From contig OY997588.1 in NCBI GenBank assembly GCA_963921825.1, positions 54,692,803 through 54,756,802 of the forward strand: a DNA stretch of 64,000 nucleotides. Direction: 5' to 3'. The notes under the pieces are model-generated. The model saw only the letters and a program-made list of their open reading frames with translations, was not told where the DNA came from and did no database searches. The translations under genes and the position numbers were made by a program. The stretch is from Erodium maritimum. Its lineage: Eukaryota > Streptophyta > Magnoliopsida > Geraniales > Geraniaceae. Shown piece by piece: positions 1-64,000 of this stretch. Numbering within the stretch: the first letter of the stretch is position 1; each line of letters begins with the position of its first letter.

Positions 1-4
1 TGCT

Positions 5-2850
5 TTGCCAAGAGGCCTTGTCTTAGTATTGTATAATGTATATTGCATACCTACTTTTAGTAGGAATATTATATCTGTATCCGTGTTTGACAAGGAAGGA
101 TATAATGTTAATATTGGAAATAGAGTTTTCAATGTTCTATGCAATGATATGTTTTATACCAGTACTGACATGGTTGGAGGATTGTACATATTAGATATGG
201 GTAACAATGCCTCAAGTTCTATATATTCCGTTAATACCAAGAGGTCTAAATCCAACGATTTAAACCTAACTCTGTTATGGCACTGTCATTTGGGTCGCAT
301 AAACAAGAAGCGCCTATCAGCACTTCAGAAGTGCGGGCTTTCAGGTTCATTCGAATTCCATTCGATCGATAGGTGCAAGGTTTGTTTGATGGGAAAAATG
401 ACTAAAGTGCCCTTTATCGATCGCGATGAAAGGGCGGGTGAATTATTGGGGCTTATACACTCGAATGTGTTTAGACCAATAAGTTCACTTGCCAGGAGGG
501 GTTTTAGCTACTTTATCACATTTACTGATGATTACAGTAAATATGGTTATGTCTATTCGGTGAGACATAAGTCTGAAGCTTTTGATAAATTCAAAGAGTT
601 TAAGACTATAGTAGAAAACCAGCTCGACAAAGGTATTAAGGCACTTCGATTGGATCGAGGTGGAAAATACTTGACCACAGAGTTATTAGATCATCTAAAA
701 GAGAATGGGATCCTTTTGGAATGGACTCCTCCTAGGTCACTGTAGTTGAAAGGTGTAGCCAAACGGAGAAATCGGACATTGTTAGACAATGGTCTGTTCC
801 ATGATTAGTTGGACTGATCTCCCAATCTCTTTTAGGGGTTTTGCTCTAGAGACGACCGCATTCATAGTGAATCGGGCTTCGACGAATGGTGTGGAAGGGA
901 CACCATTTTAAAATTGGTACGGGATGATGCCCGCTTTGTCCTTCCTAAAGATTTGTGGTTGCGAGGCTTATGTGAAACATTTGGTTTCGACTAAGCTCGA
1001 ACCAAGATCTGAGATATGCACCTTCGTGTGGTATCCCAAAGCAACAAGGGGATACTATTTCTACAATCCCAGTGAGAACATGGTGTTCGTCGCTTGGGGT
1101 GGGGTCTTTATGGAAAAAAAGTTTTGTTTCCAAAGACGTCATTGGGAGGACTGTGCATCTCGAAGAAATTCAGGATGGTACAGATCTGTCTAAACCAATT
1201 AGCAACCCTGTAGAAAGGAGCCAGAGATTGTCGTAGAGTAAGAACCAATTCCTGTTACAATTCCGGAAGGTCCAAGGCGATTTGAAAGGATCAATCTTCC
1301 ACCTCCAAGATATGGTATCCGGAGGTGACAATGAAGTCATGGTGGATCACGATGATCCAGCCACCTTTCAGGAAGTCGTGGATGGGCCCAACTCCGAGTT
1401 ATGGCTGGGAGCCATGAGGGAGGAAATGCAATCCATGTCGGACAACCGAGTCTGGGAACCGGTTGATCCCATCAATGGTGTGAGGACCATAGGATGCAAA
1501 TGGATCTTCAAGGTGAAGATGGACATGGACGGCAACCCTTTGACCTACAAAGCTCAACTGGTGGCGAAAGGTTATAGGCAGATCCAATGGATTGACTATG
1601 AGGAAACCTTCTCCTTAGTGGCTATGGTCAAAATCAATCCAAATTCTTCTTGACATAACTGCGTATCATAATTACGAGATATGGCAAGTGGATGTCAAAA
1701 CCGCTTTCCTAAATGGAAATTTGACTGAGTACGTTTGTATGTCTCGGCCCAAAGGTTTTGACGATCCGAAGAATAAAGGAAAGATTTATAAGTTGTTGAA
1801 ATCCATTTATGGATTGAAACGAACTTCTCGGAGTTGGATCCTTCGTTTTGATGAAGCTGTAATTGGATTTGGCTTAATCAAGAACGAGGATGAATCTTGC
1901 GTTTATAAGAAGGCTAGTGGGAGCAAGATTACCTTTCTGGTTCTCATTGAAAACGACATCCCAACCTTGCACGAGACTAAAGCTTGGTTGAGGAAGTGTT
2001 TTTCAATAAAGGACTTAGGCGATGCTTCTTATATCTTAAGGATTAAGATATGTAGAGATCGCACCAAGAGGGTCTTGGATTTAAGTCAGGGAACCTATGT
2101 GAACAAGGCATTGAGTAGGTTCTTAATGCTCGATTCAAAGAAAGGACTCTTACCCACTAGTCATGGCATTCATCTCAGCAAGACTCAGTGTCCTAAGATA
2201 CCTGATGAGCTGAAAAGGATGATGAGAATCCTATGCGCCTGGGGGCAGGATCGATCATATATGCCATGACATGTATGAGACCAGACGTCTCGTAAGCCTT
2301 ATGTTGTACCAGTAGACATCATTCTAACCTGGGGGAAAGATGATGCTGAACTAGTCGTCGAAGGATGAGTAGACGCTAGTTTTCCAAGACAAATCCAGAT
2401 GACTTTAGAAGTCAATCAGGATATGTGTTTACGCTGAATGGCAGAGCTTTAGCTGGGAAAGCATAAAGCAAGATACCATTGTCGAATCTACGACAGAGGC
2501 CAAGTACATGGATGCTGCAGAGGCAGCTAAGGAGGCTATGTGGATTTGGAAATTCATGGCAGGGCTGGGTGTAATTAAAAACCCATCCAGTCCGGTGAAT
2601 CCATTTTGCGACAACACAAGGGCCATTGCGCAAGCTAAAAGCCTAGATCGCATAACAAATCCAAACATGTACTGCGGCGTATCCACCTCATCAGATAAAT
2701 ACTGAACTGAGGTGAAGTGAAGATAACCGATATTGCAATAGATGATAACATAGCCAACCCTTTGACTAAGGCAGTGTCACTGCCTGAACATGTTAGACAT
2801 GTAAAGTCGATGGGGACACATTGGAGTTTAGATTGGAACTAGGGCAAGTG
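5..2850 (+). pseudogene. copia pol remnant (integrase, reverse transcriptase, RNase H)
   Basis: Broken polyprotein spread over several frames. Positions 5-745 give the GAG-pre-integrase region (LWHCHLGRINKKRL, then DRCKVCLMGK, the HHCC zinc site with one His changed to Arg) and the integrase core (FTDDYSKYGY; LDRGGKYL for the second Asp). A stop at about 743 falls just before GVAKRRNRT, where the family has GVSERRNRT, so the third catalytic acid (Glu) reads Lys. Positions 1282-1653 carry the RT N-terminus (GCKWIFKVK, KAQLVAKGY) and 1688-2269 the RT body (DVKTAFLNG, YGLKRTSRSW). The YVDD catalytic stretch is missing between LVL and IENDIP by a short in-frame deletion. About 2400-2700 holds RNase H (DAAEAAKEAMWI, DNTRAIAQAK). 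Stops and frame changes separate every block. It cannot encode active enzymes. Confidence 0.92.
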
Positions 2851-2856
2851 GGAGAT

Positions 2857-4545
2857 TGTTAGTCTTAGTGCCCGTAGTTCAATCCTAAATGTCCAAATGT
2901 ATATATCATCGTTAGCAATAAAATTAAAGCGGCTTTATATTACTTATGTGTTGGAGTAATATATCGATGTGTGCTCTGATCTATGCCCACCATGCGAATA
3001 GAACCATAGATCGAGATAGATCACACTCGATGGGTCCCTAGTCAACAAAGCTTCACTAGAAGCGACTAGTATGAAAGATGGCTCTTTATGGCTTACGTTC
3101 TGTTAGTCATTGGAATGGGATTCCGGAGTCTGATCATAGATATCATGTGGGACATGATATTGGACGACCCGCCCTGAATATGTGCCATAGATTAAGTCAT
3201 GAACATATTCAGTGTTGTAGCTTGTCATGTATCCTTAGACCAAGGAGTCTTTGTGATCGCTATGTAGTCAACAACTGAGTTTGACCTGAGCCTAACGTTG
3301 TCCGTAACAGGGCTTCCATAACGGCCAGGATTGGCTTGGGGACGGGCTACATGAGTGACACGAAAGACGGCTAAGGGATTTATCCCTCATACTAAGGTAT
3401 GGGAAAGATATCGGTTCTCGGCCACTTGATCGAGAGTGACTGGAAGAATAGCATGGCCATGCACATGATACTGGGTATCATATCTTCAGTCATCTCACAT
3501 ATCAAGGAACGGTGATTGAGAATAATAAGGATGACGGCTCTATGCCTTATCTCAATCAGGATATCGGAGATAAAAGGATAATGACAGGGACGACGGAAAG
3601 GTTAGAATCGACAGGGTCGATTCGCTATGCAGTGTCAGGCAATACTAAAGTCTCGTTAGTTGCCACTTAAATAGGATCAAGTAAAATGGGATTTTACGTT
3701 TATCTATTGACATGCATAAACCTAAGGGTCACACCGGAGGATGAAACTCATTGACACATATATGGAGAATGGCCAAAAGGGAGTTGTCTCGGGACATAAC
3801 CAAAACTGGGTTTTGGGTCATGTGCCCGTAAGTGAATAGGACTTTACGGATCGAGACAAGGCTTGGAGTCTTGGGATTGATCGCGTCGGATAATGTTGGA
3901 CATTTCCGGTATGGAAGGCTTGGAGGCGATGAGCGAATCACGGGACCTCGTTGGAAATGGCCACGGGCCATGTTCCAAGACGCCCATGAAAGGCCCATGC
4001 AACCAAGGCCCATGGAACTAATTAATCAAGTCTTGATTAATTAGTACTAAGTAAGTAAGACAAGGATTAAGGTGTTGGTGATTCACCACCTAACCCAATC
4101 TTGTCTTGCCATACTTTGTCCTATTTACACCTTACTTGACACCATACTTGTCCCATGCCTTTAGTTGGACAAGTATGGGTTTTGTTATGTTTAAGTCATC
4201 TTTTTTCAACATAACAAACACAAGACAAGAATAGGAAACACATTTTTCTCTCCCTCTTCCATGGCCATTTCGGGTTTGGCAAGCTCCCACCTCCATGTTT
4301 GTGTTCTTGAGTCCTCAAAGAGAAGAACTACGTGGCTTTGATTCCCATGTGGATACGTAGGCGTCTTGGAGACTCAAGCCAATCATTCGTTACCCGGTGT
4401 TCTTGTTTTGGTAAGAACTAGTGCTGAATTTTTCTCTTGTGAATCCATTCTTTGTTAGTTGTTTCATGGTTTTAATCGTCTCTTGGTTTTCCTTGATTTT
4501 CCGCTGCGAGTTGGTTCATCTCCAACCCTACCTCGAGACCCAACA
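2857..4545 (+). repeat. copia 3' LTR (1,689 bp)
   Basis: Starts TGTTAGTCTTAGTGCCC and ends CTCGAGACCCAACA, with inverted TGTT...AACA tips. It directly follows the polypurine tract of the copia remnant. Near-identical copies occur at 5746-7432, 12713-14400, 57353-60058 (with internal deletion) and 57556-59243 (minus). Small ORFs inside (for example at 3078, 3729 and 3832) recur in every copy and are LTR shadows, not genes. Confidence 0.93.
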
Positions 4546-5136
4546 GATTGTACCCATAGCAACACTAACAAATGAAGCAAAACCTTCTGCAGCAAAGAGA
4601 AAACCAATTAAACCCAAAGACCTCTTAGGAATGAAGGCCAGCATGTTGACAGCATTGAAGAAAGGCCCCATAACAGACCAGCTCGACAAGGTCCAATTCT
4701 GCAGATCCCCACAGCCTTGTTGATGGTTCCATCAGTAGCTAAACCAAAAGATCCTGCAGAAGCTAAACCAAAAGATCCTGTAGAAGACTTGCACAGGCCA
4801 AAATGTGGACAAGTACCAGTGCAGAACAAGACCCTCAGAGGTCAAGACATCAAACATGAGAGCCTCAGGTTGTTGTAAGAAGCCAAGCAACATCTGAAAG
4901 AGGGGAAAGGAAAGAAAACAAACCAAAAAGCAAACACTCAAACCTAAATAATGACTACCCTCTCAATCTAATGAAGCCAGAAGAACCCCCACACCTTGAG
5001 TCAGAACCCCATCCCAAGTTAACAAGCCTCACCAATCCTCACCAAAAGAAAAAACACTCCCCACCCACCCTCCTACCCAAATCCCAGAACCCCAGGGCAA
5101 AACAAGAGCTAGGAAGCAAAGTCGGAGCTCAAGAAC
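4546..5136. other. Spacer between copia insertions, no gene recognised
   Basis: Between the copia 3' LTR and the LINE remnant. It contains short repeats (for example AAACCAAAAGATCCTG twice near 4740-4770). No conserved domain is recognised on either strand. It may be the 3' flank or untranslated part of the minus-strand LINE remnant that follows. Confidence 0.4.
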
Positions 5137-5619
5137 TCAAACCTTAAAAGCAAAGCAAGACCAAGGCTCACTGATCCAAGATAAGAAAGAGAAGGAATGG
5201 CCATCCTTGAAATTTGCCCACAGTAACTGATAAGAATCATTTTGTAACTGAAGAAAAATGGCATTTGCAGTTTGAGGCCTATTATGAAAACAGAAATGGT
5301 TTCTGTTAATCCACAGCCTCCAAATGATCAGGGAGTATAACATTTGCCACTGCTTCTTAGCCCTTCTAGGACCCAATTGTGCCCAGGAAAGAAACCAAGA
5401 CATAATGGAGTCTGATACTGCAGTTTGAATACCCCACCAATGAAGACACATGTACCAAACTTCAGAAGACAATCTGCATCCTAAGAACAGATGATCCTGC
5501 TCTTCAGGATCCTCATGGCACATAGAACACCAAATATCTCCATTATACAGCCCTCTAGCAAGCAAAAAACATTTAGTGGGAACCCCTTGCATACAAACCA
5601 ACCAAGCAAAAGCAGCCAC
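5137..5619 (-). pseudogene. LINE (non-LTR) ORF2 C-terminal zf-RVT remnant
   Basis: An open minus-strand stretch of 160 codons matches the C-terminal zinc-binding region that follows the reverse transcriptase of plant L1-type LINEs. It shows the usual layout: a W/F-rich lead (AAFAWLVCMQGVPTK), CSMCHEDPEEQDHLFLGC (Cys-X2-Cys then Glu...His-Leu-Phe-X2-Cys), and then the tryptophan-rich tail ending IIWRLWINRNHFCF. The RT itself and the endonuclease are not found, so this is a fragment. The family would be about 1,200-1,400 residues long for ORF2. Alternative: an RNase-H-like orphan domain of LINE origin in a host gene, but no host exon structure is visible. Confidence 0.8.
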
Positions 5620-5745
5620 TTTTGGGGGAAGGATAGGAGTCCAAAGAATTGTTAATATTTATTTTGTCAGTTTCCTCAACTTCAATCTGCGATCAGTTTC
5701 TTCAGCTTCAGTTTTTTCCATATAAATGACGTGAAATGAAATTGT

Positions 5746-7432
5746 TGTTAGTCTTAGTGCTCGTAGTTCAATCCTAAATGTCTGAATGTACATATCATCG
5801 TTAGCAATAAAATTAAAGCGGCTTTATATTACTTATGTGTTGGAGTAATATATCGATGTGTGCTCTGATCTATGCCCACCATGCGAATAGAACCATAGAT
5901 CGAGATAGATCACACTCGATGGGTCCCTAGTCAACAAAGCTTCACTAGAAGCGACTAGTATGAAAGATGGCTCTTTATGGCTTACGTTCTGTTAGTCATT
6001 GGAATGGGATTCCGGAGTCTGATCATAGATATCATGTGGGACATGATATTGGACGACCCGCCCTGAATATGTGCCATAGATTAAGTCATGAACATATTCA
6101 GTGTCGTAGCTTGTCATGTATCCTTTGACCAAGGAGTCTTTGTGATTGCTATGTAGTCAACAACTGAGTTTGACCTGAGCCTAACGTTGTCCGTAACATG
6201 GCTTCCATAACGGCCAAGATTGGCTTGGGGAAGGGCTACATGAGTGACACGAAAGGCGGCTAAGGGATTTATCCCTCATACTGAGGTATGAGAAAGATAT
6301 CGGTTCTCGGCCGCTTAATCGAGAGTGACTGAAAGAATAGCATGGCCATGCACATGATATTGGGTATCATATCTTCAGTCATCTCACATATCAAGGAACG
6401 GTGATTGAGAATAATAAGGATGACGGCTCTATGCCTTATCTCAATCAGGATAACAGAGATAAAAGGATAATGACAGGGATGACGGAAAGGATAGAATCGA
6501 CAGGGTCGATTCGTTATGCAGTGTCAGACAATACTAAAGTCTCGTTAGTTGCCACTTAAATAGGATCAAGTAAAATGTGATTTTACGTTGATCTATTGAC
6601 ATGCATAAACCTAAGGGTCACACCGGAGGATGAAACTCATTGGCACATTTATGGAGAATGGCCAAAAGGGAGTTGTCTCGGGACATGACCAAAACTGGGT
6701 TTTGTGTCATGTGCCCGTAAGTGAATAGGACTTTACGGATCGAGACAAGGCTTGGAGTCTTGGGATTGATCGCGTCGGATAATGTTGGACATTTCCGGTA
6801 TGGAAGGCTTGGAGGCGATGAGCGAATCACGGGACCTCGTTGGAAATGGCCACGGGCCATGTTCCAAGACGCCCATGAAAGGCCCATGCAACCAAGGCCC
6901 ATGGAACTAATTAATCAAGTCTTGATTAATTAGTACTAAGTAAGCAAGACAAGGATTAAGGTGTTGGTGATTCACCACCTAACCCAATCTTGTCTTGCCA
7001 TACTTTGTCCTATTTACACCTTACTTGTCACCATGCTTGTCCCATGCCTTTAGTTGGACAAGTATGGGGTTTGTTATGTTTAAGTCATCTTTTTTCAACA
7101 TAACAAACACAAGACAAGAATAGGAAACACATTTTCTCTCCCTCTTCCATGACCATTTCGGGTTTGGCTAGTTTTCACCTCCATTGTTGTGTTATTTAGT
7201 CCTCAAAGAGAAGAACTACGTGGCTTTGATTCCCATGTGGATACGTAGGCGTCTTGGAGACTCAAGCCAATCATTCGTTAACCGGTGTTCTTGTTTTGGT
7301 AAGAAATAGTGCTGAATTTTTCTCTTGTGAATCCATTCTTTGTTAGTTGTTTCATGGTTTAATCGTCTCTTGGTTTTCATTGATTTTCCGCTGCGAGTTG
7401 GTTCATCTCCAACCATACCTCGAGACCCAACA
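5746..7432 (+). mobile_element. Solo copia LTR with TSD ATTGT
   Basis: A complete LTR of the same family as 2857-4545 (TGTTAGTC...CCCAACA, 1,687 bp) with no adjoining internal sequence, PBS or PPT. The 5 bp on both sides are ATTGT (5741-5745 and 7433-7437), so this is a true insertion reduced to a solo LTR by unequal recombination between its own two LTRs. ORFs inside at 6618-6933 and 7216-7607 are shadows of the LTR. Confidence 0.96.
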
Positions 7433-7682
7433 ATTGTATCATTTCTTTGACAAGAAAATGAGTTTCTTCTCTGTAAATTACCAAATAACCATTAAGCTTC
7501 CATATTCAACCACAACAATTTTAAGCACTCAAATTTCAACTTTGTCAATAACCCAAATTTCTACGGCACACACGAAACTAATTCCAAACCAAGACAACTC
7601 AAACTAAATTCTGAAATTTGCAAAAAAAAAACTCAAACCATGATGAGACTCGTATGATGAAATCGAGAACAAAATCAGATTC

Positions 7683-8111
7683 TGTTGGATTAAAATCTAT
7701 TGGGTGGGCAAATATGTGTTTAATGTACATGTTATCACTAAGGTTATAGATACATTTTAAAGTGATCAGATAAAGTGTGTACCTAATACGTATCATTAAG
7801 TGGTCATGAAACTTAAAAGTGTAGATACCAAGTTGTAATTTCCTTTGGTTGAGGGGCCTAATTGAAATTACAAATAGTTGGCCAACTGAGCATTGACCAT
7901 CTATAAATATATGGTTATGGTTCCCAATGGAGTACTTGGCATTCTTGTTTCTTTTCACCCCAATCTGAGAGTTAGAATTTATGGAGCAAGTATAATCCAT
8001 TGGAAGATCCATAACCTTTGTTCTTCTTCATCAAGTGATCACCCATGGCTTCAAGTAAGTAACATTTAATTAATCATGCTGCTTTGATTTTGTGTTCCTA
8101 TTAGTTCAACA
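7683..8111 (+). mobile_element. Candidate small solo LTR (429 bp)
   Basis: Begins TGTTGGATTAAAATC and ends TTAGTTCAACA, so it has the TG...CA tips and TGTTG/CAACA inverted ends typical of copia LTRs. It also contains a TATA-like box (CTATAAATATA near 7900). The flanking pentamers are GATTC and AAGAC, which do not match, so either the insertion is old, the ends are misplaced, or it is not an LTR. The flanks on both sides carry related AT-rich text (GATGAA/ATCGAGAACA), a local duplication. Confidence 0.4.
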
Positions 8112-8814
8112 AAGACTCTTAAGGCATGGTTTGGATTTATGGATTAACACTTTTGTTGTTGTTATTTTTTTTTGCGTCAGCCATAAATCCATTCCTACAG
8201 ATTCATCATCATCCTCTTGGGTCAAAATCAGACCCATATGATGAACAAAATCGAGAACACAAAGATGAACAAAATCAGAACACAAATATCGTATTTACCA
8301 GTTTCTGCTCATCTGGGTACAAAAGTTCAACACCCACAAGTAAAAAATGCATGCTTTATTGGTTTTTACTGATTTGGGTACATAAGTTCAGCAGATGAAG
8401 AACACCCACAAGAAGAAACTCAAATTAAAACAGACCAAGGGAGCATAAAGAAGCTGCGGAGAAGTTTCTGTCGTCCATCCCTCTATGGCCGAGCTCCTTC
8501 ACGGTTGAAATGCTATGGAGAATCCGCTCCTTCCCAAGCACGATGGGCGGAGAAGTGGTCGGCAAATCCAGTGAAAATTCGATGCAAATCTGATGGGGCG
8601 TGTCTAAGGGAATGGGGTGGTGGCGTGGAGAGAGGGAGATGTGGGAGATGGTTGTGGTTGATACAAATTAGGGTTGTAAATAGGTATGTTTATAAGACAA
8701 GGGTAGTTTGGGAATTCTGGAAAAAAACTAACGGCATGTGCAAAGCACATGATAACTTTGTCTAATTCTGGATGGAAAAAGGCTAAACTGTTAAAAAAAA
8801 AAGTTAAGATGGTT
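8112..8814. other. AT-rich spacer, no gene recognised
   Basis: Low-complexity plant intergenic DNA with a duplicated motif (AACAAAATCGAGAACAC / AACAAAATCAGAACAC near 8245-8285). The small ORFs at 8126 and 8505 have no recognisable family, splice signals or conservation and are not supported. Confidence 0.4.
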
Positions 8815-10690
8815 TGTAATAACCACTCCCGGTCAACGCTAGTCAAATCGGCGAAAAACAGGAAAATTTAAAAAAATTTGGACAGAAATTAATCCACACC
8901 CGGATCGAAATTTGGAATTAAATTGTGAAAGTTGTAATTGACGGGTTTAGAAACTTTAAACGCGAATTAAATTACTCGGAAGTCGTATTTTGATTCTGTC
9001 GAGTGCCTAGGAACCCTTCAATTATTCTAAGACCGTAGAAACGAAAACGGGAATTTTCGGAGCCCCGGAAGGACGTTTTCAAAACCCTGGCAAATTCGCC
9101 ATGTCGGGCGAATCGGGCTTTTCCGAGTCCATTATCGACAATGTCGAGTAATTGGAAAGTTTGGGAGTGATCGACATTGTCGGGGTTACTTTTGGGCGTC
9201 AAGTTTAATAAAATTCAGTTTATGCCTGCAAGCTTAAAAGTATTTAAAATTGTGTTCTTATTAGATCGTGCCGCAGACAGGGGAAAGGGAAAGCTAGGCG
9301 AGTGATCGGGATCACGCCGGAGCTTGATTGTGAGCTTTTGGAGAAAGCATACGAGGTAGGGAAAAGTAGCCGGATCTCGGCCCTGACTAGGGAAAGTTAA
9401 CAGTAGAAATGCATGTGACACTTGGGTGTCGTGGATTAAGTAGGTTTATCGAATATTAGAAAGACAGGCGACACCGGGTGGTGTCGTATGATACGGGAAC
9501 GTATCGAACAATAGAAATGCATGTGTACCTTAGTAGTGTCGTAGGAGCAGTGAACTTTCGATATTAGAATTACTGGAGGCATTTGGTTGTTCCCGGAGGT
9601 TGATTGTTTAGTTTGTGTCTTGGGTGGCCATGAGAGCCCGTACTTTACTGTTTGTGTATTGGGTGGCCATGAGAGCCCGTACTTTACTGTTGGTGTGTCT
9701 TGGGTGGCCATGAGTGCCCGTGGGGTTGTTGAGCCCGTGTTTTACCGTTGGTGTTTTGGGTGGCCGTGAGTGCCCGTGGGGTTGTTGAGCCCGTGTTTTA
9801 CCGTTGGTGTCTTGGGTGGCCATGAGTGCCTGTGGAGTGTCAAACTGGTGTTGTTGTTGTTTGTTGAACTTTGTTTGTTATTGTGATTGTGGTTACCTAA
9901 GGTTGGGGGCCCGCTTCATAATAACGGGGTTCCTGTGATCGCACGTGTCTGCATGTTCAGACAGGGTAGGGGGCCCGCCCGTGAGGAAATGGGTCATGGC
10001 CGCGCGTGCGTGGGTGGTTGTGACAGGTCGACAGCCTGATCCGACTTTGTGTCGGGAAAAGTGCGACAGGTCGACCGCCTGGCCTGACAGGGATCGGTAA
10101 AGGGCGTGGGGGTTACTAAGCAGCTGGAGTGCGATTCTTTGTGATCTTGTTTGGTGTACGATCCTTAGTGATCTTGGGTGTTGCGTGGTTATCTCTCGTG
10201 TCTTTGAAGGAAGTCGTCAATCGTTGTGTCGGGTCTACATTACGTGTCCGAGTGTTGAGTCGGTTGAGGGAAGTAATGGTCGTGTGTCAGTCGAGTTACT
10301 TGAGTTTTGGGGATGGTAGTCCCCGGTGTTGGTTTTGCTGCTGGTGTTACCGGCATTGTCTGCTAAGTATGCCGTAGTCAGTCTGTTATCCGTGGTGGTG
10401 AGCGAACGCTCACCCCTAGCTGCTTTTCCTATAGGTACTGGTCCCGGGATGGACTAGGTGAGCTTTCAAAGCTTGAAGAGCTAGGAGCGGGTGTTCGGGT
10501 TTATTTTTTAGTCTAGCGACGTATACCTTGTATTTTGTCCACTTGTTGGGACGTACTTTTGAGTTGTAAATAATTATTTTGACTAAGTAAATGGTGGTTT
10601 TAAAGTGATTTATTTAAAAGGTTTGAAAATGTTTTATTTTTTTAAAAGTTCGCGTTACGGGTTCGGTTCTACTGAATTTGGGGCGTGACA
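8815..10690 (+). repeat. Gypsy C 5' LTR (1,876 bp, internally deleted)
   Basis: Ends TGTAATAACC...GGCGTGACA match the LTRs of A, B and D. It contains the degenerate 55-60 bp tandem repeat (9612-9836) shared by this LTR family and the conserved imperfect palindrome GTGAGCGAACGCTCAC (10398-10413). Relative to A, the segment between the first 70 bp and the text TTAATCCACACCCGG is deleted. Confidence 0.9.
9612..9836 (+). repeat. Minisatellite inside gypsy LTR (about 55-60 bp unit)
   Basis: About four degenerate units around the core CTTGGGTGGCCATGAG and GTTGAGCCCGTG. Equivalent arrays with different unit numbers sit in every gypsy LTR here (20709, 22745, 31865, 39040, 52755), so copy number varies within the family. 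Confidence 0.85.
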
Positions 10691-10707
10691 GCTTGGTATC
10701 AGAGCTC
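10691..10707 (+). promoter_or_regulatory. Gypsy C primer binding site (tRNA-iMet type)
   Basis: GCTTGGTATCAGAGCTC follows the LTR end directly. TGGTATCAGAGC is the complement of the 3' end of plant initiator tRNA-Met, the usual minus-strand primer of these elements. Confidence 0.92.
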
Positions 10708-11074
10708 GAGGTTTCATACCTCGGACTATACGTCAGTTAGGTGGGAGAGTCGAGTTAGTAAAAGTCCTGTCGTGCGTTGGGTACGCAAGTCGGAAACCGT
10801 GTGTAGACCCGTAGTGTTTGAGTCCTATTTGTGATTGTGTGTATGTGCAGTAGTTTGTTGCTGGCATACTGATTGTGTGTTGCTGCGTGAAAATTTTTTA
10901 AGCTGTCGCGACTCGACTCAGGGGCGCCCTTGTGGTCGAGCGTGACGGTGCTGATATCAAGTGGGTACAATGTAGTTCGGGGACGCCTGGACCGGGTTGT
11001 AACTACTTGATGTCAAGAAATGAGGTTTTATAATGGAAAGGAGAAAGTTTTAAATTTGTTGGCCCTGTGTGCGT

Positions 11075-11310
11075 GGTTTGATTTTGGTTGACCCTGTGGG
11101 CGTGTTTTTAAATTGGTTGGCCCTGTGGGCGTGTGTTTAAAATTGTTGGCTCGTTGGGCGTGTTTTTAAATTGGTTGGCCCTGTGGGCGTGTGTTTAAAA
11201 TTGTTGGCTCGTTGGGCGTGTGTTTAAATTGGTTGGCCCGATGGGCGTGTTTTGAAATTTGTTGGCCAGTTGTGCGTGTTTTGGGTTTGGTTGGCTTTGT
11301 CGGCTTGTGA
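11075..11310 (+). repeat. Leader tandem repeat (about 30 bp, 'TTGGCCC-GTGGGCGTGT')
   Basis: Degenerate units of about 27-31 bp sharing TTGG(T)TGGCCC...GTGGGCGTG. The same repeat lies in the leader of A (34535-34750) and, as a reverse complement, of B (about 30595-30690). It is non-coding and specific to this gypsy family. Confidence 0.8.
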
Positions 11311-12177
11311 TTGAGGTCGGGTGACTTGATTTGTCTGCGAGTCGTTGTGCGTGAGTTGTTTAATAAGTTGGTGGTCGAGCGTGTGTGTCGCTTAAGGCTA
11401 TTTTGAGGGTCCGTGATTCCTGTCTTGTTCCACCGTCTTGATTGTGCAGCTTGAGTGTTGGTTTTGCGTGGCTGTGTTCACAGTTATGTTGGTTGTAGAG
11501 GTCGTAAGTTCGGTGTTAAAGGGTGAGGTCTTTGGTTCGAGACTCGTCAATAACCTACGGTAGTGATACAGCGCCTTAGTGTGAGAGTCTCACCACGGAG
11601 AGGGGTTAAGGTTGATGCGCTGCGGCGCCATATGAACGAGGTTTTCCCTCGCGTGAACGGGTGGTTTGAGGTTTCCTTCACGTGAGTGGGTTATTCGAGG
11701 TTTCCCTCGCGTGAACGGGTGGATTGAGGTTTCCTTCACGTGAGTGGGTTATTTGAGGTTCCCTACATGATCGAGTAACTAGGGTATCGAGGTTGTGAGC
11801 AATAGTGGTTTGCTGAGTTGAGAACATGATCCCCGTTTGAGGTTTCCTATGTGATCGGGTAATTGGGGTATCGAGGTTGTGAGCAATAGTGATTGCTGAG
11901 TTTAGAATATGATCCATATTTGAGGTTTCCCTTACGTGAGCGAGTATTTGATGTATTGATAGCATGAGCAGTGTGACGTCTTGGTATCAGGTTTTGAGGT
12001 AGTGTTTGCCCTGGTTAGATTGGTAAGTCGTTAGTGCCTTACTAGTATTCCATAATCGAACGGTTGTCCATGGAGGTGAGCAAAACGCTCATCCCCTTTA
12101 CTACTTTTCCCGCAGGGGACGACTAGCGAATACTGGTTTAGTTGCGGAAAGTTATAAGTAAATGAATAGAGGATCGT

Positions 12178-12712
12178 GTGAGGGTTGTGCTATGCCTTAT
12201 CGGTGTGACTAATGGAGTAGTTGTTCGGTCTCTGATTTGGGTGTCAGTTTTATTGGATACCTGGGTGTCACACTCGTTTGCTTCGTCGAGTGATGTTGAG
12301 ATGTTGGGGCTGAGTTTAGAGCCGTTGAATCCACCCCTACGTCTGGATACGCCGGTTGGGGGTTATGTGGTGTTGACTAGGGTCTGTCGTGCTGGCGGAG
12401 TTAGAAAAGCGAACCGATACAGGAGGTTCGAGAGAGGGCTCAAGAGACCGCGAGGTTCCGTGAGTTTCGGCAACGACTGAGCTTGTGTGTGTATCCATGG
12501 GAAGGATACTTACGACATGACAGCCTTTGACGTGATCCTTAGAAAGGATTGGCCGACGAAGTGCCGAGCCAATATCGACTGCTACAGGCGACGAGTGACA
12601 GTGTCAGCAGGCAACACGAAGGTGTCGTGTGTGCTGGGTAGTAAGAGCGGGGTTCTCCTGTCGGCATTGTCCGTAGTGGAGGAAGTATCGGTTGTGCAGA
12701 GACGAGATAGAT
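12178..12712 (+). pseudogene. Gypsy C aspartic protease remnant
   Basis: Two frames give [29 protein letters not shown] and then [29 protein letters not shown], which align with the protease of element B (LFDTGASNSFI..., [28 protein letters not shown]). The catalytic DTG has become DTW and the later GMDW has become RKDW. A frame change lies near 12480. The remnant ends at 12712, where a copia LTR starts. Confidence 0.85.
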
Positions 12713-14400
12713 TGTTAGTCTTAGTGCCCGTAGTTCAATCCTAAATGTCCAAATGTATATATCATCGTTAGCAATAAAATTAAAGCGGCTTTATATTACT
12801 TATGTGTTGGAGTAATATATCGATGTGTGCTCTGATCTATGCCCACCATGCGAATAGAACCATAGATCGAGATAGATCACACTCGATGGGTCCCTAGTCA
12901 ACAAAGCTTCACTAGAAGCGACTAGTATGAAAGACGGCTCTTTATGGCTTACGTTCTGTTAGTCATTGGAATGAGATTCCGGAGTCTGATCATAGATATC
13001 ATGTGGGACATGATATTGGACGACCCGCCCTGAATATGTGCCATAGATTAAGTCATGAACATATTCAGTGTTGTAGCTTATCATGTATCCTTAGACCAAG
13101 GAGTCTTTGTGATCGCTATGTAGTCAACAACTGAGTTTGACCTGAGCCTAACGTTGTCCGTAACAGGGCTTCCATAACGGCCAGGATTGGCTTGGGGACG
13201 GGCTACATGAGTGACACGAAAGACGGCTAAGGGATTTATCCCTCATACTAAGGTATGGGAAAGATATCGGTTCTCGGCCGCTTGATCGAGAGTGATTGGA
13301 AGAATAGCATGGCCATGCACATGATACTGGGTATCATATCTTCAGTCATCTCACATATCAAGGAACGGTGATTGAGAATAATAAGGATGACGGCTCTATG
13401 CCTTATCTCAATCAGGATATCAGAGATAAAAGGATAATGACAGGGACGACAGAAAGGTTAGAATCGATAGGGTCGATTCGTTATGTAATGTCGGGCAATA
13501 CTAAAGTCTCGTTAGTTGCCACTTAAATAGGATCAAGTAAAATGGGATTTTACGTTGATCTATTGACATGCATAAACCTAAGGGTCGCACCGGAGGATGA
13601 AACTCATTGACACATTTATGGAGAATGGCCAAAAGGGAGTTGTCTCGGGACATGACCAAAACTGGGTTTTGGGTCATGTGCCCGTAAGTGAATAGGACTT
13701 TACGGATCGAGACAAGGCTTGGAGTCTTGGGATTGATCGTGTCGGATAGTGTTGGACATTTCCGGTATGGAAGGCTTGGAGGCGATGAGCGAATCACGGG
13801 ACCTCGTTGGAAATGGCCACGGGCCATGTTCCAAGAGGCCCATGAAAGGCCCATGCAACCAAGGCCCATGGAACTAATTAATCAAGTCTTGATTAATTAG
13901 TACTAAGTAAGCAAGACAAGGATTAAGGTGTTGGTGATTCACCACCTAACCCAATCTTGTCTTGCCATACTTTGTCCTATTTACACCTTACTTGACACCA
14001 TACTTGTCCCATGCCTTTAGTTGGACAAGTATGGGTTTTGTTATGTTTAAGTCATCTTTTTTCAACATAACAAACACAAGACAAGAATAGGAAACACAAC
14101 TTCTCTCCCCCTTCCCTTGCAATTTCGGGTTTGGCAAGCTCCCACCTCCATTTTTGTGTTCTTGAGTCCTCAAAGAGAAGAACTACGTGGCTTTGATTCC
14201 CATGTGGATTCGTAGGCGTCTTGGAGACTCAAGCCAATCATTCGTTACCCGGTGTTCTTGTTTTGGTAAGAACTAGTGCTGAATTTTTCTCTTGTGAATC
14301 CATTCTTTGTTAGTTGTTTCATGGTTTTAATCGTCTCTTGGTTTTCCTTGATTTTCCGCTGCGAGTTGGTTCATCTCCAACCCTACCTCGAGACCCAACA
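12713..14400 (+). mobile_element. Copia LTR without matching TSD
   Basis: A full 1,688-bp LTR of the 2857-4545 family (TGTTAGTC...CCCAACA). The left flank is TAGAT and the right flank AAACA, with no PBS on the right and no PPT on the left. Gypsy C stops at its left edge and does not resume at its right edge. The simplest reading is an LTR produced by recombination between two separate insertions, with loss of the DNA between them, including the rest of gypsy C. Confidence 0.9.
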
Positions 14401-14809
14401 AAACATACATTAAGTTCAGCGTACATATATAACTGAAAATTAAAAAACATGCAGTTGTAAAAACATATATACAAAAACATACATTAAGATTAACTTATTC
14501 ATACAAATGCAGTTGTAAAAACAACATTAGTGCACGGTTAACAATTTGTGTTTTTGCTTGTACATGTCTTTTCTTGCTTCAAAACATATTCAATATGGTA
14601 CTTGATAGATAGATCTTGAAAAAAGAAAAAAATTGGCCCAAGAAAAAATTAAATCGGAGTTCAAACGAAACGGGAAAAATCAAAATAAGAAACTTGGTGA
14701 AAAAAAATAAAAAAAATTTCAGCCTTGCCTTATGCGATTACACGCGATTCCAAGGCTAGGATGGATTCGTATTTCGCAAAAAATTAACATGGTCGTACCT
14801 GAATGTTAT

Positions 14810-14884
<75 letters not shown>

Positions 14885-15423
14885 GTACATGTTAGTATAT
14901 ATTTTTAAGTATGAAAAATTACATTTTATATTTTATTTACATATATTATATTTATTAATAATTAAAAAAAATTATAAATACAAATCCTCCTAGGCCCGTC
15001 TAGGTCCCAACTAATCCCCGCCTAACTCCTAGGAGTATCTGTCGCCCGACTAACGCCTAACGCCTTTTACAACCTTGATATTGATAGTGGTACGCAAGGT
15101 GGAGGGGGTGAGTGTTGTGGCTGGCAGGCTGATTCACGGAACCTTTGGTTCGGGGATTAGTGGTGACACATAAGCTGCAAAAATGAAATAGAAGAGAAGC
15201 CTTTTGCAGTTACATATATTTGTTCCTAAAAGAGTAGATTACTTTCTAATAATCAGTCTAAAGAAATCAAATATAAGTCACTTCTTAACGTAAAAACCGT
15301 GTGAATCAATCAATGCCATCCAATTTAAGAACAAATGAATGAGATGGAATTGATTTGTTGACTGCAAAAATACAAGACTTTTTGGTAAGTGGTAGGGGTT
15401 TACCCTTAAAACTATCGTGTTAT
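14401..15423. other. AT-rich spacer, no gene recognised
   Basis: Non-coding. It contains a short direct repeat (ACATACATTAAG...ATGCAGTTGTAAAAACA twice, 14403-14522), an extra copy of the foldback arm (about 14574-14708) and the TA tract at 14812. Nothing protein-coding is visible on either strand. Confidence 0.5.
14812..14882. repeat. (TA)n microsatellite
   Basis: About 35 uninterrupted TA dinucleotides, a simple repeat prone to length variation and assembly error. Confidence 0.99.
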
Positions 15424-16353
15424 ATTTTTTTACCAATTCACTAATTTATTTTTTTCCGTTTCGTTTGAACTCTGATCGGCTTCAAACTTGCGCCAATATT
15501 TTTGTTTTTTCAAGGGCTTTCTATCAAGATCAGTGATGAATATGTTTTGAAGCACGATTTTTTTGGGGGCTGATTTAAAAAAAAATATATCCGTGTAATT
15601 TTTATCAACACTTTACACTGGTTTTATCAACATTTTACACTAGTTTTATCAACACTAAACACTAGTCTTATCAGCTCATTTTCCAAAACCGAACATGTTT
15701 TTTTATGAACACTAAACACTAGTTTTATCAATACTAAACGCTATGTTTAGCACCCCCGTCACATGTTTTTATCAACACTATTTTGGGGATGATTTAAAAA
15801 AAACTATATTTGGGTAATTTTTATCAACACTTTACACTAGTTTTATCAACACTAAACACTAGTTTTATCACCTCGTTTTCCAAAAACCGAACATGTTTTT
15901 TTTTATCGCCTCATCACATGTTTTTTATGAATATTAAGCACTAGTTTTATCAATAACAAACACTATATTTATCATTAAATTACATGTGTTTTATCACCAC
16001 GTCACATGTTTTTTATCAACACTAAACTCTAGTTTATCATTCTTATTACCAAAATTGAACATGATTTTTATAACCTCATTACTTTTTTTTTATCAGCTTA
16101 GTACATGTTTTTATCAACATTTTAGCATCAATTTGATCACACCGATATAAAACATTTATTAGTGAAGATTTATCAATACTCAACATAATTTTTTTATCAC
16201 CCCGATATAAATTTTTATTTTCGTGCTTCAAAATATATTCAATATGCCACTTGATAGATAGCCCTTGGAAAAGAAAAATATTGACGTAAGTTTGAAGCTA
16301 ATCGGAGTTCAAATGAATCGGGAAATATTAAATTAGTGAATTGGTGAAAAAAA
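15424..16353. mobile_element. Foldback-like element with about 130-bp inverted arms
   Basis: The left arm (15424-15556, ACCAATTCACTAATTTA ... TTGAAGCACGA) is the imperfect reverse complement of the right arm (16221-16353, TCGTGCTTCAAA ... TAAATTAGTGAATTGGT). Between them is a degenerate array of 20-25 bp units built on TTTATCAACACTAAACACTAG. There is no ORF. A third arm copy, in the orientation of the right arm, lies at about 14574-14708. No clean TSD was found. Long arms plus a repetitive core suggest a non-autonomous foldback or MULE-type element. Confidence 0.6.
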
Positions 16354-16569
16354 TGGATATTTGTCCACATGGCACCATGTTATTACGATTATGCTCTTGA
16401 TTGTGAGAAAGAATGAAGTGGCGTGAATTTTGGATGAGATTGGGGTGATGATGTGTGATCATGGTGAATGTTGGATCTTAAGAGTGTGTGACTAGAATGA
16501 GTTCACACAACTTTTAAGATAAGAGGGGTTTTTTTTGAGCGAATGGTGCAATTTTATAACTTGAAATTG

Positions 16570-17400
16570 ATTACATTATCGTGCCTCAAGGAACAGGCTC
16601 CCCGACCACCAAAAGGTCAGTACTAGCGAACAATGGTTCACTGATCCTTTTAATATCAGAACCATCATAGACAGTATTTTGACGTTCGTTGGGCAATGAG
16701 ATCCTTTGAATATCAGAACCGTTAGAGACGGTATTTTGACGCTCCTTGGGCACTGAAAGAAGACGGTGAGGGGGAACGGGGTACCGGAGATCCTACGGGA
16801 CCTGGATGGTAATGGTGATGGTGGGAGGAAAAGCATCGTTTTGGTTGGGCCAGTCCTTCATGCTCCCCTCACTGGAGAACTCCTTGATTCTCTGATCGAT
16901 ATGCATTGATCCTATAGAGGCAAACTCAAACAACATAAAAAAGACCTTTTCGATTAGCCAGAGCCATAATCGTGAAATGGGACGAGGCGGTTGCGGCGGC
17001 GGAGGCCGAGGAGAAGGACGCGCCGGCTGCGGCAGAACCGATTGCTTCGACTTCAGGGACGTCTCTAGGGATGGCGGCGACATTAGAGGCGGCGACAACA
17101 GCATGGGCGGAGGTGGCTTCAAGGACGGCGAAGACATCATCAGAGACGGCGGCTGCAGAGACGGAAACCCCTGAGGTAGAGGGGAGACCAAAATAGATCG
17201 GGAGATGCTCCATTGGTGGCAGGAGACGGCCAATGTCGCGGTGTCTAAAGACGGCTTGAAAGAAACCCTAGCAGAAAAAAGCTTCGTAGGATCCAAAGGG
17301 AAAGAGCAAAGGGGAGGTTGAGAAGAAGAGAGAAGAAGAACCATGGCATATGCTATGGCAATTGCCATAGCCATAGCCATAGAGGTGCGGACGGTGGCAA
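16570..17400 (-). other. Unrecognised GC-rich segment, possible gene remnant
   Basis: Locally GC-richer than its surroundings, with overlapping open frames on both strands. The longest (17380 to 16793, minus, 195 codons) starts with an Ala/Met-rich hydrophobic stretch (MAMAMAIAIAYAM) followed by a Ser/Pro-rich region, loosely like an organelle-targeting leader. Downstream on the same strand, a 16-codon motif is duplicated (SVPKERQNTVSNGSD / SLPNERQNTVYDGSD in another frame, 16625-16765). No family is recognised and the frames do not agree, so it is either a decayed gene or non-coding DNA. No function is proposed. Confidence 0.25.
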
Positions 17401-18059
17401 AGCTCTCAAAACCCTCGCAGACCCGAAAAGTTTACATAACTTTCTAATAGATTGACTAATTCTGAAAAATCTTCTATTTTCTTTTCTCTCCTCAAGGTCT
17501 CATAATAGTCAACCACTCGTGATTTCTCTTGGCTAAGATTTTAGCGGGTTTTTTATTAGATTTTTCCTCTGAATCAATAACCCATGTTTTTAGAAGACTA
17601 AATAATAAAATAAATTTTAAATTATACATATTAATTAATATTTTTAAATCTTCGTTATCAATTTTTTTGAATCAATAATGTATAGGAGTTTGTAGTTTGT
17701 ATAGTTAAGGGTTCGTAGTGATAACTATCCTTTTTTTTTCTGAATTGTGAACGAAACTTTACTAAAAGTCTACAACTAAAATATTTTGGAGTGGACCCAG
17801 GATTAAGGTTCATTGCCACCCCCGTATAGTCTCCTAAAGAGTAGCTATGGAAAGCTAGTGGGTCGCTTCATTTGTTGTCCATTTAACAAATTCGAGTTGT
17901 ACGCTCTCAATTTTTGACATAAGACCAATAAATCATTAATTGTCTGGCCTAATAGAGAGAAAAAAGTCACTCCCCCGTTGATGAAAGCATCCATTACCTG
18001 GTAGTTGCTCTTGATCCTCGTCCTCGGACACGTATTTTGAACCAACCACTATAGATTAT
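17401..18059. other. AT-rich spacer, nothing recognised
   Basis: No ORF with family features, no repeat structure beyond simple AT-richness, no RNA gene seen. Confidence 0.4.
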
Positions 18060-18927
18060 TCTTGATGGCCTTTGTTTTTACCAGAGTCGAAATCTCTATT
18101 TAAGAGAGTGGTATGTGCGATCTATAATTTGGGGATGGAAGATTAGGATTCGTCGAGGGTTGTTGTACCCGGGAACTCTTTCTCTCTGGGTCACATCGTC
18201 ACCTTAACACGGATCTGGGATTTTTGGGAATTCTTTACAATTAGGGAGTTCAATGGAAGTTGGGTTATGGATTCTGGTTTTCTATCTAGAATGATGTGTG
18301 GATTGGGTCAATTTCTCTTAGGGAACGTTACCCTAAACTTTATGTTTCTTCTTCAGATAAGTTTTAAAAGGTGGATCGTTTTTGGATCTCGGGTCAGTGG
18401 AAGGTGTGTTATAGGAGGGATTTGAGGTCGTTGGATGATGACAAAGGCATGGAATTGATGGGAGTTTTGGAGGATATTCGGGTCGGAATGAAAGTGGGGA
18501 TTTCTTTGGTGTGGGCAAAGTCGGATGCTGCATTCACAGTTCCAACATTTTATGTCGCTTTGGACGAATATGATGGTGGCTTTCAAGGAAAGAAGTGGGC
18601 TTGTATTTTATGGGTGGAACGGTTACCTCCTAGATGCCGTGTTTTTTGTGTGGCTGGCGGCCTACTATGTCATTCTGATCGTAGATTTTATGGAGGGATG
18701 GGGTGTGCATGTTTTTTTGAATGGTATGTTGTGCTTCTTTTGTAAGTCTAAGTTTGAGACCGTATATCATTTATTGTGCACTATGAGTTCTCTTGGATGG
18801 TCCGGGAGAGGATTCTTCAGTGGTGGGGGATTATGGATCCATTCCCTCGTGAAGTAGCCCAGGTTGTTCTTTGGTGACGAAGTTTGGGCTCTTCTGTGTG
18901 GTTGTCAGGTTGGGTGTCTGTTGGCTA
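18060..18927 (+). pseudogene. LINE ORF2 C-terminal remnant, 5' half (split by gypsy A)
   Basis: Degenerate in several frames but clearly plant LINE: an FWN...SWVMDSGFL lead, FFVWLAA at about 18640 and the zf-RVT zinc motif GMLCFFCKSKFETVYHLLC (about 18720-18780). The text continues at 40543 after the 21.6-kb gypsy A insertion, in LWLIRNGVAFNQ, the usual W-x-I-x-x-R-N tail. Stops and frame shifts make it non-functional. It is the target site of the gypsy nest and so the oldest identifiable layer here. Confidence 0.75.
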
Positions 18928-20708
18928 TGTAATAACCACTCCCGATCAACGCCAGCCAAACCTGCGAAAAACATGAAAATTTAAAATTTTTGGTCAAGCA
19001 CGTAATTAAACCTAAAATTGACTCTGAGGGTCATATCGGACGTAAGTTGACCTCGATATCGACCAAAGTGAGTTCCGGGGGACTCAGGACAACTTTCTGA
19101 CCAATTTGGGAAATGTTGACTTTTCGTTGGAAAAGTCAACCGAGCGACGTTTTGGTCCATTCGAGGACCGTTTTGGATCCAAAAAGCTTAGTCGTGGTCG
19201 CAGCGGTCTTAGTTGAGCCGTTTCCTTTTAGCCCGTGAAGTTTCGTAATTTCTTGGAAAAAGTGCCCGTTCGGGGCCCGAAACGTCCGAATTTCGCGAAT
19301 CTGATTGGAAAATATCTAGAAGATATTTTTTCAAAAAGGTGTGGGACCCACTTGACACTTGTCAAATAAGTGGTGGTATTAGGTTTATTGGACAAAACAA
19401 GACAAGACTATTGATGGTTAGTTTTGCAATTTAAGTATTATATTTGATTTTTTAAAACAAAACAAAAGGATGCCAAATGAGATGTCTCGGCAAAGTTAGA
19501 TGAAAATGAGAGTTTTAGAGAGAGAAAGTGGAGAGAGGAAAGAGAAGGAGAAAAGGGAGAAAAAGAGAAGAAAGTTTGGGGGTTTTGTCATTTCTCGATC
19601 ATCCGACCGGTGGATCGTCTCAACGATAGAAGAATCGAGTTCACACCGTCATTCTCTACGGTGAGCACCTAAACGATTTTCGTTTTGTTAAGTTCGAATT
19701 TTAGGGTTTGAGTTTAAACGATTCAAATATGGTTGGGTTTTGGTTAGAATTGTTTTAAAGATGAATGGTTGAGGTTTGAGGTTCGTTAGGAACGTTTTGG
19801 GGAAAAAAGGGAATTTTGCCATTGTGGCCGTGTGGGGTCCACATGCCCGGGTATCGGGTTTTCGTGGTAGGGTGGTTTAGGACGTTCTCCAAGTCGTTAA
19901 TCCACACCCGGGTCGAAATTTGGAATTAAATTGTGAAAGTTAGAATTTCGGGTTTAGTAACTTTAAACGCGAATTAAATCGCTCGGAAGTCGGAAATTGA
20001 TTCCGTCGATTGCGTTGGAACCCTTGAATTATTCTAAGACCGTAGAAACGAAAACGGGAATTTTCGGAGCCCCGGAAGGGCGTTTCCAAAACCCGGGCAG
20101 ATTCGCCATGTCGGGCGAATCGGGCCTTTCCGGGTCCAATATCGACAATGTCGAGTAATCGGGGAGTTTGGGAGTGATCGACATTGTCGGGGTTACTTTT
20201 GGGCGTCAGGTTTATTAAAATTCAGCATTATGCATGCAAGCTTAAAAGCGTTTAAAATTGTGTTCTTTTAGATCGTGTTGCGGACCGAGGCAAAGGAAAG
20301 CTAGGCGAGTGACGGAGATCACGCCGGGGCTTATTTGGGCACTTTTGGAGAACACGCACGAGGTAGGGAAAAGTAGCCGGATCTCGGCCCTGACTAGGGA
20401 AAGTTAACAGTAGAATTGCATGTGACACCGGGGTGTCGTGGGTTAAGTAGGTTTATCGAATATTAGAAAGGCATGATACGGGAACGTAGCGAATATTAGA
20501 AAAGCATGTGACACTTAGTAGTGTCGTAGGAGCAGAGAACTTATCGATGTTAGAATTACTGGAGGCATATGACCATGCCCGGAGGTTGATTGTGAACTTA
20601 TCGATATTAGGAGTACTGGAGGCATATGACCATGCCCGGAGGTTGATTGTGAAACTGTTGATATTAGGACTGTTGGAGGCATCGGTTATGCCGGAGGTTT
20701 AATGTGTT

Positions 20709-21170
20709 TTTGTGTCTTGAGTGACCATGAGAGCCCGTGTTTTACTGTTGGTATCTTGGGTGGCCATGAGTGCCCGTGGGGTTGTTGAACTCGTGTCTTT
20801 ATTGTTGGTGTGTCTTGGGAGGTCGTGAGTGCCCGTGGGGTTGTTGAACCCGTGTCTTTATTGTTGGTGTGTCTTGGGAGGCCGTGTGCGCCCGTGGGGT
20901 TGTTGACCCCGTGAGTTATGGTTGATGTGTCTTGGGAGGCCGTGAGTGCCCGTGGGGTTGTTGAGCCCGTGAGATATAGTTGGTGTGTCTTAGGAGGCCG
21001 TGAGTGCCCGTGGGGTTGTTGAGCCCGTGAGTTATGGTTGGTGTGTCTTGGGAGGCTGTGAGTGCCCGTGGGGTTGTTGAGCCCGTGAGTTATGGTTGGT
21101 GTGTCTTGGGAGGCCGTGAGTACCCGTGGGTTGTTGAGTCCGTGTTTTACCGTTGGTGTCTTGGGTGGCC
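20709..21170 (+). repeat. Minisatellite in gypsy A 5' LTR (about 58 bp unit)
   Basis: Seven to eight units around GTGTCTTGGGAGGCCGTGAG and GGGGTTGTTGAGCCCGTGAG. It explains small ORFs in this stretch. The matching array in the 3' LTR is at 39040-39460. Confidence 0.9.
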
Positions 21171-21246
21171 ATGTTTTACCTTTGCTGGTGATTGTGATTG
21201 TGCTTGCCCGAGGTTAGTGACCCGACTGTGTGTCGGGAAGTGGTGC

Positions 21247-21481
21247 GAGTTCCGGTAGGTTACGAGCATTCTTTGGCTGGCCTAACCAAGTTCGAGTCCC
21301 GGTAGGTTACGAGCATTCTTTGGCTGGCCTAACCAAGTTCGAGTCCCGGTAGGTTACGAGCATTCTTTGGCTGGCCTAACCAAGTTCGAGTCCCGGTAGG
21401 TTACTCGCATTCTTTGGCTGGCCTAACCAAGTTCGAGTCTCGGTAGGTTGTGAGCATTCTTTGGCTAGCCTGATCCGTGTT
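21247..21481 (+). repeat. 47-bp tandem repeat in gypsy A 5' LTR
   Basis: Five nearly identical 47-bp units (GAGTCCCGGTAGGTTACGAG ... CTAACCAAGTTC). The same array occurs in the 3' LTR at about 39550-39795, with one unit more. Elements B, C and D lack it, so it arose in the A lineage. Confidence 0.92.
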
Positions 21482-21961
21482 CGTGTCGTTGGAGGAGGTC
21501 GTCAATGGTTGTGTCGGGTTTACTTTACGAGTTTGAGGTTGAGTCTGTTGAGGAAGGTAACGGGTTGTGAGTGTGACAGGTCGACCGCCTGGCCTGAGTG
21601 GTTCGGCAAAGCGTTGTGATCTTGTTTGGTGTGCGATCCTTTGTGATCTTGTTTGGTGTGCGATCCTTTGTGATCTTGGGTGTGCGTGGTGGTCTTTTGA
21701 GCCCTTGGAAGAGGTCGTGATCGTTGTGTCGGGTCTATTTTACGTGTCCGAGTGTTGAGTCGGCTGAGGAAAGTATCAGTGTGTGGTGTCGGTCGGGTTA
21801 CTTGAGTTTGGGGATGGTGATCCTCGGTGTTGAGTTGGTTGTTGGTGTTACCGGCTTTGTCTGCTGATTATGCCGTAGTCAGTCTGTTATCCGTGGTGGT
21901 GAGCGAACGCTCACCCCTAGCTGCTTTTCCTACAGGTACCGGTCGCAGGTTGGACTAGGGG

Positions 21962-24881
21962 TGTCACGCCCCAATTTCAGTAAACCGAACCCGGGACTCG
22001 AACATTTAAAAACATAAAACACTTGAAACCTGTTTGAATAAAAACTCAGGATTTTCCATTTAGTTATCAAAAATAATAGGATTTACAATACAAAAACGTC
22101 CCAACAAGTGGACAAGGTACAATATCTGTCACTAGACTCAACAAAATAAGGACCAGACTCCGCTCCTAGCTCCACAAGCTTCAAGAGCTAACCTAGTCTG
22201 TCCGATGATCAGTACATGTAGGAAAAGCAGCTAGGGGTGAGCGTTCGCTCACCACCACGAATAACAGACTGACTATGGCATAATTAGCAGATAAAGTCAG
22301 TAACACCAAAACCAAACCCAACACCGGGACTACAGTCCCCAACTCAAGTACTCAACTGACCCACAACCCGTTACTTTCCTCAACAGACTCAATACTTGAT
22401 AAATTAAAGTAGACCCGACGCAACTATCGACGACCTCCTCCAAGGACACGGCAAAAGACTACACAACACCAAACAAGATCACAAAGGATCGCACACCAGC
22501 TGCTCAGTAACCAATCTCAAACCAGGTCAAGGATCGACCTATCGCAATTCCTCGACACGAAGTCGGATCAGGCTGTCGACCTATCGCAATTCATCGACAC
22601 TAAGTCGGATCAGGCTGTCGACCTATCGCAGTTCATCGACACTAAGTCGGATCAGGCTGTCGACCTATCGCAATTCATCGACACTAAGTCGGATCAGGCT
22701 GTCGACCTTTCGAACTCACAACTTCAGGTAACCACAATAACAATCACAGGCAAGTTCAAACACACAGGCACTCAAGGCCACTCAAGACACCTCAACAGTC
22801 AAGACTCGGGTTCAACAACCCCCACGGGCACTCACGGCCACCCAAGACACCTCAACAGTCAAGACTCGGGTTCAACAACCCCCACGGGCACTCACGGCCT
22901 CCCATGACACACCAACGGTCAAGACTCGGGTTCAACGACCCCACGGGCACTCACGGCCACTCAAGACATACCAACAGTCAAGACTCGGGCTCAACAACCC
23001 CACGACACTCACGGCCACCTCAAAACACCAACAGTAAAACACGGGCACTCACGGCCACCCAAGACACCAATTTAACTAACACGGGCTCTCATAGCCACCC
23101 AAGACACCAACAATCAAATACGGGCTCTCATGGCCACCCAAGACAGAATTTAAACAGTTAACCTCCGGGCATGGTCATATGCCTCCAGTAATTCTAATAT
23201 CGCTAAGTTCTCTGTTCCTACGACACTACTAGGTGTCACATGCTTTTCTCATAAACGCTACAATCCTGTAACATGCCTTTCTAATATTTAAATAAACCTA
23301 CTCAACCCACGACACCCCGGTGTCACATGCAATTCTACTGTTAACTTTCCCTAATCAGGGCCGAGATCCGGCTACTTTTCCCTACCTCGTAAAAAACTCC
23401 AAAAGCGCTCCACTAAACCTCGATGTGATCTCAGTCACTCGCCGAGCTTCCCTTTGCCTCGGTCCGTAACACGATCTAAAAGAACACAAAATTAAGACAC
23501 TTTTAAACTATTACGAAAAACCCGAAATTCAATAAACTTAACGCCCAAACGTAACCCCGATAATGCCGATCAGTCTCAAACTTCCCAATTACTCGACATT
23601 GTCGATAAAGGACCCGTAAAGGCCCGATTCGCCTGACATGGTGAATCTGCCCGGGTTTTATAAAAGGCCTTCCGGGGCTCCAAAAGCCCCCGTTTTCGTT
23701 TCTACGGTCCTAGAATAGTTCAAGGAGCCCAATGCACTTGACGGAATCGAATTCCGACTTCCGATTCAATTAATTAACGTTTAAAGTTTCTAAAACCCGT
23801 TAATTACAACTTCTCCAATTTAATTCCAAATTTCGATTCGGTTAAGGATAATTGGTCCGGGGAACGTTTTAAACCTCCCCAACACTAAACCCGATCACCC
23901 GAGCACGTGGGCCCCACCCGGCCCACTTGGCCATGGGCCCTAGGGTTCCAATGGGGCTCGGCCACCATGGTGGTGGCCGACCCTAGGTCCGGCCAGCCAC
24001 CCCCTATTGTGGCCGGCCGCCCCCTAAGGTGGCCGGAGCTCCTCCCGAGCTCCCGGTCGCCGGAAAACGTTCAATCAAACCTCCAAACACCTCTAAAACG
24101 TCTCCAACACTTCCCCAACCCAATACAACCCTAACCCATAGTTTTACACAAAACCCTAACTTTCAAAAGTTAACAAAACGACGATCGGTTTAGGTCTTAC
24201 CAACGAGGAAGACGAGGGGAAGAAGTTTGCTTCTTGCCTTGAAACGATCCAATGGTTGAAGACGTGAATAGTGCCACTAACCCTAACTTCTCTCTCTTTT
24301 CTCTCTTCTTCTCCTTCTCTCTCTAAAACTCTCTTCTTTTTCGCAAACTAACACATTTTTCCTTTTTTTTCTTTTTGATTAAGTGTGGCCGGCCACCCTT
24401 CTTGTCCCCTCTAGTTTCCCTCTAAAACTAACAGCACCACAGTTAGGACAAGTGTCAAGGTGGGTCCCACACCTTTTGGAAAATATCTACTTGATATTTT
24501 CTAATCATATTCGCGAAAATCGGACGTTTCGCGCCCCGAACGGGCACTTTTCCCAAGAAATTACAAAACTTGACGGGCTACAAGGAAACGGCTCAAATAA
24601 GACCGTTGCGACGACGACTAAGATTTTTGGTTCCAAAACGGTCCACGAATGGACCAAAACGTCGCTCGGTTGACTTTTCCAGCGAAAAGTCAACATTTCC
24701 CAAAATGATCAAAAAGTTGCCCTGAGTCCCCCGGAAGTCATTTTGGTCGATAACGGGGTCAACTTAAGTCCGGTATGATACTCGGGGTCAATTTAGGTTA
24801 TGTTAAGTGTTTGTCTCAAAAAATTTAAATTTTCCTGTTTTTAGTAGGTTTGACTGTCGTTGACCGGAAGTGGTTATTACA
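21962..24881 (-). repeat. Gypsy B 3' LTR (2,920 bp)
   Basis: Reads TGTCACGCCCC... to ...GTGGTTATTACA on the plus strand, the reverse complement of TGTAATAACC...GGGCGTGACA. It differs from the 5' LTR by substitutions and by indels, for example an extra stretch of about 35 bp near 23500-23550 and an extra GC-rich piece near 24010-24030. It contains a 42-bp tandem repeat (about 22541-22712) and the 55-60 bp minisatellite (about 22745-23150). Confidence 0.95.
22541..22712 (-). repeat. 42-bp tandem repeat in gypsy B LTR
   Basis: Four units with the core CGACACTAAGTCGGATCAGG. The 5' LTR copy has about five units (31597-31815), where it produces a spurious 186-codon ORF of repeated SQFIDTKSDQAVDL. 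Confidence 0.92.
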
Positions 24882-27365
24882 GTCTACCCCCCTTAAAGGA
24901 ATTTCGTCCAAGAAATTTAAAACGGACGTACCTCGGGAGTCGAACAGGCCGGGATACTTCGCGCGAACATCGTCCTCGCGTTCCCACGTCGACTCAGCCC
25001 CGTGATGTTTCCACTGCACTCGGACCAAGCGGATAATCTTGCCTCCCCGTAGGACCTGTTCCCGCGTTTCCATGATCCAAACCGGCTGCTCCTCATAGGA
25101 GACATCGTCAGCCACCTCTATATCGGTCCACTCAATGACGTGGGAGGGGTCTGCGTTGTACTGCCGCAACTGGGATACGTGGAAGACGTCATGGACTCTC
25201 CCAAGCTGCGGTGGCAACGCCAGACGATAGGCCACTGCTCCCACTCTGCCCAAGATCTCGAACGGGCCTATGTACCTCGGGGCCAATTTTCCCCCGCTGC
25301 GTCTGAACCGCACAAGCCCCTTCCTCGGGCTCACCTTCAGGAACACGTGACCCCCGACTGCAAACTCAAGAGGTCGACGTCGCCTGTCGGCATAACTCGT
25401 CTGCCGACTCTGCGCGGTCCTCAACCGATCGCGTATCAGCGCGACCTTCTCTGTCGTCTCTCTGACAAGATCTGGCCCTAGCAGGCTCTTGTTCCCCACC
25501 TCTGCCCAACACACTTGCGATCGACACGGCCTCCCATACAACGCTTCGAACGGTGCCATCCCGATACTAGCGTGGAAGCTGTTGTTGTAGGCGAACTCGG
25601 CTAACGGTAGGTGGGTCTCCCAAGATCCCCTGAAGTCCAGAACACATGCCCGCAGCATGTCCTCCAATATGTGGATATTGCGCTCGGACTGACCGTCTGT
25701 CTGGGGATGATGTGTCGTACTGAGTAGAACCTTGGTCCCCAATGCCTTCTGTAGACTCGGCCAAAACCTGGACGTGTAGCGGGGATCCCTGTCAGACACT
25801 ATCGACACCGGGACCCCATGGAGACGCACTATCTCCTGAACATACAAGCCGCTCAACTTGTCGACCGGGTCTGTCATCCTCATAGCCAGGAAGTGGGCCG
25901 ACTTGGTCAACCGGTCGACTACCACCCACACGGCGTCGTTTCCCTTTGGCGATCTCGGTAGTCCACACACGAAGTCCATCGTAATGTGCTCCCACTTCCA
26001 CTGAGCGATCGGTAGTGGCTGTAATAATCCCGCTGGACGTTGATGCTCGGCCTTCACCTGCTGACAGACGAGGCATCTCGACACAAACTCTGCGACTGCT
26101 CTCCTCATACCGCACCACCAGAAGTGTCGTCTGAGGTCACGGTACATCTTGGTGCCCCCCGAGTGCACTATAAGACGCGAATGATGTGCCTCTCGTAACA
26201 CGGCGTCTCTATAGTTAACCGGCACAAACAGCCCCCCACGGTACCGTAACCCCCAATAAGTACTATCCTCCCAGCCCACCACCTCGTCACCCCTGCCGAC
26301 TCTCTCGCGGATCTCTGACGCCTCGACGTCCTCCGACTGCGCCTCCAACACTTGGGCAAGCAGTGAGGGCTGAGCCAACAATGAGCACATGGCCACGCCA
26401 TCAGTAATCTCCTCTAGCTCGAGTCCGAACGTGCTCAGCTCCCCCATCATGCCCCACTCTCGGACTGATATGCTGGCGAGACTCGGAACCGACTTCCTAC
26501 TCAAGGCGTCGGCGACCACGTTCGCCTTGCCCGGATGGTAGTGTAGCTCGAAGTCGTACTCCTCGAGTAGTTCCATCCACCGTCGCTGACGCATGTTCAG
26601 ATCTCGCTGGGAAAATATGTACTTGAGGCTCTTGTGATCCGAGAACACCTGAAACCCCTCGTCATACAGATAATATCGCAAGCTCTTTAGCGCAAACACG
26701 ACTGCTGCTAGCTCCAAGTCGTGGGTGGGATAGTTGCGCTCGTGCGTCTTCAACTGCCTGGAGCCATAAGCCACAACTCTGCCCAACTGCATCAGTACGC
26801 AGCCCAGTCCCTCTCCGGACGCATCACAATAGACATCATAACCGACCCCTCGCTCGGGCACCACTAATATTGGAGCGGTAGTCAGCCGAGTCTTCAACTC
26901 CGTGAATGCCCGTTCACAGTCCTCCGTCCACACAAATCTGGTTCCCTTGCGCGTCAGCAGAGTCATCGGCGCGGCTAGTCGCGCAAAATCCTGTACGAAT
27001 CGCCGATAGTAGCCAGCCAACCCCAGAAAGTTGCGGATCTCAAAGACACTCGTGGGCCGTGCCCATTTCGAGACCGCGTCGATCTTCGACGAATCGACCA
27101 GGATACCATCACGGGACACGATGTGGCCGAGGAATTTCACCTCAGAGAGCCAGAACTCGCACTTCTCCCGGTTGGCATATAGCTGGTGCTCGCGCAGTAG
27201 TGTCAGAACAACCCTCAGATGTGACTTATGCACCGCCTCGTTCTGCGAATATATCAGGATGGCGTCCACAAACACCGCCACAAACTGATCTAGGTACGGC
27301 CGGAAGATGTTGTTCACCAGGTCCATGAACGCTGCATGTGCCTTCGTCAGTCCGAATGGCATCAT
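24825..27365 (-). CDS. Gypsy B pol, C-terminal part: RT palm, RNase H, integrase, chromodomain-like tail
   Basis: An uninterrupted 846-codon frame. Residues 1-110 continue the RT ([18 protein letters not shown] at the start, [12 protein letters not shown]). The catalytic FxDD box reads FVDAILIYS: the second Asp is Ala, so the polymerase is probably dead. Residues about 170-290 are RNase H ([32 protein letters not shown]). About 390-440 holds the integrase zinc finger ([10 protein letters not shown] ... CLVCQQVK), and about 465-620 the core with its three acids ([29 protein letters not shown]). About 680-745 has [13 protein letters not shown], followed by the chromodomain-like end ([31 protein letters not shown]). 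The start at 27365 is only the first Met after the last upstream stop. The true polyprotein begins upstream. The stop lies about 57 bp inside the 3' LTR. Confidence 0.9.
24882..24899 (-). promoter_or_regulatory. Gypsy B polypurine tract
   Basis: On the minus strand TCCTTTAAGGGGGGTAGAC lies directly upstream of the 3' LTR, the plus-strand priming site of reverse transcription. Element A keeps the related AAGGTGGGTAGAG at the same place. Confidence 0.85.
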
Positions 27366-28480
27366 CAGGAACTCGTAATGCCCATAGCGTGTCCGGAACG
27401 TAGTCTTTGCGACGTCCCCCTCACGGACTCACAACTGATAATAACCGGATCGCAGATCGATCTTCGAGAATTAGGTCACCCCTCTCAATTGGTCGAACAA
27501 GTCATCGATCCTCGGCATTGGGTATCGGTTCTTCACCGTAACCCGGTTCAGCTTCCGATAATCTATACACACCCGTAGCTCTCCACTCTTCTTCTTCACG
27601 AAGAGTGCTGGTGCTCCCCACGGTGATACACTCGGACGGATGAACCCCTTCTGCTGAAGCTCCTCTAGCTGACGCTTCAGCTCAGTCAACTCTTCCGGCG
27701 CAAACCTGTAAGGCGCCATCGATATCGCCGGTGTCCCCGGCACTAGGTCAATCACGAACTCCACCTCACGAACCGGTGGCAACCCGCTCAACTCCTCAGG
27801 AAAGACCTCGGGGAACTCGCATACCACTCTCGGTAACTCTCGGCTCTGCACAACCGGTACTTCCTCCTCTACGGACAACGCCGACAAGAGGACCCCACTC
27901 TTACTCCCCAGCACACACGTCACCTTCGTACCACCCACTGACACTGTCACTCGTCGCCTGTAGCAATCGATATTGGCTCGGTACCTCGACAGCCAATCCA
28001 TTCCCAAGATCACATCGAAGGTAGTCATCCCCAACACGAGAAGATCACCAGGGCAAGGACAGTCTGCGACTCTAATCTCGCAGGCACGACACACCCTAGT
28101 CAAAGATACACCACCCCCAACTGGGTGTCCAGGCATAGGGGTGGACTCAACGGCTCTAAGCTCAACCCCAACCTCTCAGCACAACCCAACGAAATAAAAG
28201 AGTTCGACGCCCCGGTATCAAATAAGAATAACGCCCATAAATGATACAATAAACACGTACCCTGGATGGTCTCGCGGTACGTGCTAGATCCTGGGGCTCT
28301 GGAGTCGGTGACTGCATACACTCTCCCCTTCAAGGCCTGATGCCTCTGACCCGGCGCACTGGCTGCTGAATACCCGTGACTCTGCTGCTGTCTCGGAATC
28401 GGTGCGCTCGTAGAAGGCTGTGACAACCTCGGCTGCTGACTCTGTCGAGGGCGACCCCTGGGCGACTGTACTGTCCGCAA
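27366..28480 (-). pseudogene. Gypsy B protease and RT N-terminus (broken)
   Basis: 28480 down to about 28110 carries a Ser/Gln-rich linker and the aspartic protease with an intact active site (LFLFDTGASNSFI, near 28200). A one-base indel in the C-run near 28110 shifts the frame. The protein continues from 28136 as [22 protein letters not shown], then the linker [15 protein letters not shown] and the RT N-terminus ([60 protein letters not shown]). Two in-frame stops follow, at about 27469-27471 (GVT*FSKIDL) and about 27430 (GYYQL*VREGD), before the open frame at 27365. These breaks separate gag-protease from the rest of pol. Confidence 0.9.
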
Positions 28481-29721
28481 CTGCTACGGTCGCTGCGCTG
28501 ATGCCGCTCCCAACGGCTCACGACACCATGCCATAGTGTGTCCAACCCGGCCGCAACGGAAACAGCTGGTCTCGTCGGCTCTCGACCCCGAGCCCTAGCC
28601 TGTGCGGCTAGTCGCTGGTAGTACCGTGGGCCCTCCCTTCGCCAGACAGTCTCGCTGTAAGTGGCCTAGCTGCCCGCAATGATAGCATGACGGCCTCCTC
28701 TCTGAGGCGACTGGCCCCACTGATGCTACTGACCCCTACTGTCTCGATCCACCCTGATGATGCGGTGGTCGGAAGAACCCCGTGGTCCTCTGTCTCCGCG
28801 AGTCGGACGGCCCTGTAAAGCTGGTCGGCCACTGTCGAACCTCGCGGGTCCTGGCCGCATCGCGAAAACCCTGCACCACCGTCGCTGCGGTGTCCACGAG
28901 ATCTGTATGCTTCCGCAGTCTCAAGGCGAGGACCCTGTCCCGAATCACCGGTCTCAGTCCCCCTGAAACCGCAGCCAACGGTTCAGCTCGGTAGTCACCA
29001 TCCCCGGCTCGAATCGGGTCAAGGCCGTGAATCTGGCCTCGTATTCCGCCACAGTCGACCCTCCCTGCTCCAGGTCTAGAAACTACCGATGTCGCTCCAG
29101 CCGAGCCGACTCGGGAAAGTACTGTGCCAGAAACACCTCCTGGAAGATGATGTAGTCGTATCCGACCATGTCCTTCACACGCCCCCACCAGTGGTAGGCG
29201 TTGTCTCTCAGCTGATGGGCCGCGAAGGACACTCGGCGACGGCCATCCTCGACACCCGATGTATCCAGGTCTCGCGTGACCTGCTCTAGCCACCTCTCGG
29301 CTAGGTCGGGGTTCGGCTCCCCGACAAATGTAGGTATCCCGAGCTTCAGGAAGTCTACTAGTGCTCGGGATGTATGATCCTCTGTCTGAACGGCCCTCAC
29401 CGGGACCGCGACTGCCTCTGGTGCTGGTGAAGCCGACTCTCGGCTGGCGATGACCGCCACCAAACTCTGGACTGTCCTGGTCAACTCATACAGGGCAGTC
29501 ATAACGGGAGGGTGTGCGACCGGCGGAACGCTGGGTATGCCTGTAGACGGTCCCGCGTCGCTTCTCCTGTCTTCCCCGACAGGAGTCCCCTGCGCCTCCG
29601 CGTACTCGGCGGGCTCAACGGTTGGCACCCTTCCCGGTGTCCCCGCTGACCGTCCCCGCCGGCCTCGCGTGGGCGCCCGACCCCGTGTTCCCGCTGCTCG
29701 TCCTCGTCTACCGCGAGCCAT
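28481..29721 (-). pseudogene. Gypsy B gag (broken), two CCHC zinc knuckles
   Basis: The likely start is the ATG at 29721 (MARGRRGRAAG), after the long leader. An Arg/Gly-rich N-terminus is followed by the capsid-like retrotransposon gag domain (FLKLGIPTFVGEPNPDLAERWL, AHQLRDNAYHWW, FLAQYFP). An in-frame stop after ERHR (about 29081) and at least one frame shift near 28990 split it; GLRPVIRDRVLALRL continues in another frame. Two zinc knuckles are intact at codon level: CYHCGQLGHLQRDC (about 28645-28690) and CFRCGRVGHTMAWC (about 28520-28560). Gag would coat the RNA in the virus-like particle. This copy cannot make a full-length protein. Confidence 0.88.
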
Positions 29722-30012
29722 AGTCAGTATCCTCTGCACGTATACACGCAAACGTTCAATTTGCGAACTCAAATAAAGACAACAGTTCAAACACACTAAC
29801 GTTCATGCGGTCTACGCTTACTCTAGCGCGCTTATCACTAAAACGTCCCATCACTCACGCTATAATACTTTAAATAGTAGCATTAGTAACAGAAACCTCA
29901 AAGAGACCGCACCAACGTGCGCCAACCCACGCGGCGACAAACCTAACCGCACCACGAAATAACAACAACAGACAGAACGAAAACGAATCACTTGACCAGA
30001 CCGGCACACGAC

Positions 30013-30360
30013 CCGAGCCGTGCCCCATACCGGGCCGGCAACCGAGCCCTACCGGGCCACATGCCGTGCCGGTGACCAAACCCTGCCGGGCTTCCTACCG
30101 GGCCGGTGTCCAACCCTTGCCGGATCCCATACCGGGCCGGCGTCCTGCTCTTGCCGGACCCCATTCCGGGCCGGCGTCCTGCCCTTGCCGGACCCCATTC
30201 CGGGCCGGCGTCCTTCCCTTGCCGGACCCCATTCCGGGCCGGCAGCCAGCTCCTGCCGTGCCCCGTTCCGGGCCGGCAGCCAGCTCCTACCGTGCCCCGT
30301 TCTGGGCCGGCAGCCAGCTCGTGCCGTGCCCCGTTCCGGGCCGGCACCAAGGTCCTGCCA
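30013..30360 (-). repeat. 34-bp minisatellite in gypsy B leader
   Basis: About ten units with an exact 34-bp step (for example units start at 30151, 30185 and 30219), each with CCATTCCGGGCCGGC. Since 34 is not a multiple of 3, the array reads open in several frames and yields overlapping Gly/Pro/Arg-rich ORFs on both strands. The same minisatellite, same period, is in the leader of A (34975-35200). Confidence 0.92.
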
Positions 30361-31005
30361 TTCCACCTACCCTGTCAAACCAGTGACTCCTATCTCGTAG
30401 CGATGATGATTTCGCCCTACTTACACCCATTGTGTCTACCCTAGGGTATTCGTAACTTTGCCGGCTAATAACGACCCGTCCACTAGTACGTTGCAGACAA
30501 ACGACCACCAACACATAACACAGTACAACAACTAAAAACCGACCTCACTCATAAGCCAACACGGCCAAAAACAACACAATCACACGACCCCCGCACACTG
30601 GGCCAACCAAAGTCGAACCTTGCCCACCTGGCCAACCAAAATCAAATATACGCCCACAGGGCCAATCAAGTTTTAAACACGCCAACAGGGTCAACAATTT
30701 TTAAAACTTTCACCTTTTCAGCTTAAAACCTCATTTCTTGACATCACGTAGTTACAACCCGGTCCAGGCGTCCCCGAACTACGTTGTACCAACTTGACAT
30801 CAACACCATCACGTTCGACTACAGGAGCGCTCCTGAGTCGACCCGCGACAGTTTAAAAACCGTTCACGCAATCACACACAATCAGTATGCCAGCAACAAA
30901 ATACTGCAACATACGCACAAACAAAAACAAGACTCAAGACATGACGGGTCTACACTGACTCGACTCTCCCACCTAATTGACGGACAGTCCGAGGTGTGAA
31001 ACCTC

Positions 31006-31022
31006 GAGCTCTGATACCAAGC
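31006..31022 (-). promoter_or_regulatory. Gypsy B primer binding site (tRNA-iMet type)
   Basis: GCTTGGTATCAGAGCTC on the minus strand, directly next to the 5' LTR; identical to the sites of A and C. Confidence 0.93.
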
Positions 31023-33921
31023 TGTCAAGCCCCAATTTCAGTAAACCGAACTCGGGATGCGAACATTTAAAAACATAAAACACTTGAAACCTGTTTGAAT
31101 AAAAACTCAGGAATTTCCATTTAGTTATCAAAAATAATAGGATTTACAATACAAAAACGTCCCAACAAGTGGACAAGGTACAATACCCGTCACTAGACTC
31201 AACAAAATAAGGACCAGACTCCGCTCCTAGCTCCACAAGCTTCAAGAGCTAACCTAGTCTGTCCGGTGATCAGTACCTGTAGGAAAAGCAGCTAGGGGTG
31301 AGCGTTCGCTCACCACCACGAATAACAGACTGACTATGGCATAATTAGCAGATAAAGTTAGTAACACCAAAACCAAACCCAACACCGGGACTACAGTCCC
31401 CAACTCAAGTACTCAACTGACCCACAACCCGTTACTTTCCTCAACAGACTCAACACTTGATAAAGTAATGTAGACCCGACGCAACTATCGACGACCTCCT
31501 CCAAGGACATGACAAAAGACTACACAACACTAAACAAGATCACAAAGGATCGCACACCAGCTGCTCAGTAACCAATCTCAAACCAGGTCAAGGATCGACC
31601 TATCGCAATTCCTCGACATGAAGTCGGATCAGGCTGTCGACCTATCGCAATTCATCGACACGAAGTCGGATCAGGCTGTCGACCTATCGCAATTCATCGA
31701 CACTAAGTCAGATCAGGCTGTCGACCAATCGCAGTTCATCGACACTAAGTCGGATCAGGCTGTCGACCTATCGCAATTCATCGACACTAAGTCGGATCAG
31801 GCTGTCGACCTTTCGAACTCACAATTTCAGGTAACCACAATCACAATCACAGGCAAGTTCAAACACACAGGCACTCAAGGCCACTCAAGACACCTCAATA
31901 GTCAAGATTCGGGTTCAACAACCCCCACGGGCACTCACAGCCACCCAAGACACCTCAACAGTCAAGACTCGGGTTCAACAACCCCCACGGGCACTCACGG
32001 CCTCCCAAGACACACCAACGGTCAAGACTCGGGTTCAACAACCCCACGGGCACTCACGGCCACTCAAGACATACCAACAGTCAAGACTCGGGCTCAACAA
32101 CCCCACGACACTCACGGCCACCTCAAAACACCAACAGTAAAACACGGGCACTCACGGCCACCCAAGCCACCAATTTAACTAACACGGGCTCTCATGGCCA
32201 CCCAAGACACCAACAATCAAATACGGGCTCTCATGGCCACCCAAGAATGAATTTAAACAATCAACCTCCGGGCATGGTCATATGCCTCCAGTAATTCTAA
32301 TATCGCTAAGTTCTCTGTTCCTACGCCACTACTAAGTGTCACATGATTTTCTCATAAACGCTACAATCCCGTAACATTCCTTTCTAATATTTAAATAAAC
32401 CTACTCAACCCACGACACCCCGGTGTCACATGCAATTCTACTGTTAACTTTCCCTAATCAGGACCGAGATCCGGCTACTTTTCCCTACCTCGTAAAAAAC
32501 TCCAAAAGCGCTCCACTAAACCTCGATGTGATCTCAGTCACTCGCCGAGCTTCCCTTTGCCTCGGTCCGTAGCACGATCTAAAAGAACACAAAATTAAGA
32601 CACTTTTAACGCCCAAACGTAACCCCGATAATGCCGATCACACCCAAACTTCCCAATTACTCGACATTGTCGATAAAGGACCCGTAAAGGCCCGATTGCC
32701 CAACCTGGCGAATCTGCCCGGGTTTTATAAAAGGCCTTCCGGGGCTCCAAAAGCCCCCGTTTCCGTTTCTACGGCCTTAGAATAGTTCAAGGAGCCCAAT
32801 GCACTTGACGGAATCGAATTCCGACTTCCGATTCAATTAATTAACGTTTAAAGTTTCTAAAACCCGTTAATTACAACTTCTCCAATTTAATTCCAAATTT
32901 CGATTCGGTTAAGGATAATTGGTCCGGGGAACGTTTTAAACCTCCCGAACACTAAACCCGATCACCCGAGCACATGGGCCCCACCTGGCCCACTTGGCCG
33001 TGGGCCCTAGGGTTCCAATGGGGCTCGGCCACCATGGTGGTGGTCGGCTCTAGGTCTGGCCAGCCACCCCCTATGGTGGCCGGAGCTCCTCCCGAGCTCC
33101 CGGTCGCCGGAAAACGTTCAATCAAACCTCCAAACACTTCTAAAACGTCTCCAACACTTCCCCAACCTCAATACAACCCTAACCCATAGTTTTACACAAA
33201 ACCCTAACTTTCAAAAGTTAATAAAACGATGATCGGTTTAGGTCTTACCAACGAGGAAGACGAGGGGAAGAAGTTTGCTTCTTGCCTTGAAACGATCCAA
33301 TGATTGAAGACGTGAATAGTGCCACAAACCCTAACTTCTCTCTCTTTTCTCTCTTCTTCTCCTTCTCTCTCTAAAACTCTCTTCTTTTTCACAAACTAAC
33401 ACATTTTTCCTTTTTTTTCTTTTTGATTAAGTGTGGCCGGCCACCCCTCTTGTCCCCTCTAGTTTCCCCCCAAAACTAACACCACCTCAATTAGGACAAG
33501 TGTCAAGGTGGGTCCCACACCTTTTGGAAAATATCTACTTGATATTTTTCAATCAGATTCTCGAAAATCGGACGTTTCGGGACCCCGAACGGGCACTTTT
33601 CCCAAGAAATTACGAAACTTGACGGGCTACACGGAAACGGCTCAACTAAGACCGCTGCGACGACGGCTAAGATTTTTGGATCCAAAAAGGTCCACGAATG
33701 GACCAAAACGTCGCTCGGTTGACTTTTCCTACGAAAAGTCAACATTTCCCAAAATGATCAGAAAGTTGCCCTGAGTCCCCCAGAACTCATTTTGGTCGAT
33801 AACGGGGTCAAATTAAGTCCGGTATGACCATCGGGGTCTACTTAGGTTAAGTGTCTCAAATTTTTTAAATTTTCCTGTTTTTCGTAGGTTTGACTATCGT
33901 TGACCAGAAGTGGTTATTACA
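31023..33921 (-). repeat. Gypsy B 5' LTR (2,899 bp)
   Basis: TGTCAAGCCCC... to ...GTGGTTATTACA in plus-strand reading. Its first bases differ from the 3' LTR by one C/A change (TGTCAAG against TGTCACG). It ends at the AGGGG target duplication. The 42-bp repeat is at 31597-31815 and the 55-60 bp minisatellite at about 31865-32240. Confidence 0.95.
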
Positions 33922-34145
33922 AGGGGAGCTTCTGAAGCTTGAAGAGCTAGGAGCGGGATTCTGGGTTTATTTTGAGTCTAGCGATGGATACCATAATTTT
34001 GTCCACTTGTTGGACGTATTTTAAGTTGTAAATAATATTATTTTTTTTGTTGAACAAACGGTGATTTATGAAATAGGCAACTAAATGTTTTATTATTTTA
34101 TATGTTCGCGTCCCGAGTTCAGTTTACTGAAATTGGGGCGTGACA

Positions 34146-34162
34146 GCTTGGTATCAGAGCTC
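34146..34162 (+). promoter_or_regulatory. Gypsy A primer binding site (tRNA-iMet type)
   Basis: GCTTGGTATCAGAGCTC directly after the 5' LTR end of element A. Confidence 0.93.
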
Positions 34163-34534
34163 GAGGTTTCACACCTCGGACTGTACGTCAATTAGGTGGG
34201 GAGAGTCGAGTCAGTTAAGTCCCGTCGTGCGTTGGGTACGCAAGTCGGAACCGTGTGTAGACCCGTAGTGGTTTGAGTCCTGTTTGTGATTGTGCGTGTG
34301 TGCAGTGGTTGATTGCTGTTGTGCTGATTGTTTGTTGCTGTGTGAAACGTTTTTTTAGCTTTCGCGACTCGACGCAGGAGCTCCTGTAGTCGAGCGTGAC
34401 GGTGTTGATATCAAGTCGGTACAATGTAGTTCGGGGACGTCTGGACCGGGTTGTAACTACCTGATGTCAAGAAATGAGATTTTTAATGAAGTGGAGAAAG
34501 TTTTAAAATTTTATTGTTTTGATTTTGATTGGCC

Positions 34535-34750
34535 CTGTGGGCGTGTTGTGATTGTTGATTGGCCATATGGGCGTGTTTTGATTGTTGGTTGGCCCGGTGG
34601 GCGTGTTTCGACTTTGGTTGGCCCTGTGGGCGTGTGTGTAGGTTGGTTGGCCCGGTGGGTGCGTTTTGAATTTGGTTGGTCCGGTGGGTGCATTTTGGTT
34701 TTGGTTGGCCCGGTGGGCGTGTTTCGGTTTGGTTGGCCTTGTCGGCTGGT
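34535..34750 (+). repeat. Gypsy A leader tandem repeat (about 30 bp)
   Basis: Units sharing TTGGCCCGGTGGGCGTGTTT, equivalent to the array at 11075 in element C. Confidence 0.85.
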
Positions 34751-34974
34751 GTTTGAAATTTAGTGACTTGTGGTTTGGTCAGAAATTGTGGTACGTGTTT
34801 GGTCAATTTGGTGGTTAAATGTCTGCGACGCACAAGTGTGCGGGTCGCCAAGAGACGGGTAGGATACGAGTACCCTAGGGTAGCCATGACGGTCAGTTAA
34901 GTGCGAAGTCGTCGCAGCTACGGGACGGACCTTGAACCGGCCCGATAGGAAACCGGTCGGGGCCTCTGTTTTGG

Positions 34975-35200
34975 CCCGGAATGGGGCACGGCCCATATGG
35001 ACTACCGGCCCGGAATGGGGCACGGCCCATATGGCCTGCCGGCCCGGAATAGGGCACAGCCCATATGGACTGCCGGCTCGGAATGGGGCACGACCCATAT
35101 GGTATGCCGGCCCGGAATGGGGCACGACCCATATGGTCTGCCGGCCCAGAAGGGGGCACGGCCCATCTGGTGTGCTAGCCCGGTAGGTGGCACGGCCCGG
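34975..35200 (+). repeat. 34-bp minisatellite in gypsy A leader
   Basis: Six to seven 34-bp units of the type CGGCCCGGAATGGGGCACGG plus CCATATGG, the sense-orientation counterpart of the array at 30013-30360 in B. Confidence 0.92.
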
Positions 35201-35989
35201 CCCACTTGCCGGCCTGATCCAGTAAGCTACTTTAAAAAAAATATGTCTCTGTGTGTTCGTTGTGCGGTTAGGTTGGTTGTTGCGTGGCTTGGTGCACGTT
35301 TCTGCGGTCTATTTGAGGTCTCTTTACGTGTTATTATAATTACAGTATTAATGGCGTGGCGGTGTTCACGGTTGTGTTGGTTGTAGAGGTCGTAAGTTCG
35401 GTGTTGAGGGATGAGGTCTTGGGTTCGAGACTCATCAATAACCTGCGGTAGTGATACCGCGCCTCGGTGTGAGAGTCTCACCACGGAAAGAGGTTAGGGT
35501 TGGTGCGTCGCGGCGCCATACGAACTAGGTTTCCCTTTGTGAACAGGTGTTCGAAGTTTTCCCTCGCGTGAACGGGTGGTTTGAGGTTTCCTTCACGTGA
35601 GTGGGTTATTTGAGGTTTCCTTATGTGATCGGGTAAGTGGGGTATTGAGGTTGTGAAAAATAGTGATTTACTGAATTGAGGACGTGTTTCTCGTGTCGAG
35701 GTTTGTCTTACTTGAGCGAGTACTTGAGGTGTTGATAGCGTGAGCAGTGTGACGTTTGGCATCAGGTTTTGAGGTAGTGGTTTGCCCTGGTACGATCGGT
35801 AAGTCTTCAGTGCGTTACTAGTATGCCATAATCGAACGGGTGTCCGTGGAGGTAAGCATAACGCTCATCCCCTTTACTACTTTTCCCGCAAGGGACGAGT
35901 AGCGAACACTGGTTTGGTTGCAGAAAGTTATAAGTAAATGCCTAGAGGACCGTGTGAGGGTTGCACTAGACCTTACAAGAGTAACTAAT

Positions 35990-37240
35990 GGAGTGGTTTT
36001 CGGTCTCTTCTTTGAGCGTCATCTCTGTTGGATGCCAGGACGTCACACTCGTTTGTGTCATCGAGTTATGCGGAGAGGTCGAGGCTCAGTTTAGAGCCGT
36101 TGATTCCACCCCTGCGTCTGGACACGCTGGTTGGTGGTGGTGTGGTGTTGACTAAGGTCTGTCGTGCCTGCAAAGTTAGAGAAGCGAGCTGCTACAGGAG
36201 GGTCGAGAGAGGGCTCAAGAGCCCTAATGCTGGATCGAGTCCTCACCCCGAGGATCGGGTATGTTCGGAGTTGGTAGGCACGACGACGGTAGTGGAGCGA
36301 GGTCTTAGAGAGACTGCGAGGATCCGTGAGGATCGGGAGCGACTGAGCTTGTGCGTGTATCCGCGGGAAGGATACTTACGAAATGACAACCTTTAAACGT
36401 AATCTTGGGAATGGATTGGCTGGCGAAGTGCCGAGCCAATACCGAATGTTACTGGCGACGAGCTGCGAGAGTCGTAGCTTTCGCGTCTAACAGTGCACGT
36501 GGGTAGCACTAAGAGGAGCGCGACATCAGGTGGCATGTCTAGTAGAACGAGATGCGGAGAGCGGTTGCGGAGTTAGTATCACGATGCCTCACTCGTCTGC
36601 AGGTGAGAGCCAAACAACAGCGTCCCGCTGGATTATTACAGCCACTACGGGTTGCACAGTGGAAATGGGGGCACGTCACGATGGGTTTCATGAACGGTTA
36701 GCCGAGTTCGTCTACAAAACAGCTTTTAGGCCAGTATCAAGATGGCACCGTTCGAAGCGTTGTGTAGTAGGCCGTGTCGATCGCCCGTGTGCTGGGCAGA
36801 AGTGAGAAATGAGGGTTACTGGGTCTAGAACTGGATCGAGAGACAGCAGAGTCGGTAGGAGCTATGCTGACTGACGGCGCCGACCTCTCGAGTCTGCAGT
36901 CGGTGACCAGGTATTCCTAGAGGTGAGTCCGAAAGGTGGACTAATGTGTTTCAACCGCGGCGGAGGCGGGTTAGCCCCGCGGTGTATCGGCCTTTCGAGG
37001 TCTTGAGTACATCTTTGAGTGAGCAGATGCCGAGGTAACGGGTGATGTCTCGTATGAGGAGAAACCAATTTGGGGAATGGATCCACGAGAGCAGGTCCTG
37101 CGCGGAAAGGTCATCCGCTTAGAACGGGTGCAATGGTGGCACCACGAGAATGAGTCGACTTGGGAACGCGAGGACGAGGTTCGCGCGAAGTCCCCCGATC
37201 TGTTCGACTCTTGGGGTGCGTTGTTTTAAATTTCGCGGAC
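35990..37240 (+). pseudogene. Gypsy A coding remnant (protease, integrase pieces, chromodomain-like tail)
   Basis: Collapsed pol in three blocks. About 36040-36440: protease traces (HSFVSSSYAERSRLSLEPL, LGMDWLAKCRANTECYWRR), including a stretch around 36280-36380 that is present in C but not in B. About 36530-36790: integrase zinc-finger traces joined directly after protease, so RT and RNase H are deleted. About 36890-37210: integrase C-terminus (GDQVFLEVSPKGGL) and the tail [32 protein letters not shown]. Frames change repeatedly. The same leader-to-protease junction as in element C shows the deletion predates at least one of the insertions. Confidence 0.85.
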
Positions 37241-37264
37241 GAAATTCCTTTAAGGTGGGTAGAG

Positions 37265-40200
37265 TGTAATAACCACTCCCGGTCAACGCCAGCCAAACCT
37301 GCGAAAAACAGGAAAATTTAAAAATTTTGGTCAAGCACGTAATTAAACCTAAAATTGACTCCGAGGGTCATACCGGACGTAAGTTGACCCTGATATCGAC
37401 CAAAGTGAGTTCCGGGGGACTCAGGGCAACTTTCTGACCAATTTGGGAAATGTTGACTTTTCGCTGGAAAAGTCAACCGAGCGACGTTTTGGTCCATTCA
37501 AGGACCGTTTTGGATCCTAAAAGCTTAGCCGTCGTCGCAGCGGTCTTAGTTGAGCCGTTTTCTTTTAGCCCGTGAAGTTTCGTAATTTCTTGGAAAAAGT
37601 GCCCGTTCGGGGCCCGAAACGTCCGAATTTCGCGAATCTGATTGGAAAATATCTTCTAAATATCCTCCCAAAAAGGTGTGGGACCCACTTGACACTTGTC
37701 AAATAAGTGGTGGTGTTAGGTTTATTGGACAAAACAAGACAAGACTATTGATGGTTAGTTTTACAATTTAAGTATTATATTTGATTTTTTAAAACAAAAC
37801 AAAAGGATGCCAAATGAGATGTCTCGGCAAAGTTAGATGAAAATGAGAGTTTTAGAGAGAGAAAGTGGAGAGAGGAAAGAGAAGCAGAAAAGGGAGAAAA
37901 AGAGAAGAAAGTTTGGGGGTTTTGTCATTTCTCGATCATCCGACAGGTGGATCGTCTCAACGATAGAAGAGTCGAGTTCACACCGTCATTCTCTACGGTG
38001 AGCACCTAATCGATTTTCGTTTTGTTAAGTTCTAATTTTAGGGTTTGAGTTTAAACGATTCAAATACGGTTGGGTTTTGGTTAGAATTGTTTTAAAGATG
38101 AATGGTTGAGGTTTGGGGTTCGTTAGGAACGTTTTGGGGCAAAAAGGGAATTTTTCCATTGTGGCCGTGTGGGACCCACATGCCCGGGTATCGGGTTTTC
38201 GTGTTCGGGTGGTTTAGGACGTTCTCCAAGTCGTTAATCCACACCCGGATCGAAATTTGGAATTAAATTGTGAAAGTTGGAATTTCGGGTTTAGAAACTT
38301 TAAACGCGAATTAAATCGCTCGGAAGTCGGAAATTGATTCCGTCGATTGCGTTGGAACCCTTAAATTATTCTAAGATCGTAGAAACGAAAACGGGAATTT
38401 TCGGATCCCCGGAAGGGCGTTTCCAAAACCCGGGCAGATTCGCCATGTCGGGCGAATCGGGCCTTTCCGGGTCCAATATCGACAATGTCGAGTAATCGGG
38501 GAGTTTGGGAGTGATCGACATTGTCGGGGTTACTTTTGGGCGTCAGGTTTATTAAAATTCAGCATTATGCCTGCAAGCTTAAAAGCGTTTAAAATTGTGT
38601 TCTTTTAGATCGTGCTGCGGACCGAGGCAAAGGAAAGCTAGGCGAGTGACGGAGATCACGCCGGGGCTTATTTGGGCACTTTTGTAGAACACGCACGAGG
38701 TAGGGAAAAGTAGTCGGATCTCGGCCCTGACTAGGGAAAGTTAAGAGTAGAATTGCATGTGACACCGTTGTGTCGTGGGTTAAGTAGGTTTATCGAATTA
38801 GAAAGGCATGATACGGGAACGTAGCGAATATTATAAAAGCATGTGACACTTAGTAGTGTCGTAGGAGAAGAGAACTTATCGATGTTAGAATTACTGGAGG
38901 CATACGACCATGCCCGGAGGTTGATTGTGAACTTATCGATATTAGGAGTACTGAAGGCATATGACAATGCCCGGAGGTTGATTGTGAAACTACTGATATT
39001 AGGACTGTTGGAGGCATCGGTTATGCCGGAGGTTTATTGTGTTTTTGTGTCTTGAGTGGCCATGAGAGCCCGTGTTTTACTGTTGGTATCTTGGGTGGCC
39101 ATGAGTGCTCGTGGGGTTATTGAACCCGTGTCTTTATTGTTGGTGTGTCTTTGAAGGCCGTGAGTGCCCGTGGGGTTGTTTAACTCGTGTCTTTATTGTT
39201 GGTGTGTCTTGGGAGGCCGTGTGCGCCTGTGGGGTTGTTGAGCCCGTGAGTTATGGTTGGTGTGTCTTGGGCGGCCGTGAGTGCCCGTGGGGTTGTTAAG
39301 CCCGTGAGTTATGGTTGGTGTGTCTTGGGAGGCCGTGAGTGCCCGTGGGGTTGTTGAGCCCGTGAGTTATGGTTGGTGTGTCTTGGGAGGCCGTGAGTGC
39401 CCGTGGGTTGTTGAGTCCGTGTTTTACCGTTGGTGTCTTGGGTGGCCATGAGTGCCTGTGGAGTGTTGAACCTGTGTTGTTGCTGTTTGTTGAACTTTGC
39501 TTGTGATTGTGATTGTGCTTGCCCGAGGTTAGTGACCCGACTGTGTGTCGGGAAGTGGTGCGAGTCCCGGTAGGTTACGAGCATTCTTTGGCTGGCCTAA
39601 CCAAGTTCGAGTCCCGGTAGGTTACGAGCATTCTTTTGCTGGCCTAACCAAGTTTGAGTCCCGGTAGGTTACGAGCATTCTTTGGCTGGCCTAACCAAGT
39701 TCATGTCTCGGCAGGTTGTGAGCATTCTTTGGCTAGCCTGATCCGTGTTTGAGTCTCGGCAGGTTGTGAGCATTCTTTGGCTAGCCTGATTCGTGTTCGT
39801 GTCGTTGGAGGAGGTCGTCAATGGTTGTGTCGGGTTTACTTTACGAGTTTGAGGTTGAGTCTGTTGAGGAAGGTAACGGGTTGTGAGTGTGACAGGTCGA
39901 CCGCCTGGCCTGAGTGGTTCGGCAAAGCGCGTGATTGAGGGAGCTTTCTGAGCAGCTGGTATGCGATCCGTTGTGATCTTGTTTGGTGTGCGATCCTTTG
40001 TGATATTGTTTGGTGTGCGATCCTTTGTGATCTTGGGTGTGCGTGGTGGTCTTTTGAGCCCTTGGAAGAGGTCGTGATCGTTGTGTCGGGTCTATTTTAC
40101 GTGTCCGAGTGTTGAGTCGGCTGAGGAAAGTATCAGTGTGTGAGTGTCGGTCGGGTTACTTGAGTTTGGGGATGGTGATCCCCGGTGTTGAGTTGGTTGT

Positions 40201-40537
40201 TGGTGTTACCGGCTTTGTCTGCTGATTATGCCGTAGTCAGTCCGTTATCCGTGGTGGTGAGCGAACACTCACCCCTAGCTGCTTTTCCTATAGGTACCGA
40301 TCGCAGGTTGGACTAGGGGAGCTTCTGAAGCTTGAAGAGCTAAGAGCGGGATTCTGGGTTTATTTTGAGTCTAGCGACGGATGCCATACTTTTGTCCACA
40401 TGTTGGACGTATTTTAAGTTGTAAATAATATTATTTTTTTGTTGAACAAACGGTGATTTATGAAAAAGGCAACTAAATGTTTTATTATTTTAAATGTTCG
40501 CGTCCCGAGTTCAGTTTATTGAAATTGGGGTGTGACA
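37265..40537 (+). repeat. Gypsy A 3' LTR (3,273 bp)
   Basis: TGTAATAACCACTCCCGG to GGGGTGTGACA, preceded by the PPT and followed by the GGCTA duplication. It contains the about 58-bp minisatellite (about 39040-39460) and the 47-bp repeat (about 39550-39795). The end TGTGACA differs by one base from the 5' LTR end CGTGACA. One base of the conserved GTGAGCG...CGCTCAC palindrome is changed here (GAACACTCAC). Confidence 0.95.
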
Positions 40538-40542
40538 GGCTA

Positions 40543-40760
40543 CCTGGTGATGTAGCATTTATGGCTTATACGAAACGGAGTGGCCTTTAATCAAATGTTT
40601 GTCTTGGTGGATGGGGTGGTGGCGAAAATTCTGCATCACTCCATTATAGTGGTGTGCAATGCCAAATTATTTAGAAGTTTTGTTTCCTTTGATAATTGGT
40701 TGGAAGATCCGGGATCTATACTAAGGAAGAGGAGGAGCTCGAGTTCTTTTAAGGATGTGT
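40543..40760 (+). pseudogene. LINE ORF2 C-terminal remnant, 3' half
   Basis: Resumes the LINE remnant interrupted at 18927. The text LWLIRNGVAFNQMFV is the conserved W-x-I-x-x-R-N tail after the zinc motif. An open frame of 60 codons (40580-40762) follows (FVSFDNWLEDPGSI). Excising gypsy A with one GGCTA restores adjacency of the two halves at the DNA level. Confidence 0.7.
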
Positions 40761-41255
40761 AGGTACTAATTTGGGGTGGCGCTGGATGTTAATGTGGTTG
40801 TTATTGTGTTTCTATGTTTGCTTCCCTATGTTTCATTGTGGTGAACTTCTTGTCTTGGTGTTGTTTGGTTCCGAGGAAGGGGTCGACTACCTTCTGTGCC
40901 ACCTTAAAGTCTCCCCAAGTAATTTTCTTGTACTACCGAGGACTCATCCGAAGATTGGATATCCTCCCAAACCTTTCGGTGTCTTGAAGTAGGGTTGTCT
41001 CTCACGCCTTATATTTGGAGTTGGAAGTTAAGATCTCTAGCACCCAATCCTCCCAACCGTTCTCTCTCTAAGGTGCACTAAGGCACTGTTCCTCTAGCAT
41101 TTCGTTATGAAGGGGAAGCTTACGAGGAGGTGGATTTCCTTTACTTCACCTCCTGGGCATAAGGGCCACTTTATAGGAATCTCTACTTGTTGATTCCACA
41201 AACGAGTTATCCTTATAAAATAGCATACTCTTGTGATTTTTTGGCTTCAAAACTA
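40761..41255. other. Spacer after LINE remnant
   Basis: Probably LINE 3' flank. An ORF at 40771 with hydrophobic start has no recognised family and is not supported. Nothing else seen. Confidence 0.4.
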
Positions 41256-43056
41256 TGTTAGTCTTAGTGCTTTTAGCTCAATCATAAATCTCCGAGTAAA
41301 GCGGCTTAATATTACTTATGTTTTGGCATAATATATCGAAGTGTGTTCTAATCTATGTCCACCATGCGAAGTAGAACCATAGATCGAGATAGATCAAACT
41401 CGATGGGTCCCTAGTCAACAAAGTTTCACTAGAAGCGACTAGTATGAAACATGACTCTTTATGGCACAATTATATTAATCATTGGAATGAGATTCAGGAG
41501 TCTGATCATAAATATCACGTGAGACATGATATTTGACAAATCGACCTGAATATGTGCTATAGATCAAGTCATGAGCATATTCAGTATCGTAGCTTGTCAT
41601 GTATCCTTAGACCAAGGAGTCTTTGTGATTACTATACATCACACAATTGAGTTTGACCTAAGCCCAACGTTTCCTGTGACATGGCTTCCATAATGGCCAT
41701 GATTCGCCTGGGGACGGACTTCATGAGTGACACAAAAGACGGCTAAGGGATTTATTCCTCATACTACAATATGGGAATGATATCCATTCCGTCCTCTCGA
41801 TCGAGAGTGACTGAAAGAATAGCATGGACATGCACGTGATATTAGGTATCGTACATTCAATCATCTCACTCACCGAGGAACAATGATTGAGAATAACAAG
41901 GATGACGACTCTATGCCTTATCTCAATCAGGATATCTAGAGATAAAAGGATTGTGACATAGACATCAGAAATGTTAGAATCTACACGAGTCAATTCGTTA
42001 TGCAACGTCAGGAAATACTACTGTCTCGTTAGTTTCCTCTTATTTAGGATCGAGTAAAATGGGATTTTATGTTGATCTACTGACATGCATAAGCCTAAGG
42101 GTCACACCAGAGGATGAAACTCAATTACACACTAATGGAGAATGGCCAAGCAAGAACGTTGACACAAAACATGACCAAAATGGGATTTTGGGTCATGTGC
42201 CCATAAGTAATTGGGATCTTACATTGATCTACTGACATGATAAGCCTAAGAGTCACACTAGAGGATGAAACTCAATTACACACATATGGAGAATGTTCAA
42301 GCAAAAACGTTGACACGGGACATGACCAAAACAGGGTTTTAGGTCATGTGCCCGTAAGTAATTAGGATCTTACGGATCGAGACAAGACTTGGAATCTAGG
42401 GATCGACCTCGTCGGATAATGTTGGACATATCTGGGATGAAAGGCTTTGGAGACGATGAGCGCGTCACGAGTGGTCATAGGCCACCACCCACAAGGCCCA
42501 TGGATGGCCCAGGTCACCAAAGGCCCAAGAAACCAATTGGTCAATGGTTGACTAAAAGGTTCTAACTAGATTAGTTAACTTAGTTAGTCAGTAACTAGAT
42601 AGGACCTACCATCCACTAAATAACTAATTACCTAATATTACTTTTTCATCGACTATCCTAATTTACTAATTAAATATGTGTTTGATGGGAGATATATGAG
42701 GTGATAGACACCACTTATCTTAACATGCAACACATATGACTCAACAACACATGCACAAGAGATCAAAGTTCAATTTTTCTCTCTTCTTCTTTCTTGGGCT
42801 GAACCCCCTTCTCCTCCTTCTCCATGTTTTGTTTTTGAGTCCTCAAACTCAAGAACTATGTGACTTCGATTATTTGGAAGATACGTAGGCGTCTTGGAGA
42901 CTCAAGCCCGATCATCTCTAACTCGATGTCCATCAATTGGTAAAGAAATTGTGCTTTCGATTATGTCTTGTGTTTCTAATCATGGTAATGTTCCATTTCT
43001 GTCATAATGACTTGAGTCTTTTCTTTTGTTGTGATTGTCTCCATCGAGACTCAACA
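41256..43056 (+). repeat. Copia E 5' LTR (about 1.8 kb, diverged)
   Basis: TGTTAGTCTTAGTGC to ATCGAGACTCAACA. It follows the 2857-4545 LTR in outline but with many substitutions. A short block (about 42060-42190 and about 42210-42345: 'ACTGACATG..AAGCCTAAG.GTCACAC') is tandemly duplicated inside it. Confidence 0.88.
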
Positions 43057-44026
43057 GTGATATTAGAGACATGTTACCTTCGGTTTTTCTTGTTTATGTT
43101 TCGGTTTTTGCTTGATCTCATCCTTGAAAATGTAATATTGATAGTTTTTCAAATCTCACATTTTTGAATAAAATTGTATTTTTCGGGACACGAGAGCGAG
43201 ACTCTCGGGGAGCCAAACCCGTGACCAGATAAGACTCCGTTTGAATGAGCTAGGCCGAGCCATGGCCTTGCATGGCTGGAACTACGGGACCAAACCACTT
43301 AGTTTATCATAAGGTTTTTATAACCTTCTCAATGAAATCAAAAATCAAATATTTAAAATTTTCAATTTTGAACGATTTCATTAAACCGAGCAGTAAACAA
43401 TTTTTGAAAATTGGAAATTAATTAAAATTGTAAATTCGCATGCTATGTGATAACATGCTTGATTCATAACACGTTGTGTTATGTGATGTTGGCATGGTGC
43501 ATATAATAGCCCTGAGCTCGAATTAGTTATTTATCTCTTTTTCCACGGTTTGTGTACCGTTAGTGACAGTGTGCAACTATTTTTTGAGGTCTGATCGTCG
43601 CACCACTAAATTGTAACATTATTCTTTCCCGACCTGCGAGTCGTACATTTGATTATAATCTTTTTCTCAAGACAAAGATCGGGACAAGATGGATCGTTGG
43701 AGGCTTCTGTAGTTGTCATCGACTTGGAGTCAATGGAACTCAAGAAGAGAGTTGGAGTTAGTTTAGCGGGAAATTATATGTGCGTTTATTCTTTATCCTT
43801 GGTTTAATTTTGCATGAGTAATTCTACCTGTTTTAGATGTGAGTGGATGGTGTCCTACCTACATAGCTCGATTAATTGGCGAGTCTCTGTTCAGATTGAT
43901 CGAGTGAATCAACGATCTTGGTTTTAGATTCTAAAAGTTTAGAATCGATTGGTTGGTGTTTGAACTTGATCTTCATAAAATTTATTCATTTTACTAGTTA
44001 AATTTTCTTTTTTTTGTGTAGAGGAA

Positions 44027-44890
44027 ATGGCAAGTTCGTCAACGAACAATAGTTTGTCGTTAAAAACCATGCTTGACAAGATCAAGCTTAATAGGACAAA
44101 CTATCTAGACTAGGACATAAATTTGAGAATAATCCTCAAATATGAACACAAAGAATATGTCCTAGACAAGGCTATCCCTCAAGAGCTACCTAGTAACGCC
44201 ACTAGGGCCGGTAATGATACATACCAAAAGCAGCTTAGCAATTCTATTGATGTGGCGTTTATTACGCTGGATTGCATGAAGAATGAGCTCTAGGAGCAGT
44301 TCATGGAGCATTCTCATGACCCTTATACCATGATGGGATTGATGAAGGGTATATTCAAGGAAAGCGCATGTATCAAAAAGTACAATGTCCTTAATGAACT
44401 ACTTCTTGCAAGATGTTAGAAAAGGAAGCTCCGTGGGTCCTTATGTCTTGAAAATGAAGGGGCGTCTTGAACATCTTACTAGACTAGGTCTTAAGATAGA
44501 AAACGAGATGAAACCGGATATGGTTATACGCTCCCTTCCTCGTACATATGCTGAGTTTGTCATGAACTATAATATGCACGATATAGACAAGACTATATCA
44601 GAGTTACATGGAATGCTAGTAACTGCTGAGAATAATATCAAGGATCAGAGATCTAGGTATATTCTAGTGGTCAGAAAAGGAAACAATTTCAAGAAAGGAA
44701 TTATCAGTTTCTAGGGAAAAAACCCTGCGCACTTGGCGGGAAAGATAAGACAACCAAAGACTCCTAACCCTCCTAAGAACAGGGATACCTCAAGGAAGGC
44801 TAAGGAGGCAGAGGTTGCTTGCTTCTACTACCAGCAGCCTGGACATTGGAAACAGTATTGCTAGAAGTTCCAAGATGATCTGAAGAAGGG
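44027..44890 (+). pseudogene. Copia E gag remnant, 5' part
   Basis: Starts at the ATG at 44027 (MASSSTNNSLSLKTML, DKIKLNRTNYLD). A Trp codon has become TAG at 44111, a second stop follows at about 44291, and the frame shifts near 44390. It continues in another frame with GSSVGPYVLKMKGRLEHL, RSLPRTYAEFVMNYNMHD and ISELHGMLVTAE, all typical of copia gag (UBN2-type). The zinc knuckle reads CFYYQQPGHWKQYC (about 44820-44862), with the second Cys changed to Tyr. The gag is cut at 44890 by the chimeric element. Confidence 0.88.
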
Positions 44891-45205
44891 TGTTACGAGT
44901 CAATTATGCAATAGATCGGTTATTAGAAATAATTGGGCCTTTGTCTATTTTAGTTGGGCTTGTGTTATAGATTGTAACTAATGGGTCTAAGCCCAAACTC
45001 TAGTTCTTACATTGTATTCTCTACAAAAGAGACGCTGCTCTCATTTGGGAGGACATGAATGAAAACATCAATTACTATCTCTCTCTATAGCTCTGTCTCT
45101 CTTCTCTCCCTCTCTTCAACCTCTCTTCTTCCAATCTCTACAATTCTTAACCCTAAATTCTACATCTCTCTATAATTCCTTTTCTATCAATTTAGGGCTG
45201 TAACA
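44891..45205 (+). repeat. Chimeric element 5' LTR (315 bp)
   Basis: TGTTACGAGTC to TTTAGGGCTGTAACA. It includes a CT-rich stretch (about 45085-45160). Paired with 48651-48965: five substitutions, no indels. Confidence 0.97.
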
Positions 45206-45206
45206 C

Positions 45207-45221
45207 TGGTATCAGAGCCCC
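45207..45221 (+). promoter_or_regulatory. Chimeric element primer binding site
   Basis: TGGTATCAGAGCCCC, one base after the 5' LTR; complementary to plant initiator tRNA-Met. It shows that this is a bona fide retrotransposon backbone and not a gene flanked by chance repeats. Confidence 0.95.
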
Positions 45222-45238
45222 TTTCTAGGCTCAATCTG

Positions 45239-47821
45239 ATGGGTGAAATTTTTTTCCCTCCAGCTACAAAAATGGCGATTCAAGACATCAAGGAATCACT
45301 TATTAGTGTTAAGATTCAAATGGATGAAGTTGTTGACAAGCTAAAGGCCTTGCTTTTCAGGTTTCTAGACCCGTCTTGTAAGTCTTCTCTGGCAGTTCCA
45401 TCTCCACCTGTTTTTGCTGCAAGTTTGGGTAAAGATCATGTTCCAAAATCAGAGATTGTGTCTGTCATTTCCGAGTTTGATGATGTATTAGCAACTCAAG
45501 AATTGGATGAAATTGAAAAAATGCCTAAAAGGGTTTTGGCTGAGTGCCAAATGCTCACTTCGGAAGGAGATTTTTGTGAAGCACACAAGGTGTTCGACAA
45601 TATGCCAATGTCACAAACAGTGGGTTATTTCAAGGTATGCTCAAAACCACCTGAATTACAATTGTGTGTTCTATCTAAAGTTGTTCTTGAAATGGTTAAA
45701 TGGCCTACTGGTATTGGCACAAAGCAAGTAATTAAGTTCATAAAAGAAGATTATAGATGTGTACTTGGACTGATAATTGATGAAAATGTATTAAAGCTGA
45801 CTTGGGGTTTGATGAGTAGTGTGGAAATGGGTAGTTCAGTTTACACCCAATTTCTTATTGAGACTGTTGGGTGGATGTTCAATGCAATATTACCGGAAAT
45901 GGGGAACAATTTTTCGACTACTTTTTTTGGTTGCTCCCTTATACTACGAGATGTTGATCATGGTAGCATGGTGGGAGGTAATCTTGAAATTTCTTATGCA
46001 TGCTGTTCACATTTAGAGATGTCAAAAGGTATAGAAAGCCATACCAGAACTCTAAACTCTCCAGAAGCTGTATCTGATAGGTGCCTGCATGTGAATAAAT
46101 TTGACTACTCTGAAAGTTTCTCATCACAACATTTTGTGGGGAGCTGTGATCTCTCATCTCAAGCAGGTTCAGAGAGTAGCACAGATGGAAGTAATGTACA
46201 TGACGAATCAAGTTCTGAATCAAAGCTCTTGGATGAAGGTGTTGTTATGGAAGGTCCTTACTTAAATGAGCTGGAGTTCTTAGTTCATGAGACAAACACA
46301 AGTGATAAAATGTGTGAGGAAAAGGATCACGCTGAATTGATAAAGGACATTCTTGCTGACTGGTATGTTTCCACCAACAATGTTCTATACAAGTGGATGG
46401 CAAAAGGAAAAGAGTTGGCCGGAAAGGATATCTCATTCACCCTCATTGGTATTCGTCAACGTCGAATGTATCTAAAGCCTCTACATGTCTCTGAATGGGT
46501 TGATACAAATAGGGTATTTGATCTAGTTGAGAGGGATTACGCATCTTGCCTTGATTTGCTTTCCAAGGTACATGGTCTATTTGAATCCGTCAGCGGAGAA
46601 TTTATCTACAGAACCTTGTTGGCCAGTTGTGTTGCTATTAACAATGAAGCGAAAGTGCTTAAAAAAGTGAAGAACTTAGGATATCCATTCTATGCGTTTG
46701 CTTGCAATCATATGCTTCTTCTTTACATTTGCTTGCAAAGAGTTGTTCTTAGTCTAACCTTGCTTTCAGAGGGGAGACCAATTATTGATGAGATGTGTAA
46801 GGTTGAAGAGGAAGCGACAAATAACCCCACTAACCAATCTCTGTTTAGGCACCCACCTACTAGTATTCGAGTTGCGCCGAGTATTAAAAATGACTACTAC
46901 ACAAACTTTATGGACTGGGGTAAACAGAATGCCCTAGTTGTTGCTCTAGGGTCATATTTTTGCCTCTGGAATGCGAATGTACACTACCTGGTTCGAGTTG
47001 AAGGCGAGAATGATTACCCAACTAGTATAGCCTGGTCTGATGATACCAAATTGGTTTCAATGGGTTTTATGTGCTCAATTGTTCAGCTTTGGGACCTTGA
47101 GGCTTCCAAACTTATGAGGAACCTAGAAGGTCGTACAAAAGGGATAGGAACAATGGTGTGGAATGATAGAGTTCTCGCATCAGGAAGCGAAGACAAATCA
47201 ATTATTAGTCAAGATGTTCGAGCACAAAATAGTTGGACAATAATTGTACAAACACACGCAAGAGAAGTGTATGGGTTGACGTGGTCGAGTACAGTCAATG
47301 TTTTGGCAAATGGTGGCAGTGACAATCTCATACATATATGGGAAACTTTCAAGGTGAACACATCCAATTTTTTATTTAGTTTTCATGAGTACTGTGATAC
47401 CGTCAAGGCCCTTACTTGGTGTCCATATCATTCTCATATTCTTGTCTCTGGTGGTGGCACAAAAGATGAATATATCCATGCATTTCTCTCGAAGACACTT
47501 GCATATGCCAATTCTCAGAATGAGCATATATGTAGTAAGTTATTTTCTTTGCTTGGAGATACAAAAGCCCCTCTTTATGTGACTGTCTTCGCTGCTATCA
47601 CAATGGGTCTGATTTATGTTGGTTCCTTTGATGAAGAGGCACCTCAAAAAATCATATTTACATTAGTGGACAGAAGTGAGCCAGATTTGGAGGAGCCTCT
47701 AACTCCCTTGCTGCCTCTTGGCCTTGATCTTATATATTGTAGGAAGCAGGAAAGTATTGACGCCACAACCAAAGTGTCCAAGACTTTCAATGCAAAGATT
47801 AGAAAATATCTTTTACACTAA
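45239..47821 (+). CDS. Chimeric ORF of captured host gene fragments (PPR / CDC20 / RPN1), 860 codons
   Basis: Opens at the ATG 33 bp after the 5' LTR and stops at a TAA (47819-47821). Residues about 93-128 look like a lone PPR repeat (SEGDFCEAHKVFDNMP). About 290-497 match plant P-type PPR proteins of the At1g80270/PPR596 kind (QRRMYLKPLHVSEW, ERDYASCLDLLSKVHGL, YRTLLASCVA, LGYPFYAFACNHMLLLY). About 541-753 match the CDC20/Fizzy WD40 propeller (YYTNFMDWGKQNALVVALG, WNDRVLASGSEDK, SGGGTKDEYI). Residues 754-860 match the repeat region of proteasome subunit RPN1 (ICSKLFSLLGDTKAPL, GLIYVGSFDEEAPQ, ATTKVSKTFNAKIRKY). The remaining stretches are unidentified. Each piece is partial: CDC20 lacks the N-terminal C-box part and the end of the propeller. 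No product function is claimed; it may be untranslated. Confidence 0.85.
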   Translation: MGEIFFPPATKMAIQDIKESLISVKIQMDEVVDKLKALLFRFLDPSCKSSLAVPSPPVFAASLGKDHVPKSEIVSVISEFDDVLATQELDEIEKMPKRVLAECQMLTSEGDFCEAHKVFDNMPMSQTVGYFKVCSKPPELQLCVLSKVVLEMVKWPTGIGTKQVIKFIKEDYRCVLGLIIDENVLKLTWGLMSSVEMGSSVYTQFLIETVGWMFNAILPEMGNNFSTTFFGCSLILRDVDHGSMVGGNLEISYACCSHLEMSKGIESHTRTLNSPEAVSDRCLHVNKFDYSESFSSQHFVGSCDLSSQAGSESSTDGSNVHDESSSESKLLDEGVVMEGPYLNELEFLVHETNTSDKMCEEKDHAELIKDILADWYVSTNNVLYKWMAKGKELAGKDISFTLIGIRQRRMYLKPLHVSEWVDTNRVFDLVERDYASCLDLLSKVHGLFESVSGEFIYRTLLASCVAINNEAKVLKKVKNLGYPFYAFACNHMLLLYICLQRVVLSLTLLSEGRPIIDEMCKVEEEATNNPTNQSLFRHPPTSIRVAPSIKNDYYTNFMDWGKQNALVVALGSYFCLWNANVHYLVRVEGENDYPTSIAWSDDTKLVSMGFMCSIVQLWDLEASKLMRNLEGRTKGIGTMVWNDRVLASGSEDKSIISQDVRAQNSWTIIVQTHAREVYGLTWSSTVNVLANGGSDNLIHIWETFKVNTSNFLFSFHEYCDTVKALTWCPYHSHILVSGGGTKDEYIHAFLSKTLAYANSQNEHICSKLFSLLGDTKAPLYVTVFAAITMGLIYVGSFDEEAPQKIIFTLVDRSEPDLEEPLTPLLPLGLDLIYCRKQESIDATTKVSKTFNAKIRKYLLH

Positions 47822-47827
47822 AGAGAG

Positions 47828-48763
47828 TTGAATATTCAACGAGCAGTTCCTTCAACTCTTGGTTTTCTTTGCATAAATTCATATACTTGGGTTCAACAAG
47901 TTTCTAAAGGTACGTTCTATGTACTGCATTGGAATACAAGTGTTTTTCATCATTATGAAGTTTGTGGTAGTCATACAGAGGGTATTAAAGTAATGGTTCC
48001 CATGAAAAAATCACTCTTGAAGGATATATTATCAACATACCATACTGTTGCTCATATTTATGTGGTACTTGATTTACTTACTGAAGAAGATGCTAGAATT
48101 CTGATATCAGGCACGATTTTTCTTTATTTGGACCCCTGTGAAGAACCTGAATTATGTGTGCTTATTAGGTGGTGTTTGAATGAGTTATCACTTGATTTGG
48201 GAATCGGTATGGATGTCAACTCTAAAACAAATGATGTTGCCTTGGGATGGTCAGCCGCTGTTGATTCACCTATATCGAGTATGTTGTTAAAAACTTATAT
48301 GGTCCAATGTGTTCTAGAACTGGAAGAAAGGGAGATGTGTTGCGGGGATGATTTTTTCTTTCCGAAGTATACTGGTAGTGTGATTGAAGATGCCACCCAT
48401 GACTATATGGTGATTCAGAAATTATTGGAATTGGATTGTTTAAGTTTATTGAAACTTACTGACAATGTGGGAAGGAATGCTAGCATGAAAAGAACTGAAA
48501 TTATAAACAGGGAGCTGGAGCAACAAGCAATTGGAAGAACATATATTGGTTTTATGGTTCATAAAGTGTTTGTTTCTGTCGAATTGTTCTATGCCTTCCA
48601 TGGATTGCACCAGATTCTTGAGGACAAGAATCATTTGAAGGAGAGGGCAATGTTACGAGTCAATTATGCAATAGATCGGTTATTAGAAATAATTGGGCCT
48701 TTGTCTATTTTGGTTGGGCTTGTGTTATCGATTGTAACTAATGGGTCTAAGCCCAAACTCTAG
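47828..48763 (+). pseudogene. Continuation of the chimeric ORF after an in-frame stop (311 codons)
   Basis: Same frame as the 860-codon ORF, separated only by TAA and two codons. Around the stop the text reads LLH*RELNIQRAVP, which lines up with RPN1 ...LLQYGEQNIRRAVP, so the stop stands where RPN1 has Tyr. The frame was once continuous (about 1,175 codons). About 70 RPN1 residues are missing between KIRKY and LLH. After TLGFLCIN the RPN1 match ends. The remaining roughly 280 residues (GIKVMVPMKKSLLKDIL, DLLTEEDARILISG, TEIINRELEQQAIG) are not recognised. The last 37 codons are read from the 3' LTR. The listed start is a TTG and not a real initiation codon. Confidence 0.75.
48638..48650 (+). 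promoter_or_regulatory. Chimeric element polypurine tract
   Basis: AAGGAGAGGGCAA directly before the 3' LTR; it also codes for the last internal codons of the chimeric frame. Confidence 0.85.
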
Positions 48764-48965
48764 TTCTTACATTGTATTCTCTACAAAAGAGACGTTGCTC
48801 TCATTTTGGAGGACATGAATGAAAACATCAATTACTATCTCTCTCTATAGCTCTGTCTGTCTTCTCTCCCTCTCTTCAACCTCTCTTCTTCCAATCTCTA
48901 CAATTCTTAACCCTAAATTCTACATCTCTCTATAATTCCTTTTCTATCAATTTAGGGCTGTAACA
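48651..48965 (+). repeat. Chimeric element 3' LTR (315 bp)
   Basis: 98.4% identical to the 5' LTR by direct reading. One difference (TTATCG here, TTATAG in the 5' LTR) removes a stop and lets the internal frame run 13 codons further, to 48763. Confidence 0.97.
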
Positions 48966-48970
48966 AAGGG

Positions 48971-49170
48971 CAGTGGGACTACGCCTTCATCATGTATTTA
49001 ATTTGTAGATCTACATCTCTCTACTTCCAAATATTCATGGGTATTGGATACCAGGGCTGAATCTTACATTTGTACTAATGTGTAGTCGTTGGAAAATAGG
49101 AGACGCTTGAAGAATCACGAAGTGGACCTCAGAGTGGGGAACAATATAAGAACGACTGTTGTAGGATATA
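48971..49170 (+). pseudogene. Copia E gag/protease remnant, 3' part
   Basis: After the chimeric element, copia text resumes: a linker (GSGTTPSS), the protease active-site region (WVLDTRAESYICTN, where the family has DTG) and LRVGNNIRTTVVG. A stop lies between. The similarity fades at about 49170. Confidence 0.75.
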
Positions 49171-49953
49171 TAAAGAATTCCATGTCACCTCATTGTACTA
49201 AAGTCAAACATCAAATCATAACCCACATATATGAAACGTATCAGATATTAACAGTTTCACCTTATTAATTCTCAAAATGTATCAAAATCTGTTAAGTGTG
49301 ACTAACGCCGTGAAATGTCAGTCACATGTTTGTCACGTTCTCTAAAACTTTCCTAAAATGGAAACTTCATCTTTTAATTTATTGTCAAATCACAACCATT
49401 AACTATCAACTTTTCTTGTTACTCACTTAACGGCCGCTAGACTTGCGGACATAAAATGCAATAGTTGCTGGTCAACGTTACTACATGACAATTTACATTT
49501 GCTTAGTTATGATTTAGCAATAAACAAAAGGTGTGCGTGCAGACATGGAGTAACCCATTATTCAAAAGAGTGTGTTACACTTTGGAAAATAATACTTCTT
49601 CTCTGTAAGATAGAACCCAAAAAAGCCTCCCGTTATTCTACCAATTTGATAGTCACATTTTAAGTTCTCAAAAGTGTTTTGAGAACTATAAGTGCTAGCA
49701 CACTTTTTCGAGACTTGTTTGCGTGGATACGTATAGAGGGAGAATCCCGTTGGAAGCGTCTCTATCATAAAAGGTACGGAAACGATTCTAATCAAAGGTC
49801 CCCGACTCGAACCAACCACCGAAACTACAAGAGGTAATTCTTATTGGTTAATCGAATTACATGGATCCGACTTTTGGGTTTTAGATTTTATTTTTATTTT
49901 CCGCTGCTTTATGTATGTTAAAACCCAAGACTTCCCTACTACGAGATCCAACA
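49171..49953. other. Junction region: possible MULE-MITE fragment and LTR 3' end
   Basis: 49190-49556 ends in GACATGGAGTAACCC, matching the terminal repeat of the MULE-MITE at 54191-54683, and shares the upstream text CGTTACTACAT.ACAATTT. Its other end (ATTCCATGTCACC, about 49183) is only a weak match and no TSD is found. From about 49570 to 49953 the text resembles the U5 end of a copia-type LTR (TTACATGGATCCGA, TTCCGCTGC, ending CGAGATCCAACA), related to the 60540-60635 LTR end. The start of that LTR was not found. No protein-coding gene is seen. Confidence 0.45.
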
Positions 49954-51102
49954 GAATGGACTTAAAAGTCCGCACTTCTAAAGTGCTGATACGCGTTTCT
50001 CGTTTATGTAGCCTAAACGATAGTGCCATAATATATTTTGGTCTAAATTGTTGAATTTAGAACTCTTGGTATTAACATTATAAATAGAGCTTGAGGCATT
50101 GTTACCCATATCTATTATGTACAATCCTTTGACCATGTTTCCACAAGCATAAAACATGTCATTGCATAGAATATTGAAAACTCCATTTCCAATATCAAAA
50201 TTATATCCTTCGGTGTATAACGCGGATACAAATATAATGTTCCTAGTAAAATAGGTTTTCAATATAAATTGTTTAGTACAAAACAAGGCCACTTGGTAAA
50301 TGAAGACTTATGGATCCTATAGTAATCTCCACAACTTTGAGGTCCACTCCGTTCTTCTCCAAGCTTCTCCTACCTTCCATTTACTACACATCAGTTCATA
50401 TGTGAGATTCAGCTCTGGTATCCAATATCCATGAATCTTTGGAAGTAGGGAGATGTAACTCTTTAAAGTTAATATCTGATGAAGGGGTTGTCCCACTGCC
50501 ATTCTTCATATCATCTAGGGATTTTCTCCAATCCAGTTTCCAATGACCAAGCTTCTAGCAATAGAAGCAGCCATTCTCATCATCCTTAGCCTTCCTTGAG
50601 GACCCCCGTTCTTAGGAGGATTAGGAGCGATCAAGTGTCTCATATTTCTCGCCACGTGGGCAGAGGCCTTGCCCTTGCCACTACCAGTCCCCATCTTAAA
50701 CTAGATCCGTTTCTGACTATTAGAATATCCTTGGATTCCAAATCCTTGATATTCTTCTCATTATTTAAAAATATGTCATGTAACTCTGATATGGTGTTGT
50801 CCATATCGTGCTTGGGATAGTTCATGGTGAACTCAACATACGAACGAGGAAGGGAACGTAGAACCTCATCTACTACCATCTTTGATTCTATCTTAAAACC
50901 AAGTCCATTAAGATGTTAGAGATGACCCTTCTTTCCAGAACATGAGGGATAGCCTTTTTAAGGACGTATTCTTTGCGTTTATGTTTGAGGACCACCATCA
51001 AATTTCTCTACTAGTACAACTAATTTGTCCTATTAAGCTTGACCCCGTCAATCATGGTTTTAAATGACATTCTACTGTTTACTTTTGCCATTATATCTAC
51101 AC
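49954..51102 (-). pseudogene. Copia F gag/protease/GAG-pre-integrase remnant
   Basis: From right to left: a gag start with MAKVNSRMSFKTM (about 51094), LRSLPRSYVEFTMNYPKHDMD and ISELHDIFLNNEKNIK in the gag body, a zinc-knuckle-like stretch near 50550, protease (HGYWIPELNLTYELMC in a shifted frame; WIPELNL stands where the family has WVLDTG), and the pre-integrase block (FTRNIIFVSALYTEGYNFDIG, MGNNASSSIYNVN, LWHYRLGYINEKRVSAL). It is closely related to the 1-2850 element, whose pre-integrase text is nearly the same. Several stops and frame shifts; non-functional. Confidence 0.85.
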
Positions 51103-54100
51103 TGTAAGAACCGCTCCCGGTCAACGCCAGTCAAATCGGCGAAAAACAAGAAAATTTAAAAAATTTGGGCAGACAACTAAATGAACCTAAATTTGACCAC
51201 GAGGGTCATATCGGACTTAAGTTGACCCCGATATCGACCAAAGTGAGTTTTGGGGGACTCAAGGCATCTTTCTGACCAATTTGGGAAATGTTGACTTTTT
51301 GCTGGAAAAGTCAATCGAACGATGTTTGGGTCCGTTCGAGGCTCGTTTTGGATCCAAAAAGCTTAGTCGTTGTCACAGCGGTCTTAGCTGAGCCGTTTCC
51401 TTGTAGCCCGTGAAGTTTCATAATTTCTTGGAAAATGTGCCCGTTCGGGGCCCGAGACGGCCGAATTTCGCGAATCTGACACATGTCACACAAGTGGTGG
51501 TGTTAGGTATTTTTGAACAAAACAAAGGAAGACTACAAGGGGGGGTTCGGCCACACTTAGAAAAAAAGAGAAAATAAGAGAGAGAAAAGGGGAGAGAAAG
51601 AAGAGAGAAGAAGGAGAGAAAAAGAGAAGAAAAGGTTGGGGTTTAGGGATTTCCCGACGATCCAACCAATGGATCATCTCAACGGTTGAAGAATCGAGCT
51701 TCCATCGTCATTCCCTACGGTGAGCATCTATCCGATTTACGTTTTGGTACGTTTAAAAGTTAGGGTTTGTGTTGAAACGAGTTAGCTATGGATGAGTTGA
51801 GGTGTGGGGTTCGTTGGAGACATTTTGGAGCGAAAAATGATCGGTTTCCAGTGACCGGAGGCTCGGGGGAGCTTCGGCCACCGTGGGTGGTGGCTGGCCG
51901 GAGCTAGGACCGGCCACCATGGTGGTGAACCGGTCCAGAACCAGTCCAGCCACCCAGCTAAGGGTGGTCGGGTGGGGCCCACGTGTTCGGGTCTCGGGTT
52001 TTCGTGTTCGGGTGGTTTTGGACGAACCCCAAGTCGTTAATTCACACCCGGAACGAATTTTGGAATTAAATTGTGAAAGTTGGGAATTTCGGGGTTAGAA
52101 ACTTTAAACGCGAATTAAATCGCTCGGAAATCGGAAATTGATTCCGTCGATTGCGCTGGAACCCTTGAATTATTCTAAGACCGTAGAAACGAAAACGGGA
52201 ATTTTCGGAGCCCCGAAAGGGTGTTTTCCAATCCCGGGCAGATTCGCCGAGCCGGGCGAATCGGGCCTTTCCGGGCCCATTATTGACAATGTCGAGTAAT
52301 TGGGAAGTTTGGGAGTGATCGATATTGTCGGGGTTGAGTTTGGGCTTCAAATTCATTAAAATTCAGCTTTGTCTGCAAACTTAAAAAGTGTTTTAATTGT
52401 GATCTTGTTAGATCGTGCCGAGGACCGCGGCAAGGGAAAGCTAGGCGAGTGATCGCGAGCACGCCGGAGCTTGGGCGTGGAATTTTGGGAAAGCGTTACG
52501 AGGTAGGGAAAAGTAGCCGGATCTGGGCCTGACTAGGGAAAGTTAACAGTAGAAATGCATGTGACACCTAGTGGTGTCGTAGGATAAGTAAGTTTATCGA
52601 ACACTAGAAATGCAGGCGACACTTAGTGGTGTCGTATGATACGTGAACGTATCGAACAATAGAAAGGCATGTGTCACTTAGTAGTGTCGTAGGATAAATG
52701 AGCTTATCGAACAATAGAAATACTGGTGGCATTTGGTTGTGCCCGGAGGTTGATTGAATTGTTTGTGTTTATGGGTCGCCATGAGTGCCTTTGGGAAGTT
52801 GAACCCGTATCTTATTGTTTGTGTTTGTGGGTGGCCATATGTGTCGTTGGGGTGTTGAACCCGTATATTACTGTTGATGTGTCGTGGGTGGCCATGTGTG
52901 CCATTGGGGTGTTGAACCCGTATATTACTGTTGGTGTGTCGTGGGTGGCCATGAGTGCCTTTGGGGTGTTGAACCCGTGTATTGCTGTTGGTGTGTCGTG
53001 GGTGGCCATGTGTGCCGTTGGGGTGTTGAGCCCGTATATTACTGTTGGTGTGTCGTGGGTGGCCATTAATGCCTTTGGGGTGTTGAACCCGTGTATTAAT
53101 GTTGGTGTGTCGTGGGTGGCCATGAGTGCCTTTGGGGTGTTGGACCCGTGTTTTTACCGTTGTGTGTCGTGGGTGGTCAGGTGTGCCTTTGGGGTGTTGG
53201 ACCCGTGTGTTTACTGTTTGTGTGTCGTGGGTGCCGTTGGGGTGTTGAACCCGTGTGATACTGTTTCGTGTGTCGTGGGTGTCCATGTGTGCCAGTGGGG
53301 TGTTAAACCTGTGTTGTTGCTATTTGTTGAACCTTGGGTGTTGATTGTGATTGCCTGAGGTTGGGGGCCCGCCGGACAATAAAGGGGTCCTGTGGTCGCG
53401 CGCGTGGGGGTTGGCTAGCCTTCCGACTAATCACCGGTAAAGTTGTGCATTCTTCTGCGATGAAGGGCGGCTCCCCTTCCGACTAGCTATCGGAAAAGTA
53501 TTGCGGTATATGTCGCGAACAGGTCGACCACCTGGCCCGACTGAGTGTTTGTGTGGGGCATGCTCGAGCCCAGCAGGTTAGCAACCGGCACTGAGCAGCT
53601 GGAGTGCGATCCTTTGTGATCTTGTTTGTCGTGTGCGATCCTTTGTGATCTTGGGTGTTGCGCGGTTATTAGTCGCTTTTTGGGTTGAGGTCGTAACCAC
53701 TGTGTCCGGTCTACATTACATGTCCGGGTGTTGAGTTTGTTGGGGAAAGTAACAGTTTTCATGTGACAGTCGGGTTACTTGAGTTTGGGGATAGTAGTCC
53801 CCTGTGTTTTGTCTATTGTTGGTGTTTCCAGCATTTTCTGCTAGTATGTCGTAGTCAGTCTGGTATCCGTGGTGGTGAGCGAACGCTCACCCCTAGCTGC
53901 TTTTCCTACAGGTACTGGTCGGGAGACGGACTAGGGGAGCTCTCGAAGCTTGAAGAGGTGGGAGCGGGAGTCCGGGTTTCTTTTTGGGAGTCTAGTGACG
54001 TACTTGTTGGTTTTTGTCCGCTTGTTTAGGACGTATTTTAAGTTGTAAAATAGTATTTTGATTAACTTAAGTTGTGAAGTTAAGTGGTTTATTAAAATGT

Positions 54101-54168
54101 TTAAAAATCGTTTTACTGTTTTATCGTTCGCGTTCCGGGTCCGGTTATACCGAATTCGGGGCGTGACA
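51103..54168 (+). mobile_element. Solo gypsy LTR 'D' with TSD TACAC
   Basis: A 3,066-bp LTR of the A/B/C family (TGTAAGAACCGCTCCCGG ... GGGGCGTGACA) without internal sequence. Identical flanks TACAC (51098-51102 and 54169-54173) show a simple insertion that became a solo LTR. It shares GC-rich text (GGCCACCATGGTGGTG) with B rather than A. The long ORFs in it (52678-53286 minus, 52726-53358 plus) come from the internal minisatellite. Confidence 0.96.
52755..53300 (+). repeat. Minisatellite in gypsy LTR D (about 60 bp unit)
   Basis: About nine units around GTGTCGTGGGTGGCCATG and GGGGTGTTGAACCCGTGT. The unit length is close to a multiple of 3, which keeps frames open on both strands and makes repetitive, spurious ORFs. 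Confidence 0.92.
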
Positions 54169-54190
54169 TACACGATAGATAAAATTTAAT

Positions 54191-54683
54191 GAGGTTACTC
54201 CATGTCCTAACCCCCTACTACACTTAATTGTCAAATCCGCACACAAGCTTTGGAAAACTGTCAAATAGTAACGAATTTCAAAACTGAATTATTAAAAATA
54301 AAAAAAAAGTACTGTTTAAATTGACTGTTTCCGTGAACAGTGAATCACGTGCGTCTCACATGACTCATTTTATAATGGAGCTTGGGCGAGCTGAGGTCAC
54401 GAAGAGATGAAATTCGAAACTCGGACATAAAGATATGAAGTTCGAAGAGCTGAGATGAAGAGATGAGGTCACGAAGAGATGGCGTTATGCCAAGTTAACG
54501 TCCGGAGGAAGAACATATTTGAGGGTAAACTCGACTTTTTAGTTGGCCAAGTTAACGTCCATTTAAAATTAGAAACAGTTGGCAATTTCAGTTAATTGAC
54601 CGTTACTACATTGCAATTTCAATAATATAGGGTTTGGATTTAACAATCTCTGAAAGTTGAGCGTTAGGACATGGAGTAACCCC
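54191..54683. mobile_element. Mutator-like MITE (493 bp) with 9-bp TSD AAATTTAAT
   Basis: Terminal inverted repeats GGTTACTCCATGTCCTAAC (54193-54211) and its exact complement (54663-54681), extended outward by two more bases with one mismatch. Both flanks are AAATTTAAT (54182-54190 and 54684-54692), a perfect 9-bp duplication, the hallmark of Mutator-like transposases. The inside has no ORF, but has an internal duplication (GGTCACGAAGAGATG twice near 54396 and 54467). Confidence 0.93.
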
Positions 54684-54692
54684 AAATTTAAT

Positions 54693-56204
54693 CTAGTAAA
54701 CTAAATAATTTTTTTGAAGATCAAGCTTAATCACTAACCAATTGATTCTAAACCTTTAGAATCTAGAAACAAGATCCTTGATTCACCCGGTTAAGCTGAA
54801 CTTATGCTTACAACTCAATCGATCTATATAGGTAGGGCTCCATCCAATCACATCCAATGTGACTCTTGGCTAGGGTATGTACTCATGTACACGGCTTACC
54901 CTATTTGATACCCTAGCTCAACCTCGGGCTGAGAATCGTTGTCGGGTCCACAAATTTCAACTATGGCTCGTACTATGCAGGTGCTCCGCTAAGGCGCATG
55001 ACACCCACATGTGTCATCCAAACCTACTACCCCTCTTTCCCATGGATGGTCTAGTAAGGCGCACGATACCCATATGACGGGGAGGTAGTAAGGTGCTGAT
55101 AATTGGGAGGTATCAGACATGACCCATTTTTACTTGTATAGTTGTGTTTAAAACTTTAGGCACATCCTTGATGCGATGAGCACATCAACTAAATTCCAAA
55201 TGTAATGACGCCTCCAATTACATCCAATGTAATTCTTCATTCGAACCCTTCAACTACATCCAATGCAATGATGGTTCTAAGGGCTCACATTACAAGGATC
55301 AAAATTCCAGTTTTGTCTTTGCATGTGAGGTGATATGCTCGGAATATAAAGTAAATCATGTGATTCTAACAAGCATTTACAATTAGTCATGCAAAACTAG
55401 ACCAATCATAAAGCGATAATTGTGCACATAATATCACCCTAAACTAACTTCCACTAACTTCTTGAGCTCCACCGACTCCAAGCCGATGCCAAAACCATAA
55501 AAACCACCAGTTGATCTTTATTTCCCTTTCTTTGTCTTGAAAAAAATATTGCAATTAAATACATGAATCACAGATCGAGAAATAATAAATATTACAAATA
55601 AGTGATATGACGACCACACCTCGGAAAAAATAATTACAAGCTAACTCTAACGGCTCGCAAGCCATGAAAATCGAGAAATAATTAAAACGAGCTTAGAGCT
55701 ATTACGTGCACCATGCAAAAATCACATCACATAAGATGTCATCATTCAAGCTTCTTATCACACAACATGTGATTTTCCGGTTTTAATTCATCGCCAAGTA
55801 TGAAATTTTTAATGCTCGGTTTATCGAAACTGTTCAAAATTGAAACTTTTGTACATTTGATTTTTGAGTTCGTCAAGACAGTTCCAAACTCATCATGACT
55901 AACTAAATGGTTTGGCGAGGCATTTCGACCATCCAATTGTCATGCTCAGCCTAGTTGCATCCAACGGAGCCCCGTTCGGTCTCAGGTTCGGCTCCCCGAG
56001 AGTCCCGCTCCTGAGACTCGAAAAAAAAAATTCAAAAATTCCAGATTTGAATTAAATTACATATTTCAATTTTTCGTGCAATACCCATAAGCAATAAACT
56101 AGCACATGTTATCAAACAATTTTGCAAAATAACAATCCAAAACCAAAACTACAAGCACAAAACAGAAACTTTCTACTCCGTCTTGTGAATCATGACGGTA
56201 GTAT
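54693..56204 (-). other. Copia F leader (untranslated)
   Basis: Non-coding leader between the F 5' LTR and gag. It shares text with the copia E leader in reverse complement (for example TCTAAACCTTTAGAATC at 54748 and the GGGAGCC/CTCGGGGAGCC block near 56000). A duplicated motif (AAGGCGCATGACACCCA, near 54990 and 55055) lies inside. No gene is supported. Confidence 0.7.
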
Positions 56205-56218
56205 GGCTCTGATACCAC
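56205..56218 (-). promoter_or_regulatory. Copia F primer binding site
   Basis: GTGGTATCAGAGCC on the minus strand, directly next to the LTR end; tRNA-Met type. Confidence 0.88.
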
Positions 56219-57352
56219 TGTTGGGTCTCGATGGAGTGTTGGTTTTGTTCCTTAGGCCAATCGTGATCTTGGACAACATTATCATTTCGTCAATACATTA
56301 CTACTATCATTTGTGAAATATTAATAGTGTGAATAATCCACTCGTTCTAAGATCATCAAGTACGTGTTTTGGTAGTAAAACTCTTAGGATTAAAAGAGTA
56401 TTAGTCTATTGATCTCTGGTCTTACTGATATACTAAGACTAGTATGATGTTGGCTGATGATCACGTTTTATTGATAATACATATTGGATATGAAGCAAAT
56501 AATATATGTCATTTAGGGAAATGGTATTGGATGACCCACTATGAGAATACTACATAGGAATTGTCATGAATATTTCTCAGTACCATAATATGGCTTAAGT
56601 CATTTGACTTTATAGTCTTCATGGTTTCTACATAGATGGTTGTGTGCTTTGACATAATTCAACGTTGTCTTTAACCGGAAAACAATAAAGGCTGTTGTTG
56701 GATACATAACTGTCTATCTGAGAGATGTGGTTGACTGATAATGGATTTTTCACTCATGTAAATATGAGAGATATCTTTTTGGAACCTTGATAAGTGCAAC
56801 TACGGAAAAGCATGGCCATGTGAATCGATAAAGAGTTATCACTTACAGTCTACTTATGATCAAGAAACAATGATCGAATAAAATAAGGATGACGACCCTA
56901 TACCTTATTCGATCGAGATATTGATGACAAAGGGATTAAGATATTAGCGGTAAAAGGTTAAGTCGGATTGACGATCATCATACACGTTTGGGTAGTCATA
57001 ATGCCTTGCTAGTGGCCAACTACGACATATGGACGAAATGAGGATTTCAGGCCCACTACCAAACGCCATATGAGCCTACAGGGTCACACACAACAACAAG
57101 CATAAAATCGAATTGAACTTTGGTAGTCCATTAAGTGATTAAAATAATATATTATATTTGATATAATATTTATTTATTCATTAATCGTGCTTCAATTGCT
57201 AAATATAATGAAATTTAGGTAGGGCAATTAATATGCAAAAATGATTCTTGAATTTTGAAAATTTGAAGAGGGTATTTTTTTTTCATGTCCACTACTCCTA
57301 AAATGAGGAACTTGTCATATTTGGAAGTCCAAGGGTTGGGCTATGTTGAAAT

Positions 57353-60058
57353 TGTTAGTCTTAGTGCCCGTAGTTCAATCCTAAATGTCCAAATGTATAT
57401 ATCATTGATATCGAAGATAACAGGATAATGACAGGGACGACGGAAAGGTTAGAATCAACATGGTCGATTTGTTATGCAGTGTCAGGCAATACTAAAGTCT
57501 CGTTAGTTGCCACTTAAATAGGATCAAGTAAAATGGGTTTTTACGTTGATCTATTTGTTGGGTCTCGAGGTAGGGTTGGAGATGAACCAACTCGCAGCGG
57601 AAAATCAATAAAAACCAAGAGACGATTAAAACCATGAAACAACTAACAAAGAATGGATTCACAAGAGAAAAATTCAGCACTATCTCTTACCAAAACAAGA
57701 ACACCGGTTAACGAAGAATTGGCTTGAGTCTCCAAGACGCCTACGTATCCACATGGGAATCAAAGCCATGTAGTTCTTCTCTTTGAGGACTCAAGAACAC
57801 AAAAATGGAGGTGGAAACTAGCCAAACCCGAAATGGCCATGGAAGAGGGAGAGAAAATGTGTTTCCTATTCTTGTCTTGTGTTTGTTATGTTGAAAAAAG
57901 ATTAATTAAACATAAAAAATCTCATACTTGTCCAACTAAAGGCATGGGACAAGCATGGTGTCAAGTAAGGTGTAAATAGGACAAAGTATGGCAAGACAAG
58001 ATTGGGTTAGGTGGTGAATCACCAACACCTTAATCCTTGTCTTGCTTACTTAGTACTAATTAATCAAGACTTGATTAATTAGTTCCATGGGCCTTGGTTG
58101 CATGGGCCTTTCATGGGCCTCTTGGAACATGGCTCGTGGCCATTTCCAACGAGGTCCCGTGATTCGCTCATCGCCCCCATGCCTTCCATACCGGAAATGT
58201 CCAACATTATCCGACGCGATCGATCCCAAGACTCCAAGCCTTGTCTCGATCCGTAAAGTCCTATTCACTTACGGGCACATGACCCAAAACCCAGTTTTGG
58301 TCATGTCCCGAGACAACTCCCTTTTGGCCATTCTCCATAAATGTGTCAATGAGTTTCATCCTCCGGTGTGACCCTTAGGTTTATGCATGTCAATAGATCA
58401 ACGTAAAATCCCATTTTACTTGATCCTATTTAAGTGGCAACTAACGAGACTTTAGTATTGCCTGACACTACATAACGAATCGACCATGTCGATTCTAACC
58501 TTTCCGTCGTCCCTGTCATTATCCTTTTATCTCCGATATCCTGATTGAGATAAGGCATAGAGCCGTCATCCTTATTATTCTCAATCACCGTTCCTTGATA
58601 TGTGAGATGACTGAAGATATGATACCTAGTATCATGCGCATGGCCATGCTATTCTTCCAGTCACTCTCGATCAAGCGGCCGAGAACCGATATCTTTCCCA
58701 TACCTTAGTATGAGGGATAAATCCCTTAGCCGTCTTTCGTGTCACTCATGTAGCCCGTCCCCAAGCCAATCCTGGCCGTTATGGAAGCCCTGTTACGGAC
58801 AACGTTAGGTTTAGGTCAAACTCAGTTGTTGACTACATAGCGATCACAAAGACTCCATGGTATAAGGATACATGACAAGCTACAACACTGAATATGTTCA
58901 TGACTTAATCTATGGCACATATTCTGGGCGGGTCGTCCAATATCATGTCCCACATGATATCTATGATCAGACTCCGGAATCCCATTCCAATGACTAACAG
59001 AACGTAAGCCATAAAGAGCCATCTTTCATACTAGTCGCTTCTAGTGAAGCTTTGTTGACTAGGGACCCATCGAGTGTGATCTATCTCGATCTATGGTTCT
59101 ATTCGCATGGTGGGCATAGATCAGAGCACACGTCGATATATTACTCCAACACATAAGTAATATAAAGTCGCTTTAATTTTATGGCTAACGATGATATGTA
59201 CATTTGGACATTTAGGATTGAACTACGGGCACTAAGACTAACACTATTGACATGCACAAACCTAAGGGTCACACTGGAGGATGAAACTCATTGACACATT
59301 TATGGAGAATGGCCAAAAGGGAGTTGTCTCGGGACATGACCAAAACTGGGTTTTGGTTCATGTGCCTGTAAGTGAATAAGACATTACGGATCGAGACAAG
59401 GCTTGGAGTCTTGGGATTGATCACGTCGGATAATGTTTGACATTTCCGGTATGGAAGGCTTGAAGGTGATGATCGCATCACGGGACCTCGTTGGGAATGG
59501 CCATGGGCCATGTTCTAAGAGTCCCATGGAACTAATTAATCAAGTCTTGATTAATTAGTACTAAGTAAGCAAGAAAAGGATTAAGGTGTTGGTGATTCAC
59601 CACCTAACCCCATCTTGTCTAGCCATAGTTTGTCCTATTTACACTTTACTTGACACCATACTTGTCCCATGCCTTTAGTTGGACAAGTATGTGGTTTGTT
59701 ATGTTTAAGTCATCTTTTTTAAACATAACAAACAGAAGACAAGAATAGGAAACACAACTTCTCCCTCCTCTCCATGGCAATTTCGGCCAAGGCAAGCTCC
59801 CAACTCCATTTTTGTGTTCTTGAGTCCTCAATAAGAAGAACTACGTGGCTTTGATTCCCATGTGGATACGTAGGCGTCTTGGAGATTCAAGTCAATCATT
59901 CGTTACCCGGTGTTTTTGTTTTGGTAAGAAATAGTGCTGAATTTTTCTCTTGTGAATCCATTTTTTGTTAGTTGTTTCATAGTTTTAATCGTCTCTTGCT
60001 TTTCATTGATTTTCTGCTGCGAGTTGGTTCATCTCCAACCCTACCTCGAGACCCAACA
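57353..60058 (+). mobile_element. Solo copia LTR inside G, TSD GAAAT, with internal deletion
   Basis: TGTTAGTCTTAGTGCCC (57353) to CCCAACA (60058), flanked by GAAAT (57348-57352 and 60059-60063). After about 55 bp it jumps about 650 bp ahead in the LTR (at about 57407), a deletion relative to other copies. At 57555 it is interrupted by an antisense copy of the same LTR. Confidence 0.94.
57556..59243 (-). mobile_element. Solo copia LTR in antisense inside its own family, TSD CTATT
   Basis: A complete 1,688-bp LTR on the minus strand (plus-strand reading TGTTGGGTCTCGAGG ... AAGACTAACA), flanked by CTATT (57551-57555 and 59244-59248). It lies head-on against the remaining 815 bp of the host LTR (59244-60058), making a long inverted repeat. 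Confidence 0.95.
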
Positions 60059-61108
60059 GAAATGACATAATGAGGTCATATTTAGGAATAAATAGTAAGC
60101 ATGCAAAACCAAAGTGCGACATTTGTGAAACTTGGAAGTCCAAAAGTTGTTTTTATTCAAATAAAATAGTGTGGTCATGTTGGGATATGTAAGCATGCAA
60201 GCAAAAGAGACAAACCAGATTTTTCTCAAGGCTGTGTTGAGAATGGTTCTCAAAGTGTAGAGAGAAAAACGAGTAGAGAGAAAAAAGAGAGAAGAAAAAG
60301 TGTTCTTTATCTTTTGCAAGCACACAAACGATTTTGGAAAAGCTTATTCAAGAACTATGTGGCTTTGATTCCTTGGGGGATACGTATGCGTCTTGAAGAC
60401 TCAAGCCAAATCATTCTTCTTGTGTGTATACCGGTTGACGTCGGATACCGTTGAAGACATCTCATCATCTTCAAACAACAGAAACGTTCTTGGTCCCCGT
60501 CTCAAACCAAGATCAAAACGATGATGTAATCTCTTTAATTTTCATTTGTCAGTTCACTCGGAATTACATGGATCCTGAAGCTATTCTAGGGAAAATTTTA
60601 TTTTCCGCTATGTTTTGCTCCTTAGAATTCCAACATGGAGAGTATGAACATACAATCTCAGCGGAATAACACGAGACCATGCACGCCATGAAACAACTAA
60701 CAAAGTTAGAAACACAAGACAAAATTCAGCACATGTATTCCTTGCCCATTTGTTCAAGAACACCAAGAAAAGAAGAGAAGACTAAGGAATTGATGATTTA
60801 TTTGAGTCTCCAAGATGCCTACTGATCCACTTAGGAATCAAAGCCACGTAGTTCTTCTTAAGAGGACTCAAGAACACAAAATTTGGAGAAAGGGGGGGGG
60901 GGTGTTGTCTTGGTATTTTGTTCCTTGTATTTATTATGTTTGACAAGGATGACTTAAACAAGTAAATTATCTCAATATAATAAACTAATAATATAACACG
61001 AGTATGGTGATAAGCATGGTGTAAATAGAACAAACATGGTGTAGACTAGATGGGAGTTGGTGGTGAATCACCAACACCTTAATCTATTTTTGCTTAATTA
61101 GAACTTAA

Positions 61109-62887
61109 TTTTTTTTATCAGCAAAAACAACGGATTTTATTCCACCAAACAATACACTCCAAAAGGAGAATTACAATCGAATGTAGAAGAGCAAGAGAAG
61201 AAGAGAAAAAAATGATAGAGGCAAAAATTAACCGAGATCCTTGAACATTTTGATGGTATCCTTATCGCTAACCGAAGAGGTGAAACCCAACGATTTGCAA
61301 ATGGCCCAAGAACGTTTGGCCTCGGACTTCTTGCGGAGAGAGCGGGAGGGACTAACGTCTTTAAGAGCACGAGCGAGCTTCTGGCGACCATTTCGAATCC
61401 ACTTGTGTTTCTTTTTGGGACGAGATGGACTCGAAGCCGGGCCGCCCAAGGGAGAAGCAATGGCAGCAATAAAGGAGGAGAACTGTTGGTCAGACTCTTG
61501 GGCTAGAGGCTTTGGACCGAAGGAGATGTTGCTGGGCCTGAGAGCAGTTGAGGAGATCGGGCCCGAGTAAGAATCCAGCGCGAGCGGCCCAGACTCGGAC
61601 TCGGGAACGGATGACCTTCTCGATAAAGAAGGGGTAACTTTTCGAGGAGCCTTGGGACTCGAAGTATTGGAAATAGAAGCGGTGTGCACAGGGTTGTCGC
61701 GCGGAGAAGTCGAGGAGGCGCGGGCGAAGAAGGGCTCCGATGTCAGATTCCGGTCACGGCGGGGAGAGGAGGTCAGGGTTGAGGGCTTTGTCGGCCCCAA
61801 GGTCGACCAATCAGACGCCCGAGGTAGCGGGGAAGAGGAATCTTCTTCTAACCTCACTTCGCCGTCCTCTAAATCATCAGGATCAAGCCCTGAACCATCC
61901 TCCAAATCGTCAATGAAATCAGGCTCGGAGATGGGGACGAGATGGGACGAGATTTCAGAGACCTTAACCATGTAGTTAGAGCCATCAATTACAAGGTTAA
62001 CAGACAGAGAAAACGGGTCCAGATTGCGAGAGAAGATGAGGGCGAATGCTTGATCCATGCGAGAGAAGGAGGATGAGCACTAATGTACGGCAATGACAGT
62101 TCCGACCGTCGAGGCTATGTTGCGGATGGAGTTTGACGACCAACCGGAGAGGGGGATTCCGACCATCGAAATCCATCTGAAGCTACCACCATCAAAAACC
62201 ATGCAAAGGTCCGAGAAAAATCAGAGAAGAGGGGTCGAAGCTTAATCCAGGCCGAGGCTTCAGCTGAATGAAAGGCTTCTGGAGATATGAAGCTGATTAA
62301 GAAAGCCCTGCCACCGAGCTCGTGAAAATTGACGAGGCCAAGCAACGAAGAGGGGAGGTCAGTTTGAAGCGAGGAGGCCGAGCAGCTTACACGGGCCACT
62401 CCGATAACAGCTGATCGGATCAGAGAAGCTTTCAGGGGATAGGGAGAGCCCGAGCAAGTGTGTGCGGCTCCGGAGACAGGGGAGGCGAGAGGAGGAGGAG
62501 GAGAAGAGGTACCAACGATCACTTCCTTGAAAGAACGATGGGCTGAGGTTGCAAGCTGGGGGACAGGCGGCACAAAAGGAGAAGTGCGACCAACCTGACG
62601 TTGAGGGCTCTTGCAGAAATCGACAATCAAACGCTCAGGGCCCAACGAGGAGCGATGGAGAGTGGAGATCGCCTCGGAAGCAGCAGCGGCGCTGGCGAAG
62701 AAGACGAAACCAAATCTCTTTCTGGAGCTTGTGAGAGAGGTCGGGAGGAAGGCACGAATAATGGGGCCGAAGGCTTTGAAGAGCGCAATAAGATGATCGG
62801 CGGTGAAGTCCGAAGGAAGGTTACAGACAAACAGGTGGGAGGAAGGGATGGGAGAAGAGTGGCCGGAGGCCGACGGATTCGGGAGAG
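61109..62887 (-). mobile_element. LINE-like insertion carrying only ORF1
   Basis: Minus-strand insertion in the F LTR. The 3' end is a short poly(A) (plus-strand T run 61109-61116), preceded on the minus strand by GTTTTTGCTGAT, a common 3' end text of plant L1-type LINEs. Only an ORF1-like region (RRM, DUF4283) is present. After its stop at 61228, only about 110 bp lead to the tail, with no endonuclease or RT. The 5' end lies near 62887. No TSD was found and about 100 bp of LTR are missing at the site. Confidence 0.75.
61228..62886 (-). pseudogene. LINE ORF1-like pseudogene (RRM + DUF4283 + basic C-terminus)
   Basis: About 550 codons on the minus strand. An RNA-recognition motif comes first, with recognisable RNP2 and RNP1 cores (HLFVCNLPSDFTADHL, about 62830; KRFGFVFFASA, about 62715). 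It is followed by a Ser/Pro-rich linker and a DUF4283-type domain (VNFHELGGRAFLISF, EASAWIKLRPLFSDF). A frame shift near 62195 moves the reading to FRWISMVGIPLSGWSSNSIRNIA. A stop at about 62080 precedes the last open part, 62058-61228 (276 codons: MDQAFALIFSRNLDPFSL, an acidic/Ser-rich stretch, KKKHKWIRNGRQKLARALK, and KRSWAICKSLGF). In plant LINEs this protein binds the element RNA. The frames that run antisense to it are shadows. Confidence 0.75.
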
Positions 62888-63960
62888 AGGTCTCGTGACG
62901 CGCTCATTGTCTCCACGCCTTCCATACGAGATATGCCCAACATTATCCGACGCGATCAATCCCAAGACTCCAAGCCTTGTCTTGATCCGTAATGTCCTAA
63001 ATACTTATGGGCACATGACCCAAAAACCAGTTATGGTCATGTCCCGAGACAACTTCCCTTTTGGCCATTCTCCATAAATGTGTTAATGAGTTTCATCCTT
63101 CAGTGTGACCCTTAGGTTTATGCTTGTCGATAGATCAATGTAAAATCCCATTTTACTGATCCTATATAAGTGGCAACTAACGAGACTTTATTATTGCCTG
63201 ACATTGCATATCAAATCGACCTTGTTGATTTTAACCTTTATGTCGTCTATGTCACTATCCTTTTATCACCGATATACTGATTGCGATAAGGTATACAACT
63301 GTCATCCTTATTATTCTGAATCATTGTTCCTTGATATGTGAGATGACTGAATATATGATACCTAGTATAATTTACATGGCAATCCTATTCTTTCAGTCAC
63401 TCTCGATTAAGCAGTCGAGAACCAATATTTTTCCCATACTTCAATATGAGGGATAAATATTTTAGTCGTCTTTTGTGTTACTCATGTAGTCTGCCCTCAA
63501 GCAAATCATGGCCGTTATGGAAACCCTTTTACAGGAAATGTTGAGCTCAGGGCAAACTCAATTTTTTACTACAAAATAATCACAAAGACTCCTTTGTCTA
63601 ATGATAAATGACAAGCTCAACAATGAATATGTTCATGACTTGATCTACGGAACATATTCATGTCGGGTTGTCCAATATCATGTTCCACATGATATCTATG
63701 ATCATACTCGAGAATCCCATTCCAATGACTAATAGAACGTAATCCATAAAGAGTCATCTTTCATACTAGTCGCTTCTAGAGAAGCTTTGTCGACCAGGGA
63801 CCCATCGAGTGTGATCTATCTCGATCTATGGTTCTATTCGCATGGTGGGCACATAACCTTATTAATCTCTATTTATACATAAATCCTCTTTACTTTTATT
63901 GCTAACGATGATATATACATTTGGATGTTTATGATTGAACTACGAGCACTAAGACTTACA

Positions 63961-64000
63961 ACATATTCATGTCGGGTTGTCTAATATCATGTACAACATG
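63961..64000 (-). repeat. Start of another copia LTR copy (fragment at window edge)
   Basis: The last 40 bp (ACATATTCATGTCGGGTTGT...) repeat text found inside the F LTR at about 63652-63691, so F appears to sit next to or within another LTR copy in the same orientation. The window ends here. Confidence 0.6.

Follow-up and report, generated by a model that had tools for sequence, protein, structure and literature searches.

A young non-autonomous LTR retrotransposon of Erodium maritimum with host-gene fragments in one sense frame, and relatives with differing cargo

Genes captured by LTR retrotransposons number 672 in rice and 1343 in sorghum according to a survey whose available text describes no multi-gene mosaic family (PMC3726574). 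The maize element Bs1, which figures as a lone example in the accessible portions of reviews, is an LTR element in which fragments of a proton ATPase, a xylan endohydrolase and a beta-1,3-glucanase are fused into a chimeric gene (PMC13317346), its cargo comprising exons only (PMC4717578). Soybean GmaRetroS15, a TRIM with acquired genes, carries three gene pieces (e.g., one of five exons without introns, and one that is a 5'UTR), and the available part of that account describes neither a family-wide open frame nor a common head, both of which distinguish the present family (PMC4717578). In pepper, the carriers of ~72% of retroduplicated NLRs are non-autonomous LTR elements that lack gag and pol and depend on machinery supplied in trans, and the captured NLRs are reported to be under purifying selection (PMC5664825, available text).

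The element described here occupies positions 44891 to 48965 of the window (i.e., the whole 64,000-nucleotide stretch of Erodium maritimum DNA that was analysed). Judged by the accessible parts of these accounts, it resembles Bs1 in being an LTR element with unrelated host genes in a hybrid ORF, GmaRetroS15 in being a small non-autonomous carrier of pieces of several genes, and the pepper carriers in lacking gag and pol. Unlike Bs1, it is one of a family whose members have a head and a tail in common, carry many different cargo sets and share individual modules. In contrast to the pepper NLRs, the captured material is made up of short stretches of unrelated housekeeping genes joined to the family's head, and dN/dS between copies is mostly 0.5-1. 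A multi-gene hybrid frame alone is not new, since the same is described for Bs1 in the available text of a review (PMC13317346), and the initial annotation went too far in regarding several unrelated genes in one frame as unusual; the family with shuffled cargo, which it missed, is the more unusual fact. The literature within reach, which excludes most subscription papers, contained no account of an LTR family whose members combine one head with exchangeable cargo from several genes.

Structure and interior of the window element

Paired LTRs, a 5-bp target-site duplication (TSD), a primer binding site (PBS) and a polypurine tract (PPT) identify the window element as an LTR retrotransposon, with the following features (L numbers denote relatives in the same genome).

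44346..44714, + strand: insertion target, a decayed Copia gag (PF14223, E 4.1e-8)
44886..44890, strand not applicable: AAGGG TSD, left copy
44891..45205, + strand: 5' LTR, 315 bp (TGTTAC...GTAACA), with a stop-free frame starting in its final 30 bases
45206..45219, + strand: PBS CTGGTATCAGAGCC, directly adjoining the 5' LTR
45239..45736, + strand: family head, an ATG plus ~165 codons common to relatives, ending WPTGIGT
46268..46765, + strand: putative P-type PPR fragment (At1g80270-like), residues 365-530, assigned with a non-database reference sequence
46856..47536, + strand: CDC20/Fizzy WD40 fragment (PF24807), residues 561-787
47498..47809, + strand: RPN1 (proteasome subunit) fragment, residues 775-878
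47819..47821, + strand: TAA, the sole in-frame stop, lying in the 5 codons that separate two RPN1 pieces, a position at which L052 has 69 RPN1 codons
47825..47875, + strand: second RPN1 remnant ELNIQRAVPSTLGFLCI, in the same frame past the stop, aligning to L052
48296..48650, + strand: 3' block that shares 92.7% identity with L010 and ends in the family tail
48614..48649, + strand: family tail ILEDKNHLKERA, the end of the 3' block
48638..48650, + strand: PPT AAGGAGAGGGCAA
48651..48965, + strand: 3' LTR, 315 bp
48966..48970, strand not applicable: AAGGG TSD, right copy

The two LTRs differ at five of 315 bp (LTR positions 62, 79, 145, 157 and 209), and the age of ~0.6 My derived from these differences hinges on the assumed substitution rate. 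The PBS is of the initiator tRNA-Met type; TGGTATCAGAGCC comes after the 5' LTR in seven other LTR-paired elements (L009-L011 and L052-L055), and GGAGAGGGCAA adjoins the 3' LTR of the window element immediately upstream. All of the structural features initially annotated (315-bp LTRs, five differences, AAGGG, PBS and PPT) were recovered.

Joining the flanks across the element yields a dead Copia gag-protease frame, the protease being recognised by eye. Within the element, Pfam searches found no gag or pol in ORF1 or ORF2 (E up to 1) or in the interior's five remaining frames (E up to 0.01), in agreement with the earlier claim that both are lacking. Bs1 also carries gag sequence, whereas none was found here. 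Over the six interior frames searched, the element thus lacks the gag and pol of an autonomous LTR retrotransposon, and an ordinary gag-pol or a single host gene as its content is ruled out by these domain searches. TRIMs are very short elements without coding space, and with an interior of 3445 bp, open for 881 codons, the element falls outside that class.

One sense frame of the interior has a single stop in 1148 codons, compared with 54 and 119 stops in the remaining two sense frames and 50-119 in all five other frames. The sense frame initially said to fill the interior is therefore real, but the TAA at 47819-47821 had gone unmentioned; it leaves 881 codons on its 5' side and 313 on its 3' side, the latter extending into the 3' LTR.

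Two of the three host genes named by the initial annotation were recognised in databases. The CDC20 fragment matches PF24807 over residues 567-787 (E 3.6e-58, 2.4 bits below the Pfam whole-domain cut-off) and human CDC20 (E 5.6e-43). The RPN1 fragment matches spinach RPN1 (8amz_Z) over 106 residues without gaps (E 7.5e-35), and a second alignment, of residues 775-878, is likewise gap-free (104 residues, 61.5%); the join between the two genes lies near 47490, because the end of the CDC20 match overlaps the RPN1 match. The L052 stretch matching ELNIQRAVPSTLGFLCI also aligns to spinach RPN1 (E 7.9e-62). The PPR assignment fared less evenly, with ORF1 scoring 127 bits (86/244 identities, 25 gap positions) against a non-database At1g80270-type protein sequence, and the PPR segment alone scoring 117 bits against the same reference (24.6 when reversed, 27.7 for the best of 500 shuffles), but with no match to the fragment in Pfam or the PDB. 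When residues 1-560 were compared with the protein database, none of the 7992 candidates scored reached E<=1, and none of three pattern matches in viral contigs was confirmed. Past the stop, a ketol-acid reductoisomerase hint (27 residues, E 1.1) was left uncounted. CDC20 and RPN1, unrelated host genes, lie together in a single sense ORF, an arrangement like that of Bs1, and the reading as a young non-autonomous LTR element in which pieces of unrelated host genes follow one another in a sense frame is upheld. That host fragments make up the whole coding space is too strong a statement, given the ~165-codon family head, and given that neither residues ~188-309 nor the greater part of the 276 post-stop codons matched a recognised source.

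Relatives in the same genome and their cargo

A search for copies of the LTR, as the initial annotation had envisaged, returned 33 matches (including the element's own two LTRs), and the relatives carry differing cargo. No other locus exceeds 77% identity over more than half of the LTR, as a one-off capture by a single element would have it, but that explanation is already refuted by the relatives, which repeat the head, the tail and the overall design, and its probability is negligible. The relatives have LTR ends, PBS, the ~165-codon head and a short PPT-side tail in common, and the middle is a patchwork of sense-frame host coding fragments that varies by member. Both PBS and PPT are present in eight LTR-paired elements (the window element, L009-L011 and L052-L055), and 5-bp TSDs, read from the flanks by eye, in nine (those eight and L012; the left copy of L055 is truncated by the locus end). 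All nine LTR-paired members examined contain head sequence and differ in cargo, although in L052, whose long frame begins within the head, the head match spans residues 77-165 only. No gag-pol was spotted by eye in ORFs of the LTR-only relatives L016, L018, L019 and L020.

The head search of the same genome, in which all 150 first-look candidates were scored, gave 108 matches at E<=1e-3, a count that includes the window itself and split pieces of single copies. The head terminus reads WPTGIGT in the window element versus WPTGVGT in most aligned relatives, and seven columns of the 18-row alignment are invariant, including the W-P and G-T of the WPTG-GT motif. Neither gag nor any other known domain was found in the 18 heads, scanned singly and as a profile, and a gag origin of the head was rejected on these scans. 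Columns 104-133 of the profile weakly match synthetic PPR proteins (best E 1e-4), with no stretch passing alone.

Host protein families were detected at E<=1e-3 in 14 of 20 scanned elements (ten of the scans used partial ORFs, and L046 qualifies only below the Pfam cut-off), while the six without one count against the family model. Members carry, for example, CPN60; a TRIP12-like ligase with OXA1; GH77 with an aspartic protease and RPN1; or ARC6 with UTP14. Single modules recur in otherwise unlike members: RPN1 in the window element, L010 and L052, each time with different neighbours, CDC20 in the window element and L012, GH77 in L010 and L012, and OXA1 in L009, L051, L054 and L055. At least two unrelated host genes per sense ORF are likewise present in L052, L053 and L054. 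The RPN1 of L052 tracks its protein relative over 194 residues without a gap, and the CDPK of L050 over 258 residues with a one-residue gap. No host family was found in the eight other frames tested.

Pack-MULEs and Helitrons likewise carry mixed gene fragments, the former with terminal inverted repeats and the latter with ends lacking a TSD. Capture by such a DNA transposon, or an assembly chimera, is nevertheless extremely improbable here: LTR-paired members have LTRs, PBS, PPT and 5-bp TSDs, cargo is sense-only in the tested frames, and the same design is seen at independent loci. For the window element, DNA-transposon capture is ruled out by the LTRs and 5-bp TSD, together with the absence of inverted repeats of at least 20 nt within 44000-50000.

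Openness of the frame and constraint on codons

One sense frame of 871-1013 codons, covering 76-99% of the interior, is present in seven of the eight LTR-paired elements measured; L052-L055 had been chosen for long frames and the window element by the first annotation, and therefore the fair count is that of the LTR-picked L009-L012, two of which are open. The broken elements L010, L012 and L015 count against selection for openness. When 30 head loci were selected by head score, the ~1.5 kb past the head contained a longest open frame of median 278.5 codons in the sense versus 85 in the antisense direction, and sense exceeded antisense in 28. Only seven of the 30 have three or fewer head-frame stops over the next 1.5 kb; such decay, like the breakage of L010, L012 and L015, is as expected for old copies, and also for copies free of selection. 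At a drift of 0.1 substitutions/site, ~9 stops would be expected in ORF1.

Codon changes show little constraint overall. Ten head pairs have dN/dS values of 0.66-0.85, and the tail of 118 codons has 0.99 (those involving L009 and L010 may shift slightly, a few of their pre-ATG codons having been aligned out of frame). Three RPN1 comparisons give 0.46-0.71, and of two blocks compared between L010 and L015 one gives 0.62 and the other 0.94, against 0.49-1.26 in their off-frames. Values below 1 in the head and RPN1 leave room for some protein constraint. The head values, its seven invariant columns (WPTG-GT residues included) and the predicted ATG at 45239, 33 bases downstream of the 5' LTR, would suit a chimeric ORF, or at least a head, that encodes a working protein, either gag-like or RNA-binding for the element or in host use as proposed for Bs1. 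This seems unlikely, however, with a head that has no gag or known domain, cargo composed of partial domains that vary among members, and a tail that changes at a dN/dS of 0.99.

The same family could also exist without selection for openness, host coding pieces being naturally open and the long frames being remnants of recent capture. Such an account, which appears quite improbable, is consistent with the tail and one cargo block having dN/dS values close to 1, with stops in many head copies and with the breakage of two of the four LTR-picked elements, but less so with several independent pieces in frame with the head in seven of eight elements (partly preselected) and with sense frames that far exceed antisense ones in 28 of 30 head loci. 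Less weight attaches to two further points against it, namely that the RPN1 pieces of the window element and L052, each 55-62% identical to spinach RPN1, are stop-free at a mutual dS of ~0.2, where only about one stop would be expected at the above drift rate, and that all five heads compared at dN 0.34-0.52 are open, having been chosen as such.

Proposed mobilisation and significance

The window element is probably a member of a trans-mobilised, Bs1-like family of non-autonomous LTR elements in which host mRNA is captured by template switching and reshuffled, the open frame being kept more than the protein. Element RNA would be packaged and copied by the gag-pol of another element, a putative helper, and the reverse transcriptase would switch onto co-packaged spliced host mRNAs and also onto sister-element RNAs, both adding and reshuffling modules. 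Lineages that keep one frame open from just past the PBS to the PPT would spread best, for instance because open-frame RNA may evade nonsense-mediated decay or be better exported, translated or packaged. Cargo would then serve mainly as open-frame filling and, with long-frame lineages spreading best, its amino-acid sequence would drift. A more specific version is put forward only tentatively: the family may be selected for an open frame as such, with the head starting translation and host mRNA fragments as replaceable filling between PBS and PPT, such that openness is conserved rather than protein sequence and the family would therefore be a running source of chimeric ORFs.

If true, a family with interchangeable host cargo would make LTR gene capture repeatable and open to study within one genome, bringing within reach the questions of where switches occur, whether in-frame joins are selected, and whether mobilisation needs full-length translatability, and it would provide a steady supply of chimeric ORFs.

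Structure and host-gene content of the window element

The LTR retrotransposon proposed in the initial annotation is borne out: its paired 315-bp LTRs differ at 5 sites, the target duplication AAGGG flanks the element, and an initiator tRNA-Met-type PBS and a PPT are present. Its insertion target is a decayed Copia gag (PF14223, 4.1e-8); when joined, the flanks form a single frame with stops that extends into protease (the protease read by eye). One sense frame of the 3445-bp interior contains 1 stop in 1148 codons, and the other frames contain 54 and 119 (sense) or 50-68 (antisense).

Features of the window
44891-48965: LTR retrotransposon
45242-45736: head, ~165 codons following the PBS
47819-47821: sole in-frame stop, preceded by 881 codons (ORF1)
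24825-29802, minus strand: ORFs of 867, 234, 249 and 239 aa, Ty3/gypsy gag-pol by eye, split over several frames
22534-23145 and 31595-32246: tandem-repeat block pair
20537-21471 and 38872-39787: tandem-repeat block pair

The paired tandem-repeat blocks, which recur at a distance within the window with the same or near-same consensus units (42-, 60- and 40-bp; 57-, 58- and 47-bp), may be copies of a single larger element that carries repeats.

The interior had been read as fused PPR, CDC20, and RPN1 fragments. The CDC20 segment matches Pfam (3.6e-58, 2.4 bits below the whole-domain cut-off) and human CDC20 (5.6e-43), and the RPN1 segment matches spinach RPN1 without gaps (7.5e-35), confirming both assignments. 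The PPR claim stands in part: comparison with an At1g80270-type PPR protein gave 127 bits and 86/244 identities, and the segment alone scored 117 bits versus 24.6 for its reverse and a maximum of 27.7 in 500 shuffles, but Pfam and PDB searches for PPR were without match. By similarity, a PPR fragment is likely, short of proof. Since the related element L052, whose 194 consecutive RPN1 residues correspond gaplessly to spinach 495-688 (7.9e-62), has 69 RPN1 codons where the window element holds 5, the window copy has a frame-keeping internal RPN1 deletion, with the element's only stop among those 5 codons. A second short RPN1 remnant lies downstream of the stop in the same frame. Searches gave no source for residues ~188-309 or most of the last 276 codons; a stretch of 27 residues at 48197-48277 that resembles ketol-acid reductoisomerase of plants (E 1.1) may derive from one more host gene.

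A family with common ends and mosaic cargo

The window element belongs to a family with common ends, a mosaic make-up, and sense-only cargo in the frames tested. Searching the genome (763 Mb, 40 contigs) gave 33 matches to the LTR, including the window's own two, and 108 to the head at E<=1e-3, own included (all 150 candidates were scored, and some of the 108 are pieces of one copy); the best 29 head matches after the window's own have 43-58% protein identity. Among the relatives opened, L009-L012 were chosen by LTR match and L052-L055 for long open frames. Head sequence is present in all nine LTR-paired elements opened, window included (partial or stop-bearing in L012 and L052), and a tail like ILEDKN-LKE(R/K), with small changes, precedes the 3' LTR in the window element, L009-L012, L052, and L053. 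The flanks gave the TSDs AAGGG, CCGTA, CCGAC, GTTTT, CCTTT, GATAA, TTTTA, CCTTG, and GAAGC (the last partly beyond its locus). LTR pairs differ at 6/322 sites in L009, 10/311 in L010, 26/316 in L011, and 27/303 in L012 (2, 64, 24, and 46 gap columns uncounted, respectively), and at 7/320 in L054 and 8/316 in L055.

Host-gene cargo of related loci
L009: TRIP12-like E3 ligase (4.2e-15); OXA1 (PDB 1.5e-4; Pfam 0.0016, below cut-off)
L010: GH77 (5.3e-11); aspartic protease (1.9e-10) with SapB piece; RPN1 (1.2e-14, two-sequence comparison)
L011: CPN60 (PDB 1.6e-33 in three stretches; Pfam 2e-6, below cut-off)
L012: GH77 (2.1e-28); CDC20
L052: PPR_2 (5.3e-28); RPN1
L053: ARC6 (2.5e-21); UTP14 (9.9e-6, below cut-off)
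L054 and L055: OXA1 (~1e-12); TFIIS central domain (L054 6.8e-7, just over cut-off; L055 2.4e-6, below); PMR5N (about 5e-6, below cut-off)
L035: beta-amylase; PMR5N
L039 and L050: CDPK (kinase end and EF hands)
L051: OXA1; PMR5N
L046: PMR5N (6e-4, below cut-off)

A host family was found at E<=1e-3 in 14 of the 20 elements scanned, and none at that threshold in L017, L023, L025, L027, L034, and L048 (6/20); ten of the ORFs, those of L035, L039, L046, L050, and L051 among them, came from loci with only ~1.5 kb downstream of the head, and the other five of these had none. Across 258 residues, the L050 CDPK piece aligns to calcium-dependent protein kinase 3 with a single gap of one residue.

Modules reappear with different neighbours among family members. 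The window element and L010 share RPN1 at 87% DNA identity and the 3' 355 bp at 92.7%, versus only 71-73% for their heads; L010 and L015 have two common blocks (84% and 88%), and CDC20 is 74-77% identical between the window element and L012. RPN1 of the window element and L052 agree with each other and differ from spinach at 31/104 residues, some of which may stem from the host's own RPN1; because dS between them is 0.2, one common capture is likely. In an alignment of 18 heads, a common WPTGVGT end is preceded by either of two N-terminal types, MELQ..LVGV or MMTQQD..IIAAMQ, a pattern suggestive of recombination among heads as well. At L017:3112-3759, an ORF resembling gypsy reverse transcriptase (by eye) lies directly upstream of the LTR-head match, possibly an insertion target and not a partner.

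Open frames and codon constraint

A sense frame of 871-1013 codons fills 76-99% of the interior in seven of eight elements, the L010 frame being broken (516 and 312 codons), but this count is biased by how the elements were chosen: L052-L055 were picked for long frames and the window element by the initial annotation. The four chosen by LTR match split evenly, with an open frame in L009 and L011 and a broken one in L010 and L012. A larger, less biased sample comprised 30 loci selected on head score, with the window, L010, L011, L017, and L054 among them. Within ~1.5 kb downstream of the head, the longest frame had a median of 278.5 codons in sense versus 85 in antisense, sense exceeded antisense in 28/30, and frames of >=200 codons occurred in 20/30 versus 1/30. 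Median stops per codon were 0.028 in the head frame, 0.066 in other sense frames, and 0.052 in antisense; only 7/30 had <=3 stops in the head frame over that distance. Sense openness alone is no proof of selection, since host coding DNA is already open in sense. Drift erodes openness: at 0.1 substitutions per site, ORF1 would be expected to gain 9 stops (computed). L054 (C6:57.92 Mb) and L055 (C5:25.49 Mb) belong to one subfamily, and their ORFs (1017 and 1003 aa) are near-identical, with 24 changes across 1003 codons; a mosaic whose 1000-codon frame is unbroken was therefore copied recently.

Codon constraint across family comparisons (NG86) is mild at most. dN/dS was 0.66-0.85 between heads (10 pairs from 5 heads), 0.46, 0.52, and 0.71 in RPN1 comparisons, 0.66 on 24 changes between L054 and L055, and 0.99 between the window and L010 tails (5 synonymous and 21 nonsynonymous changes). 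The head may yet encode a working protein. The L010-L015 blocks gave 0.62 and 0.94, with no clear frame-specific constraint because off-frame values span 0.49-1.26; the L010 copies of these blocks are free of stops, and the L015 copies contain 2 and 1.

Known systems and a possible mechanism

Multi-gene or gene-carrying LTR elements are already known: a multi-gene hybrid ORF in Bs1 (PMC13317346), a soybean TRIM with three genes (PMC4717578), and pepper NLR genes carried by non-autonomous LTR elements (PMC5664825). In contrast, our literature search found no description of a family with a common head and tail and interchangeable host cargo in one frame. No gag-pol was found, and we infer mobilisation in trans. 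Spliced host mRNA would be captured through template switching, co-packaged sister RNAs would recombine, and the open frame may be selected via RNA quality control or translation-linked packaging.
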